A DNA stretch of 64,000 nucleotides from NCBI GenBank assembly GCA_030144725.1, contig JASKMD010000029.1, forward strand, positions 1,815,001-1,879,000, given 5' to 3'. The notes below the pieces were generated by a model. That model did no database searches, was not told the DNA's origin, and saw nothing but the letters and a program-made list of their open reading frames with translations. The DNA comes from Haematococcus lacustris. Lineage: Eukaryota > Chlorophyta > Chlorophyceae > Chlamydomonadales > Haematococcaceae. The position numbers and the translations under genes were made by a program. The stretch's first letter is position 1. Each line of letters opens with the position of its first letter. This document shows, in pieces, positions 1 to 64,000 of the stretch.

Positions 1-284
1 CAGTCTTTCCAGGTGTACTGTGATGCCTCACTCCAAGGAGTAGGCGCAGTCCTGATGCAACATGGGTACCCCCTTGCTTATCTCAGCAAGAAGTTGTCCT
101 CTGGTGAGGTCAATTACACCACAGGTGAGCAAGAGATGTTAGCTCTTGTCTCTGCCTGAAAAGAATGGCGTTGCTACCTTGAAGGTGTGCCATTCACTCT
201 GTTCACCAATCATTAGCCTTTGATTTCACTGCCTACACAAAAGACTTTGTCTAGGCGTCAGGCTAGGTGGATAGAACTGCTGTC
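1..284 (+). pseudogene. Ty3/gypsy pol remnant, RNase H segment (part 1)
   Basis: Translation from base 1 gives the RNase H domain of a Ty3/gypsy polyprotein: a CDASLQGVGAVL start with the first catalytic Asp, then AYLSKKL, EQEMLALV and KEWRCYLEG, and finally RRQARWIELLS. Two in-frame stops (near 159 and 213) show decay. The reading frame is cut at 285 by a DNA transposon and resumes at 1416 (FDFRQEYIP). Later parts of the same element lie at 1416-1642, 13763-13849 and 23474-25449. The 5' LTR, gag, protease and reverse transcriptase must lie left of the window. Confidence 0.88.
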
Positions 285-1415
285 TACCGTACTATCTCTT
301 TTGATTCGCGAGGCCCCGAAAAATAAAATTAAATACTCTTTCCCGACCCAAAAAAAAGATTGTTTATTTCTTCCCGATGCAAAAAATGCTGCAAAACACA
401 GTTCTGAGGATGTGGGTGTGCTTATAAATATTCCAGGCTGCCATACCTTGCATACCATGTCAATCCTCCATGGTTCTAGCACTTCTTGGACATGTCACCA
501 TGTCAAGCTACCCGGTCACCTAGTCAAAGCCAGTATGCAAGGGTAGTGTCACCGTGCACCAAGTCACCAAATCTTGACTTTGCACTAGATAGGGCACTGA
601 ACCTCCCCCATGAAGTCATGGTGCTCCTGTGGCTGCTTGCAGTGCCGGCATACCTCTGCATCCTCCTCTGAACACTCAAACTTGCGTGCCCTTGCAGTCA
701 CCCATGCCGCAGCTTTGGCCAAGGCGAAGACCCCAGCAGCTGACTCGGTGCGGCCAGCCACCCCGGCTGCTGACCTGGTGCGGCCAGCCACACCGGCTGC
801 TGCCCTAGCCTGGCCAACCACCCCAACAGCTGACTTCTTGCAGCCAGCCACCCCGGCTGCTAAGTTGCTAACTACCCACTCCTCGTTGTTGGCACTGCCA
901 TCTTCGCTGCTGCTGTTGTCGCCGCTGCTGTTGCTGGCGCTGCTAGTGTTAGCGCTGTGCTTGTGCTGTTGGTGGCTTAGGCTTGTTCCTAGAGCCCAAT
1001 GGCCTGCCACGTTTGCGAATGGTTGGACCATCTACCGTTGTTGCAGCTGGCTTGACTGAAGGCTTGGCTGTTGGCATCGCTCTTGTGATGGCAGACCACT
1101 GCTGAGCTGCCACCATCAGCTCGACGGCTGTCATGGACTGAACATCGATCCCTGCCACCTGCTCTGTAAGCAAGGGGGAACCCTTCGATGGAGCATTTCA
1201 TCGTGCTGGTCAACCTGGCGTTGCAAATTTTCGGCTGCGTCGTTAGCACTAATGCCACGGACCACAAAGCGGTCCATCGCATCGATATCTATGCAGGTCA
1301 AACAATTGTTTGACCACTTCGCGATTCAGTCAAAAATCACATTGTTTACTCGTTCGCGATTTCGCGAGGCCAAAAAAACGATTCGCGGACGCGAATCAAA
1401 AGAGAGAGTACGGTA
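285..1415. mobile_element. TA-flanked DNA transposon with terminal inverted repeats
   Basis: The left end reads TACCGTACTATCTCTTTTGA at 285; the reverse complement of the right end (to 1415) reads the same with one mismatch, and the match extends through GATTCGCG. Both ends carry TA. Removing one TA plus the element rejoins the interrupted gypsy pol in frame (..ELLS-R-FDFRQEY..), so TA is the target duplication. This resembles Tc1/mariner-type target choice, but the TIR does not match a family I can name and no transposase is evident. It is probably non-autonomous. Confidence 0.8.
585..1173 (-). pseudogene. AT-hook / Cys-rich ORF remnant inside the TA transposon
   Basis: Two overlapping minus-strand reading frames (949-1173 and 585-1031) look like one coding region broken by a frameshift. 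The upstream part holds RKRGRPLGSRNK, a good AT-hook (R-G-R-P core). The downstream part has a Ser/Asp-rich acidic stretch, Ala/Gly-rich degenerate repeats and a terminal Cys/His cluster (ECSEEDAEVCRHC). The function is unrecognised; a DNA-binding accessory protein of the transposon is possible. The repeats also open the opposite frame, so coding is uncertain. Confidence 0.3.
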
Positions 1416-1642
1416 GGTTTGACTTTAGGCAGGAGTACATTCCTAGCCTGTCAACCCAGCAGATCCTTTATCCCGGTTGTCTACTGGCCTCCAGGAAGGT
1501 GCCACTGTGTGTGTCATGACCACCAGAAGGCGGGCCCAACTTTCCTGTGAGGGGGAGGGAGCTAGTGTGGCTCGTGCCCTTGAGGCCAATGCCCCTGCTG
1601 CAGTCACTGCGAAATCCTCCTTAACTCCAGAAGCTACTGCAC
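1416..1642 (+). pseudogene. Ty3/gypsy pol remnant, RNase H-integrase connection (part 2)
   Basis: The sequence continues the gypsy polyprotein: FDFRQEYIPSLST, then after a one-base frameshift ADPLSRLSTGLQEG (the usual N/ADPLSR motif at the end of RNase H) and MTTRRRAQLS. It is interrupted near 1643 by the foldback-like element. Confidence 0.8.
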
Positions 1643-1739
1643 ATCACTCACAGGAATTAGCAGCGATAACTGCGCAGTATCCATGGTAACTGCGCTGTTT
1701 TTTATGATACTGCGCTGCTTATCATGGATACTGCGCTGT

Positions 1740-2290
1740 AATCCATAGATACTGCTCAGTCAACCATGGATACAGCTCAGTCAACCATGGATACTGCTCA
1801 GTCAACCATGGATACCGCTCAGTCAACCATGGATACTGCTCAGTCAACCATGGATACTGCTCAGTCAACCATGGATACTGCTCAGTCAACCATGGATACT
1901 GCTCAGTCAACCATGGATACTGCTCAGTCAACCATGGATACTGCTCAGTCAACCATGGATACTGCTCAGTCAACCATGGATACTGCTCAGTCAACCATGG
2001 ATACTGCTCAGTCAACCATAATTACTGCTCAGTCAACCATGATTACTGCTCAGTCAACCATGGATACTGCTCAGTCAACCATGGATACTGCTCAGTTAAC
2101 CATATGTACTGCTCAGTCAACCATGATTACTGCTCAGTCAACCATGGATACTGCTCAGTCAACCATGGATATTGTTCAGTCAACCATGGATACTGCTCAG
2201 TCAACCATATATACTGCTCAGTTAACCATGATTATTGCTCAGTCAACCATGGATACTGCGCTGTCGTCTATGGATACCTCGTTGTCCACT
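1740..2290 (+). repeat. 21-bp minisatellite (MDTAQST phase)
   Basis: About 25 head-to-tail copies of a 21-bp unit, readable as ATGGATACTGC plus TCAGTCAACC. Because 21 is a multiple of 3 it yields an artificial open frame (MDTAQST)n on plus and (TEQYPWL)n on minus. Variants (ATTACTGCTC, ATATGTACTG) cluster at the right side. The unit shares GGATACTG and CAGT with the 22-bp arrays at 6655 and 12177, suggesting a common origin. Confidence 0.9.
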
Positions 2291-2294
2291 AAGG

Positions 2295-2574
2295 AGACTG
2301 CTCAGGTGACGACATCATTTGCTATTGTGTCCCTGCAACGCCATTGTGGTTATTGCGCGTGTGTACCATGTTCTGGCGCAACTCTGTTGCACAACTTCCT
2401 TCTTTTCTAAGACAAGCTACAGACTCACACTCACGATAAACAAGGACCGGTCGCGATTGGACCGACCATAGCTCTATGAAAACTAGAGTAGAAGGCCGTT
2501 CGAACGGTACAAGTCTTACGTAACTCCGTGCATCCGTTGCGACGTAATTTGGCCGCGATTTTCTTCAATTTTAA
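2295..2574. other. Unique spacer, no gene seen
   Basis: Moderately AT-rich sequence between the 21-bp array and the first palindrome array. No coding similarity or repeat is recognisable. Confidence 0.4.
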
Positions 2575-2894
2575 ATCTGTACAGATTCGCTAGGTAGCTA
2601 TCTGTACAGATGTCTGCAAAGCTATCTGTACAGATGCTTCTTGCTATCTGTACAGATAGCTTCTTGAATATCTGTACAGATGCATCTTTAAGCTATCTGT
2701 ACAGATGCATGCATATTATCTGTACAGATGCCTATATGCTATCTGTACAGATGACTCTAAGCTATTTGTACAGATGCTTCTTTGCTATCTGTACAGATGC
2801 TTGCTTTGCTATCTGTACAGATGTTGGCTTCGCTATCTGTACAGACGCTTGTTTTGCTATCTGTACAGACGCTTGTTTGAGTATCTGTTCAGAC
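2575..2894. repeat. Palindrome array 1 (ATCTGTACAGAT, 14 units)
   Basis: Fourteen copies of the perfect 12-bp palindrome ATCTGTACAGAT are separated by 10-13 bp spacers. Spacers are variable but related (GCTTCTTTGCT, GCTTGCTTTGCT, GTTGGCTTCGCT). The last units decay to ATCTGTACAGAC and ATCTGTTCAGAC. The period is about 22-25 bp. Reading it as protein (ICTD, SVQM) is an artefact. Confidence 0.92.
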
Positions 2895-2920
2895 GCTTGT
2901 TACATATCTCCTTGTCCAAA

Positions 2921-3206
2921 CACCCCGCAACACCTCGCTACACCCCCGCAAAACACATGCATTGACGCTCAAACACCTCGCAACACCTCGCTACACCCCC
3001 GCAAAACACATGCATTGACGCTCAAACACCTCGCAACACCTCGCTACACCCCCGCAAAACACATGCATTGACGCTCAAACACCTCGCAACACCTCACTAC
3101 ACCCCCGCAAAACACATGCATTGACGCTCAAACACCTCGCAACACCTCGCTACACCCCCGCAAAACACATGCATTGACGCTCAAACACCTCGCAACACCT
3201 CACTAC
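2921..3206 (+). repeat. 53-bp tandem repeat, about 5 copies
   Basis: A 53-bp unit beginning CAACACCTCGCTACACCCCC and containing ACACATGCATTGACGCTC repeats about five times with almost no divergence (single CGC/CAC changes). It is followed by a diverged partial copy and CA/ACA-rich simple sequence to about 3500. Confidence 0.88.
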
Positions 3207-3319
3207 GCTACTCATATACACATGTCTTTGTGCATCATCACCCCGAGACACCTCCCTATGGGAAAGCTAAGCATATGCATTGATGCATCAACGACTTGCA
3301 ACACCTCCGCATAAGGTGA

Positions 3320-4190
3320 CAAGGTGACAACACCATACAACACCAACAATGACCAATCACCAACAACAACACCAACAACAACACCAACAACACCAACACC
3401 ACACCACACCATGGTGACAACACAAGAACACAACGACACACCACACCACACCACACCACACCACAATGACGACACAACAACATTGCAACAAGGCGGCAAG
3501 ATGACAACGAGTATGGACGCTACAACAAGGGTGATGCTACACTCTCCTTGGTAATGTACTACACCGGGTGCAACTTCATAAGCTCCTCTTACGTGCCATG
3601 TCGCACAACAAGCACGAGCTGACAACCACCCAAGTGCTCCACCATCCAGCTATGGTCCCCTTTGGAGAGGGATGGGTAGGGTCATTGCGGTGTGTGTCCA
3701 TGGCATGGCCAGGGTGGGCTGGGTGGGCTGCTACTACGGGATCCCACTCCAAGCTGCCCGCTCCGTGTTGCCCGCTCCAGATTGCTACGCCAAGGGTAGG
3801 GTAGGGAGAGGGCTGCTACGCCAAGGGTAGGGTAGGGAGAGGGCTGTAGCGTGTGTCGTGGGGCGGGGGTGGGGAAGGGGGGAGGTAGGTGGGGTGGTAG
3901 ACTTGGAGGTGGTGGGACAGGGTAGGGAAGGGGAAGGGGGGGGAAGGGGGGTAGGGGGAAGGGGGAAGGGGGAAGGGGGGGGAAGGGGGGAGGGCTGACC
4001 ATGGGACCTGCAGTAAACAAGGAGCAACTTTGCGGTTAGGCTGGGCATCGGACCACTCATGTGCAAGGACTGGCCACTCACACTTTGCCAGCGCCACTTC
4101 TATACCTACCTGGCAGCGCCTCCATGGCTGCAACTCCTGGCTGCTCCTGCGCTCCATGCGCCTGCTTCTTGTGGTAGGGTGATGGAGGAG
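3320..4190. repeat. Simple-sequence tract (ACA-rich, then G-rich)
   Basis: ACACCA/ACAACA microsatellite at about 3320-3480, then a unique-looking stretch, then G-rich purine tracts at 3780-4000 including two copies of a 33-bp CTACGCCAAGGGTAGGG unit. Open frames here are compositional. Confidence 0.6.
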
Positions 4191-4311
4191 GGGGTGGGGG
4201 TGGGGGTGGGGGTGGGGGTGGGGGTGGGGGTGGGGGTGGGGGTGGGGGTGGGGGTGGGGGTGGGGGTGGGGGTGGGGGTGGGGGTGGGGGTGGGGGTGGG
4301 GGTGGGGGAGG
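4191..4311 (+). repeat. (GGGGGT)n microsatellite
   Basis: About 20 uninterrupted copies of the hexamer GGGGGT, bounded by slightly varied GGAGGG units. The strand is potentially G-quadruplex forming. It is followed at 4443-4502 by about 12 copies of GGGCT. Confidence 0.93.
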
Positions 4312-4442
4312 GGGTGGGAAGGGGGATGGGTGTGGCCACTAGTACCTGCAAACAACAACAAGGTCATGACAGGCGGTCAAAGTTGTGAGGTTGGGGTGAG
4401 GGATGTGAGATGATAGGTAGGGGTAGGGAGGGGAGGTGACGG

Positions 4443-4502
4443 AGAGGGCTGGGCTGGGCTGGGCTGGGCTGGGCTGGGCTGGGCTGGGCTGGGCTGGGCT
4501 GG
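4443..4502 (+). repeat. (GGGCT)n pentamer repeat, short locus
   Basis: About twelve perfect GGGCT units. The same pentamer is much longer at 39457-39751 and, as AGCCC on the plus strand, at 44511-45103. Confidence 0.9.
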
Positions 4503-5158
4503 GGCTCGCCATCGGTGCCAGCTGCTCCTCGCTGTTGCTCTTGGCTTCAGCTTGTGGCTTCTGCCCCTTGCAGCTGCTGATGGCTGTGGCCTCTAGCTGT
4601 TGAGAGCTCCTAATCACTCTTGGCTAATGCTCATGGTTGCACCGCAAGGCTGTTGCTCACAGCTACCTTTCCAAGTTTGCGGTGCTTACTTTGCTCTGCA
4701 CATGCACACGCAACGCATCGCATGCCACATATGATGCACCCCCGATTGGGATGCGCTGATCGCACCTTTGTCGTCGTTGTTCGTGCTCCCCTTGCTTTTA
4801 GTGTTCATCCGCTCCGCTGCTCCATGTTGTTCTTGCTGCGCCTCCTGGCTACGACTCCTGCATATTTCCTGTAGCTAGTAGCTGCGCCTCCTTGTTGTGA
4901 CTATTCGCGTATGGCTGTGAGGCTGAAGGCTTATGCGAGGGACCACATCGCGAAATCGCGAGTCACAGCGCTTGATGTAGGCTAATTGTTGCTGATCGTG
5001 GCCACTGATTAGGTCGAACGCTATGAGACGCGTGAGGCTGCATGGCGTGAGGCTGCATGGCGGTTTGCTACGAATTACGATGTCCAAGCAAGGCCATCGT
5101 TGAAGGTCTCAATGTGATCGCGTGGGCGTGATATGGTAAGACATTCAAACCCTTGGGT
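4503..5158. other. No supported gene
   Basis: CT/GC-rich unique sequence inside the foldback-like composite. Short open frames show no recognisable domain. Around 4935-4965 there is a CGCGAAATCGCGAG dyad, of unknown meaning. Confidence 0.35.
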
Positions 5159-5953
5159 ATCTGTACAGATGCTCCTTGCTATCTGTACAGATACACCTCT
5201 TGCCATCTGTACAGATACGACTTGTCGACATCTGTACAGATTTAACCCTTGCTATCTGAACAGATTGAATTTAGGGGCATCTGTACAGATAATTATTGGC
5301 GTATCTGTACAGATACTTATTATCGCCATCTGTACAGATAAATACCCCGGCATCTGTACAGATACACCTATCGCCATCTGTACAGATACGATTTGTCAAC
5401 ATCTGTACAGATTTTACCCTTGCTATCTGTACAGATTGTATTTACGGGGATCTGTACAGATAATTATTGGCGTATCTGTACAGATACTTATTATCGCCAT
5501 CTGTACAGATTAATACCCCCGGCATCTGTACAGATACACCTATCGCCATCTGCACAGATACAATTTGTCAACATCTGTACAGATTTTACCCTTGCTATCT
5601 GTACAGATTGTATTTGCGGGCATCTGTACAGATAATTACTAGGTGTATCTGTACAGATACCTTCTATCGCCATCTGTACAGACTCTCAATACCCCCGGCA
5701 TCTGTACAGATAGACCTCTTACAATCTGTACAGATGTTACCTTCATGCTATCTGTACAGATTTACCTATACAAGGGTATCTGTACAGATTCACGTACTCT
5801 GTACAGATATCCCAAAACAATCTGTACAGATGCCGACAAGCAGGTATCTGTACAGATGCAAGGAAGGCATCTGTACAGATGCCGCATATCCTTGGGGCCA
5901 TCGACATGCATCTGTACAGATGGCGGGCCCATTAGACGGGCATCTGTACAGAT
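5159..5953. repeat. Palindrome array 2 (ATCTGTACAGAT, about 32 units, higher-order repeat)
   Basis: About 32 copies of the 12-bp palindrome ATCTGTACAGAT are separated mostly by 12-13 bp spacers (about 25-bp period). The spacers recur in a fixed order of seven (starting ACACCTATCGCC, ACGATTTGTCAAC, TTTACCCTTGCT, TGTATTTACGGGG, AATTATTGGCGT, ACTTATTATCGCC, TAATACCCCCGGC). This makes a roughly 175-bp higher-order repeat, present about three times between about 5190 and 5715. Palindromes are nearly invariant (single changes such as ATCTGAACAGAT and ATCTGCACAGAT). The right side has unique, longer spacers. Confidence 0.93.
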
Positions 5954-6149
5954 TCCCAAAAAGGGGGGGGGTACCTCGCGCGCGGATCGATGTATCTTCG
6001 CAACCGCTGCGAGTTACGACTTCATTCAAGAGCGAGGTCCCCCTTAAACTCAACGCTCTATCGTTCTATCGGAGCAGAATGTCCTTCCGATGCAAAAAAG
6101 GCCCTCGCGTCGGCCTTATTTATCGTGAGTGCAGGGCTACCAAAGGGGG

Positions 6150-6262
6150 GTGAGGGTAGGGGGGACGCCACTTCTTTGGCTTGATGGTGGGAGCAGGCTA
6201 TAGCTCTCACTTAATGCACGCCGGTGAATACCGGAGTAGTCTTCTTCTTCTTCTTCTTCCTT
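6150..6262 (+). mobile_element. 5'-truncated Dualen-family 3' end
   Basis: This block matches the 3' end of the full element at 13850-23473: a G-run, then GCTTGATGGTGGGAGCAGG, then TTAATGCACGCCGGTGAATA with a terminal stem-loop (6218-6237), then a (CTT)n tail. Sequence left of about 6130 has no match to the full element, so this is a 5'-truncated copy or a short non-autonomous relative mobilised by the same machinery. Confidence 0.8.
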
Positions 6263-6654
6263 CTTTTCTCTACTGTGTGTTGTGTGGGTTGGTGTGACAG
6301 CGGTTATTGCTGATGATGATGGTTAACCTCCTGTTGATGCCGCAAGCCTATTCCTGCCCTTGATGAAGTCCGTGTAAACCTTAACCCATGTTGCCTGGGT
6401 GCAGATGATGGGATACTTACTATTACTGTTGGCTGGGCTCTTTCACTGTGTGGCTCTTACACACGTCATCAGGCTCAATTACTAGCATCAATAACATGAA
6501 CAACGACAACATATGAGAGGCAACGACATCATGACCAGCTGCCCTTTCACCACCACACCAACATCACCAACATGAAGGCAGCATGAGCAGCAACAACAAC
6601 ATGACGCACACTTGCATTGGCCCTAAGTGTAAGTGAGTGAAGTGGCTTCTGCTC

Positions 6655-7616
6655 TGCAGCCATGTGGCTACTGCTCTTCAGCCATGTGGCTACTGCTCTG
6701 TTGCCATGTGGCTACCGCTGTGTTACCATGTGGCTGCTGCTCTGTATCCATGTGGCTACTGCTCTATATCCATGTGGCTACTGCTCTGTATCCATGTGGC
6801 TACTGCTCAGTATCTATGTGGCTACTGCTCTGTATCTATGTGGCTACTGCTCTGTATCCATGTGGCTACTGCTCTGTATCCATGTGGCTACTGCTCTGTA
6901 TCCATGTGGCTACTGCTCTGTATCCATGTGGCTACTGCTCTGTATCCATGTGGCTACTGCTCTGTATCCATGTGGCTACTGCTCTGTTGCCATGTGGCTA
7001 CTGCTCTGTATCCATGTGGCTACTGCTCTGTATCCATGTGGCTACTGCTCTGTATCTATGTGGCTACTGCTCTGTTGCCATGTGGCTACTGCTCTGTTGC
7101 CATGTGGCTACTGCTCTGTATCCATGTGGCTACTGCTCTGTATCCATGTGGCTACTGCTCTGTATCCATGTGGCTACTGCTCTGTATCCATGTGGCTACT
7201 GCTCTGTTGCCATGTGGCTACTGCTCTGTATCTATGTGGCTACTGCTCTGTATCCATGTGGCTACTGCTCTGTATCCATGTGGCTACTGCTCAGTATTCA
7301 TGTGGCTACTGCTCTGTATCCATGTGGCTACTGCTCTGTATCTATGTGGCTACTGCTCTGTATCCATGTGGCTACTGCTCTGTATCTATGTGGCTACTGC
7401 TCTGTATCCATGTGGCTACTGCTCTGTATCCATGTGGCTACTGCTCTGTATCCATGTGGCTACTGCTCTGTATCCATGTGGCTACTGCTCTGTATCCATG
7501 TGGCTACTGCTCTGTTGCCATGTGGCTACTGCTCTATATCCATGTGGCTACTGCTCTGTATCCATGTGGCTACTGCTCTGTATCCATGTTGCTACTGCTC
7601 TGTTGCCATGTGGCTA
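6655..7616 (+). repeat. 22-bp minisatellite, about 43 copies
   Basis: Head-to-tail 22-bp units (CATGTGGCTACTGCTCTG plus TATC or TTGC). Because 22 is not a multiple of 3, all three plus frames stay open and cycle the same 22-residue pattern. These long frames are not genes. The same unit occurs in reverse orientation at 12177-13440. Confidence 0.95.
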
Positions 7617-7639
7617 CTTGCCTTATGAGTCTTGTTGCT

Positions 7640-10600
7640 CCATGTCATTCCTTGTTCCTAGCTGCTGCTAGGGATGTGGCTGACGCTTGCCTTATGCTCC
7701 TTGCTGGCTGCTGGGACATGGCAATTGACCAAGCGTGGCATTCTAGCACAGTGTGGGTGATGTCGAGGCACTCACCAGCGGGGGGCAGCAGACAGACAGC
7801 TATCGCCCAGCCTTAAACTCGGTTTGGCGCGAGCCGGCAGGTGAGGGATGGCGGTAGGGGAGGCAAGAGGAGAGGCAAGTGGGGAGGAGGTTTGGGAGAC
7901 ATGGCGGGGTGGGGAGGCAGGAGGGGAGGCAGACGGGAAGGTGTGTAGTGTAGGTTAGGGTAGGGTAGAATTCGGTAGGGTAGGGTAGGGTAGAGGAGGG
8001 TGGGAGGGAGGGAGGGAGGGAGGGGGGCAACCTGCACTGGTCTCAAGGGCAACCCCCGGGGCAGAGGGGTGGGGTGGGGTGGGGTAGGTGGGGAGGCAAG
8101 GGGAAGAGGGGTGAGTGGAGGAGGGAAGGGGGGTAGAGGTGGTGGTGGGTGGTGGTGGCGGGAGGGTGGGCGGGGCATGGCGCGAGGAGAGGTGTGGAGA
8201 GGGTGAGTGTGGAGTAGCTGTGCACACCAGCAGCGCACAAGGGACGGTCAAGGAGTCATGGCGAAGGGGTTGCTCAGTCTTACCGTGTCATGGTCCTCTT
8301 TGTGCCTTGGGGATGGGGAAGGGGCAAGGAGGGTTGGGAAGGGGGGGCTGACAAGTAAGAGGGAGGGCAAGGGAGGGTCAGGGACATAAATGGATGGGGG
8401 AGGTATGCTCCACAGCTGCACCTCCCAGAGCCACCAACGTGACGGTGAGGATGAGGATGAGGGTGGGGAAGAAGCTGCCTGGCTGCTGCTATCACTCAAA
8501 CCTAAGCACAAGTGAGACAAGGGTATACGTCAGAGCGTTGCTTAGCCTCCTGACTCTTGTCATGGCAAAGGGGTTGCTCAGTCTTACCGTGTCATAAATT
8601 GTACATGGGCTGGGGAAGGGGGAAGTGTATCAACAAACTGGGAGGGGGTGGTGGTATAGGGGGTGGGGGAGAAGAGGTGCCAATCAGACCTGCAGCCAAG
8701 GGGCGTGCACGTGAGGTAGGGAGATCAGGTTGGGCACTGAGTATTAGCCACTTACCGGTAGCCACCAGCAACCACTCACTAGCAGAGAGCTGGGAGTGAA
8801 AGGGTCAGGAAGAAGAGGGGGAAGGGGGAGCTTGTGTGTGTAGAGGTGGGAAGGTGGTGGTAGTGATGCCAAGGTAGGTAGGAGAAGATCTGCTCTTGGC
8901 TGCTACGAAGGGTAGGGAGGGAAGGGCAGATGGAGATGTCAGGGGGTAGGAGGCGAGGGGGAAGGGGGAAGTAGGATAGGAGGAGGGTGTGGTGGGGTGG
9001 GGTGGGGGATGGGGGGAAGAGAAGGGAGAGGGGGAAAGGTGAGGTACTGAGAGTTACCATCGGACCTGAAGCAAACACAGTGCGCGCTATTGGTTGGGTT
9101 GGATGATAGTGGACAATGTAAGGCAAGGGCAAACCACTCACCGCTGACGCCTTGGTGCTCCGTGCTGCGCAATGCGCCTTGCTGGCTCCTTGTATTGGCT
9201 CTGCACCACCTGCCATATGGCTCTGCACTACCTGCCATATGGCTCTGCACCACCTGCCATATGGCTCTGCACCACCTGCCATATGGCTCTGCACCACCTG
9301 CCAAGGGTATAAGCGCCTGGCTGCTAGCTCCTGGCACCATGCCAGTAGCTGTGCACAACAGCAGCGAACAAGGGACGGTCAAGGAGTCATGGCGGTAGTG
9401 GAGGTGGTGGTCCGGGATGGAGAGGAGGGTGGGAGGGAGGGAGGGAGTGGGTATAGGAATGGAAAAGGAGGATGTTGATGGTGGGTGGGGGGAAGGAGTA
9501 CTAAGTGCGACCGTCAGACCTGCAGCAAACACATGGCAAAGCATAGGTGAGACTAGGTAACCAGGGCCACTAATCAGCAAGGGGGTCAGCACTCACCGCT
9601 CACTCCATGTTGCTCCATGATCACTTATTGGTGGCTCTTGCCTTGCTCTTACCGTGCTCGTAGTAACCTCCGAAGCTGGTCTCCTACCTGCTCACACCTT
9701 GGGCTAGCTGCCTCCTCGCTGCTCACGGAGAGGCAAGAGGGGAGGGGAGGCAACTCTTGACTTTGTTCACTGGCTGCCGCTCCTGGCTGCTCCTCCTAGC
9801 CGCTGCTCCTGAGAGGGGAGGGAAGAAGTAGACCACCAGACCTGGTGTAATCACCAGACCTGCAGAAAGAGCCATGCTATCAATAGTTGTACTCAGGGCA
9901 CTTATTGGCAGGGGGCTATCCACTCACCATTTGACCCTTGCTCTTCCTCCTCTTCCTTGCTCCTTGCTGTGTCCTTACATGTTGCTGCTCTATGCCTATG
10001 TGACCACCTTGTTAGTACAAGGCAACACAACCCACCTGCAGGGGGAGGTAACGAGGTGGTGGTCGTCATCATGGCACTGCCGCACCTGCACAAGCAGAGA
10101 TAGTTGCATGGCTGCATTGGTGACGCTGGCGGCGAGGGTGGCTGCGTAGCGCTGCGGGGCTGCGCTTGCTATGAAGCTATCTGTGTGGCTGCGAGGTTGG
10201 CTGAGACGTAGGTTGCGTGGTTGCAAGTCCAGATCATCCTGAAAGGATGCTTTGCGTGGTGCCTGGATTCTTTGCGGGGATGCAAGGCTGGGCAGCTGCG
10301 GGGATGCCTTGCCGCGAGGCGCTCGATGGCTAGTCGAGCTGTGTGGTCTATGGGCCGTGGCCCCAGGCAAGACTGCGGCGAGCTAGCTGTTTCTGCGCGA
10401 TTCTGGGCTCAGGAAAGTTATTCATAACTCCATGATGCCGTTTTTGAAGCGCGCAAAGAAAGGTGTGCTAGGTACCAACGTCCCAGCCAGCCTCGCAGCC
10501 AGCCTCGCAGCTAGCCTCTCAACCGGCCAACAACGCAGCCGCAATCTAGCCTGAAGCTCCGAGCAAGGTAACCCCGTAGCTGCCTCGCAACCCAGCCACA

Positions 10601-12080
10601 CACCAACTCGCCACTCAGCAAAACTCCGCCAGCCTGCTTCGCAACAATGCAGCCCTGCAGTCTGGCCTAAAGCTCCTAGCCGGCAGCCCCGTAGCTGCCT
10701 CGCAACCTAGCCACGTAGCCAAGCAACCTAGCCACAACAATACTCCGCCAACGCGGCCTGGCAATCTTGCGAGGTGTAGTCGCGTGCGTGCAAGCCGCGT
10801 GCACACAGCGCCACGCAGCTACCCCTTGCTGATCATTGGCGTTGTCCCACTCCATTATCTGCTCCATTGTCTCATTATTTAGCCCTCCTTCATTGACACC
10901 CCTTCATTGACTCTCCTTCATTGTCCCACCCTTGCCGCAGATATTGCCCAGCCCCTCCCCTCCCAGCCCTTCCCCTCCCCAGCCCCTCCTCTCCCAGCTG
11001 CGCATCAGGTTAGGTCGGGCCTATATACTGCCTGCCTGCTGCCCCATCACGGTGAGTACCTTGCCTGTTCCTAGCCGGTGAGTAGCGAGCTCCCTGATAG
11101 TGTGTTGCAGCTAATAGTCCCGACTAAAATGTCACCACGCCCCTTGCTTGCCGCAGGTCTAATGGTTCCACCTTTCCTTCCCGCCTCCTCTTTATCAATA
11201 ACCCCGCCTCCCTGCCTGTCTCCCAGCAACAGCCATGAGCGGTAGCTAGGGATTAGCTAGTGCTAGGGCCCTAGAAACAGGAGCAGCAAGGAGCAACATG
11301 GAGTGAGCGGTGAGTGCTGACCCCCTTGCTGATTAGTGGCCCTGATTACCTAGTCTCACCTATGCTTTGCCATGTGTTTGCTGCAGGTCTGACGGTCGCA
11401 CTTAGTACTCCTTCCCCCCACCCACCATCACCATCCTCCTTTTCCTTTCCTATACCCACCACCACCATCTAAAGCGCATGAGCCACCCTGGACAATGGCA
11501 GTGGGCATCATCATCACATGCAGTGGCGTTTGGAGGTTAGTAAGAGCATGGTAAGAGCCATTAAGAAGTCATCATGGAGTAGCATGGAGTGAGCGGTAAG
11601 TGGCTACCTCCTTGTTCGTTGATGGCCCTTATCACCCAGCCTTATCGCCTCCCCTCACCGCTGGCATGCCGTGTGTTTGCTGCAGGTTTTACGGTCACAC
11701 TTACCCACCTTCTTCCTCCCCCCCACCCCCCTTCTCCTTTCCCATACCCACCAGGTGCTACCACCATGTACTACCACCTTCCAGTCGATCACCCTCCCCT
11801 CCCTTCTCCACATCTCTCCTCCCGCCATGCCCCGCCCGCCATCCTGCCACCACCACCCACCACCACCTTCCTCCCCTTAGTACCCCCTCCTCCCCTCTCC
11901 TTGCCTCCCCACCTACCCCACCCCACCCCACCACTCTTCCAGTAAAGGAAGCGCAGGAGTCACCCTTTGCACACCTAGCTGCCACATGCCAATGGAAAAT
12001 GGCAGTGGCATTATCACCACACATGAATTGAGTACGGCCAAAGAACAAGTCAAGCCAAAGTCGCATTAAATTGAAAGCAC
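7640..12080. repeat. Inverted low-complexity arms between the 22-bp arrays
   Basis: Mirror blocks face each other. The G-rich sequence at about 8135-8205 is the reverse complement of about 11800-11865. The block 9480-9640 (AAGGAGTACTAAGTGCGACC, then CAGACCTGCAGCAAACACAT) is the reverse complement of about 11290-11450. A 22-bp minisatellite of a different sequence (CTGCACCACCTGCCATAT plus GGCT) lies at 9195-9305. Two copies of a segment containing CAAGGGACGGTCAAGGAGTC occur at about 8235 and 9367. No conserved domain is visible in any frame, and I see no gene in this 4.4-kb stretch. Confidence 0.6.
9195..9305 (+). repeat. 22-bp minisatellite, second sequence, about 5 copies
   Basis: Five copies of a 22-bp unit containing CACCTGCCATATGGCTCTGC, the same length as the flanking arrays but unrelated in sequence. 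Confidence 0.85.
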
Positions 12081-12176
12081 TACGTTGTCAGAACTATATT
12101 GTAAAGCACTATGTTGTCGGCTGAAGATAGACAGTAGTACAAACGTTGTAATTGTAAGAAAGCAGGAGACAAGTAG

Positions 12177-13440
12177 CTACTGCGCAGTAGCCACATAGCT
12201 GCAGGGCAGTAGCAACATGGCTGCAGAGCAGTAGCCACATGGCTGCTGCTCAGTAGCCACATGGATACTGAGCAGTAGCCACATGGATACTGAGCAGTAG
12301 CCACATGGATACTGAGCAGTAGCTACATGGATACTGAGCAGTAGCCACATGGATACAGAGCAGTAGCCACATGGATACTGAGCAGTAGCCACATGGATAC
12401 TGAGCAGTAGCCACATGGATACTGAGCAGTAGCTACATGGATACTGAGCAGTAGCCACATGGATACAGAGCAGTAGCCACATGGATACTGAGCAGTAGCC
12501 ACATGGATACTGCCTAGTAGCCACATGGATACTGAGCAGTAGCTACATGGATACTGAGCAGTAGCCACATAGATACTGAGCAGTAGCCACATGGATACTG
12601 AGCAGTAGCCACATGGATACTGAGCAGTAGCTACATGGATACTGAGCAGTAGCCACATGGATACAGAGCAGTAGCCACATGGATACAGAGCAGTAGCCAC
12701 ATGGATACTGAGCAGTAGCCACATGGATACAGAGCAGTAGCCACATGGATACAGAGCAGTAGCCACATGGATACAGAGCAGTAGCCACATGGATACTGAG
12801 CAGTAGCCACATGGATACTGCCTAGTAGCCACATGGATACTGAGCAGTAGCCACATGGATACTGAGCAGTAGCCACATGGATACTGAGCAGTAGCCACAT
12901 GGATACTGAGCAGTAGCCACATGAATACTGAGCAGAAGCCACATAGATACTGAGCAGTAGCCACATGGATACTGAGCAGTAGCCACATGGATACTGCCTA
13001 GTAGCCACATGGATACTGAGCATTAGCCACATGGATACAGAGCAGTAGCCACATAGATACAGAGCAGTAGCCACATAGATACAGAGCAGTAGCCACATGG
13101 ATACTGAGCAGTAGCCACATGGATACTGAGCAGTAGCCACATGGATACTGAGCAGTAGCTACATGGATACTGAGCAGTAGCCACATGGATACTGCCTAGT
13201 AGCCACATGGATACTGAGCAGTAGCCACATGGATACTGCCTAGTAGCCACATGGATACTGAGCAGTAGCCACATGGATACTGCCTAGTAGCCACATGGAT
13301 ACTGAGCAGTAGCCACATGGATACTGCGTAGTAGCCACATGGATACTGAGCAGTAGCCACATGGATACTGAGCAGTAGCCACATGGATACTGCCTAGTAA
13401 CCACATGGATACTGAGCAGTAGCTACATGGATACTGCGCA
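12177..13440 (-). repeat. 22-bp minisatellite, inverted arm, about 56 copies
   Basis: Plus-strand unit AGCAGTAGCCACATGGATAC plus TG; its reverse complement is the unit of the 6655-7616 array. Variants (TACAGAGCAG, TGCCTAGTAG, TAGCTACATG) are interspersed. Multiple minus-strand open frames are artefacts. Ends at a GCGCAGTTGACGCTGCTAAT copy of the terminal motif. Confidence 0.95.
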
Positions 13441-13483
13441 GTTGACGCTGCTAATTCCTGTGAATGCATAGCAGTATCCACAT

Positions 13484-13718
13484 ATATACAGAGCAGTATT
13501 CACATAATTACAGAGCGGTATCCACATCTATAATGCGCAGTATGCAATGGCTACAGAGCAGTATCCACATATCTACACAGCAGTATCCACATAAATACAG
13601 AGCAGTATTCACATGCTTGCTGGGCAGTATCCAAATAATTACAGAGCAGTATCACCATGCCTACAGAGCAGTATTCTTATGGATACTGCGCAGTCAATTA
13701 TGGATACTGAGCAGTCAA
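13484..13718 (+). repeat. Degenerate 24-25-bp repeats
   Basis: About nine diverged copies of ACAGAGCAGTATCCACAT plus a variable tail. They are related to the 22-bp array and lie just inside the right terminal inverted repeat. Confidence 0.7.
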
Positions 13719-13762
13719 CCATGGATACTGCGCAGGTGACGCTGCTAATTTGTGTGAGTGAT

Positions 13763-13849
13763 ACTACTGATACAAGCCATAACAAGGACTTTGTCCACTT
13801 GGTCACCTCTACATCTGACACCTCAGTGCACTATCCTGCGGCTCCTGCC
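13763..13849 (+). pseudogene. Ty3/gypsy pol remnant, pre-integrase spacer (part 3)
   Basis: Frame HNKDFVHLVTSTSDTSVHYP-AAPA runs into the Dualen insertion point. After the Dualen element the same frame continues at 23474 (AAPAHPLDLSDQHIQGYR). The last 14 bases (13836-13849, CTGCGGCTCCTGCC) are the left copy of the Dualen target-site duplication. Confidence 0.75.
13836..13849 (+). repeat. Target-site duplication, left copy
   Basis: CTGCGGCTCCTGCC, identical to 23474-23487 at the other side of the Dualen-type element; it defines the insertion precisely. Confidence 0.93.
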
Positions 13850-13878
13850 AGCCCTACCACCACCTGCCAGACCTTGAC

Positions 13879-16800
13879 ATGCATACCATGGGAATCAAGA
13901 CTAGCCATCCACAACGCACTCAACATGAGCATTCAGTTGAAGCATTATATAGCATGGGAGGACGGTTACATTTAGGCCATGAGTGGTTTGCATTACTCAT
14001 TATCCCTTTACCCCGGTCCGGCACTATGTCACATGCTTGCACTGCCGCCCATGTAACCAGATCAAGTGTGTGCAATCCACAACATTACCGAGTAGCGACG
14101 TCTTGCTCCGCTCCCCAACGTACCTCCACCCACAGTGGCAGAGTCATCACACAACAAAGGAACCTGGAGACCCATCTCTTACTCTTTGGGATGGGTATTT
14201 ACATCATTACCACAGCCCCCCAACATGGCAACAAACCCACAGTTAAAGAATCGAAACAGTGCCTAAGGCGGCATAAGAAACGCTTAAGCTCATATAGATC
14301 CACGGTACGAACCATTGGTTACAATGTAATGACAGGGATGGATGGCACCCTAGCCGCCTCTAGCTCCCTATGTAAGCTCTCTAACACTTTCCACCTCTCC
14401 ACACATGGAGCTAAGAACGGCCGCCCATACACAGTCTACCAATACAACAGCACCCTCCATGTCTACTGCTGCTATCAAACAACAATAGGTGAAAGTAACT
14501 GGACCACCTCCACCTTCAACCCCATAGCTGCCGCACGGGCTGTCTACGTGGCCTGGCTCTTACTAGCCGCTGGGGATGTTGAAGCTAATCCAGGTCCAGA
14601 GGTCGAGCACTTTAAGCAAGATAACGATAGCTCCGCGTGCCAGGTCTACTCCCTGAACAATGCTGCGGGACATGAATGGGTCACCATGCAAGACATAGAC
14701 AACTTTTACGAGAACAGGCTCCCTAAATTAACTGATCACTTCGAGCGTGGCGCATGGCTAATGGCAAGAGGAGTGGACGGCTACTCCGACGAAGTCATTG
14801 AGATGTACTTACGCACCCACTACGGCCTTGCTGTGCAGAGCATTGCCCAACTCAACCAACCCAGCGATTGGGCTGCTGATAACCTAGGGAACCTTGCTGG
14901 CCAATACGGTACACACACCTTTTTGTGCAAAAAGCCAGGCCACAGCATGGCCATGAAGTGCATTAACGGCGCATGGCACCTACTGGACTCCTTGAAAACG
15001 ACAGCCACACCCCTCTTGCACATTTCTGCTGCAACCAAGCGGACTATGCACCAACTCTTTGTCATCACGCCTAATATCCGCTCACGGGAGCAGATACGCC
15101 AGTGTGAGGAAAAGGGCATTCACCACATCATCAGCCATGCGGAACAAACACGCGACCATGATCGCAACACTACAGCACCCGGCCCCACATATACACCGAC
15201 CCACAACCCTGCACAACCCTACATGGAAGGGCAATACGAAGAATGCTGCCTGGTACATGCATTCAACATGGCCATGGGAAAGAAATGCATAGATTTCCAT
15301 GCAGTCATCAGACACTGCAAGCAACTAGCCGAGCACCTACAACATCTAGCACAAGCAGCACGAGAAGACGGGCACACGATTCGATCCTTCAATACTGATC
15401 ACATCTACCACGAGAAAGGCAAGTTCTCGTCTGACACACTGAACCACTACCTACACCGCCAGCACCATGAGATGCGCACGTACCTGCACCCAGCAACAAC
15501 CTACCTACCAACCCACAGTATCACACCTGAGGCGATCATTACAGCTGTTGCAAGCACGGGGGCGACACACACTGATGCTGTTATCTTGCTATCACACCAC
15601 CACGCAACTGTCATTAAACACACACAACAAGGCTGGTACCAGCTGGACTCATTCAACCGGGTGCCAAAACCACTCTCCACACCTAACGACTGGGGACGCC
15701 TCCAAGGGAACTTGCTCACCATCTGCACAGGCAACGTGAGACACACAAGGTTCGTTAGGAGGGAGATCTGGATAGCGGACCCGTTGGAGGCCACCACCGC
15801 ATCAGCATTAGCAGCACACTTTCAAGATCACACAGACCCGATTGATCTCACCAACAACCACATAGAGGAAGGAGAGATACTCGCCCCACCGCCCGTGACC
15901 ACCATTGACGCCGACAAGAACTCTACACTAGACACCAAGCGCAGCACTACAATAGAGGACACTCCATTACATGAGGAACCTGCCCGGCCGCGACAGCGCC
16001 GGGACATTCCCCCTGTTACCCTCCGCCCGCCAGCCCCCTCAGGTAAGCCGCGTACCAACCGACCCACCACGCGTGTCGATACCAACACTGGCCCGTCCGC
16101 TAAGCGGGTACGAGCCACCAAAGCACACCGCAACGACACGCACACACAAACCCTCATGTCCCAATACCTCTGCAAACCCACTACCGGAGCCCACACCACA
16201 AGGCTAAACCCCACCATAGCCGAGACACAACAAACCACGCCGGACAATGACCCTCGCACGAGCCAACACAACAACCCTACAACCGAACTGCCCCAAGCAA
16301 CCCTCAACAGGCAACACATCACCCTCACAACCTTCAATGTTAGAGGCCTATGCAGATCTAGAAACGAGGTCCTGAACCTGGTGCTCAGACATAGCCCGGA
16401 CATCTTGATCCTCACTGAGACTATGACCCAACCCAAGAGCAACAAACCTAGCTCTGGCTGGCTGAAGAGGGTTATGCCCAACTACACCGTCCACCGTCAC
16501 GAAGGCCATAGTGAGGTCCTCATTGGCATCAGACACGATCTAGCTATCCAGATGCAAGCCACCATGCTGCCGCCGTGTACAGATGCGGATGTAAACACCC
16601 GATGCGTCATCCTAAGCCTCCGCCAACGGCAAAGCGAGGAACTCACACTCGTTGCCACGTACTGGCCGTCAGGGAACAACGACGACGCGATCCCATTAAG
16701 GAGAAAGATGCAAGAACACATACGAGCAGCCACTGGACACCTGCCCGGCTCACTCATCCTGGCGGGAGATATCAACGCCACGATGAGGACAGAGGACCGC

Positions 16801-19800
16801 TCCGAACACACTGAATACCCACAAGACCACATGATGAGGGAGTTCGCCACAGAGCTGCGCCTATCCGAAGCTGACCCCGGCGACCGGGCCTGGACCTACC
16901 AGCAACCACACTGCAACAGCCGCATCGACGCCATCCTGGCGCGCGACGCGAGACAAGGCCCTGGGCATCGCACACACGTCGACACAAACGCGTACCTCAG
17001 CGACCACAGACCGCTCACCGCCACACTCACCACTACCAGACTGGGCATAGATCTAGCAGCCACACATCAACCCTTAAAACACAGCCACACCATTCTCACC
17101 ACCCCAATCACCAACAAAGATAGGGAAGCATACCGGCTTGGAGTGCAACAACCCAGCTCAGGCGCTCCACAACTGCATGCACAACTGACAGCATACCTAG
17201 CTCCCATGTACACAGACGCTACCCACTTCCTGACCACACTAGACAAGGCCAACCCACAACAACCACAACGCCTGACACTAGTGGCAGGCCTCCCGGCTAG
17301 AGAGGCTGTCGACACCGCAGCCGCCATGCTCACAACGCTCCTGGAAACCTGCAGGGGAACTGCCATGCAGACATGCAACACCAAGACATTGACCAGAGGA
17401 GGCCAGCATTACCAACGCAGGAGCATGTGCAAGATCAGACAGGCACTAGGGAAAAAGCTCAAAACCACCAGAGAACTCAGCCGGAAGGCTAGAATGTTAT
17501 TCAAACAAAACAGCGCCCACCCGTCTATCGACGACGTACTCCCAGAGACAGACACGATCAACGCGGAGGTAAGGGAGGCGGTGCAAGCACGCCAGGGCGA
17601 CGGTACAACCGAAAATTACGTGCAAGCCGCGCTCGCCCAGCTGACCAACTCCTACCGCGACCAAATCCACAAGCTAGATGACGACGACTCCGCACTTGCC
17701 ATTGCACAGGCGCGTCTCAGAATGCAACACCTCATCAGCACCCAACCCAAAAAAGCCAACAAATACATACTGCGCCCCTCTCGCACCGACCACAAAGGAC
17801 TGCAGGCACTAGCCGACCCCGATACCAAGAACATCTGCACCGCCCCGGCCGATCTCAACCGGATCATCACCGCCGCCTATAGACAAAAGCTCACGCCGCC
17901 GAATCCCAAAACAGGCCACTACACAAACACACAGACCAGATGTTACCCCTGGACCCGCCCCAAAGCCGCGGACCCCTTCACGTTGCACACCTGCCAAAAT
18001 ATACACTGGATGCACACAGCCATCATGGACAAAGCATTTCAAGAATGCATCAGCATACTATCAGGGGGCAAAGCGCCTGGCCCAGACGGCATTGAAAACG
18101 AGATCATCAAGATGCTGCCATGGGAGATGAGGGACACCATACACAAACTGTTCATCATCATGTGGGCCACTGGCTGCACACCCACAACATGGAAAACTAG
18201 TGACACCTGCCTGCTCTACAAGGACAAGGGCCAAGAAACAGACCTCAACGCCTACAGACCAGTTGGGCTGGCCAATACCATCTACAAACTCTGGACCAGC
18301 CTCATAACCAAGGCGCTGTACGAGTATGCTGAGGCTAACGGGATGTTAAGTAACTGCCAAGCAGGCTTCCGCTCCCATAGGGACACCACACAACAGCTCC
18401 AAATGCTGGTCATGGCCCTCGAAGACGCCAAGCTAGCCAAAGTAGATATCTATGCGCTACTGGTCGACTTCACTAGCGCCTTCAACACCACCTGCCAAGA
18501 CAAACTGCTATGGATCATGCATGACCTAGGCTTCCCCACCGACGCGACCGACGCAGTTAAGGACCTATACACGGGCGCTACAACGCGCTTCAGAACTCCC
18601 TACGGCCCCACCGACCCGGTACCTGTAGACCGGGGCACCATCCAGGGCGACTCACTCTCACCCTTCCTGTTCCTCATCTACATCGAACCCTTACTGCGCT
18701 GGCTCCAAGTAGGAGCGAGGGGGTACAAATTTACATCCGACACAACCGACAGCGCCGGGCGATTTACAATCGGCAGCATCGACTACGCAGATGACATCGC
18801 TATCCTATGCAACTCGATCAGCAACCTACGCTGTCAGGCAGACAAGCTCTCCGCCTACTCGGATTGGGGCCACCTAATCGTATCCCACAGCAAAACCCTC
18901 GCCACAGCGGCGCTCCACAAAGCGCACCAATCCGGCAGATGCAGCACCATGGCAGAAGCGGAAAAGCAAGCCCGTAGAGAACTGCAAGCCGTAACGCTAC
19001 AAGGGAAACCTGTCACCTACCTCAAACCGACCTCCCCCTTCACTTACCTTGGCGTCTTACTTACCATGACGCTCAACTGGAAACCACAACACATAGCCAT
19101 GATGACACAACTCAGACAAAAGCTAGAAAGACTACGACGCTCATTCGCTAGCGCCAGACAAGCCATCCACATCATCAAGACAGCCATCATCCCCAGTCTG
19201 GCCTATAGCTTCTGCGTAGCCCCATGCACACCGGGAGACCTAGACCTCTACGACAGAGCAATTAACCAATGTGTTAAGAAAAAACTCAGACTCCCACTAG
19301 GCACACCCAACGCCGTTGTCAGGGAGGACATCGACAAGCTCGGTCTTGGCATCAGCTCAACATCCAAAGAATACCATACCAGAAACACTACAGCCCTCCT
19401 ACACAGCCTCCAGTCCACAGACACCACACATGCCCACATAACCAGATGCATGCTACACAAACAGATCACTTGGCTCTACGCTCAAGCTGCCAAGCATGGA
19501 CACCGCATGTTAATTATGCTGCGACACACTCTACGAGCCAGACAACTCCTACATGCAACCACGGCGCAGCTCACTGCCACCCAGGAAGGACAAGAACTCT
19601 ACCCTAAGGAAACCAAACTGCTTGGACAACTCATGACACAGAATACCAGCCCCCTTCCACTCGACATAGTTAGTGCTTGCATGACGTGCCTCAAAAGCTT
19701 GGGCATCCGACATGCCACAGAGCTCCAACACACCATCGCTGGCCATACCTACATCATATCAGGACAGATGCTTAAAGAACGCTTCCACAACAAAGTCCAA

Positions 19801-22800
19801 CAAAAACACTATATCGCCCTCAACAGACTAACGACCATGGCGACCCAAGACAGATGCCCAACCACAACAGAAGCGAAAGACATCGCAGCCAAACGAGACA
19901 CCACCCTAGACCTGCCCGCTGCGCAAAGACTCATTAAACCATGGGCCGCGGGTCTGACGGAGCTTGCACCAACCGACGTCGAGGAAGACACAAAACACCG
20001 CTACGCTGATATTAGGGCGTACGCGACTGCCAAGAAGACCACACCGACCGAAGCGACGCACGTGACCGGACATGCAACACAACCCGCAGCCCTGGAGGCC
20101 ATCAAGAGTAGCTCCCGGCTGCTAAGGCGAGAGAACAGGGAAACCCAATCGCCCCCAACGAAACCCGCCCGACCCAAGGCGGGCACGAAACGGAACACTG
20201 AGGGCAGACAGATACAAACCATCCCGGAGGATATAGTGCACATAATAGGCCTCGACCTCCCAGGGCTCTCCAGCTGGAAGGTGGATAAAGCCTGCCGTTG
20301 TAAACCCAAGGACCTAGGCAGCATACTAGGGGCCATGTACGGCCACCAAGAGGCCATCACCAGCATAGATGGTTGGCAATGGGACGGCATCAACAAAGAA
20401 AGCTACTACAAGGTGCATTGGAAGCCCACAATCATAGATAAATGGGCATTACCACTATGTGCAGAAGAAGGCTATACACCCTCACACATAGAACCCATCA
20501 GCAGGGAAGAGGCTAAAGACGTATGCACATGTGAGCTATGCTGGCTACCAAGAGGAGACAGCCCAACGTGCCACAACTGCAAGAGGGCCTACCACCCAGC
20601 CTGCCTTGAGGAAGCCCTCCTGTCGGGACACAAAGAACCAGGCCACTGGCTGTGCCCAATATGCAAGTTTGGTAGCAACGAGTTCAAAACGACTATGCGT
20701 CTATCAGCGCACTCGGACCTTATACGAGTTCACTGGCGCCCCACCCTCGAACCGGCACCTCTCATCACGGCACACCTGGACTACCTGGCGCGACGCAGCG
20801 ACTATGAAGAGGAAAATAAGAGGATACAAGAAGCTAGATACGCGCGGCCTGACACACAGCTGCCGACACACACCCGGCAGGGACTGCCGGACCCGCACAC
20901 CTGGCTACCCCGGTGCACCAACCTTCACTCGAAGGCCACCTTCCACACTTACCCCATCAACCCGCAGACGGACATCGTCGGGACGGGCAAATGCGAAACC
21001 TTCCTCCAACTGCACCCCCACATGACCACCCCCGCGATGAACCTCAGCACGGGAGAGCCCATCATGCCCAAGCACGACCTAGTGCAACATGTCACGGTTC
21101 ACGATGAGTCGGGCCGCACAATAGGCCTTCTAACCAAACAACAACACCAACACCTACACGCTTGGCTACAACACACACCACACACACGCAACCTGGCCAC
21201 AGAACTGGTGGCCCTCCTCAGGAGACAGGACACACAGAGCAGCCGCCATCCCATGAGACTGGCACAAGACAAAGCCCTCACCACCCTACACACCACACGA
21301 AGCTTTCCAAGTACCGTCCAAAGATGGGCTGATCCACTCACAGTTAGACCGGAAACCACTACCTACTGGAGCCCCGACATCAATGACACGGCCTTTGGTG
21401 CACACCACAACTGCCTACTTGTACGTCACACTGGGCTATCCACATGGAATGTACCAGCCGATGATGCGGTGGCCCTTAAATGCGTCAACCATGCTATACA
21501 CTCAGCACACCAGGAGGAGGCCATGGCCACCATCATGTTGATCCCTGGAAAAAAGGGCATCTCTTACCCCAAGCACATTGACACCTTGAGACGGTACCCA
21601 GAGTACTGCCAGCACCTGGCCAGCATACCCCTCAACAATACCAACGGCTCCAAACTTGGCAAACACGCCACCCTCCTCGTCTACGTCATATGGAATGAGG
21701 CAGGGCAACTACTCACCACGAAAGGCAACCCACAAGGATGGATGGCTAGCACAGCCACTGCCCTACACCCGGACAGGGAGACACACCCTCTCCTTCGCAG
21801 ACCCCACAATCAAAAACAGCCAGCCACTCTCCCGAGTGGCCACAAACAGCACCTCCGCCTCCCGCTCGACAGGACTCTACCAACGCTGGGGCACACACGC
21901 AGCCAACACCAACTCACACACCACTCCACCACGCTACCACGGATGGCCATCACCGAATGGACCACAGTAGCGTACACCGACGGCAGCTGCATTAAGACAT
22001 CCGAGCCAGACCCGGCGCGCGTCGGGGCGGGGGTCTATATCCCGGAAAGCAACGCCCTACTTACCATTGCGATGAACGACCTAGAAAACAACACCATCAA
22101 CAAGGCAGAACTCACAGCGATACACGCGGCACTCAAAGCGGGGGCCAGACGCATCGCCACCGATAGCCTATGCTCTCTCTATCAGATCCGCCGAGCCCTG
22201 GCTAACCCGATGTCCCTCATCAATCATAGACACAACGACATCCTGACGGACATCGCCACCCTCATCATCGACAGCCCCGTCACGACCCAATTCTACAAGG
22301 TCCGGGCCCACTCGGGCATCATCGGCAACGAAGGCGCTGATGCCCTTGCTAAACACGCAGCGCTACACCCGGAGAAGGCAAACACACTAGAGTACCACCC
22401 GACCACACCCAAGGAGAGGGGTATCTGGCTAAACAACGGGACCGACGGCGAAAACCTCGCCCCACTGCCGGACTGCCGACACAGCGTACGAGCACACATG
22501 CACAGCAAGCACAAGCTAGGCCTCGCCAACCAAGACAGCATTTACTACCAGATGACCCAAGATATCACCAAAGCCGCGGCAAAAGGAGCGGGCGAAAGAG
22601 TGATGACCGATGCGACCATCTCCATCCCCGCGCAAAGGACCGCCCTACTCTACCGTACCGGAGGACTATACAACCAAAAACTAGCTATGCGCTGGAAGCA
22701 GGCGACAGACGACCGCTGCCCCCTCTGTGGGGAGGCCGACAGTGCCACACACCTGCTCTCGGGCTGCAGCGAGACCCTGCCACTCGTGCAAGAAAGGCAC

Positions 22801-23364
22801 AACGGAGCTGGCCGCCTCATCGCCAAAGCCATCAGCAAAGGAACCCTGGGCGGATGCATCCGGTTTGCGGACACCGGCAGCTGGGAGAAGGGCGCTAGAG
22901 AAAACCTTGACCTCCCTAACGACACACTACACACCACGCTACGGGCACTCGGCATGAAACCAACAGCGACCAAAAACACTACCAGACCGGACATAATCAT
23001 GGTGGCGCCACAAAGAAAGACGGCCAAACGCGGCAAAGCCACTAAACGGATCACCATCATAGAAATCAAATACTGTGCGGACTCGAGGTGGATGGAGCAA
23101 CTGGACAAGGCCCTGAACCAACACACAAAACTGGCACACACCATGCGCAAGATAGGCCACATGGTCGAGATAAGACCAATCCTACTGGGTATAGGCGGTA
23201 TTACCTATGAAACACACACACGTCAACACCTCATAGCCCTTGGGATCACTCAAACCAACGCCACAAAACTACCAAACAAGCTCACGAGACATGCAGCAGA
23301 AGCAGCCCACACCATTGCCAAAACAAGCTATAGACTTAGAGCTACTAGAAAGGGGGGGGGGTAG
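13879..23364 (+). CDS. Dualen-type polyprotein (2A, two Josephin-like proteases, APE, RT, PHD, RNase H, CCHC, RLE)
   Basis: An uninterrupted 3161-codon ORF. In order: a 2A motif (residues 232-240); Josephin-like domain 1 (C254, H355, D370); Josephin-like domain 2 (C457, H575, D590); a Pro/Thr-rich linker; an APE/exonuclease-III fold endonuclease (N820, E847, D964-x-N966, D1042-H1043); reverse transcriptase (GKAPGPDG at about 1398, catalytic D1530, DYADD 1635-1639); a PHD-type finger (2216-2262); RNase H (D2701, E2744, D2762, H2811); a CX2CX7HX4C knuckle (C2947, C2950, H2958, C2963); and a restriction-like endonuclease core (R3036-P-D3038, E3062-x-K3064). The APE would nick DNA and RT would prime from the nick. 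Why a second nuclease is kept is unknown. The first ATG is taken as the start; a later Met before the 2A is possible. The ORF ends in a G-run. Confidence 0.93.
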   Translation: MHTMGIKTSHPQRTQHEHSVEALYSMGGRLHLGHEWFALLIIPLPRSGTMSHACTAAHVTRSSVCNPQHYRVATSCSAPQRTSTHSGRVITQQRNLETHLLLFGMGIYIITTAPQHGNKPTVKESKQCLRRHKKRLSSYRSTVRTIGYNVMTGMDGTLAASSSLCKLSNTFHLSTHGAKNGRPYTVYQYNSTLHVYCCYQTTIGESNWTTSTFNPIAAARAVYVAWLLLAAGDVEANPGPEVEHFKQDNDSSACQVYSLNNAAGHEWVTMQDIDNFYENRLPKLTDHFERGAWLMARGVDGYSDEVIEMYLRTHYGLAVQSIAQLNQPSDWAADNLGNLAGQYGTHTFLCKKPGHSMAMKCINGAWHLLDSLKTTATPLLHISAATKRTMHQLFVITPNIRSREQIRQCEEKGIHHIISHAEQTRDHDRNTTAPGPTYTPTHNPAQPYMEGQYEECCLVHAFNMAMGKKCIDFHAVIRHCKQLAEHLQHLAQAAREDGHTIRSFNTDHIYHEKGKFSSDTLNHYLHRQHHEMRTYLHPATTYLPTHSITPEAIITAVASTGATHTDAVILLSHHHATVIKHTQQGWYQLDSFNRVPKPLSTPNDWGRLQGNLLTICTGNVRHTRFVRREIWIADPLEATTASALAAHFQDHTDPIDLTNNHIEEGEILAPPPVTTIDADKNSTLDTKRSTTIEDTPLHEEPARPRQRRDIPPVTLRPPAPSGKPRTNRPTTRVDTNTGPSAKRVRATKAHRNDTHTQTLMSQYLCKPTTGAHTTRLNPTIAETQQTTPDNDPRTSQHNNPTTELPQATLNRQHITLTTFNVRGLCRSRNEVLNLVLRHSPDILILTETMTQPKSNKPSSGWLKRVMPNYTVHRHEGHSEVLIGIRHDLAIQMQATMLPPCTDADVNTRCVILSLRQRQSEELTLVATYWPSGNNDDAIPLRRKMQEHIRAATGHLPGSLILAGDINATMRTEDRSEHTEYPQDHMMREFATELRLSEADPGDRAWTYQQPHCNSRIDAILARDARQGPGHRTHVDTNAYLSDHRPLTATLTTTRLGIDLAATHQPLKHSHTILTTPITNKDREAYRLGVQQPSSGAPQLHAQLTAYLAPMYTDATHFLTTLDKANPQQPQRLTLVAGLPAREAVDTAAAMLTTLLETCRGTAMQTCNTKTLTRGGQHYQRRSMCKIRQALGKKLKTTRELSRKARMLFKQNSAHPSIDDVLPETDTINAEVREAVQARQGDGTTENYVQAALAQLTNSYRDQIHKLDDDDSALAIAQARLRMQHLISTQPKKANKYILRPSRTDHKGLQALADPDTKNICTAPADLNRIITAAYRQKLTPPNPKTGHYTNTQTRCYPWTRPKAADPFTLHTCQNIHWMHTAIMDKAFQECISILSGGKAPGPDGIENEIIKMLPWEMRDTIHKLFIIMWATGCTPTTWKTSDTCLLYKDKGQETDLNAYRPVGLANTIYKLWTSLITKALYEYAEANGMLSNCQAGFRSHRDTTQQLQMLVMALEDAKLAKVDIYALLVDFTSAFNTTCQDKLLWIMHDLGFPTDATDAVKDLYTGATTRFRTPYGPTDPVPVDRGTIQGDSLSPFLFLIYIEPLLRWLQVGARGYKFTSDTTDSAGRFTIGSIDYADDIAILCNSISNLRCQADKLSAYSDWGHLIVSHSKTLATAALHKAHQSGRCSTMAEAEKQARRELQAVTLQGKPVTYLKPTSPFTYLGVLLTMTLNWKPQHIAMMTQLRQKLERLRRSFASARQAIHIIKTAIIPSLAYSFCVAPCTPGDLDLYDRAINQCVKKKLRLPLGTPNAVVREDIDKLGLGISSTSKEYHTRNTTALLHSLQSTDTTHAHITRCMLHKQITWLYAQAAKHGHRMLIMLRHTLRARQLLHATTAQLTATQEGQELYPKETKLLGQLMTQNTSPLPLDIVSACMTCLKSLGIRHATELQHTIAGHTYIISGQMLKERFHNKVQQKHYIALNRLTTMATQDRCPTTTEAKDIAAKRDTTLDLPAAQRLIKPWAAGLTELAPTDVEEDTKHRYADIRAYATAKKTTPTEATHVTGHATQPAALEAIKSSSRLLRRENRETQSPPTKPARPKAGTKRNTEGRQIQTIPEDIVHIIGLDLPGLSSWKVDKACRCKPKDLGSILGAMYGHQEAITSIDGWQWDGINKESYYKVHWKPTIIDKWALPLCAEEGYTPSHIEPISREEAKDVCTCELCWLPRGDSPTCHNCKRAYHPACLEEALLSGHKEPGHWLCPICKFGSNEFKTTMRLSAHSDLIRVHWRPTLEPAPLITAHLDYLARRSDYEEENKRIQEARYARPDTQLPTHTRQGLPDPHTWLPRCTNLHSKATFHTYPINPQTDIVGTGKCETFLQLHPHMTTPAMNLSTGEPIMPKHDLVQHVTVHDESGRTIGLLTKQQHQHLHAWLQHTPHTRNLATELVALLRRQDTQSSRHPMRLAQDKALTTLHTTRSFPSTVQRWADPLTVRPETTTYWSPDINDTAFGAHHNCLLVRHTGLSTWNVPADDAVALKCVNHAIHSAHQEEAMATIMLIPGKKGISYPKHIDTLRRYPEYCQHLASIPLNNTNGSKLGKHATLLVYVIWNEAGQLLTTKGNPQGWMASTATALHPDRETHPLLRRPHNQKQPATLPSGHKQHLRLPLDRTLPTLGHTRSQHQLTHHSTTLPRMAITEWTTVAYTDGSCIKTSEPDPARVGAGVYIPESNALLTIAMNDLENNTINKAELTAIHAALKAGARRIATDSLCSLYQIRRALANPMSLINHRHNDILTDIATLIIDSPVTTQFYKVRAHSGIIGNEGADALAKHAALHPEKANTLEYHPTTPKERGIWLNNGTDGENLAPLPDCRHSVRAHMHSKHKLGLANQDSIYYQMTQDITKAAAKGAGERVMTDATISIPAQRTALLYRTGGLYNQKLAMRWKQATDDRCPLCGEADSATHLLSGCSETLPLVQERHNGAGRLIAKAISKGTLGGCIRFADTGSWEKGARENLDLPNDTLHTTLRALGMKPTATKNTTRPDIIMVAPQRKTAKRGKATKRITIIEIKYCADSRWMEQLDKALNQHTKLAHTMRKIGHMVEIRPILLGIGGITYETHTRQHLIALGITQTNATKLPNKLTRHAAEAAHTIAKTSYRLRATRKGGG
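14530..14598 (+). other. 2A ribosome-skipping motif in the Dualen ORF
   Basis: The translation reads AVYVAWLLLAAGDVEANPGP. The C-terminal GDVEANPGP matches the 2A consensus D(V/I)ExNPG|P, with the usual Leu/Ala-rich helix before it. Skipping between G239 and P240 would release a roughly 239-residue leader from the enzymatic polyprotein. 2A sequences near the N-terminus are known in several APE-type non-LTR elements (trypanosome L1Tc, sea urchin and other animal elements). Confidence 0.88.
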
Positions 23365-23435
23365 GGGGTCGGTTACTTCTCGAGCTTGATGGTGGGAGCA
23401 GGCCGCGCCCCAGGCGGCTGCTCCTCCCTTAATGC

Positions 23436-23473
23436 ACGCCGGTGAATACCGGCGTAGTCTTCTTCTTCTTCTT
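23436..23473 (+). other. 3'-terminal stem-loop and (CTT)n tail of the Dualen element
   Basis: ACGCCGG-TGAATA-CCGGCGT (23436-23455) forms a perfect 7-bp stem with a 6-nt loop, followed directly by (CTT)n. The truncated copy keeps it at 6218-6237 with one mismatch. This is the expected place for RT recognition in stringent-type non-LTR elements. Confidence 0.75.
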
Positions 23474-24918
23474 CTGCGGCTCCTGCCCATCCTTTGGATC
23501 TGTCTGATCAACACATCCAAGGATACCGGCTTGACCCTGCGTTTAATGCTGAAGCTGATCTGTCCAGCATGTACCAGGACACACATGGCCTATGGCGGCT
23601 CACTAGTAAGGATAAGGTAGTGGTCCCAAATGACTCTGAGCTGCGCAATCACATCTTACACGAGATGCATGATGCAGTCTATTCAGGTCATGTGGGCATC
23701 AACAAAACCCTGGAACGTGTGTCACGTGTGTTTTGGTGTAACACAATGCGTGCTGACGTCAGGTACTATGTGTCCACATGTGATGCCTGTCAATGTGACA
23801 AGGCGTCCATCTTGAAGCCAGGTGGCCTACTCAACCCGTTGTCTATACCTGACTACCGCTGGGAGTCTGTGTCCATGGACTTCATTACCAAGCTACCCTC
23901 TGGGTCACACGGGTATGATGCTATCTGTGTCTTTGTGGACAGGCTCAGCAAGATGGTGCACTTTGTGTCCTGCTGTGAAGACATGAAAGTATGCCATTTT
24001 GCACATTTGTTCATTGACAATGTGTATAGGCTGCATGACATGCCTGCTGAGCTGATCTCTGACCGTGGCTCACTGTTCACCAGTGTGTTGTGGCATGAGA
24101 TCCTGAGGCGCTGTGGCTCTAAGCCTGCCCTCTCATCATCTTATCATCTTGAGTCAGATGGCCAGGCAGAGCTATAACCGTGTGTTAGTAGAGATGCTTA
24201 GGCACTCTCACCTACTCAATCTGACTGGCCTGACTACTTAGCCTTGGCTGAGTTTGCTGTCAACAACTCGTGGCAGGAGTCCATCCAGTCCACCCCCTTC
24301 CTGGTCAACACAGGTCAGTCCCCTGTGACTCTTGGCCTACGTGACCTGCCTTATGGTGGCCGTTGTCCCTCTGCTCATGCCTTTACCCGTTGGTGGCAGG
24401 ATGTTGTTGCCAATGCCAGGAAGTGCATGGCTGCAGCCCAATCCCGTCAGGCTGCCTATGCCAATAAGGCCAGGCGTGACGTTGAGTACAAGGTGGGCCA
24501 GAAGGTGTTGCTCAGCACCAAGAATCTCAAGCTTAAGCCTGGGAAGGCTCGCAAGCTCATACCTAGGTATGTGGGTCCCTTTGAGATCCTGCTTCTGGTT
24601 GGTGCAGTTGCTGTCAAGCTAGACCTGCCTGCCAGCATGAGCCGTCTGCACCCTGTCTTCCATGTGTCACTCATCAAGCCATACACTGGCACTGATGTTG
24701 GCTTCATGCCACCTCCTGTGACATGGATGGATGAGACTCCTGTGTACTATGTTGAGCGTTTGCTTGACCACAAGGGTGTGAAAGACAACAAAGCCGGTTT
24801 CTACCTGGTGCAGTGGGAAGGTTATGACTCCACTCACAACACCTGGGAGCCCAGGTCCAACCTGACTGACTGTGACAAGGTCTTGGCTGAATACAATGCC
24901 ATCCATCACCTTACTTAA
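23474..24918 (+). pseudogene. Ty3/gypsy integrase with C-terminal chromodomain (part 4)
   Basis: Begins with the right copy of the Dualen target duplication (23474-23487). The first long frame (to 24177) has the H2C2 zinc module (HEMHDAVYSGHVGINKT ... CDACQ) and the integrase core (MDFITKLP, CVFVDRLSKMVHF, LISDRGSLFTS, SSSYHLESDGQAE). One or more frameshifts at 24170-24240 break it. The second frame (24244-24918) carries AEFAVNNS, the GPFEIL region, and a chromodomain (YYVERLLDHK, YLVQWEGYDSTHNTWEP). A chromodomain at the integrase C-terminus marks the chromovirus branch and targets integration to modified histones. No intact polyprotein remains. Confidence 0.92.
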
Positions 24919-25149
24919 GTCCCATGCATGCATGCTGATGCGCTGCTGCATTGTGGCACTCTCTCTCTGTGCTTTCAAAGCCTGCTGTTATGTGTTACAC
25001 TCCCCCTATTACAGTTGGTCTCTGACCACACCCAGCTGTGACCTGGCTCTACCTTCATGGTACCCAGTAGCTGACCCCAGTGAGACCTAGGTCTTGCGAG
25101 TCTCGGGTTTAACCTGAGGCGGAACGGACATCCCCTTGGGGGGGAGGAA
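24919..25149 (+). other. Gypsy 3' untranslated region and polypurine tract
   Basis: Non-coding stretch between the chromodomain stop and the LTR. It ends in the purine tract GGGGGGGAGGAA at 25138-25149, directly followed by the LTR TG, as expected for plus-strand priming. Confidence 0.75.
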
Positions 25150-25449
25150 TGTAAGGGCGCGCTCCGCGTAGTCCCTTAGTATCGTCTGGGCGGTCGCGGT
25201 TAACCCGAGGCAGCTACAGGATACCGATCACACCGCATTAGTGTGAGTTGGCAGGTAAAGCCTAGCAGCGTAAGCTGTGAGGACAACTGGTTCGATTCCA
25301 GGGGGCCCCGTTCTAAGCCCTAGCCTTCTCACGGTGGTGCCTTGTGGCCGACTGTCTCAGTGCCCGCGGCTCGAGTGCCCTCGCGGCCGGCTCAGTGTTG
25401 CATATGGTTCAAACGGTCCAACGTCGCCTTTATGAGGCTGCACGTTACA
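25150..25449 (+). repeat. 3' LTR of the Ty3/gypsy element
   Basis: Begins TGTAAGGGCGCG immediately after the polypurine tract and ends CACGTTACA, giving inverted TGTAA/TTACA termini; length 300 bp. The matching 5' LTR is outside the window, so identity and the flanking duplication (expected to be CGTAG) cannot be checked. A Pol III B-box-like GGTTCGATTCC lies at 25289-25299. Confidence 0.8.
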
Positions 25450-25573
25450 CGTAGCCCCGCTCAGCCACTCACCCACCCACCTCTCGATCCCAAACCATGA
25501 AGAAGAAATTAAGCAAGGCAAAGAGTGCTCATCTCTGCTATACCCTGCTATAGCCCTGCTATAGCACTAACCC

Positions 25574-26493
25574 TGCTATAGCCACGGCATACACAACACA
25601 CTGCTGATTGGGCTAGCTGCATTGGGTGGTGACATCCGCCCAACCATTGAATCCATTGCCAGCTTGCTGGCTCAGTATTGGGTGCCGCTCGGCATGGGAG
25701 CATGGGGCGCATAGTCCCAAGTGCCGTGTGACACACGCTGGGCCAGCTACATCAGCTCGACGGTGTCCATGCTGCGCGTCTAGGCGCATGCGAGAGATGC
25801 AGTGTCACAGCTGCTTGAGCGGCAGAAGGGTCGGTCTCCACCATGGGCTGTCACCCTTAGCCAGCTGCTCCAAGACAACAGCTTGCTGCTCAGGCTCAGC
25901 GTGGTGGCAGTGGTTGAGGAGAGCTTCTTGGTGCCCGAGCTCATGTGGGCCAGCAAGGATGACGGCCTGCACGCTTTTGAGCTCTACCGCCACACCCAGG
26001 ATGTGCTAGCTCAATTGGGGACCTGGGACACATTGCCCCTTCTGGCAGGTCTGCATAGCCAGCTGCATAGCCAGCCAGCTGGGCCGCTTCCTCGGAGGCA
26101 TTGCGCCACTAGGCTCATATCTACTAACACCTGCTGATACCTACTTATAGCCAGGAGGCGATGTCACTCACTCCAAAAGGGCACTCCAAAAGGGCACTCC
26201 AAAAGGGCCCAACTGCATAGCCAGCGCATAGCAGCAGAAGCAGTGTCAGCAGATCAGCGCGAGCAGCAGAAGCAGCAGCTTGCGACCTATTTGCAGGAAC
26301 ACTGTGGTGCTATGTGGACTTACTACCAGCATCATGTGCAGGCTCAAATGGCCTTGCCCCACCTCTTCGCTGCTCTCGGCAGCCCAGACCAAGCTACGCG
26401 CATGGAAGTGGCGATTGATGTGGTGTATCATGCCGAGCTACGGCTGCCGCCGCCTGAGGATGGGCAACAGCGGATGCAGCAGCAGCAGCGGAT

Positions 26494-26527
<34 letters not shown>

Positions 26528-27298
26528 GGGGACCCTTATGGCACTTGGCGTCAATATGCATCTGACATTCGTGCCATGGCTGTGAACGGCGACGCTGGCA
26601 GCCCCGCATTGCGCCTTCACCTCGAACAGTACTACCTTGCCTGCCCCATCTCTAATGCCCCAGTGGAGTCCTTGTTGCAGCTGCTGAAGCATGGTGGTGG
26701 CAGGTACATGGAGCTGCCAGCTCTGCTGCAGTTGATGTCCCTGCGCACACGCAAGGAGGCCATGAAGACTGTGGATGTTCATGATTTGCAGCAGCATATG
26801 GGTCAGCTCCATGCTGAAGTGCGGCGTAAGGAGGATGCCGTAGCTGCAACACAGCGGTCAGCAAAGGCAGAGCGCCAGATCACAAATGCAGCACACAAGG
26901 GCCAAGAGCGGCTTGCAGCGGCCCATGCCCTTGCCTTTGGGGGGCATGATTATGGCCACACAACTGTCAAGGAGGCAATGAAGATGACAGGAAAGCAGCT
27001 TCAATCATACCTCCAGTTTCACAAGCAGGAGGTACACACGAGCTGGAGGGTACCCAAGCTTCAGAGCCACGTGTGCACCCACATCCATGGGAAGCTTGCC
27101 GCAGCTGCGCCCCCTCAGCAGCAGCTGACACCTGCAGGCACCACCCCTGAGCTGGCTGTGCCTGCTGGTGCACCCCCTCAGCAGCAGCAACAGCTGGCAG
27201 CGGCAAGCACGTCACGTAAGCGTGAGGCACCTTCACCTAACAAGTCGAGGGCAGCAAAGCAAGGTGAGACAACACCACAGCAGCCGGTAATGCACTAG
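25574..27298 (+). pseudogene. hAT-like transposase, 5'-truncated and broken
   Basis: Homologous to the transposase at 42385-45792: [46 protein letters not shown] and [17 protein letters not shown] appear in order but in shifting frames with stops. The C-terminal 351 codons (26243-27298) are open. They contain a poly-Gln stretch, [16 protein letters not shown] (the hAT C-terminal SxxxVE-type segment) and a Pro/Gln-rich tail. The end shows a splice-donor-like AAAGCAAG|GTGAGAC at the same place as in the other copy. The N-terminal half is absent; the gypsy LTR lies just upstream. It is a different, diverged family member, not a recent duplicate. Confidence 0.8.
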
Positions 27299-27825
27299 CG
27301 CCAGCAGCAGCTCCAAAAGCTAATAGTGGTATCCAGTCGTCACGACTGCCGTCGTCGCGTCCACATGCCAAAAGCAAAATATGTTCCGACTGCTGCTGCG
27401 CGTTGCAGGTGCCACTCACAACAGTGTGGCGAAGCGTGCTAGTGCGGCGCGCCTCGCATGGGGCGAAACCGCATGAATTCAAGTGTCGATCTTTGGGCAG
27501 GCACTGAGCACCGCTGAGAGCGAGATAGTTTTTGCTGCGTCTGCCACATCGTAGCTATGAGTCTCCTCTGTTCGAAGCACTGTTTACATATATTTTTGAC
27601 TGAGTGGCTGCGGCGATACGGGCTTCCTATCACAGGGGGGTGGTTTTAAGGTAGTTCGGAACGCCTGACTCTATCACTGATAGCATTGATATCCTGGAGA
27701 GCCCCTACACTTCTCCACAACAAATAGTGACTGGTGACAGTGCTTCCCTTACCACTCAAGTGACTAGTGACAGTGTGTCCCTCACCATTAAACACCGCAG
27801 GAGCTGGCCGTAATAAAATATATTC
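27299..27825. other. Intergenic; hAT tail to TspO promoter region
   Basis: No gene recognised. Contains a repeated GTGACTGGTGACAGTG-like motif (27728-27780) and AT-rich TAATAAAATATATTC about 10 bp before the TspO ATG. The regulatory role is unknown. Confidence 0.35.
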
Positions 27826-30800
27826 ATGCAAAAGTGCACGAACACCCCTGCGTCGAACACGGAACATCGAGTTCGCTGCGCAACACTAACATGGCTGGGC
27901 TGTCAATACTGTCGAGGTCCGTTGCGGCCGTGTCGTCAAAAGGCCGCTACTAGTCATAAGGCTATTCCTTCGACGCTTTTTTCGCGCAGGCCGGAGTTTC
28001 AGCTCGCGACATCAGCGGCCGTGGTGTTTGGCGTGCAGCGTTTGGTGCCGACCTTCGACCCCACCTGGTAAGCATCAGGGAGGCAGGAGGGGGTACATGG
28101 CTATATCTGAAGGGCAGGTGCGCGATGATGCCAACGGCTGCCTTTGTCTTCTCTTCGTTGATGTTGAGAGATGTTGACTTGGGTGTGAGGTCAGTAGTGG
28201 TGCAGCTCGTGCCTTTGGGGACTGAGCCTGTCCTGGCTGTCCTGCCGTGCACTGTCCTTGTTGGTCCTGGCTGGCTTGTGCCAAGCCCTGCCCTTGTGCT
28301 TCTAGGTTGAGGCTGCTGCCAGCTCCAGGTCATGCACCACCACCCTGCAGGTACAAGAGCCTGAAGAAGCCAACCTGGACGCCCCCCAATGTGGGTGTGT
28401 GGCAGCAAGTATGCAACTAACATGTGCCGTTGTTAGGCCTCAGGATGGGGTCGCACTGAGTAAGGGGCTAAGGGTAGGGCCAGGGCCAGGGTCAAGGGCC
28501 AGGTAAGTAAGGGGCTAGGGTCAGGGCTCGGGTGAGGGTCACAGGCCAGGTTTTAATCCTGGTTTGACCAGGCTGCCCAGGATAGGGTGCCCCATATCAT
28601 CACCACCCATCAGCAGAGGTCCTGCTGGCACTTTGGTCTTTGGGGTGGGTGCTGCTCCTGGCTGCCGGGCCCCTTAGCCATCAGCCATGGGCCCAGCTGT
28701 TGCTGCTGCTCACTGGGCCACCCCCCGGGCCATCAGGCCGCGCTGCAGTCATGCGGCCACCATCCCTGAGAGGCACTGCATGCCAGTGCCAGGATGTTGG
28801 GCTGTATGTTGCGATGTATTTGCTGTGCTTAGCAGGCAACCTGCACTGCCAAGAAGGAACCTGCCTACCTGCGCCAGTGCCAACATGTTGATCGCTGTAG
28901 CTAGCTGGCAGCTAAACTGGGGTGTGTGCACTGCCTCACCCGCAGTATGTCTTCCCGCTGGTGTGGATCCCCCTGAAAGCCATGCAGTCCCTGGCCCTTA
29001 TGCTGGCTTGGAGGGGAGGCACCATGACCGGTGGGTGCAGCCTTAACCACACTATACACCAGCCATGCACCTGTCTTTGCAAACAGGCAGCGCTTGCAAG
29101 GGTGCAGATGCTGGGCTGGTGTAGGCCCTGTAGGCCTGCGTCGCAGCCAGGCCAGCAGTGGGGTGGGGCAGCACTACAGTGGGGAACAGTGGGGTACTAC
29201 AGTGGGGTGGGGTGACCATCACCAGGGTGTGTCACAGAGCTGCAGCCAGGCTGACAGAGAGCACCCAGCGGCCCCTTCACAGGGCCACCCAAAACAGCTG
29301 CAGAAATACAGAACAGTAGTAAGGTATTGGTACATGTCAACCTAAGCTAGAACACAGACACTGGCTCCAGGCTGGCACAGGGCACCAGGGGACCCCCTTG
29401 ACTCGACCACCTAACCCCGCCCCCTCTGCGGGAGGTTAGACCAGGCAGGGTGCCTGCACCCCCCCACTCCATCCAGGCAATCCATCCATCCATGAGCGGG
29501 AGGTCAGACCAGGCAAGGTGCCTGCACCCCCCCACTGCCGCCCCCAGGCTCAGCCCCAGCCCCCCTGCCCTGTCCAGGGTCTAGCGCCAAGCACCCAGCA
29601 CTGGCCGTGGCGTTGACGACCTTTGGGGCACACCTGTTCCTGGGCAACTGGTGGAATGTGGTGGGTGGAGAGTGGGGCCTACTGCGCCAGACACAGCCTG
29701 CGGGACCAAGGCAGAGGGGGGCCGGCAGCAAGTGGTGCAGAGCCAGCAGGGGACCCCTTGCTTGACGCAGACAATGAACGGGTCCCCATCCAGATTGTGT
29801 ACCCTAACCTGGGTGGTGGCAACATCAGCACAATAGGCTATTTCGACAACGACACTGGCCGCCCCTACCTGCCGTCCATCAACCCAAACGTCTGACCCAT
29901 CAACTGGCATGGCAAACAATATGCATTCAAGCAGTGCATGTCAGGGGTTACCAGGTTAGAGGCTTGGGGCGGCAGGCCAGGGAGGGTGTCCCACGCTCCT
30001 TGACGTGCGGCACCAGGCTACCAGTCCACCCCCTGCTGCCCTCCTCCCCTGTGCACAGACGTGCAGCAGCAGGGCTGCCCCTGGGCCTGCTACTGTGGCC
30101 TATACCCTAGTCTTACACCTGTAGTCTTATACTGCATGTCCTGCTTGTCTCCCTGCCTGTCAGCTGCAGCGCTGACCACTGCCTGGCCAGGTGTTCTTTG
30201 GCCGCCGCAAGCTGCAGCCCTCCCTGCCCTGGATGTACGCGTTTTGGGGCTCGGTGGCAGGTGGGGGCCTGGCACTGATGGCATGTTGCCGTGCTGCTGC
30301 TGCCGTGCTCCTGCTGCTGTGCTGCTGCTACTGCTGCTGCTGCTGCACTTCTTTGACAGGCTGGTACCCGGCCTTGCTGCAGCCCCAGTGCCACCTCCTT
30401 GGCCCACAGTGCAGCTGAGATGCAGGGCTGATGGTGGCAGCGCCCAGTGCACATGTCAGCCCAGATCAGGCCTGGCCTAAGTAGCCAAGTAGGCACCCTA
30501 GTGTGCGACAGCATTGCAACCATGCCTGCACAGCCCAGGCTGTGTGGGTCGGGGTGTGCTGGGGTGGCAGCGCTGAGGCAGGTGTTCCTGCCATTGCTGC
30601 TGCCTGGCTCAGGATCCCGCCTGCCCGCCTCAGAGCCTGTGTAGCCACCGGTTGCAAAGCCACAGCTCATCACTACCAGCCTCATCTCAGCACCAGGTGC
30701 AACAGCCACTCTAGGTGGACTGCCTTGACGTGGCACCTCTACCTGCAAAGAGCATGTCAGCAGCCAGCAGCCCGGTGCCAGCAGCAGCCTCTCAGCCACA

Positions 30801-31055
30801 GGGCCTGCTCATGCCATGCCATACTCACCAATGGGCACCTGACATGCCACAGCCGCCGCTGGGCGCCATTTCAGCAGCATGCATGCAGCCATGTGCTGCC
30901 CTGTCACGGTGTGGTGTGCATGCATGGCTGCAGCGAGTGCGGCGGCCTTCCACCCGCTGGACCCCCGTGCAGCAACGCTGATGCTGCCCACCCTCGTCTG
31001 GGTCACCATTGCCGCTAAGCTCAACTACGATATCGTGCAGCTCAACAGGCCGTAA
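27826..31055 (+). CDS. TSPO: TspO/MBR family membrane protein (six exons)
   Basis: Exons assembled by eye: 27826-28067, 28351-28390, 28946-29030, 29578-29660, 30191-30260 and 30934-31055. Together they are 642 nt (213 residues), all with GT-AG borders and consistent phases. The joined protein shows the TspO landmarks: WYKSLKKPTWTPPN, then YVFPLVWIPLKAMQSLAL (W/P-rich loop and helix 2), HLFLGNWWNVVFFGRRKL (helix 3), PWMYAFWGSVA (helix 4) and LPTLVWVTIAAKLNYDIVQL (helix 5). TspO proteins are five-helix outer-membrane or organelle translocators that bind tetrapyrroles, cholesterol and similar ligands. The first 80 residues include a basic N-terminal extension that could be an organelle-targeting peptide (inference). 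A TGTAA at 31646 is a candidate poly(A) signal. Confidence 0.9.
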
Positions 31056-31752
31056 GCCACCACCACACCACCTTCCGGCACCTTCTGGCCTGTAGCAGCG
31101 CATATCTGCCATGCTTTGGTGGTGAGGCAGCGCATGTCTGTTGTGCTTGGAAATGGCAAGCTGGCCTTGCGTGAATGTCAGCAGAGTAGCTACTTCAATG
31201 TCATATGAAAGCATGCACATGGAGCATGAGTGGGAGGCCGGGTGCCCCTGCAAGTGGTATTGAATGTGACAGGGTCCATTGCTGTGTGTGGCTGTCGTGG
31301 CGCTAAGGGACAACATGCTGGCTGTCATGCTTGAGCTAAGGGGGCCGGGGAAAGCCAGCCAAGTGTTAGTGAGTGTGACAGGGCCGCCTGCTGTGGGTGG
31401 TTGCTGTGCCTTTAAGGAGCTGCCTGCCTGCTGAGACTGCCTGCCAGAGAGAGTGGCACACAATTTGCTTACCTGAGGCTGGAGGTGGGCGTTATGAATA
31501 ATCATGCTGCACGCTGACGTTGAGTTGCGTTGTCTCTATCTGGTCATTTCCACTGTTGTCTCTATCTGGTCATTTCCACTGTGTTGCCATGGAACAACGC
31601 GAGGGGCATCCATGAGCACTGTGTTTTGAAGTGTTGTTTATGAACTGTAAGGAGTACTACATCCCACAGAGCATGAGCATGAATGGCTTGCGTTGAATGA
31701 AAAGCGTTCTGCAATTTAAAGCAATCGCAGTCTGCAATATATTCCCGCTCTT
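31056..31752. other. Intergenic between TspO and COMT-like genes
   Basis: No coding similarity seen. Contains TGTAA at 31646-31650 and a short direct repeat (TCTATCTGGTCATTTCCACT at 31535 and 31560). Confidence 0.45.
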
Positions 31753-34700
31753 ATGCCAGGAATTATTGGCACCGCGCCTGGTTTACTACCAACGAATACG
31801 TACCAGCATGTCCAGCGCCACAAGACCTGTGTCGCCGCCTCCCGAAGGTCGGGCCTCCTTACCCTGCCAGCAGCGCTCCTGGCCTCCTCAATGCTGATGC
31901 CCCGGCCTTATGCAAGGGGTGAAGTCAAACCCATTGAGCTGACCGAAGCCCTGCCCCCCGCCGAGATGTATGCGCGCTACACGTACCAAGAGCCTGCAGA
32001 CATCACACGCTACATCACTGACAGGGCCGCGCCAGGGGACTCCCAGGCAGTGCTCCAGGCAATAGATGAGTTCGCCACGGCGTTCCCTATGTACAGGCAT
32101 GTCAACATGCCTGGCAGCAGTAAATCAGGCACGTGGTTGCTCACAGCGCTTTGAGCCGGGCCAGGCTTGCATGACCCCTCACAGGACGCATGGCCAAGCA
32201 GGGCCCAGGCTGCAAGCCCCGTGTTGCCAACACACGCAGCGCTGCACCTGCACTGCCCTTGCCTGGTTTACTTCAACCAAAGACTGTAGCTTATAGCCCT
32301 GACCCATTCGAAACCAAACATGCCAGCTGGCACCGCAGCAGCAAACACAGCAAGACACAGCAGTGCCGGGCTGCAGGCTGGGCCCGGAGAAAGGTGCCGT
32401 CCTGGAAGCTGCTGTGGCCCTAGCACGTCCACAGCTGGTGGTGGAGCTGGGCAGCTTTGTGGTGAGTGGCTCTGCATGGGTAACCCCTCCCCTGCTCAAC
32501 CCTGGCGGCAGTGCTGCTTGGCTGCATACACCGCCCCCCAACACCCCCTCACCAGCTGCTGGGGGAAGGAAGGGGGGTGCTCTGCCAGAGGCTGCCCAGC
32601 CACACCCGCTATGTTACACTCATTGCAATCATCATCAGGGTACATAGGAGTGCGAAGCACCCACTGCCTAATCACTGGCAGGAGTATGGCATGCAGGAGC
32701 ATGTGTGCAGGTGTGTTGAGCCGGGCAGCAAGCTTTTCGAGAGGCAGGCTACCCAGGCGTGCTTGCCAAATGCGAGCCTCACTGCCAGGATGACAGTAGC
32801 ATGTCAAACTACCGACCATGGGTGCAACTGCTTGTATCTGGGGGTTGCAACCAAGCCATTCACAGCCCCCTTGTCCCTCACTAGGGCCTCCATTTGAGCC
32901 GGATCAGAAGTACCTACTAGCAGCCACTAGCAGCCACTAAGTAGATCCGACTCAAACGGTGTTATTGGGCTGTGTGGAGTGAACCCAGTGCACATGGCAC
33001 ATGAGCCGCCTACCACCTACAGTATTGCCTGACCCGTCAGGGCAACGTGTAGAGTTGGCATGACAAAACATGCACTGATTGGAAGCTGAGGACAGCTCAA
33101 CAAAGGGGGCACACATTACTGTGCCACAGCAGGCTGCTGTTGCTGCTCCTGGGCCTTGGGAGGCTTGTCTCGCAGCCGCTTGTAGCCAGGCCAGGGTACT
33201 CCTTGCCCTTGGCTGGCAGAGCTCCCTGGTCTGGCCAGTAGCACAGCTCGAGTGGACGCCACCTGCTCTCCCCAATGCGCTGCATGTTCAATGCTGCATT
33301 GCAGTCCCTGTCCAGCCACCTTCCTGGCTGTGGTGCAGGCTTTGCCTTGGCAGCCTTGCCCTTGCCCTTGCCCTTGGTGGGCTCAGCTGCCGGCTTGCTA
33401 CGCTTGGCTGGAGGGGGAGTGTTGGGCCCTGGCTCTGAGGCTGCAGGCTGTGTGGCTGCCTGGCTGCTGCGTGGGGCCTGTGGGGGCTGGCGGGGGGCCA
33501 CTACTGGGCACCACATCAGGCCCCGCACTGGCTGGCCACGCTCCTGGCTCCAGGCTGGGCGCACCAGGCGCTGTTCCACCTGCCCTTCTGGGGGCTTCCA
33601 GCCTGCAGGCCTTGTGGCACTGAGTTTGTCCAGCTCCACCTCACAGGGCTGCTGGCCATTCACTGCTGAGCTGACCCGGCTGGTGCGGTGCTCATCCACC
33701 AGCACCACCCTGCCTCGCCGCTGGCCTGCGCCCCTGGGCCTGCACACCACCTTGCAGCAGGCTCGCAGCACCGCGTCAGCACCCCACCCACCCACAGTGC
33801 CAATGGTAGCTGCACCAAAGAACACCACCAGCTGATTGGCATGATTGTGGCGCTCCATGGACAGCTCAGCCATCTCCTCCTCCAGCTGACACCACACGCT
33901 GACACCATTTGTGTCCACCAACCTCTCGAAAGCAAACTCCTTGTTGCGGAGCTTTTTGGTGTTGAACCACCTGGCCCAGTGATGGCTCAGTGCTGGCTCT
34001 GGGGTGAATGCTTACCGGGTTTCCTTGGTCAGGCCCAGCTGCCTGCACACCCAATGCAGCACCCTGCTGTCCACCTTGATGAAGTGCACCCCCACCCTGG
34101 CCATGGGGGTGAGGGTGAAGGGGGGTGGGCAGGTCAGGGTCCGGGGACCAACCCCACGCCTCTTGCCGCGCTTTGTTTGCCCTGGCACAGGGGGGGGGTG
34201 GGGCTGCTGCCACCGCTCTAGCCACCGGCACACATGCACTGCATGGCGCATGCGGCAGGGCAGGGGCAGGGTGTCCTGCAGGGAGCCTTCCTTCTTCATG
34301 CCCAGTAGGTGACGGTGCTTGTTGGCCTCCTCTGTCAGGTCCGCCACATGGCCCTTGTCCAGGGTGGCGGCCTTCAGCTCCGAGCTCTTGGCGTTGATGC
34401 CATACCCGCACGCCATCCTGATGAACAGCTGCGCCTCCTCCCCGCTCCAGCCTAGCTGGGCCCTGGCTGCCTTGGCGTACAGCTTGACTATGCGCTCTGC
34501 AGGTCAGGTCAGGTCAGGTCAGGTCTGGTCTAGTCACCAGCATCACTTGCCTGGGTTGGAGTAATGCTGCTGCATGGCCACCGCCAGCTGCATGGAGTGT
34601 GCGTCGATGGTGTTGGCGTCACCCGCCAGGTTGATGCTGCACAGCTCCTGCAGCTTGGCGAGAAGCGCCTGGTTGCTGGGGTCCTCAAAGGCTGGCATGA

Positions 34701-37700
34701 GCATGGGGTGGCGGTTGCGCCCAAGGCGCCGCTGCATCTGGTTGTAGCATGTCTTGAAGTTGGGGATGGCAAAGAACATGCAGAAGTCCTTGAGCTGCCT
34801 CAGCATGACAGGGTCCTCGCAGTCAAGGGGCAAGGGAGGGCCAGTGGGTGCTGCAGGTGCAAGGGCTGCCAGGCGGGCGCTGCAGCACCTTGGGGGGGGC
34901 TGCGTGACTGGCTCAGGTTCTGACTCTGACTCTGACTCCTAGTCAGACTGTGGCTCTGGCTCTGAGCCACAGTCTGACTCGGAGTCAGAGTCAATGTCAC
35001 ACTCCATGCTGGCAGCCTGGGCAGGGGTAGGCTGGGCAGGGGCACGTGGGGGTAGGGGGGGTTAGGGGGGGAGCATCAGGGGGTTGGGGGGGCTGCACAT
35101 CTGGAGGCTGAGGGCGCTGGGGAAGCCCGGGGTAGGGTAGCCCACCAGGCACGTCAGGAAAATTCTGAGCACCAGCAACGAGGCGATGATGCGGAGCTGG
35201 GAGTGGGTTTCAGCCCGCAGCCGGAGGTGCTCCCGCAGCTTGCGCCTGGTCTTCTTGCAGCCGCGCAGCACTGCGCCCTCGGGGACCTTGATGACCTGCA
35301 TGACCAAGCACAGTTGCCATTTTGACAGGCCAAGACAAAGGCGGGGTCAATACACACAGTGCGGGGACACATAAGGCGGGGCCGTCACCTGACGTCTACA
35401 CGTGGTCCAGCCATCCCGACGCTCTTGGCGTTGCTTGCCTTGAGAGGAACGAGACGCTGCAATGGAACCAACAGGAGCGACGGGTTATCACACAACGCGT
35501 AGCCCACAGTAGCCCACAGTCGGCTAGGGTCACGCACCTTTCTGTTTCTTTCCCGGGTCCTTCTTGTGCTTCTTTCTAGCCATCACGCGATGCGCAGTGC
35601 GACGGGCGGTTTCAAGCCATTCACAGCCACTCAACTGTCAACTGCCCAACCACCAACTTCTTGCAACAGCTGCCAATTGAAGAGCAACGCATGGCAACCC
35701 GCAAAAGCATGCAAGTATACCCACGGGATCTGCTCATGGCCCATGATGCCCATGGCGCATTATGGCTCACACAACATCTCTACGACTAAGCAGATGGCTT
35801 CTGCAGGAGTGTGATACAAGCAGGAGTGTGATACTCTGCTGAGTGCTCAGGTTCGGCTGTAACACAACACATCCCGCCAGCCTCGTACTGCCCACCATGT
35901 CCCTCACTACCACCACGTCCCAACTCCTTCCTCCATTGTCTCTCTCCCCAATTTCCCTCCTTCCCCACCCCTTCCCCTTGCTGGCCAGCCTGGTGTAATT
36001 TGGATGATGAGAAGCACGATGACCGGCAACCTGTCAGCTTCGTGCAAGAGGCGTTGCAGACAAGGAGGGTGCTTCTGCTGAGCTCGAAACCGGTTTGGCG
36101 CCAGCCAGTCAAGGCCCCCGCCTTGAACCTACCCTCGTATTAGGTGCTCTGGCTGTCATGTTGTGCTGATGCCGTGCAGAGTCCCAGCTGTGCCCGTCGC
36201 TCGCAGGGTTATAGCGCGACCCGCATTGCCCGGGCGCTGCCCCCCGGGGGTCGTTTGGTGTGCGTGGAGGCGAACCCCAAGTGCGTGGCCGCTTTGGAGG
36301 CAGTGCTGCAGCATGCCGGTCTGCGTGAGAGCGTCGTAATAGAGCAAGGGCTGGCGCGCGACGTGCTGCCACACCTGGCCGCGAAGTATGGCCCGGCACA
36401 GATGGTGTTCGAGGTGCGATCGGGGCGGGCGAGGGTAGGGCGACCACTAAGCTTGCGTTTGCCCATCTGTTGTGTTGTTTAACTTGCTTTTTTATGACGC
36501 ACTGACACATTAAACACCATGCTGCACCAAACAGCCCCCTTGTCCCTCACTAGGGCCTCCATTTGAGCCGGATCAGAAGTACCTACTAGCATACACTATC
36601 AGCCACTAGTAGCCACTAACTAGATCCGGCTCAAACAGTGTTATTGGGCTGTGTGGAGTAAACCCAGTGCACATGGCACATGAGCCCGCCTACCACCTAC
36701 AGTATTGCCTGACCCGAGGGCTATGATGTAGAGTTGGCATGACAAAACATGCACTGATCAAAAGCTGATGACAGCTCAAGAGGGGGGGCACACACTACCG
36801 TGCCTCAGCAGGCTGCTGTTGCTGCTCCTGGGCCTTGGGGGGCTTGTCTCGCACCCGCTTGTAGCCCAGGCCAGGGTACTCCTTGCCCTTGGCTGGCATT
36901 GGATTGGATTGGAGTAATGCTGCTGCATGGCCACCGCCAGCTGCATGGAGTGTGCGTCGGTGTTGTGAAAACCCGCCAGGTTGATGCTGCCCAGCTCCTG
37001 CAGCTTGGCCAGCAGCGCCTGGTTGCTGGGGTCCTCAAAGGCTGGCATGAGCATGGGGTGGCGGTTGCGCCCAAGGCGCCGCTGCAGCTGGTTGTAGCAT
37101 GTGTTGAAGTTTGGGTTGGCAAAGAACATGCAGAAGTCCTTGAGCTGCCTCAGCATGACAGGGTCCTCGCAGTCAAGGGGCAAGGGAGGGCCAGTGGGTG
37201 CTGCGGGTGCAAGAGCTGCCAGGCGGGCGCTGCAGCGCCTTTGGGGGGGTTGCGCGACTGGCTTAGGTTCTGACTCTGACTCTGACTCGTAGTCAGACTG
37301 TGGCTCTGGCTCTGAGCCACAGTCTGACTCGGAGTCAAAGTCATTGTCACACTCCATGCTGGCAGGCTGGGCAGGCTGAGCAGGCTGGGCAGGCTGGGCA
37401 GGGGCCCGTTGGGGGAGTGGGGGTAGGGGGGGAGCATCAAGGGGTTGGGGAGGCTGCACAGCTGGAGGCTGAGGGGCGCTGGGGGAGCCTGGGGTAGGGT
37501 AGCCCACTGGGCAGGTGAGAAAGATACGCAGGACAAACAAAGAGGCGATGAAGCGGAGCTGAGAGTGGATCTTAGCCCGCAGCCGGAGGTGCTCCCGCAA
37601 CTTGCGCCTGGTCTTCTTGCACCCGCGCAGCACTGCGCCCTCGGGGACCTTGATGACCTGCATGACCAAGCACAATTGCCATTTTGACAGGCCAAGACAA

Positions 37701-38662
37701 AGGCGGGGTCAATGCACACAGTGCGGGGACACATAAGGCGGGGCCGTCACCTTACGTCGACGCGTGGTCCAGCCATCCCGATGCTCTTGGCGTTGCTTGC
37801 CTTGAGAGGAACGAGACACTGCGATGGAACCAACAGGAGCGACGGGTTATCTCACAGCGCTAACTCACGTCTAGGGCTCACGTCACGGCTGGGGACACGA
37901 ACCTTTATGTTTCTTGTCGCTACCCTTCCGCTTCTTCTTAGCTATCACGCGATGCGCAGTGCGACGGGCGGGGGCATTTTCTAGCAATTTGGGTTTCCGT
38001 GAAAAATACACGGATGTGTGAAAATACACAAGTGCATCGGCAAAATACACAAGTGCACCAAATAGCCCCTCATGTCGACCTTGCACCATCGTGGCTGTCT
38101 TCGTCCAACAAACACTGCTGCAGTGCGCACTGGGACACGTCCAGCCTGCACACATCACAACACCAGATGTGAATGTGAAGAGGGCCCGACCAACGTCACA
38201 TGGCTACATGCGTGTCAACAGGCCCAGTGCCTACAGCTAAGATAGACCGAGGCTGGCAGACGCTGGTTATTGGCCTGCCCTGCCCCGCAGGACCACTGCA
38301 AGGACTGCTACCTGCCCGACCTGCTCCTAGCTGAAGACACAGGTCTGGTGGTTCCAGGCACGTGGGTGCTGGCGGACAACGTGTTGTACCCCGGGGCGCC
38401 TGACCTGCTAGCGCACATCGCAACACCCAGCAAGGCCGGCTACGCAGCTGTGTTGGTGGCCGCGAGCTACGAGTATTCGCAGCCGTGGAACCCCGCATGG
38501 AAGCCTCCACCGGACGCGGTTTCGGTGGCTGTGCGCGGTGTGCCGGGGGACCGCGGGGCGCAGCCAGACGGTCAGGCGCATGCTCAGCTGTCGCAGCTGT
38601 GCGCATTGCTTGGACCCAATAGATGCCAAAGCCTGCAGCCCTTTGTGCGGATGGTTGGCTGA
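31753..38662 (+). CDS. Catechol-O-methyltransferase-like SAM-dependent methyltransferase
   Basis: Exons 31753-32090, 32377-32461, 36207-36413 and 38291-38662 join to 1002 nt (333 residues) with matching phases. The joined protein follows the COMT family: [20 protein letters not shown], then [29 protein letters not shown] (SAM-binding motif I), [15 protein letters not shown] (acidic end of strand 2), [17 protein letters not shown] (metal-binding Asp region) and [19 protein letters not shown] (Asp-Asn metal ligands). It should transfer methyl groups to catechol-type hydroxyls, using Mg2+. The N-terminus ([17 protein letters not shown], then YARG) looks like a twin-arginine lumenal presequence, an inference only. 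Exon 1's donor was chosen to keep the family's M-x-GxxKG junction; the last 40 residues are uncertain. Introns 2 and 3 (3.7 and 1.9 kb) hold antisense Fanzor elements. Confidence 0.82.
32868..33096 (-). ncRNA. Candidate Fanzor omega-RNA / conserved 3' end with hairpin
   Basis: About 230 nt downstream of the Fanzor stop are strongly conserved in all three family members (also 36537-36775 and 40815-41050), although coding parts are deleted or truncated elsewhere. Near the outer border lies an inverted repeat, TTTGAGCCGGATC ... GATCCGGCTCAAA (one mismatch here, perfect in copies 2 and 3), with a roughly 45-nt loop. In TnpB and Fanzor systems the guide-RNA scaffold spans the 3' end of the gene to the element border, with the guide just outside. 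That this region is transcribed as such is inference. Confidence 0.4.
33097..35583 (-). pseudogene. Fanzor (eukaryotic TnpB-like RNA-guided nuclease) gene, decayed
   Basis: Minus-strand exons 35583-35538, 35456-35389, 35295-34551 (GC donor), 34496-34016 and 33970-33097 splice in phase. The start [15 protein letters not shown] is strongly basic (NLS-like). The C-terminal exon has [10 protein letters not shown] (RuvC-II-type Glu followed by the TnpB/Fanzor TS segment), a basic Pro-rich insert, and [18 protein letters not shown] (RuvC-III Asp, the TnpB DRDxNAAxN signature). Upstream [13 protein letters not shown] may be RuvC-I. Members are RNA-guided DNA nucleases of transposons. This copy has in-frame stops at 35064-35062 and 34941-34939, and a one-base deletion shifts the last 25 or so codons (expected ..[18 protein letters not shown]). 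The nuclease half itself is open. Confidence 0.82.
36537..37976 (-). mobile_element. Fanzor-type element, copy 2, internally deleted (COMT intron 3)
   Basis: Shares both ends with copy 1 but lacks the nuclease half. The frame 36776-37675 runs from [19 protein letters not shown] through [17 protein letters not shown] and [15 protein letters not shown], then jumps at about 36900 (next to a TTGGATTGGA repeat) directly to the gene's last codons ([12 protein letters not shown]). The first exon's ATG is ATA. In this copy exon 3 is free of the two stops seen in copy 1, so it preserves the ancestral N-terminal reading frame. It is non-autonomous. Confidence 0.82.
36776..37960 (-). pseudogene. Fanzor gene remnant lacking the RuvC region
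   Basis: N-terminal exons retained (basic first exon with lost start, second exon [14 protein letters not shown], long third exon with an acidic Ser/Glu/Asp tract and the LKDFCMFF...LGRNRHPML segment). All RuvC motifs are deleted, so no nuclease can be made. It helps define the intact third exon. Confidence 0.78.
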
Positions 38663-39456
38663 ATGGTATGCTGACCCACACCCACGGGCTGCTGCGCGCA
38701 CAGCTGGCTGCGGAAGCTCGACATTGAGGTTTTGAAAAAGCCTAGCCTCAGCTATATAAACATCGTAACGGGTGCTTAGTGTCAGGCTAGACAAGCAAGG
38801 GGAAAACTGGGTACCATGCTGTTCTCCACATTCAGACCACCATTCGCTACCGCGATTGCACCGTCAGGTTCAGCGTGCTGAAATAGTGAGCGGCGTCGAA
38901 GCGCAGGCCCGCAGGCTGAACATGGGTGGCTGGGCCTAAAGTTGTGTCCACGCAATAAGGTCGCTGTAGGTAGCTACATACATACGTATTAAGTCTAAGG
39001 CCGGGGCCCGTCTCTCTCGCGGGCCAGGTCCCTTCAGTCGGTTGTACTGGGTAGCTCGACCTAGCTAAGGAGCCATGCCTGTTGATAATGTCCCGCAACC
39101 GACACAGCCTCCAGCTCCGCAACCTCCAATATACTATCGAGTGCAGCAGACATTTCCCCTCGAGATGTTGTACTCGCGCACCTCATTTGCGGAACTGGTG
39201 GCCCAGGCCAAGGCCAGCTTGGCGACTGAAACAGTGGAGCGGAAGGAAGCCAATGAACAACATCGAGTAGCTATTGCGGAATTTGCCAAGTCTGGCCTCC
39301 AACCCGGGACAAGCTGATGTGATGTGATGTCATCACTGTGTGGGCTTCAATGCTAATGTCAACAGCACCACTTTCCTGAAGTAGCAGCCGAGTAGTTGTA
39401 CCAACTGGTGGTGTTGTGATCAGTTGACTCTAGCTCCTGAGCAACACGGCATGTTG
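38663..39456. other. COMT-like downstream region
   Basis: Mostly non-coding. Holds one small candidate ORF (39075-39317, listed separately). No repeats of note before the pentamer array at 39457. Confidence 0.4.
39075..39317 (+). CDS. Small hypothetical protein (80 aa)
   Basis: ORF starting MPVDNVPQPTQPPAPQPP, then YYRVQQTFPLEMLYSRTSF and an Ala/Glu/Lys-rich helix-like segment (AQAKASLATETVERKEA). Composition is protein-like rather than repeat-derived, but no family is recognised. It could be one exon of a longer gene, since the 3' side near 39310 is not clearly terminated by a gene end. Confidence 0.3.
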   Translation: MPVDNVPQPTQPPAPQPPIYYRVQQTFPLEMLYSRTSFAELVAQAKASLATETVERKEANEQHRVAIAEFAKSGLQPGTS

Positions 39457-39751
39457 AGCTGGGCTGGGCTGGGCTGGGCTGGGCTGGGCTGGGCTGGGCT
39501 GGGCTGGGCTGGGCTGGGCTGGGCTGGGCTGGGCTGGGCTGGGCTGGGCTGGGCTGGGCTGGGCTGGGCTGGGCTGGGCTGGGCTGGGCTGGGCTGGGCT
39601 GGGCTGGGCTGGGCTGGGCTGGGCTGGGCTGGGCTGGGCTGGGCTGGGCTGGGCTGGGCTGGGCTGGGCTGGGCTGGGCTGGGCTGGGCTGGGCTGGGCT
39701 GGGCTGGGCTGGGCTGGGCTGGGCTGGGCTGGGCTGGGCTGGGCTGGGCTG
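39457..39751 (+). repeat. (GGGCT)n pentamer array, about 59 copies
   Basis: Perfect GGGCT units for about 295 bp. All frames are open on both strands (GLGWA / PSPAQ), which explains the long spurious ORFs. Confidence 0.96.
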
Positions 39752-40814
39752 CCTTGCCTGGGCTTGATTCGCGACGAAGCCAGCAGTGCGGGACCATGGA
39801 GCCCGGCCAGTGGCTACTCGCTCGGCCATTCGAGCGGACCCAGCTTGGCTTCGCTTCGAGCGCCTGGTCATGGCTTAAACCCATCTTTTTGCGGCTGGCA
39901 TCGACCAAAAGGTAAACGGACGGCTCCGATGGGCGGAGAGGGGTCGTAGCTTCTATACTTATAATAATGGCGGGCTGAAACGACTTCAGTTTTGGGAAAA
40001 GGCCCCGGGCATGGCCAGATCTTAGCTGTTTTCCATGTTTTACCTGATTACTACTAGCACACGCATCAGTTTGCAGGCATAATTATAGTATCGATGGATG
40101 TACTTGATGCGGTTCCCCGGTACTCATTGCAAGGGGTTGGGCGCATGTGGCATGCATAAACATCTCTTGACAGTGTGTCCATCATCACCACTCGCCATAG
40201 AACGAGCTGATGCATGTTAAGGCCAAGTCAGCGCAAGGGTGTGAGTGTGTGGTACAGCTAGCTGCGGAAGAAGTTTCAGGCCCAAAGCATCACGGCGTAC
40301 CCCCTCAACCCGGCCATGAGACAAGCCTCTAGCAAGCAGCATGTAGCACACACTGTAGACACCCAGTAGGCACCTGGACATCGCCGAGGACATCGCTGCG
40401 ACAGCGCACATACTTTAGGGCGCAAATAAGAGCGATGGAGCGCTCCTGGCGTTGTGTGCTGGTCGGGGCCCCCGAACATTGGACGGGGTCGCGGACCAGC
40501 CAATCACCATAGGCCTGTTCCTCTGAGCCGATGCTAACGTGCGCGGCGCTGCGTCAAGGCGTGCCAATCTTACATCGTGAGGCGGTGTATAGAGTTAGTT
40601 AGGTCCCTCCGAAAAATGTGGTTTTTTTGGCTTACTTGTCTAGCCTGACTTAGTGCCGCCACTTGGGGCCGGCATGGTCCTTCATAGGGCACGCCGCAGT
40701 GCCGCGCCTTTGCCCGCACCCGCCCGCCCGCCACCTCCGCCGATACTGGTCTTCTTGCTCAAGAACTGCACCAGGGCCAAATCCTGCACTCAAATCCTGC
40801 ATCCAAGCGCTGGT
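39752..40814. other. No supported gene
   Basis: Unique sequence with short frames only and no recognisable domain or repeat. GC skew and codon pattern do not favour any frame. Confidence 0.35.
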
Positions 40815-41137
40815 CCCCCTTGTCCCTAACTAGGGCCTCCATTTGAGCCGGATCAGAAGTACCTACTAGCATACACTATCAGCCACTAGTAGCCACTAAC
40901 TAGATCCGGCTCAAAACGGTGTTATTGGGCTGTGTGGAGTGAACCCAGTGCACATGGCACATGAGCCCGCCTACCACCTACAGTATTGCCTGACCCGAGG
41001 GCTATGATGTAGAGTTGGCATGACAAAACATGCACTCAACAAAGGGGGCACACATTACTGTGCCACAGCAGGCTCCTGCTGCTGCTCCTGGGCCTTGGGA
41101 GGCTTGTCTCGCAGCCGCTTGTAGCCCAGGCCAGGGT
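40815..41137 (-). mobile_element. Fanzor-type element, copy 3, 3' end only
   Basis: Matches the 3' end of copies 1 and 2 from CCCCCTTGTCCCTAACTAGG, through the GAGCCGGATC/GATCCGGCTC hairpin, to the last codons ([18 protein letters not shown]), stopping at about 41137. The rest is missing, so this is a 5'-truncated or deleted copy. It outlines the minimal conserved 3' unit. Confidence 0.82.
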
Positions 41138-42210
41138 GTGGCCGCTGCACCTGCTGGCCTCCGCGTCTGTGATGTCCGCCCACTGCCTGCGCGCAGTGCC
41201 CTGGTTGAGCAGCCGTGGTTTGCCAGGCCCAGCCAGTGAGTGCCAAGTTCATCAGTTTGGGGGGCGCCCGTGTGTACCGGTACACGAATGGGAGGCTCAG
41301 GGGCGTGCTGGTTGTACCCCCTGGGTGTGACGTACAGGTTAATGGCATGGAAGCCGTCGTTCGTGCTGACCCACAGTCAGCTGTGACACCCGTGAGAAAA
41401 TGTTCGAATGGGCCAGCATGGGCCAACTAGGCCACCTCGTGCCGCGATTTTTGCACCCGCTTGCTGCTTAGGTCTAGTCAGGGCTGTCCCTTGATTATTC
41501 CTTGCGCCCGCCAAAGTGGACCCCTCGAAGCTAGGGCGCGACCGATCATATGACTTGCTGAGGAATTGGTCATATGACTGAATATGATGGCTTAAAGATG
41601 GGATATGACCGGGTCTGTAGTCAAGAGGATAATGTGGCAGATTACCACACTACTCCACCTGGGAACAACGTGTGTGAAGAGGGTTTGACGCCCTCCAAAC
41701 CAGTATCGCTCTCAGTTGCAGCTAGCCCGCCGCCACACTCCTCTACTGTCCGCGAAGTTAACCATTGAGGTTGAGACCACGGCAATGAGGCTCTCTGTAT
41801 CCTCTTGTAATCGATCTCTGTAGCCTTGGTCATGCGCAAAATGATATTGGCTACGCGGGTTCCATGCTCCTATCTCAAAGATGTCAAGCTCCTCAGCTGC
41901 AGCGGCCGGAGCCACCTATGTGTAATGTACAAGCCTTGTAGCATGCGATGCTAAGGTCGCATGCTATTGCTTCAGCAAAAGGGGTCAGCAAATTCGAAAT
42001 GCTCGGCGGTTGGGTCCGACGGTTGGGTCGCCACGGGTCGTCCATTTGCGCTGCTGAGACGCTCCCCAAGCAGCTACAGGTATGCAGGAGAACCGTGTGG
42101 GGTCAGACCGCGCATCGCGCCAGCCATTTTTGCACACGGCCGAAAAGTGCAGTGGTTGCGAGCAAATGGGATTCTAGAAACATGGGAACAGGGCCCGTAG
42201 CTTGTCAAAA
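41138..42210. other. No supported gene
   Basis: One frame (about 41245-41400, RVYRYTNGRLRGVLVVPPGCDVQVNG) looks protein-like and could be an exon or an old remnant, but I recognise no family. Remaining sequence shows nothing. Confidence 0.3.
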
Positions 42211-42384
42211 CAGTGCCGCTGTCAAAACAATGCACATGGCACGCCAAACCGATGTAACGACGCCCCTCCACCCATGCTCGGAAGTATACAAGGCTGCTGC
42301 ATTGCTTGACCGCTTCGTGAGTAGTACCTACTACCTGGCCACTCGGTAAGACCACTGAAGGTGTGTAGGCCATTGCTACGTTAC

Positions 42385-45300
42385 CTTGCTCGACATGTTG
42401 GGTCCGATCCCTCCCGCCCGCCCTCCGCTTGCGTGTCGAGCTTGTGTCCAGCTCCGCCCTGACCCCCTGCTGCTCAGCTGGAGGGGTGGGCAGCCCAGGG
42501 GCAGCACCAGCACCAGCTGCCTGCTGCTGCCAGGGGGGTGCAGCAGGAGGGGGGGGCAGGTCAGGGGCGGCACCAGCACCAGCTGCCTGCTGCTGCCAGG
42601 GGGGTGCAGCACGAGGGGGGGGCAGGTTAGGGGCGGCACCAGCGCCGGCACCTGTTGCTGCCTCCAGCTCATCGCCATGCAGGGCGGCTACTGTGTTGCA
42701 GATATGGGCCATGACAAGACCCTTCAGCTTGGGCTTCAGCCACCCCTTCATAAGCTCCTGCTGGTGGAAGCGAAGGTAAGGTATCATAGGTCAGAGCATA
42801 TGCTGCAGACAGTCTATGCTGCCCCTCATGGTCCCCCACATCAACCACCACCTGTCCCACTCTATGAGTTGCTGCTGCTGCTTTCATCTCCGCCTTTGCT
42901 ATCCGTTGGGCCATAGCTGCTGCTGCCTCCTCACGCCGCACTTCCTTGCGTAGCTCTGGCGGCCGCTGTGCAAAGTCAAGCACGTCCACGCCGTCAATGG
43001 CATCGATGTGGGTACGCATGGACATGAGCTCAAGCAGAGCTGGCAGCTCCATGAACATGCCCGTCCCATGCTTGAGTAGCTGCAGCAGGGACTCCACAGG
43101 GGCATTGGAGATTGGGCAGGCAAGGTAATACACCTCCAGATGCGCTTGCAGTTGTTGCTGGTCCTGCTCACTCAGCGCTTGCATGTCGGCCATGGCACGG
43201 ATCTGCTTTTCATGCTTCTCCCATGTGCCATGCGCGTCCCACACACGGGGGTCACACATTGGCAGCCGCTGCCCTGTCCTCTTCGGTTGCTGGCCCTCCA
43301 CTTCCTGCTGTTGCTGCTGATCTTCCTGTTGTTGCTGCATCCTCTCTGCATGGCTAACCACCTCTTGCGCTGCCTCCCAACGCGTTGTAGTGTCAGAGCT
43401 GCCAAGAGCTGCAAAGAGGCCGGGCACGGCATTCTGTATTCGGACGTGCTGTTCGTAGTAGCTTGACATGGCCCGGCAATGCACCTGCAGGTAGGTGAGC
43501 AGCTGATGCTCCTGTTGCTGTCGCTGCTGAGCTGGCACCAAGTGTTGCAGCTGGCTTTGCATGTCTGACAGGAGCTGAGAGCTGTTGGTCCACGTCTGTG
43601 ACAGGCTGGTCTGCACAGCTTGAACATGCCGGTACAACTCAAAAGCATGCAGGCCATCATGCTGACTTGCCCACAGGAGCTCCGGCTGAAGCATAGAACT
43701 GCCCACTACCGCCACCACGCAAATCTTCAGCAGCAGGTCGGTGTCCTTGAAGTAGCCACTAAGCGTGACCGCCCAGGGTGGGGACCGCTCCCTGTGGCTC
43801 TCCACCACACGTGCCACAGCCTCCCCGGCAAGCCGCCATACACGCATCACCGATGCAGCAGCTGTGGTGTAGCTAGCCCACCGCGTATCACAAGGAGTCT
43901 CTGGCTTGGCACCTGACCTAGCCAAGCATAGCTCACCCCAATGCTGAGCCAAGAGGCTGGCTATGTCCTCGATTGCTGCCTTGATGCCGGCACCCAGAGC
44001 TGTCAACCCTGCCAGGAGGGTGTTGTGAAGGCCATGGCTGTAGCAAGGCTGTGCGCGGATGGCTGTGTTCTGCAAAGACATGAGCACATCACTGAGCTGT
44101 GCGATCACTCCGCTGTGACCCCCCATGTTGACAGATGCGCTGTCTGCTGTCATGCTAGCAATGTGGACGCCCTGCAGACCATTGCGTTCAAGCTCGCGCA
44201 TGATGACCTGGACGTGGGCCTCAGCTGTGGCACAAGGGATGGGGACGATGGCCAACACGTCTGTGATCTGGGCGGTGAGGCGCTGATGCTGGCCAGCGGC
44301 TACTGAACCTGGTACTGAACCAGCACCCACAGCAGCTGTCACTCTGATGACGAGCACCTTGCCATGCTTCTTGCATGTGCAGCCATCAAACTGCACGTGG
44401 ATCGCTTTGGCTTGTCGTAGCTTATCTGCATGCACAATGCATGAGCAACATTGCTGAACCCTGTCCTTCACCATGTGCTTACCACCACCACCTTCCAATC
44501 CTTCCCACCCCTCCCAGCCCAGCGCAGCCCAGCCCAGCCCAGCCCAGCCCAGCCCAGCCCAGCCCAGCCCAGCCCAGCCCAGCCCAGCCCAGCCCAGCCC
44601 AGCCCAGCCCAGCCCAGCCCAGCCCAGCCCAGCCCAGCCCAGCCCAGCCCAGCCCAGCCCAGCCCAGCCCAGCCCAGCCCAGCCCAGCCCAGCCCAGCCC
44701 AGCCCAGCCCAGCCCAGCCCAGCCCAGCCCAGCCCAGCCCAGCCCAGCCCAGCCCAGCCCAGCCCAGCCCAGCCCAGCCCAGCCCAGCCCAGCCCAGCCC
44801 AGCCCAGCCCAGCCCAGCCCAGCCCAGCCCAGCCCAGCCCAGCCCAGCCCAGCCCAGCCCAGCCCAGCCCAGCCCAGCCCAGCCCAGCCCAGCCCAGCCC
44901 AGCCCAGCCCAGCCCAGCCCAGCCCAGCCCAGCCCAGCCCAGCCCAGCCCAGCCCAGCCCAGCCCAGCCCAGCCCAGCCCAGCCCAGCCCAGCCCAGCCC
45001 AGCCCAGCCCAGCCCAGCCCAGCCCAGCCCAGCCCAGCCCAGCCCAGCCCAGCCCAGCCCAGCCCAGCCCAGCCCAGCCCAGCCCAGCCCAGCCCAGCCC
45101 AGCTTACCTAGGGTTCTTTGCCGCAGGTACTTGTAGACCACACGCAGTTGCCGGCTCACAGTTGTGCGCTCGCCAGGCCGGTGAGTGTTGGCCATCACAC
45201 ACTCCTCTGTGATGAACAGCCGCCGGCATGTGGGAAGCCGGCGACGGCTGACGTGTGTCTTCATCATCAACCTGGCTGTGCTGAGGCACTGTTGAGCTGT

Positions 45301-45792
45301 GTATGCTGCTGTCCTTGCTGCTGGCTGTCCAGGTGAGGCCTCTTGGGTGGGGATGAAGAGGTCACAGGGCTCAGGTAGGCTCGGCCCCAGTGTGGGCTCA
45401 GGTGGGCTCGGCCCCGGTGTGGGCTGCACTGTTGTGCCACCAGCGGGTCTGCCATGCGTGTCAAGCCGGCTGCAGTTGCTGTCAGCCCACCGGCGCAGGA
45501 CCTCAATGGAAACACATGTCTGCTTCAAGATCTGCAGTTGTTGCCTCTGCTTGCGTGTTAGTTGGGGGCGGCGCTGATACTTGCGCAGCTGGGCCTCGAG
45601 GCGGTGGTGAGCACGCTTGGCAGTAGTCATAGCCAGTTCCTGTTGCTTGACCACAACCTCAAGAGACTCGTTCTCCAACCTCTGCTGCCTGTGTGATGCC
45701 TGCAGGTGCTTGTGCTTCTCCTCTTGGTCGTGCATGTTGGCAACTAAGACCTCCTCAATGGCTTGATGCAATTCAGCCTCGGTCATTAGCAT
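42385..45792 (-). CDS. hAT-like transposase
   Basis: Exon 1 is 45792-45108: coiled-coil-like Gln/Glu/Lys-rich start, then Pro-rich, then [12 protein letters not shown]. An intron 45107-44426 splices in phase (..[18 protein letters not shown]) to a long second exon. It contains [26 protein letters not shown] (Asp of the hAT catalytic core), [13 protein letters not shown] (hAT CxxH), CDTRWASY (hAT TRW segment) and [18 protein letters not shown] (C-terminal hAT-like region). Near 42775 the frame shifts: the homologous tail [20 protein letters not shown] continues in another frame (to about 42385), so this copy may be broken there or use one more intron. A donor-like GAGCAAG|GTAACG ends the last visible exon. 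No N-terminal BED finger seen. Confidence 0.7.
44511..45103 (-). repeat. (GGGCT)n array, about 118 copies, inside the transposase intron
   Basis: AGCCC on the plus strand, GGGCT on the coding strand, essentially perfect for about 590 bp. It fills most of intron 1 of the transposase: the donor CTAG|GTAAGC lies at one edge and the acceptor TGCATGCAG|AT about 85 bp beyond the other. The open frame through it is an artefact. Confidence 0.95.
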
Positions 45793-45929
45793 TGCATTCT
45801 CGGCCTGCCCTGCTGGGCAATAGCCTCAGCCCTCGTTGCAATGGCTTTCAAGCCGGTAGGGCTGTGCAGATAGCCAGCCCTTGGTGAGTTGAACAGGGCT
45901 TGGAGCTGAGCACGCCGCCGGCCCTGGAC

Positions 45930-46340
45930 CATTGGTCTAGGATGCACAAGGGGTGGGAGGGTGGGCTTGGGGCTGGGAGGGAGTGGTATGGGGTGGGAGG
46001 GCGGGCTTGGGGTGGGAGTGGGTGGGAGGGCGGGGCTGGGGGTGGGAGGGGGTGGGAGGGGGTGGGAGGGGGTGGGGCTGGGGCTGGGAGGGGGTGGGAG
46101 GGGGTGGGAGGTGGGAGGGGGGAGGGGGTGGGAGGGGGTGGGAGGGGCTGGGAGGGGGTGGGAGGGGTGGGACTGGGGGTGGGAGGGGCTGGGAGGGCGG
46201 GGCTGGGGCTGGAAGGGGGTGGGAGGGGGTGAGAGGGCGGGGCTGGGGGAGGGAGTGGGTGGGAGGGCGGGGCTGGGGCTGGGAGGGGGTGGGAGGGGGT
46301 GGGAGGGGGTGGGGCCGGGGCTGGGAGGGGGTGGGGCTGC
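45930..46340 (+). repeat. G-rich purine repeat (GGGAGGGGGTG units)
   Basis: Irregular units of GGTGGGAGGG and GGGCTGGGAG, G-quadruplex prone, just upstream of the transposase start. A similar block (47740-48040) occupies the same place in the deletion derivative. Confidence 0.75.
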
Positions 46341-46596
46341 CATGGGGTGGTCCGGTTGGGCTAGTCAGCACTGCAAGGCAAAGTTAGGTTACGCCAATGT
46401 ATGTTCCCATAAGCTTTCCCAATGAAATGACGTGCTTTCTTCTCCAACAGGTGTGTTGTTGAGTTAGGAACAAAGTTACAGAGACACAATCTAGGTATTC
46501 AGTGTGGTCAACTCACAACATGCCAGTTTGTGGAAGGGGGTCCCTTTTTCTGCGTGACTGGCTAGAGAGAAACGCACATTCTCCGCGTATATTGCA

Positions 46597-46809
46597 ATGT
46601 CGCTCTGTAACTTGCCCCACGACGGTCTTCCGACGCCGCCTGCACCAATGAAAGGCTCGCGGAGTGAGCCTGGCGGGCTAAACATAGATTGTACTTCAGG
46701 CTCGATGCCAAGCGCAGTTCGCTCATTGGTGCCGCTACTCACCACTAGAACAATCGATAGTGAGCAGCTGAGGTGTGTCCGCGTTCGCTTGCGCCGGCAT
46801 GGACTCTGA
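46597..46809 (+). CDS. Small ORF in hAT-like element end, copy 1 (70 aa)
   Basis: Translates to SLCNLPHDGLPTPPAPMKG, SEPGGLNIDCTSG and EQLRCVRVRLRRHGL. A paralogue at 48298-48522 keeps the frame without stops despite nucleotide divergence, which hints at coding. Alternatively it is terminal element sequence that happens to be open. Function unknown. Confidence 0.3.
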   Translation: MSLCNLPHDGLPTPPAPMKGSRSEPGGLNIDCTSGSMPSAVRSLVPLLTTRTIDSEQLRCVRVRLRRHGL

Positions 46810-46949
46810 TGCAAGGATTAACGCGCCGCCTGCCAGTAGATGCGGAGTAAGTCGCAGATGCCAATGCAACGAACGCTATCGAAATCGGTGCACTTTGTAG
46901 CGAGTACTTGCATGAAGATTACCAATCCCATGTTGGGACATCCTGACTG

Positions 46950-47240
46950 AAACTCAGGCGACCCCAACTAGCAAAAAATGACAGGAAATGATAGGAAACC
47001 GACCCCTGGTAATCAAAACGACGCCGCGTCTCAGCCACGTGGTTTCTATTTATGTTTCGCACATCCCTGGATAGAGGACTCTGTCAGCTATGCGGTGCAG
47101 CTTGTAACATTAAATATTGTGCACTGTGCTGAGTGCTATGGCGGCTCAAATCTTGACATTCAAATTCATGCCAGTTTTGCTCATGCGGGCCTCGCCGCGA
47201 CCGACCGCCGCGACCGACATGGCCCAGTAGCCTCTGCAAA
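46950..47240. other. Spacer between the two hAT-like elements
   Basis: Short unique stretch, no gene recognised. Confidence 0.4.
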
Positions 47241-48651
47241 CAGTCAGGGACAGTCGCCGCAGTCAAAACAATGCACATGGCACGCCAAACCGATGTAACG
47301 ACGCCCCTCCACCCATGCTCGGAAGTATACAAGGCTGCTGCATTGCTTGACCGCTTCGTGAGTAGTACCTACTACCTGGCCACTCGGTAAGACCACTGAA
47401 GGTGTGTAGGCCATTGCTACGTTACCTTGCTCGACATGTTGGGTCCGATCCCTCCCGCCCGCCCTCCGCTTGCGTGTCGAGCTTGTGTCCAGCTCCGCCC
47501 TGACCCCCTGCTGCTCAGATGGAGGGGTGGGCAGCCCAGGGGCAGCACCAGCACCAGCTGCCTGCTGCTGCCAGGGGGGTGCAGCAGGAGGGGGGCAGGT
47601 CAGGGGCGGCACCAGCACCAGCTGCCTGCTGCTGCCAGGGGGGTGCAGCAGGAGGGGGGGGCAGGTCAGGGGCAGCACCAGCACCAGCTGCCTGCTGCCA
47701 GTGCTGCTGCCAGTGCTGCTGCCAGTGCTGCTGCCAGTGGGAGGGGGCGGCGGGGGTGGGAGGGGCTGAGAGGGGGTGGGAAGGGTTGGCGGGGCAGTGA
47801 GGGGGCTAGGAGGGGGTGGGAGGGGCTGGGAGGAGGTGGGAGGGGGTGGGGGGGGTGGGGGAGGGTGTGGCGGGAGGAGGTGGGAGGAGGTGGGAGGTGG
47901 TAGAAGGAGGTGGGAGGGGATTGGGGGGGGTTGGGAAGGGGTGGCGGGGCAGTAGGGGGGCTGGGAGGGGGCGGGAGGGGGTGTGAGGCTTCTGCGGGGG
48001 CTGGGAGGTGGTGGGGCTGCTAGGGGGTGCGAGGGGCCAGGGTCCGGGCGGTCGGAGTAGGTTAGAAAATCCTGCAAGGCAGAGTTGGGTCACGCCAAAG
48101 TATGTTCCCACAAGCCTACTCAATGAAATGCCGTGCTTTCTTCTCCAACAACTGTGTCGTTGAGTAAGGAACAAAGTAATAACTCGAAAGTCTAATAACT
48201 CACAGTGGTCAGCTCACCACATGCCAGTTTGTGCAAGGGGGTCCCCTTTTCTGTGTGGCTGCCTAGAGAGACCTCTATCCATTCGCACTTCGCTACAATG
48301 TCGAGTTATTACTTGCCCAACGATGGCACTCCGACGCAGCCTGCACCAATGAAAGGCTTGCGGAGTGAGCCTGGCGGGCTGAACATTGATTGTACTTCCT
48401 GCTCGATGCCAGGCGCAGTTCAATCGCTGATGCCGCTACATACCACTAGAACAATTGATGGTGAGCAGCTGAGGTGTATCCGCGCTCGCTTGCGCCGGCA
48501 TGGCCTCACTCGCAAGAGTTAACGCGCCGCTTGCCAGCAGAGGCGCATTAATTCGCAGCTGCCAGTGTGATGAACGCTATCGAAAACGGTTCAGTATTGA
48601 AAGAGTACTTGCATGAAGATTACCAACCCCATGTTGGGACATCCTGACTGA
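47241..48651 (-). mobile_element. Internally deleted hAT-like derivative
   Basis: 1411 bp, bounded by CAGTCAGG (47241) and CCTGACTG (to 48651). The left 450 bp is nearly identical to 42224-42670 (same Pro-rich transposase tail and ACATGTTGGGTCCGATCC block); the right 550 bp matches 46400-46949. The transposase core is missing. It lies about 290 bp from the full element, in the same orientation. Confidence 0.75.
48298..48522 (+). CDS. Small ORF in hAT-like element end, copy 2 (74 aa)
   Basis: Paralogue of 46597-46809: SSYYLPNDGTPTQPAPMKG, LNIDCTSCSMPGAVQ and EQLRCIRARLRRHGL. Length and frame are conserved and many differences are conservative. Function unknown. Confidence 0.3.
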   Translation: MSSYYLPNDGTPTQPAPMKGLRSEPGGLNIDCTSCSMPGAVQSLMPLHTTRTIDGEQLRCIRARLRRHGLTRKS

Positions 48652-49823
48652 AACTTGTGTGGTGTGCTGATAGTGCTCATATCAACTCCATGCCGTGATT
48701 TCATCTAAGGTACAATTGCAGGCAACTACAGCGTAGTTATAACCGCAGACTGCAATGCCATGGATGATGTCATTGCCCAGCAATACATCCCATGCATCAC
48801 TTGCTGTGTGTGCTCTGCAGGTGCATGCCTACGTTCCCACATCCCCTTAAAGGCCGGCAACAACAGCAGCAGCAGCAGCAGCAGGGGTGGTGGTGGGGAG
48901 GGGGCAGGAGGGCAGGGTGTGGGGCTGGGGCAGTGGGCACCATCCCCCACTCGCTCTCAGCCACTTGGCTCAGCGCCGGGCAACAACAGCAGCAGCAGCA
49001 GCAGGGGTGGTGGTGGGGAGGGGGCAGGAGGGCAGGGTTCAACAAAGGGTTCATGCAACACTAGACAACAAAGGGTTCATGCAACACTACACGCCGTCTC
49101 TCCTCCTGCGTGTAGTGTAGTGTAGTAAAAATATTTAAATTTCTACAGGACGTGTCACAGCTGATCGGGGATCGGGACATTAATCGGGGATCGGGGATCG
49201 GGGATCGGGACAACCTGTCTCGTCGCTGTGATTTATCACAACAGTATGCCCGGAATGACCGAGAGTGGGTCAGGGTATAGTGATGTTACATTCATTCAAC
49301 TGCCAACTCCAACCCTCCCGCTTCAAGATTCAATAGGAAACACGGATATACACCGTGATAGTTCTACACTATTAGTTGCCTGACGCTGTTCCTGCCATAC
49401 AAAATGTTCACACATATTCGCTCACGCTATGCAAGGATGCTGCATGTCATTCTATGCAGGTACAAAGGCGACACAAGCATGCACAGTACAAGCGCAGGAA
49501 CATCTCGCCAGTTATAGCTGTAGCTATAGCCTCCCCACCTAAAGCGTACACTCCCCTCATCACCGGATCCCGGCCGGTCAGCAGCAGCGGGTCACTCGGC
49601 TACAGAAAAACTCGTTGCAAAATCTTGCTGCCTCAATGGCTTGACAGCCAGCATGTGAAAGCTCCCAGCCTCTTTCAATTCTCCTCAACTATGGCTGTCA
49701 GCCCCATGGCCTGACCTAAAAACCCATCGCATACTCTCCAGCACAGAACCCACTTGCTTGCGTGTCACGGCTTGACTGGCTGCCTCTTGTCCTCCTTCAC
49801 TGGCTGCTGTCCACTGCCCCTGC
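48652..49823. other. Intergenic with CAG/G-rich duplicates and ABCC 3' region
   Basis: Two near-identical copies (48857-48918 and 48979-49038) of a CAACAACAGCAGCAGCAGCA block followed by GGGGTGGTGGTGGGGAGGGG; an ATCGGGG-type repeat at 49165-49210. From about 49260 the sequence matches 58400 onward, i.e. it is the 3' flank of the duplicated ABCC gene. Confidence 0.5.
49286..49290 (-). terminator. Candidate poly(A) signal TGTAA for ABCC copy A
   Basis: TTACA on plus is TGTAA on the gene strand, about 535 bases past the stop. The equivalent TGTAA in copy B is at 58417-58421, about 490 bases past its stop. TGTAA is the standard signal in volvocalean algae. Confidence 0.5.
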
Positions 49824-52800
49824 TCAGCGCCCATGCCCTGCAGCCTGGCGTGCCGCAAAGAAGTTGGCTGCCATCTGGCGCAGTGCGGCTGCAGCAGCGT
49901 CGCCAGTCTTGTCCACCAGCTTGCTGAACATGGACTCCCGGTCAGCCAGCAGGGCGCTGGGCTCCGCATTCTCCTTCAGCACACCAGCCTCCATCACCAG
50001 CACCTGGGCAGGGCAGGGGGCAGGGGGCACTGTGAAGCCAGCACTCACTGCCCTCCAGCCTAATGGCACGCAAGGCCAGCAACCGGTGCCTCCAGCACCA
50101 CAGCCTGCCGGGCCCCTCCTCTGCTGCTGGGTTCAGGTTGACCAGTGCATGCCTCTGCCAGCGGCTGTGCCTTGCCCTGCCACCCGCCCCTCACGGCCTA
50201 GGCAGCTGCTGGCCTCACCTTGTCGGACTCAATCACGGTGTCCAGGCGGTGCGCAATGGTGATGATGGTGCGTGCCTGGAATACGCGCTTGATGACGGCC
50301 TGCACCTCCTGCTCAGTGGCCGGGTCCATGGCGGCAGTGGCCTCGTCCAGGCACAGCACAGGCACCTGCAGCACCAGGGCCACCAGCCAGGGCTCAGCTC
50401 AACCACTGCTCCACCTGGCCAGCTCGACCAGCAGCTCAGCCTATGTGGACATCAACCTCGCTGATGTCCACTCCAGCGCTGTTCCTGGGCCAACAGCCAT
50501 CCACCACCAACAGCAGTGCCGGTTGGCCACACGCACCTTGCGCAGGGCAGCGCGTGACAGGCACACCAGCTGCTGCTGGCCCAGGGACCAGGCGCCTGAG
50601 CCAGTGCCAGCCACACGGCCGTCCAGGCCGCCTGTGCGCTTCACCTGCTCCTCAAGGCTGGCCTGCGGGGCAGGACAGGGCAGAAGGGGGTCAGCTGTGG
50701 ATTTGGAGCAGGGGCAGGGAGCAGTGGGAAGGGGCCAGTAGGGGTAGGGTCTGCCGCATCTGGCTGTGCGCCTGACCCTGGCAGCGCTCCCTGACTGCTG
50801 CTGCCACCAGCACTGGCCTGGCCTGGCTCTCACCTGCTTGATTACGTCCCACAGCTCCACATCAGTGTGCTCGCTGAAGGGGTCCAGGTTGGTGCGCACG
50901 GTGCCGCTGAACACCACTGGCTCCTGGGGGATGATGCTCAGACCGCGGCGCAGGCGGCGCAGGGTCATGCTGGCGATGTTTGCACCGTCCACGAAGATGT
51001 TGCCCTTCTCCAGCTCAAACATGCGGTACAGCGCCAGCAGCAGCGTGCTCTTGCCCGACCCAGTGCGACCCACCACGCCAACCTGCAGTGGGGGGCAGTC
51101 AGGCAGCCAGGCAGCTCAGCAGTCCGTGGGTGCAGTAGCCTGTGGGGTGGGGAGCAGTGCCCTGTCCTGGTGCTCACCTTGTCATGGTGGGCCAGCGAGA
51201 AGGTGACGCCCTTGAGGGCAAAGGGTGCAGTGGGCGCATCTGCAGGTCATGGACAGCAAGCTGCTGGTGGGCAGAGCGTGGGCTGATGCCCAGCAATGGG
51301 AATGTTGACCATGAGGTCGTGGGTGCATGCAAGCTGGCACAGGGGCAGCACAGGGGCAGGGACACAGGCTGGTCAGCTGGAGGTGCATCATCTCAGGCCA
51401 GCCACTGCCTGCGGGGGCTTGGGCCAGCCACTCACATTTCATCCACACGTTGTCAAACACCACGGTGCCGCGGCTGGGCCAGTTGATGGGTGCCCCGTCA
51501 GCGTCCATGGTGCCAGACTTGGCCTGCTTGCCTCCCGCTGACACCACGATGCTCAGGTCAGGCTTGCCACCACTGGTAGAGGTGCTGGAAACCGGGGTTT
51601 GATCAGCCTTGGCAGCACCCTCCACTGGAATGGAGGTGGCTGCAGCAGCAGGGAGGCGAGCAGGCCAGCAGGGGTGGGCAGCTGGGAATGGGTTTTGGTC
51701 CGGGTGCTGCAGGGTGTGGTGTGGGGCCAGCACTAGGCAGGGGCAGTCCTGTGCTCGTCAGGGTGTGCGCTGGGCTGCTGTCCAGGCAGGAGCACGGCCA
51801 CCACCCACCCAGCCAGCCGATCTTCTCCACAGCAGCCAGGTTGAACAGGGACTCTGCCAGGAAGCGCACGGACCAGGTGTAGAACACAAGCATCTGCACA
51901 GAAAGCAGGGCATGCCAGGGCAAGTGGTGCGGTGTGGTGTGGCAGGGCAGGGTATGCTGGAACAGGTCAGGTCAGGTCAGGTTGATCAGCAGCAGCGGTT
52001 GCAGTGGCGTGTCACCCAGTGTGGTTGCCCAGTGCAAGGGGCCCTCACCTGGATGGTGTTGCTGAATGCCAGTCCCACAGTGGCTGCTCCCAGCTCCTCC
52101 GCCAGGCCCACCGCAAAGCAGGACACAGCCAGCACCAGGATGGCGCCGTACAGGTCGCACCAGTGCGCCAGCCACAGGTTCAGGGACTCGCCAGTGAACA
52201 CGGTGGCGTGGTGCACGTCATTCCTGAGCAGCCAAGGCGGCAATAGGCAGGCTGGGAGGGTGGTGTGCCTGGGTGCTGGGGCTGGTAGGCGGACATGGCC
52301 AGGTGCTCAGCTCAGTGGCCTGGAGCCTTGCGCCCCAGGCAGCTGTGGAGCAGCCAGGTGGCTAGCCATGCGAGGGATGTCACGCATGCTCCATGGCATG
52401 CAGGCTGGGGCTGGTGCGCCCACTCACCGCTGGATGGCAGTCTGGATGAAGAACTCGGTCTTGTTGAAGGCCTGGATGACGGACAGCCCCTCCAGCGTCT
52501 CAGCCACCAGGCCCACCAGCGCTCCTGCTCAGCAGGCAGGGCCAGGGAGCAGCTCATGCCAGGGCCAGGGCCAGGGCCACAGGGCAGGGTTTGATGCCAG
52601 GCAGGCCAGGTGCCAGCAGGGCTACCAGCACCGCCAGCAGCCCACCACAAGGCTGCCACTAGATTTGCTTGTGCACTGGCCAACTGTGGCTGTCATACAG
52701 CCCTCACCTCCTGTGGTGGTGCGGTGCGCCTTGAGCTTGGTGGCAGCGGGCAGGTAGAACACCAACATGATCAGGGTCACGATGATGAGCACGCCCGCAA

Positions 52801-55800
52801 AGGCGGAGAAGTAGTAGATGGTGGTCGACACCGTAATGATGGTGGACAACATGATCAGCCCTGCACCACCACACCCAGGGCACCAGCAGCGAGGCTGACA
52901 AGCCACGACACAACCAACCAACCAACCAACCAACCTACCTACCACCCTTGCTGCTGCAGTGGGCTGATGCTGCTGCTGGTTCTTGTGCTGCCCTCACCAT
53001 AGATGCCCAGGTAGTGCAGGGAGTCCACCAGGTTCTCGTCCATGATGTCCTGGTCCTTGGTGAACGCCAGCAGCAGCTCACCCACTGGGTTTTGCAGGAA
53101 AAAGCTCAGCGGGGCATACAGGGTGCTGCGGGTGCAGGGTGAGTGGGGCAGTAACTGATAAGCCACCAGCAAGGGAAAGGAAAGGGAAAAGGGCGCAACA
53201 GCCACTGCGACTGCTAGTGTGGTCAGCTGGAGGCTGTACTTCCAGCTGAAGGGGGAGAGGTATCAAGTAGCATGGCATAGCTGCCAGCTGCCTGGTCCTA
53301 GGCCCCTCCTGCTGCTGCCCTCCTGGATCAGGCCCAGCCTCACTTGTGCACGGCGCGGGCGTGCAGGCGCTGGCAGGAGCCGTGTGTCCACCAGTGGAAG
53401 CCGGCACCGCGGAAGAACATGGAGAAGACGAAGAACAGCACAGGGATGGAGTAGGTGATGATGTAGGCCTGTAACACACACCAGGGGCAGGGCAGCAGCC
53501 GAGATTGGATGGGACCCTGGCTGGCCTTCCGCTGCACAGCACCACTGCTTGACAGCTGCTGCCCTCCTGCCTGGGCTGCCCTGTCCACCCAGCCCACCAC
53601 TCCTGAAGCTACACTTCCAGCCCACCTGGCCGGCAGACAGCTTGGTGAAGGGCGGGTCAGTGGCGGCGTCCACTGGGTTCCTCCTGATCACGCTCTTGGG
53701 GTACCACACGCGCGCGTCACTGGTCCACTGCCGCAGCCACCAGTCGCTGATCTGGCGGGAGGTCTGGCAGGCCAGGAAGATGATCAAGGTGATGGTGAAC
53801 ACCGTGCCCCAGCCCGGCGAGTAGGCTAACATGGTGCGCATGGCCTCGTTCACAGTCAGCGCGGTCTTCTTCTCCTTCTTCTTGCCCATGCTGCCCTTCA
53901 GGTCGGTCACGCCCAGGTTCAGCGAGCCGGAGGTCGCGGGGCGCGCCTTCTTGGTCGTGTCGCGCGGCTGCTCTGCGCCACCAGCAGCTGCCAGGAGGTG
54001 CGAGGTGGGCAGCACCCTCGACAGCAGCTCGCGCGCGCGCTCGTTCCAGGGTCCAAAGTACAGCATGCGGCCGTCCTCCATGATGGCCACCTTGTCCATC
54101 TGCGGCAGGAACTCGACCTGGTGCGTGATCATGACCACGGCCTTGTCGCGCATCAGGCCGCGCAGGCAGTGGCTGAACATGTGGTGGGCGGTGTGGTGGT
54201 CCACAGCGGACAGGGCGTTGTCCAGCAGCACCAGGTCGCTGTCGGCGTAGGCAGCGCGGGCCACGTTCAGGCGCTGGCGCTGGCCTGCAGTGCAGGAAGT
54301 CAAGCAAGGAGCTCCACACGTGGCAGGCCTGTGGTTGCAGAGGAGGGGATGGGAGGGAGCATATGGCTGGGTGGAGGGGCCAGGCCAGGCCCAGCAGCAG
54401 GCAGGCGTGCTCACCACCGCTGAGGTTGATGCCACGCAGGCCTGCATAGCTCTGGTTGCCCTGTGGGAGGATCTGCAGGTCCAGCTCCAGGGCACAGGCG
54501 TGGATGACGGCATCGTAAGCCTCAGGGTCGAACTCCTTGCCAAACAGGATGCTGTCACGCTGCAAGCACCCAGGCAGGAAGGAAACGTAGGCATTGGTCC
54601 AGCATGGCAGAGGCACTTGCCTTGCCCTGCCCTACTACTCCACACACCCAGCTGTGTCCCAGATCCTTGCCCTGCCCTGCCCTGCGCAGCCCTGTGCTAC
54701 CTGGCTGTGTGCCTCACCAGGGTCAGGTTCTGGCACCAGGGGTTCTGGGGCACGTAGGCCACGCGGCCACCGCATGTGGCGCTGCCATGCAGCTTCTCCA
54801 TGTTGCCCAGGATGGCAGAGATGAGGGACGACTTGCCAGCACCCACACGCCCCACGACAGCCACCAGTTCACCAGCCTTGACGCTGAACTCGGGCACAGA
54901 CAAGGTGAATGGGGTGGTGCTGTTGGGGTGCTTGAACTCCGCATCCCGCTGCAGCCAGGCAGGCACAGCCACCAGGTGAGGCAAGGATGGGCAGGGGAGG
55001 CACAGCGGCAGGGATGAGGGGCAGGGCAGTGGTTGCAAGAGGCATTGAAAGGGGTAGGCCAGGGGCAGGATTGCACTAGCAGCCTGCATCCTGCACTCAC
55101 AATAGCGACCCCGGCTGTGCGGTTCATGGCCTGGCGGTCCGGCACCTCAGCCAGCAGGAACGCCTCCACCCTGCGGCAAGCACAGGCCAGCAGCAGCGGC
55201 AGCCGCATGTCCACTGCTGGGGCTGGCAGGCCTAGTCAGCTCGTTGTTCATCAGCAAGGCCTGAAAGACCTGGCAGGCTGGAGCTGCTACTGGTGGCACG
55301 TGTGGCAGCAGCACCTCACCTGTCGATTGAGGCAAGCATATCTGATGCAGCGCGCATGGCCTTGGGCAGCACCACCAGGGGGAAGCGGAGGATGTTGAAC
55401 AGGGACAGGATGGGGAAGGTCAGGGTGCTGGTGATGCGCGACACATTGAGCTCGTAAGCGCTGAAGATGACCAGGGCGGTGGCAGGTGGGGTGCCGAACA
55501 CCATCCTGCGGCACAAAGGAGCGTGGCACAGCAGTCAGCAGCAGCAAGTCAAGCCACAGGATGGTAGGCAGTCTGTGGCCACTGGGTGTCATGCTCATGC
55601 AGGCCAGAGGGGCCAAGTGGGAGAGTTCAGGGCAGGGCTAGGCAGAGCAGGGCAGGGCAGGTAGAGGGGAAGCATGGCCAGTCCGCTGCTACCCACTCAC
55701 ATGACCTGGATGGTCTTGATCAGGGCCACACGAAACTGGATGGCCAGCTCACGCTTGCGGATCTGCACACCAGGCAGCACGGCGCAAGATGACACCCAAT

Positions 55801-58051
55801 GCCCACCCAAGACGGATGAAGGCACAGAACAAATTGCTCCAGACCAAGAAGGCAGGGGCAGGGGCAGGGGCTTTGTAGGGAGCAGCCACTCACTGTGCTG
55901 ACAGTCTTCTCAAAGAACTGCTCCCAGGCATAGTACCTGGCAAGGGGCAGCACCAGCCAGCAACAGGCCACTCAGCCAGCAGCCTGCAGCTGTGTTCAGG
56001 TCACTGATAGCTGTGTTCAGGGCAGGGGTGGGTGGGCCAGTGCGACCATCGCCAGGCGACCAGGGCAGGTGTGACCAGGGTGTGAGCCAGTCAGCCGGTG
56101 CTGGGTGCTGTGGTGCTCACTTGACCAGCTTCATGGCGGGCAGCAGCTCCTGGAAGATGGAGCCGCGCTCCTGAGTGTTGGCTGCGTTGGCCTTCTTGTG
56201 CAGGATGATGCGCCAGCCAAACAGGTACTGGCAGGGCATGACGATGAACACCACACCCCAGCCAGGCAGCGCCCACTGCTTGACCAGCACCACCAGAATG
56301 GTCAGGATGGCCAGCGCCTCAATGGGAGCGGTCCACAGGTAGTGGATGTCCTGCAGGGCCAGAGGGGCAGGAGGGTGAAGGGCATCCAGTGCGCGGCTAG
56401 GCCCAAACCTGGCCTGGCAAGCGCAGCAGCAGCCGTAGCAGCAGGCCAGCAGCAGCCCATCAACAGCACACCTGGCAGCAGGTACTAGGCAGCCTAAGTG
56501 CCTGACCTCCATACCACACCACCCCCTTGCCCACGCCTCGCCCAAGCCTTGCCTGGATGCCATCGAAGATCTTGGTGATGTCACTGGCCACAAATGACAC
56601 AGCGTCCGAGGCCATCTCCTTGGTGATGCTGGCCATGGCAAAGGACTTGCGGCAAATGGCGTTGGTCAGAGCGGCGCGTACAGACACGCCCACCGTCATG
56701 CAGCCATACGTCATGCGCTGGAGGGCAATGCCTGCAGCCAGGCGCAGCTTTGCAGTTTGCTGATATTGCGATATGGAGTGGGCGGCGAGGATGGAAGGCA
56801 CAGCCAACCAGGCCAGACCAGGGCAGGTCAAGCAGGTCAGCAGGCAGCCTAGCAGGCCGGCCTGCAGGCCAGGCAGGGTCGAGCCTTGCTGGTGCAATGG
56901 CTGCGCAGTCAAGCCAGCCTTGGTGCCAGCTTCAGCAGGGCAGGGCAGGTAGGTGTGGTGAGGGCAGGCAGTCTGTGCACCCACCCAGCACGTAGCCGTC
57001 CATGAAGAAGGCTGCAGCCAGGATCCAGCCCTGGTAGGGCTCCCTCCACTCTGGGTGCCTGTTCACGTGGAACTGGAGCGTGCGAACGAAGAAGAAGGCA
57101 CCCATGATGACGCACACCGACCACAGCAGCTTGAACAGGCCTGCAGGAGCAAGGGCGTTGGTGCAGGCGCATTGGACCTCAGCACAAGGTGTGTGATGTT
57201 TGCTGGACATAACAGACAAGGACCAGGCATGAGGCTGGGGTGGCTCAGGGAGTCAGGGCTGAGAGAGGTGTGCAGGCATGGTCACCAAGAGGTGGCAGTG
57301 GCAGACTGTAGAGCTGGCTCAGGCAAAAGAGCCAAACACAGAGAAACCAGGTGGTGAAGTGGGCAGGCAGATGGTGTGGCACAGGAGGTGCCAGGCGGCA
57401 GTGTGATGCAGGCAGCGGCCAGCAGATGGGCTGTGTCCTGGACCTCACCTGCCAGCATCAGCTGCCGGCCAAACACTGATTGCAGGACCTTGCGGAGCTT
57501 GGGGTTGCCCTTGGCCACAGCTTCATCCCAGGCGGTGCGGAACCGTTCGTAAGCCACCTGCGTACAGATCGCGGCGTAGGCTGCGTCAGTTGGCAGCGCA
57601 AGCGTCCAGGTGAGGCCCAAGGCTGCGACAAGCTGTCAAATCCCGGTCCGGAAAAGGTCAGGTCGCCTAAAAGATGGTTGACTCGTGGAAGTAGTAGGGT
57701 TCAAACGCTGTGAAGCACGCTGAGGCTGACGGCTGAAGTTGCAGGACAATGTCCGCTGCCAACGGCGATGGTTGCGCCCCGGCCTAGGGAGCCAATGACC
57801 CTCCCGCGGCACTCACGTCTGCAGTTTGCTCAGGTGGCAGCACGCAGGCCTCCACTGGCACATCATCTCTCCGCGCAGCCGAGACAATGGGATTAATCCA
57901 CCTGCCGGCCGGCACCAGGGTTATATGAGCTGGACCGGGGCTTGCGACCCTGCGGAGTGGCTGTGGCCCAACAACTCTCCTACCTGAAGCTATACTTGTT
58001 GAAGAAGCCAGCGGTCGCGTCCGACGCGGCGTACTTATTGGCGACGCCCAT
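49824..58051 (-). CDS. ABCC/MRP-type full ABC transporter (25 exons), copy A
   Basis: All 25 exons could be placed from 58051 ([18 protein letters not shown]) to the stop at 49824; joined length is 3954 nt (1317 residues) with consistent phases. Exon 5 (56553-56731) uses a GC donor. Domains: a short N-terminus without TMD0, TMD1, NBD1 (Walker [10 protein letters not shown] 429-437, LSGGQ 519-523, Walker B LVLLD-N 539-544), a linker, TMD2, and NBD2 (Walker [10 protein letters not shown] 1089-1096, WSLGQ 1192-1196, Walker B with catalytic E1217, H-loop H1248). NBD1 has Asn where a catalytic Glu would be, the usual ABCC asymmetry. Expected role: ATP-driven export of organic anions or conjugates from the cytosol across the plasma or vacuolar membrane. 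The substrate cannot be read. The length resembles animal ABCC4/5 rather than long TMD0 forms. Confidence 0.93.
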
Positions 58052-58911
58052 TGCGGGTGTGGCCAAATGCGGTGGAAGCTGGGCTGGTCCAGCTCTGCCT
58101 GTATTGTGGGTGGGTGGGGCTTTAAGCTTTTAGGATTGTAGGAGTGAGTGTTCGAGGTTCCGGCATACAACCCCCTACGCGGCTGAACCTCGGCATTGGT
58201 GCGTGATGGTATGTTCGCACCATTGGATGACCTCACGCAAGATAAGAGCTTGTCAGACAACAGCTCGTGTCACACGGTTTCAAGAGACGGAGCAACCCAA
58301 CAATAGTAGAGGACTGCGATGGTTTGCGCTGGTTTGTGCGTTCGGTGTAAGCCAATACGATAGCCAGCACCGTGAAGTTGTGGGCGCCTGAGACTAGGGC
58401 AGGGAATAGAGTGTTGTTACATTCATTCAACTCCCAGCTACCTCACTCACGCTTCAGATCCAAGTTCACAGATACATCCATTGTTCTACACTACAAGCTG
58501 CATGATGCTGTTCCTGCCATACAAAATGTTCACACATCTGCTCACGCTATGCAAGGATGCTGCCTGCCACTCTATGCAGGTACACAGGTGCTCAGCATGC
58601 AACTGCCAGCGCCGCAGCAGGTGTTGGACAAGCATGCACAGTACAAGCGTAGGGACATCTCGCCAGTTTTAGCTGTAGCTTTAGCTTCCCCACCTACACA
58701 TACACTCCCCTCTTCTTGCTGCCTCCATGGCTTCACAGCCAGCATGTGAAAACTCCCAGCCTCTTTCAATTCTTCTCACCCATGGCTGTCGGCCCCATGG
58801 CCTGACCTAACCCATCGCATACTCTCCATCACAGAACCCACATGCTTGCGTGCCACAGCTCGACTGGCTGCCTCTTGCCCTCCTTCACTGGCTGCTGTCC
58901 ACTGCCCCTGC
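58052..58911. other. Spacer between ABCC copies; promoter of A and 3' flank of B
   Basis: About 58400-58911 matches the 3' flank of copy A (49260-49823), including the TGTAA. About 58052-58400 is the 5' region of copy A; no TATA-like element is obvious. No separate gene. Confidence 0.5.
58417..58421 (-). terminator. Candidate poly(A) signal TGTAA for ABCC copy B
   Basis: Plus-strand TTACA in a GTTGTTACATTCATTCAACT context shared with copy A. Confidence 0.5.
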
Positions 58912-61900
58912 TCAGCGCCCGTGCCCTGCAGCCTGGCGTGCCGCAAAGAAGTTGGCTGCCATCTGGCGCAGCGCGGCTGCAGCAGCGTCGCCAGTCTTGT
59001 CCACCAGCTTGCTGAACATGGACTCCCGGTCAGCCAGCAGGGCGCTGGGCTCCGCATTCTCCTTCAGCACACCAGCCTCCATCACCAGCACCTGGGCAGG
59101 GCAGGGGGCAGGGGGCACTGTGAAGCCAGCACTCACTGCCCTCCAGCCTAATGGCACGCAATGCCAGCAACCAGCGCTTCCAGCACCTCAGCCTGACAGG
59201 CCCCTCCTCTGCTGCTGGGTTCAGGCAGACCAGCGCATGCCTCTGCCAGCGGCTGTGCCTTGCCCTGCCACCCGCCCCTCACGGCCTAGGCAGCTGCTGG
59301 CCTCACCTTGTCGGACTCAATCACGGTGTCCAGGCGGTGCGCAATGGTGATGATGGTGCGTGCCTGGAATACGCGCTTGATGACGGCCTGCACCTCCTGC
59401 TCAGTGGCCGGGTCCATGGCGGCAGTGGCCTCGTCCAGGCACAGCACAGGCACCTGCAGCACCAGGGCCACCAGCCAGGGCTCAGCTCAACCACTGCTCC
59501 ACCTGGCCAGCTCGACCAGCAGCACAGCAGATGTGGACCTCACAACCTGGCTGATGTGCACAACAACGCTGTTCCTGGGCCTACAGCCATCCACCACCAA
59601 CAGCAGTGCCGGTTGGCCACACGCACCTTGCGCAGGGCAGCGCGCGACAGGCACACCAGCTGCTGCTGGCCCAGGGACCAGGCGCCTGAGCCAGTGCCAG
59701 CCACACGGCCGTCCAGGCCGCCTGTGCGCTTCACCTGCTCCTCAAGGCTGGCCTGTGGGGCAGGACAGGGCAGAAGGGGGTCAGCTGTGAGTGTGGAGCA
59801 GGGGCAGGGAGCAGTGGGAAGGGGCCAGTAGGGGTAGGGGCTGCCGTATCTGGCTGTGCGCCTGACCCTGGCTGCACTCCCTGTCGGCTGCTGCTGCCAC
59901 CAGCACTGGCCTGGCCTGGCTCTCACCTGCTTGATGACGTCCCACAGCTCCACATCAGTGTGTTCGCTGAAGGGGTCCAGGTTGGTGCGCACGGTGCCGC
60001 TGAACACCACTGGCTCCTGGGGGATGATGCTCAGACCGCGGCGCAGGCGGCGCAGGGTCATGCTGGCGATGTTTGCACCGTCCACGAAGATGTTGCCCTT
60101 CTCCAGCTCAAACATGCGGTACAGCGCCAGCAGCAGCGTGCTCTTGCCCGACCCAGTGCGACCCACCACGCCAACCTGCAGTGGGGGGCAGCCAAGCAGC
60201 CAGGCAGCTTAGCAGTCAGTGGGTGCAGTAGCCTGTGGGGTGGGGAGCAGTGCCCTGTCCTGGTGCTCACCTTGTCATGGTGGGCCAGCGAGAAGGTGAC
60301 GCCCTTGAGGGCAAAGGGTGCAGTGGGCGCATCTGCAGGTCATGGGCAGCAAGCTGCTGGTGGGCAGAGCGTGGGCTGATGCCCAGCAATGGGAATGTTG
60401 ACCATGAGGTCGTGGGTGCATGCAAGCTGGCACAGGGGCAGCACAGGGGCAGGGACACAGGCTGGTCAGCTGGAGGTGCATCATCTCAGGCCAGCCACTG
60501 CCTGTGGGGGCTTGGGCCAGCCACTCACATTTCATCCACACGTTGTCAAACACCACGGTGCCGCGGCTGGGCCAGTTGATGGGTGCCCCGTCAGCGTCCA
60601 TGGTGCCAGACTTGGCCTGCTTGCCTCCCGCTGACACCACGATGCTCAGGTCAGGCTTGCCACCACTGGTAGAGGTGCTGGAAACCGGGGTTTGATCAGC
60701 CTTGGCAGCACCCTCCACTGGAATGGAGGTGGCTGCAGCAGCAGGGAGGCGAGCAGGCCAGCAGGGGTGGGCAGCTGGGAATGGGTTTTGGTCCGGGTGC
60801 TGCAGGGTGTGGTGTGGGGCCAGCACTAGGCAGGGGCAGTCCTGTGCTCGTCAGGGTGTGCGCTGGGCTGCTGTCCAGGCAGGAGCACGGCCACCACCCA
60901 CCCAGCCAGCCGATCTTCTCCACAGCAGCCAGGTTGAACAGGGACTCTGCCAGGAAGCGCACGGACCAGGTGTAGAACACAAGCATCTGCACAGAAAGCA
61001 GGGCATGCCAGGGCAAGTGGTGCGGTGAGGGTTAGTGGTGCGGTGTGGTGTGGCAGGGCAGGGTATGCTGGAACAGGTCAGGTCAGGTCAGGTTGATCAG
61101 CAGCAGCGGTTGCAGTGGCGGTGTCACCCAGTGTGGTTGCCCAGTGCAAGGGGCCCTCACCTGGATGGTGTTGCTGAATGCCAGTCCCACAGTGGCTGCT
61201 CCCAGCTCCTCCGCCAGGCCCACCGCAAAGCAGGACACGGCCAGCACCAGGATGGCGCCGTACAGGTCGCACCAGTGCGCCAGCCACAGGTTCAGGGACT
61301 CGCCAGTGAACACGGTGGCGTGGTGCACGTCATTCCTGAGCAGCCAAGGCGGCAACCAGGCAGGCTGGGAGGGTGGTGTGCCTGGGTGCTGGGGCTGGTA
61401 GGCGGACATGGCCAGGTGCTCAGCTCAGTGGCCTGGAGCCTTGCGCCCCAGGCAGCTGTGGAGCAGCCAGGTGGCTAGCCATGCGAGGGATGTCACGCAT
61501 GCTCCATGGCATGCAGGCTGGGGCTGGTGCGTCCACTCACCGCTGGATGGCAGTCTGGATGAAGAACTCTGTCTTGTTGAAGGCCTGGATGACGGACAGC
61601 CCCTCCAGCGTCTCAGCCACCAGGCCCACCAGCGCTCCTGCTCAGCAGGCAGGGCCAGGGAGCAGCTCATGCCAGGGCCAGGGCCAGGGCCACAGGGAAG
61701 GGTTTGATGCCAGGCAGGCCAGGTGCCAGCAGGGCTACCAGCACCGCCAGCAGCCCACCACAAGGCTGCCACTAGATTTGCTTGTGCACTGGCCAACTGT
61801 GGCTGTCATACAGCCCTCACCTCCTGTGGTGGTGCGGTGCGCCTTGAGCTTGGTGGCAGCGGGCAGGTAGAACACCAACATGATCAGGGTCACGATGATG

Positions 61901-62426
61901 AGCACGCCCGCAAAGGCAGAGAAGTAGTAGATGGTGGTCGACACCGTAATGATGGTGGACAACATGATCAGCCCTGCACCACCACACCCAGGGCACCAGC
62001 AGCGAGGCTGACAAGCCACGACACAACCAACCAACCAACCAACCAACCAACCAACCAACCAACCAACCAACCAACCAACCTACCACCCTTGCTGCTGCAG
62101 TGGGCTGATGCTGCTGCTGGTTCTTGTGCTGCCCTCACCATAGATGCCCAGGTAGTGCAGGGAGTCCACCAGGCCCTCGTCCATGGTGTCCTGGTCCTTG
62201 GTGAACGCCAGCAGCAGTTCGCCCACTGGGTTTTGCAGGAAGAAGCTTAGCGGGGCGTACAGGGTGCTGTGGGTGTAGGGCGAGTGGGGCGAGAACTAAT
62301 CAGCCACAGTGCAGGCAAAGGAGAGGGAAAGGAAACGAGCTGCAGCAGACCCTGGCGCCATCTGCACTGAATGCTGGCAACGAGTGGTATGGCATAGCTG
62401 GCAGCTGCCCTGATCCTAGGACCCTC

Positions 62427-62459
<33 letters not shown>

Positions 62460-64000
62460 CCCTTACATCAGGCCCAGCCTCACTTGTGCACGGCGCGGGC
62501 GTGCAGGCGCTGGCAGGAGCCGTGTGTCCACCAGTGGAAGCCGGCACCGCGGAAGTACATGGAGAAGACGAAGAACAGCACAGGGATGGAGTAGGTGATG
62601 ATGTAGGCCTGCAGCTCACACCAGGGGCAGGGCAGCAGCCAGGATTAGATGGGGAGCAACCCTGGCTGCCCCTGCACCACACAGCAGCACTGTCCCTGAC
62701 CTCCTGCACTGGGCTGCCCTGTCCGTAATCCCACCCAGTCAACTCCTGTAGCTGTACTTCCAGTTCACCTGGCTGGCAGACAGCTTGGTGAAGGGCGGGT
62801 CAGTGGCGGCGTCCACTGGGTTCCTCCTGATCACGCTCTTGGGGTACCACACGCGCGCGTCACTGGTCCACTGCCGCAGCCACCAGTCGCTGATCTGGCG
62901 GGAGGTCTGGCAGGCCAGGAAGATGATCAAGGTGACGATGAACACCGTGCCCCAGCCCGGCGAGTAGGCTAACATGGTGCGCATGGCCTCGTTCACAGTC
63001 AGCGCGGTCTTCTTCTCCTTCTTCTTGCCCATGCTACCCTTCAGGTCGGTCACGCCCAGGTTCAGCGAGCCGGAGGTCGCTGGGCGCGCCTTCTTGGTCG
63101 TGTCGCGCGGCTGCTCTGCGCCACCAGCAGCTGCCAGGAGGTGCGAGGTGGGCAGCACCCTCGACAGCAGCTCGCGCGCGCGCTCGTTCCAGGGTCCAAA
63201 GTACAGCATGCGGCCGTCCTCCATGATGGCCACCTTGTCCATCTGCGGCAGGAACTCGACCTGGTGCGTGATCATGACCACGGCCTTGTCGCGCATCAGG
63301 CCGCGCAGGCAGTGGCTGAACATGTGGTGGGCGGTGTGGTGGTCCACAGCGGACAGGGCGTTGTCCAGCAGCACCAGGTCGCTGTCGGCGTAGGCAGCGC
63401 GGGCCACGTTCAGGCGCTGGCGCTGGCCTGCAGTGCAGGAAGTCAAGCAAGGAGCTCCACACGTGGCAGGCCTGTGGTTGCAGAGGAGGGGATGGGAGGG
63501 AGCATATGGCTGGGTGGAGGGGCCAGGCCAGGCCCAGCAGCAGGCAGGCGTGCTCACCACCGCTGAGGTTGATGCCACGCAGGCCTGCATAGCTCTGGTC
63601 GCCCTGTGGGAGGATCTGCAGGTCCAGCTCCAGGGCACAGGCGTGGATGACGGCATCGTAAGCCTCAGGGTCGAACTCCTTGCCAAACAGGATGCTGTCA
63701 CGCTGCAAGCACCCAGGCAGGAAGGAAACGTAGGCATTGGTCCAGCATGGCAGAGGCACTTGCCTTGCCCTGCCCTACTACTCCACACACCCAGCTGTGT
63801 CCCAGATCCTTGCCCTGCCCTGCCCTGCGCAGCCCTGTGCTACCTGGCTGTGTGCCTCACCAGGGTCAGGTTCTGGCACCAGGGGTTCTGGGGCACGTAG
63901 GCCACGCGGCCACCGCATGTGGCGCTGCCATGCAGCTTCTCCATGTTGCCCAGGATGGCGGAGATGAGGGACGACTTGCCAGCACCCACACGCCCCACGA
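58912..64000 (-). CDS. ABCC/MRP-type transporter, copy B (partial, runs off the window)
   Basis: Exons correspond one to one with exons 11-25 of copy A: 63861-64000 (partial), 63558-63702, 62769-63427, 62484-62608, 62139-62266, 61821-61973, 61541-61637, 61161-61335, 60902-60986, 60529-60732, 60271-60332, 59927-60175, 59627-59752, 59307-59453 and 58912-59091. Exon lengths are identical and introns nearly so, giving a recent tandem duplication (offset 9088-9143 bp). Few residues differ, e.g. TSRQ-side VFIVTLIIF for [16 protein letters not shown] for [16 protein letters not shown] for MFFRGAGFH and [10 protein letters not shown] for [13 protein letters not shown]2 motifs are intact. The 5' third is outside the window. 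Confidence 0.92.
61974..62138 (-). repeat. Expanded (CCAA)n tetranucleotide in ABCC copy B intron
   Basis: Copy B has about 13 AACC units (62026-62082) where copy A has about 5 (52912-52935), at the same intron position. This is the main visible length change in this intron. Confidence 0.75.

What the first reader, a model, noticed from the sequence alone, without database searches (positions are those of the whole stretch)
32868..35612. Fanzor (eukaryotic TnpB) element in an intron of a methyltransferase gene
The VVLVDEHRTS and WLDRDCNAALNM motifs identify a TnpB/Fanzor-type RuvC nuclease with spliced introns and a basic N-terminus, i.e. a eukaryotic RNA-guided nuclease family. This copy has two stops and a frameshift in otherwise conserved exons, so intact relatives probably exist elsewhere in this genome.
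Basis: partly seen in the sequence, partly recalled or inferred. Interest (0 to 1): 0.85.

Follow-up and report, generated by a model that had tools for sequence, protein, structure and literature searches.

The report
Dead Fanzor copy from huge family
A broken copy of a eukaryotic RNA-guided DNA-cutting enzyme gene (Fanzor) sits in an intron of a green alga's methyltransferase gene, and the same genome holds about four thousand copies of its tail, a structured, RNA-like end that may carry thousands of different guide sequences.

Summary
Confirmed, with corrections. The window is from Haematococcus lacustris. Element A (32863-35612, gene on the minus strand) is a Fanzor1-type gene with introns, inside an intron of a catechol-O-methyltransferase-like gene. 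It is a dead copy: besides two stops and lost frame it lacks the part with the first RuvC aspartate. Copy B lies in the next intron; copy C (40812-41137) is a tail only. The family is enormous: 4053 copies of its 3' end and 937 of its RuvC-I motif in 308 Mb. The RuvC acids are conserved among copies (the Fanzor-type displaced Glu in 266 of 270) and the best, though weak, fold match in the PDB is a Fanzor. The three subfamilies seen lack the usual C4 zinc finger. Copies are anchored at a strongly folded 3' end, often 5'-truncated, keep the introns tested, and about half show 8-15 bp target duplications, nearly always preceded by CTG (usually GRCTG), like the element's own last bases. This resembles the Chlamydomonas CRe Fanzor1/Helitron2 elements. 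Best reading: a non-autonomous copy-and-paste element carrying an RNA-guided nuclease and its guide RNA; dead copies may supply guides in trans. What mobilises it was not found; nuclease activity is inferred.

The parts
32863..35612 (-). Element A: Fanzor1-type element, gene on minus strand, broken
   Evidence: 3' end at 32863 by comparison with genome copies, 5' end at 35609-35612
35613..35623 (-). 5' target-site duplication of A (TGAATGGCTTG), preceded on the minus strand by target motif GGCTG (35624-35628)
32852..32862 (-). 3' target-site duplication of A; also where the guide part of an RNA would be read from
   Evidence: guide role inferred from known Fanzors
33097..34011 (-). ORF with the C-terminal Fanzor exon: RuvC-II Glu (33693-33691), degenerate zinc-finger region, RuvC-III DRD (33312-33304)
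34012..34503 (-). Middle part of the Fanzor gene, ends at an in-frame TAA (34012-34014); residues 449-629 of P0127, with RuvC-I, are missing at about 33895
34543..34938 (-). N-terminal exon part; in-frame TAG just upstream at 34939-34941
35539..35583 (-). First exon, basic start MARKKHKKDPGKKQK
32863..32968 (-). Structured 3' end of A, candidate omega-RNA scaffold: 16-bp stem plus terminal hairpin, ends GGGCTG
   Evidence: (folded 32868-32965, z -5.5)
36532..38053 (-). Element B: internally deleted copy reaching about 80 bp further 5' than A, mostly sequence also seen at the 5' end of other long copies (L032, L044); TSD TTTGGTGCA at 36523-36531 and 38054-38062, target motif GGGGCTA at 38063-38069
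36532..36647 (-). Structured 3' end of B
40812..41137 (-). Element C: 3' end only, 5'-truncated, no TSD found, terminal CTG absent
32411..32461 (+). Part of the host catechol-O-methyltransferase-like exon upstream of A
36207..36413 (+). Host exon between A and B
38291..38539 (+). Host exon after B (the part used in the comparison)

Best explanation
Element A is a dead copy of a very large Fanzor1-type element family of Haematococcus lacustris. SHOWN: relation to Fanzor1 by motif, with a weak but Fanzor-led fold match; conservation of the three RuvC acids among copies; loss of the RuvC-I part in A; retention of introns at the junctions tested; a conserved structured 3' end; variable 5' truncation and internal deletions; in about half the copies examined, 8-15 bp target duplications, mostly preceded by GRCTG; about 4000 copies of the 3' end. 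INFERRED: intact copies make an RNA-guided DNA nuclease whose guide RNA is the folded 3' end plus the adjoining flank. The element is copied at DNA level (introns kept), starting from its 3' end, by an enzyme supplied in trans, as proposed for the Chlamydomonas CRe Fanzor1/Helitron2 elements. The nuclease then cuts the still-empty allele or sister, so that repair copies the element in. A, B and C cannot make the nuclease, but A and B keep the RNA module and could act as 'ghost' guide loci.
Confidence: 0.72

Rival explanations
1. The copies are made by target-primed reverse transcription: a LINE enzyme recognises the folded 3' end of an unspliced transcript and primes at a nick after GRCTG. The Fanzor gene is then a passenger on a SINE-like retroelement.
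For: Intact 3' ends, variable 5' truncation, unshared 5' sequence and variable-length TSDs are hallmarks of that process (own knowledge); the 3' end is strongly folded on the gene strand, 177 of 842 cells being G-U pairs (my sum).
Against: Introns are kept at the three junctions tested, so the RNA would have to be unspliced; no RT element with the same tail was identified (none was searched for); the element's last bases are its own, not the target's, in L023, L027 and L040 (target GACTG, element GGGCTG).
Confidence: 0.25
2. The protein family has lost nuclease function and survives as an RNA/DNA-binding accessory factor or as a hitchhiker.
For: Zinc-finger cysteine positions are S705, V708 and V762 with only C759 kept; the loss is shared by three subfamilies; RuvC-I motifs are far fewer than 3' ends (937 against 4053).
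Against: The catalytic Glu is among the most conserved positions and the RuvC-I and RuvC-III acids are kept, which a non-catalytic role would not demand.
Confidence: 0.2
3. It is a Fanzor2 or bacterial TnpB acquired recently, or bacterial contamination.
For: TnpB relatives share RuvC and TNB domains (Pfam TNB hits in paralogs).
Against: Introns, about 4000 copies of the 3' end in the genome, matches on many contigs of megabase size, and Fanzor1 as best fold match. A serine recombinase was not searched for systematically.
Confidence: 0.03

Closest known systems
CRe-1, CRe-2, CRe-3: Fanzor1 elements of Chlamydomonas reinhardtii on non-autonomous Helitron2 transposons (Bao and Jurka 2013, PMC3627910; passages and section 9 seen)
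   Same: Fanzor1 in a chlorophycean alga; 3' end kept in almost all copies; frequent 5' truncation and internal deletions; variable TSDs (about 7-19 bp there, 8-15 bp here); extra sequence after the 5' TSD in some copies; a fixed motif just before the 5' TSD; 3' hairpin
   Different: Motif mostly GRCTG, not TTTT or T-rich; the motif resembles the element's own 3' end; no asymmetric inverted repeats found; thousands of 3' ends (35 to 150 loci per family are counted there); RepHel partner not shown; zinc finger degenerate
SpuFz1, GtFz1, PpFz1: characterised Fanzor1 nucleases (Saito 2023 PMC10432273 and Cell 2024 PMC11423790; passages seen)
   Same: DPG, displaced catalytic Glu, RuvC-III Asp; core of the model aligns so that catalytic residues appear to correspond; structured RNA at the right end of the locus
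   Different: No CxxC..CxxC zinc finger; 182 residues between DPG and Glu (the search pattern of Yoon 2023 allows 120-160); long Lys/Pro-rich insert before RuvC-III; activity untested
Fanzor element of Auxenochlorella, the most abundant repeat of that alga (Plant Cell 2025, PMC12636532; passages seen)
   Same: Fanzor-encoding repeat abundant in a green alga
   Different: Described there only as an uncharacterised element; relation to this family not tested

Membership tests
Fanzor1 | RuvC-I with DPG | tested here: met
   VGIDPG/VGVDPG in gene models; absent from window copy A by deletion
Fanzor1 | Displaced RuvC-II Glu six residues before the first zinc Cys position (E-x6-C) | tested here: met
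   VDEHRTSRVS: Glu, six residues, then Ser in place of Cys; E698 in 266 of 270; definition
Fanzor1 | C4 zinc finger (CxxC..CxxC) between RuvC-II and RuvC-III | tested here: not met
   S705, V708, C759, V762; no CxxC after the DE motif in 239 proteins and none in the motif list from 341. Yoon 2023 says many, not all, TnpBs and Fanzors have it
Fanzor1 | RuvC-III Asp in an RD motif | tested here: met
   DRD: D825 276 of 291, D827 275 of 292
Fanzor1 | Fold like solved Fanzor1 | tested here: inconclusive
Fanzor1 | Guide RNA from the 3' end running into the flank | not testable with these tools
   Structured, pair-conserving 3' end found; no RNA data; no Rfam match
Fanzor1 | Place in the Fanzor1 clade of a tree | not tested
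   No characterised Fanzor sequence was fetched
Fanzor2 / IS607 | Insertion without TSD | tested here: not met
   TSDs of 8-15 bp at 15 of 31 3' ends after dropping a tandem case
Fanzor2 / IS607 | Serine recombinase in or near the element | not tested
   Only selected pieces of A, B and relatives were scanned with Pfam
Helitron2 (CRe type) | 3'-anchored copies, variable TSD in truncated copies, fixed upstream motif | tested here: met
   the motif is GRCTG, not TTTT
Helitron2 (CRe type) | Asymmetric terminal inverted repeats | tested here: not met
   Best pairing 6 bases, 640 of 1000 shuffles as good; the 5' end used is not settled
Helitron2 (CRe type) | 5' terminal hairpin | tested here: inconclusive
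   CCGTG..CACGG near the 5' end of long copies; exact 5' end not settled
Helitron2 (CRe type) | Ends shared with a RepHel-encoding element | not tested
   Family search PF14214 did not complete
LINE-mobilised (SINE-like) retroelement | Copies derive from processed RNA (introns lost) | tested here: not met
   0 ungapped matches cross junctions 38, 247, 633 in L021-L045

The most novel reading that the evidence does not exclude
The genome carries thousands of 'ghost' guide-RNA ends (4053 3' ends against about 937 RuvC-I motifs), each followed by its own flank, served in trans by a smaller number of intact zinc-finger-less Fanzors. Because insertions follow GRCTG and elements end in GGGCTG, the insertion-site motif and the nuclease's target-adjacent motif may be the same, so that target choice, guide production and homing into empty alleles form one self-spreading RNA-guided system.
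Probability: 0.2. Interest if true: 0.87.

Novelty: new variant of a known kind. Interest (0 to 1): 0.62.

Why it matters
What Fanzors do for their transposons is an open question (Saito 2023, passage). This family offers thousands of natural copies with readable ends, target motif and duplications in one cultured alga, so guide, target-adjacent motif and homing can be predicted locus by locus and tested. It also shows a Fanzor lineage without the canonical C4 zinc finger that keeps its catalytic acids. The searches made here showed no paper on Haematococcus Fanzors or on Fanzors in thousands of copies: the one work listed with both 'Fanzor' and 'Haematococcus' speaks of Auxenochlorella in its Fanzor passage. 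Most subscription papers are not covered. Matches to this family also lie inside many annotated H. lacustris gene models.

Tried and rejected
AF2 of the full 888-aa model P0127 with 46 close relatives gave mean pLDDT 36.6 and was not used. Sequence searches of PDB with P0011 and alignment A1 found no Fanzor. NCBIfam gave only weak matches far below cut-off. A scan of viral contigs with A1 found no relative. All three protein searches list only H. lacustris among the 120 best shown (of 1281, 570 and 603 hits), so other species in the unseen remainder are neither shown nor excluded. Terminal inverted repeats: none. Rfam: none. My first reading of 16-bp TSDs from the window alone was replaced once genome copies showed that the element ends in GGGCTG: the TSDs are then 11 bp (A) and 9 bp (B). 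My first reading of about 80 bp of captured sequence at the 5' end of B was also replaced: all but its first 17 bases recur in other long copies, so it is A that is slightly shortened.

In one search the top-scoring 'TSD' (L039) follows a neighbouring copy's own 3' end and was dropped: 13 of the remaining 15 follow CTG, 12 of them GRCTG (hand count). L031's lies only 38 bp from its 3' end and is doubtful but was kept. Motif counts were selected by motif; one search was not, but uses the listed best hits only. Alignment A4 uses 25 of 27 distinct 3' ends; two irregular ones (L022, L031) were left out, and six more ends lacked the start motif used. The structure counted was predicted from the same alignment, which favours it. 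A 5'-end count for comparison with the 3' ends did not complete.
Full report
WHAT IS THERE. The finding's coordinates are right to within a few bases. On the minus strand of 32863-35612 lies a gene with a short basic first exon, a Ser/Asp/Glu-rich linker, and a C-terminal exon with VVLVDEHRTS and WLDRDCNAALNM. Comparison with gene model P0127 (888 aa) shows residues 16-448 and 630-864 in place and residues 449-629 gone. The missing part holds the RuvC-I motif VGIDPG, so the copy cannot be a working RuvC nuclease, whatever its two stops (34939-34941, 34012-34014) and lost frames do. Copy B (36532-38053) keeps the N-terminal part and the 3' tail, and copy C (40812-41137) only the tail.

WHERE IT IS. 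A lies between exons ending at 32461 and starting at 36207, and B between 36413 and 38291, of a plus-strand gene (exon bounds read by eye). Joined, the exon pieces match catechol O-methyltransferase (PF01596 3.5e-12; PDB 3bwy 7.3e-36 over residues 6-131). Both elements are antisense to it.

WHOSE GENOME. The window is G000:C166:1815001-1879000 of a 308-Mb assembly. The published H. lacustris (pluvialis) assembly has a 21,607-kb longest scaffold, 316 Mb, 30,575 genes and 50.8% transposable elements (PMC10400597, passages).

HOW BIG THE FAMILY IS. The C-terminal ORF finds 1281 proteins at E<=1e-3 and 34,721 first-look places in the genome, of which 130 were scored. The element's 3' end, with up to 2 mismatches, occurs 4053 times (2022 + 2031) and the RuvC-I DNA motif 937 times (456 + 481); the reversed control patterns occur 0 times. 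The 3' end is thus about 4.3 times as frequent as RuvC-I, though one pattern may tolerate divergence better than the other. Yoon 2023 speaks of up to hundreds of copies for Fanzor-encoding transposons (passage).

HOW IT MOVES. Genome copies fix the 3' end at ...GTGAGGGACAAGRGGGCTG followed by unique flank (pattern found in 18 of 20 loci). Of 31 distinct 3' ends in 26 sources, 16 have an upstream repeat of the flank with score >=8, and 14 of these follow CTG; with flanks swapped between loci 40 of 243 reach the score and none follows CTG. After dropping a tandem case, 13 of 15 follow CTG and 12 of 15 GRCTG. TSDs are 8-15 bp. That of A is beyond 300 shuffles; for B 16 bases with one mismatch are, but its exact 9 bases are reached by 10 of 300; C has none. 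The other 15 ends show no TSD at this score. In 15 copies measured, the length between TSD and 3' end ranges from 186 to 2750 bp; in 8 of 15 the first 72-1032 bases after the TSD are not shared with the other fetched copies. Introns at residues 38, 247 and 633 are never crossed by an ungapped match in L021-L045, so these copies are not made from spliced RNA. This set of features repeats what Bao and Jurka describe for the Chlamydomonas CRe elements (PMC3627910), except for motif, copy number and inverted repeats. What enzyme copies it is open: the search for RepHel did not complete, and target-primed reverse transcription of unspliced RNA remains possible.

THE RNA END. The 3' end of A (98 bases folded, 32868-32965) forms a 16-bp stem plus a terminal hairpin (z -5.5; B -5.9, C -5.5; the whole 251-base 3' region z -3.8). 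Over 25 distinct ends 97.6% of cells pair, against 34-44% when slid; 13 cells show double changes against 3.1 by shuffle (0 of 500), but the number of pairs with double change (3 against 1.6, 50 of 500) and of pair types (448 of 500) is not telling. By my sum 177 of 842 cells are G-U, which would not pair on the other strand; this hints at constraint on the gene-strand RNA, though the structure was chosen on that strand. By analogy with Fanzors the RNA would continue into the flank, whose first bases are the TSD. Then the insertion motif GRCTG stands where the target-adjacent motif of the empty site would stand. The puzzle is that the element's own end, GGGCTG, also fits, so the filled site would be cut too unless more is needed.

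VERDICT. Ordinary as a single locus (a dead element in an intron), notable as a family: thousands of Fanzor-element ends in one genome, with a clear insertion rule, a structured 3' end, and no canonical zinc finger.

Noticed in passing
window 34921-34999 and 37271-37349: The acidic Ser/Asp/Glu linker of A and B is encoded by a near-perfect palindrome (36-nt arms, 92% and 86% complementary, 7 nt apart), so both strands carry the same GACTCTGACTC-type repeat.
   Followed up: no
window 49261-54857 and 58390-64000: A 5.6-kb direct duplication at 93% identity; a minus-strand ORF in it contains an ABC-transporter ATP-binding sequence (GRTGSGKSTLL..), read by eye.
   Followed up: partly
window 6642-7618 and 12161-13735: Two long tandem-repeat arrays of related units in opposite orientation, up to 91% alike.
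   Followed up: no
P0146, P0158, P0182, P0200, P0213, P0228 and others: Many annotated H. lacustris proteins combine Fanzor pieces with unrelated Pfam domains, probably gene models that run through intronic or neighbouring element copies.
   Followed up: no
proteins P0009, P0177, P0258, P0264: Two further Fanzor subfamilies (VTVDEFRTS and VIVDEFRTS types) share conserved Cys in QPC, WC and ELC contexts with the main family; these could form a different metal site.
   Followed up: no
L024, L026, L031, L039, L040, L042: Several fetched stretches hold two or more 3' ends of the family within about 6 kb, suggesting nested or tandem copies.
   Followed up: no
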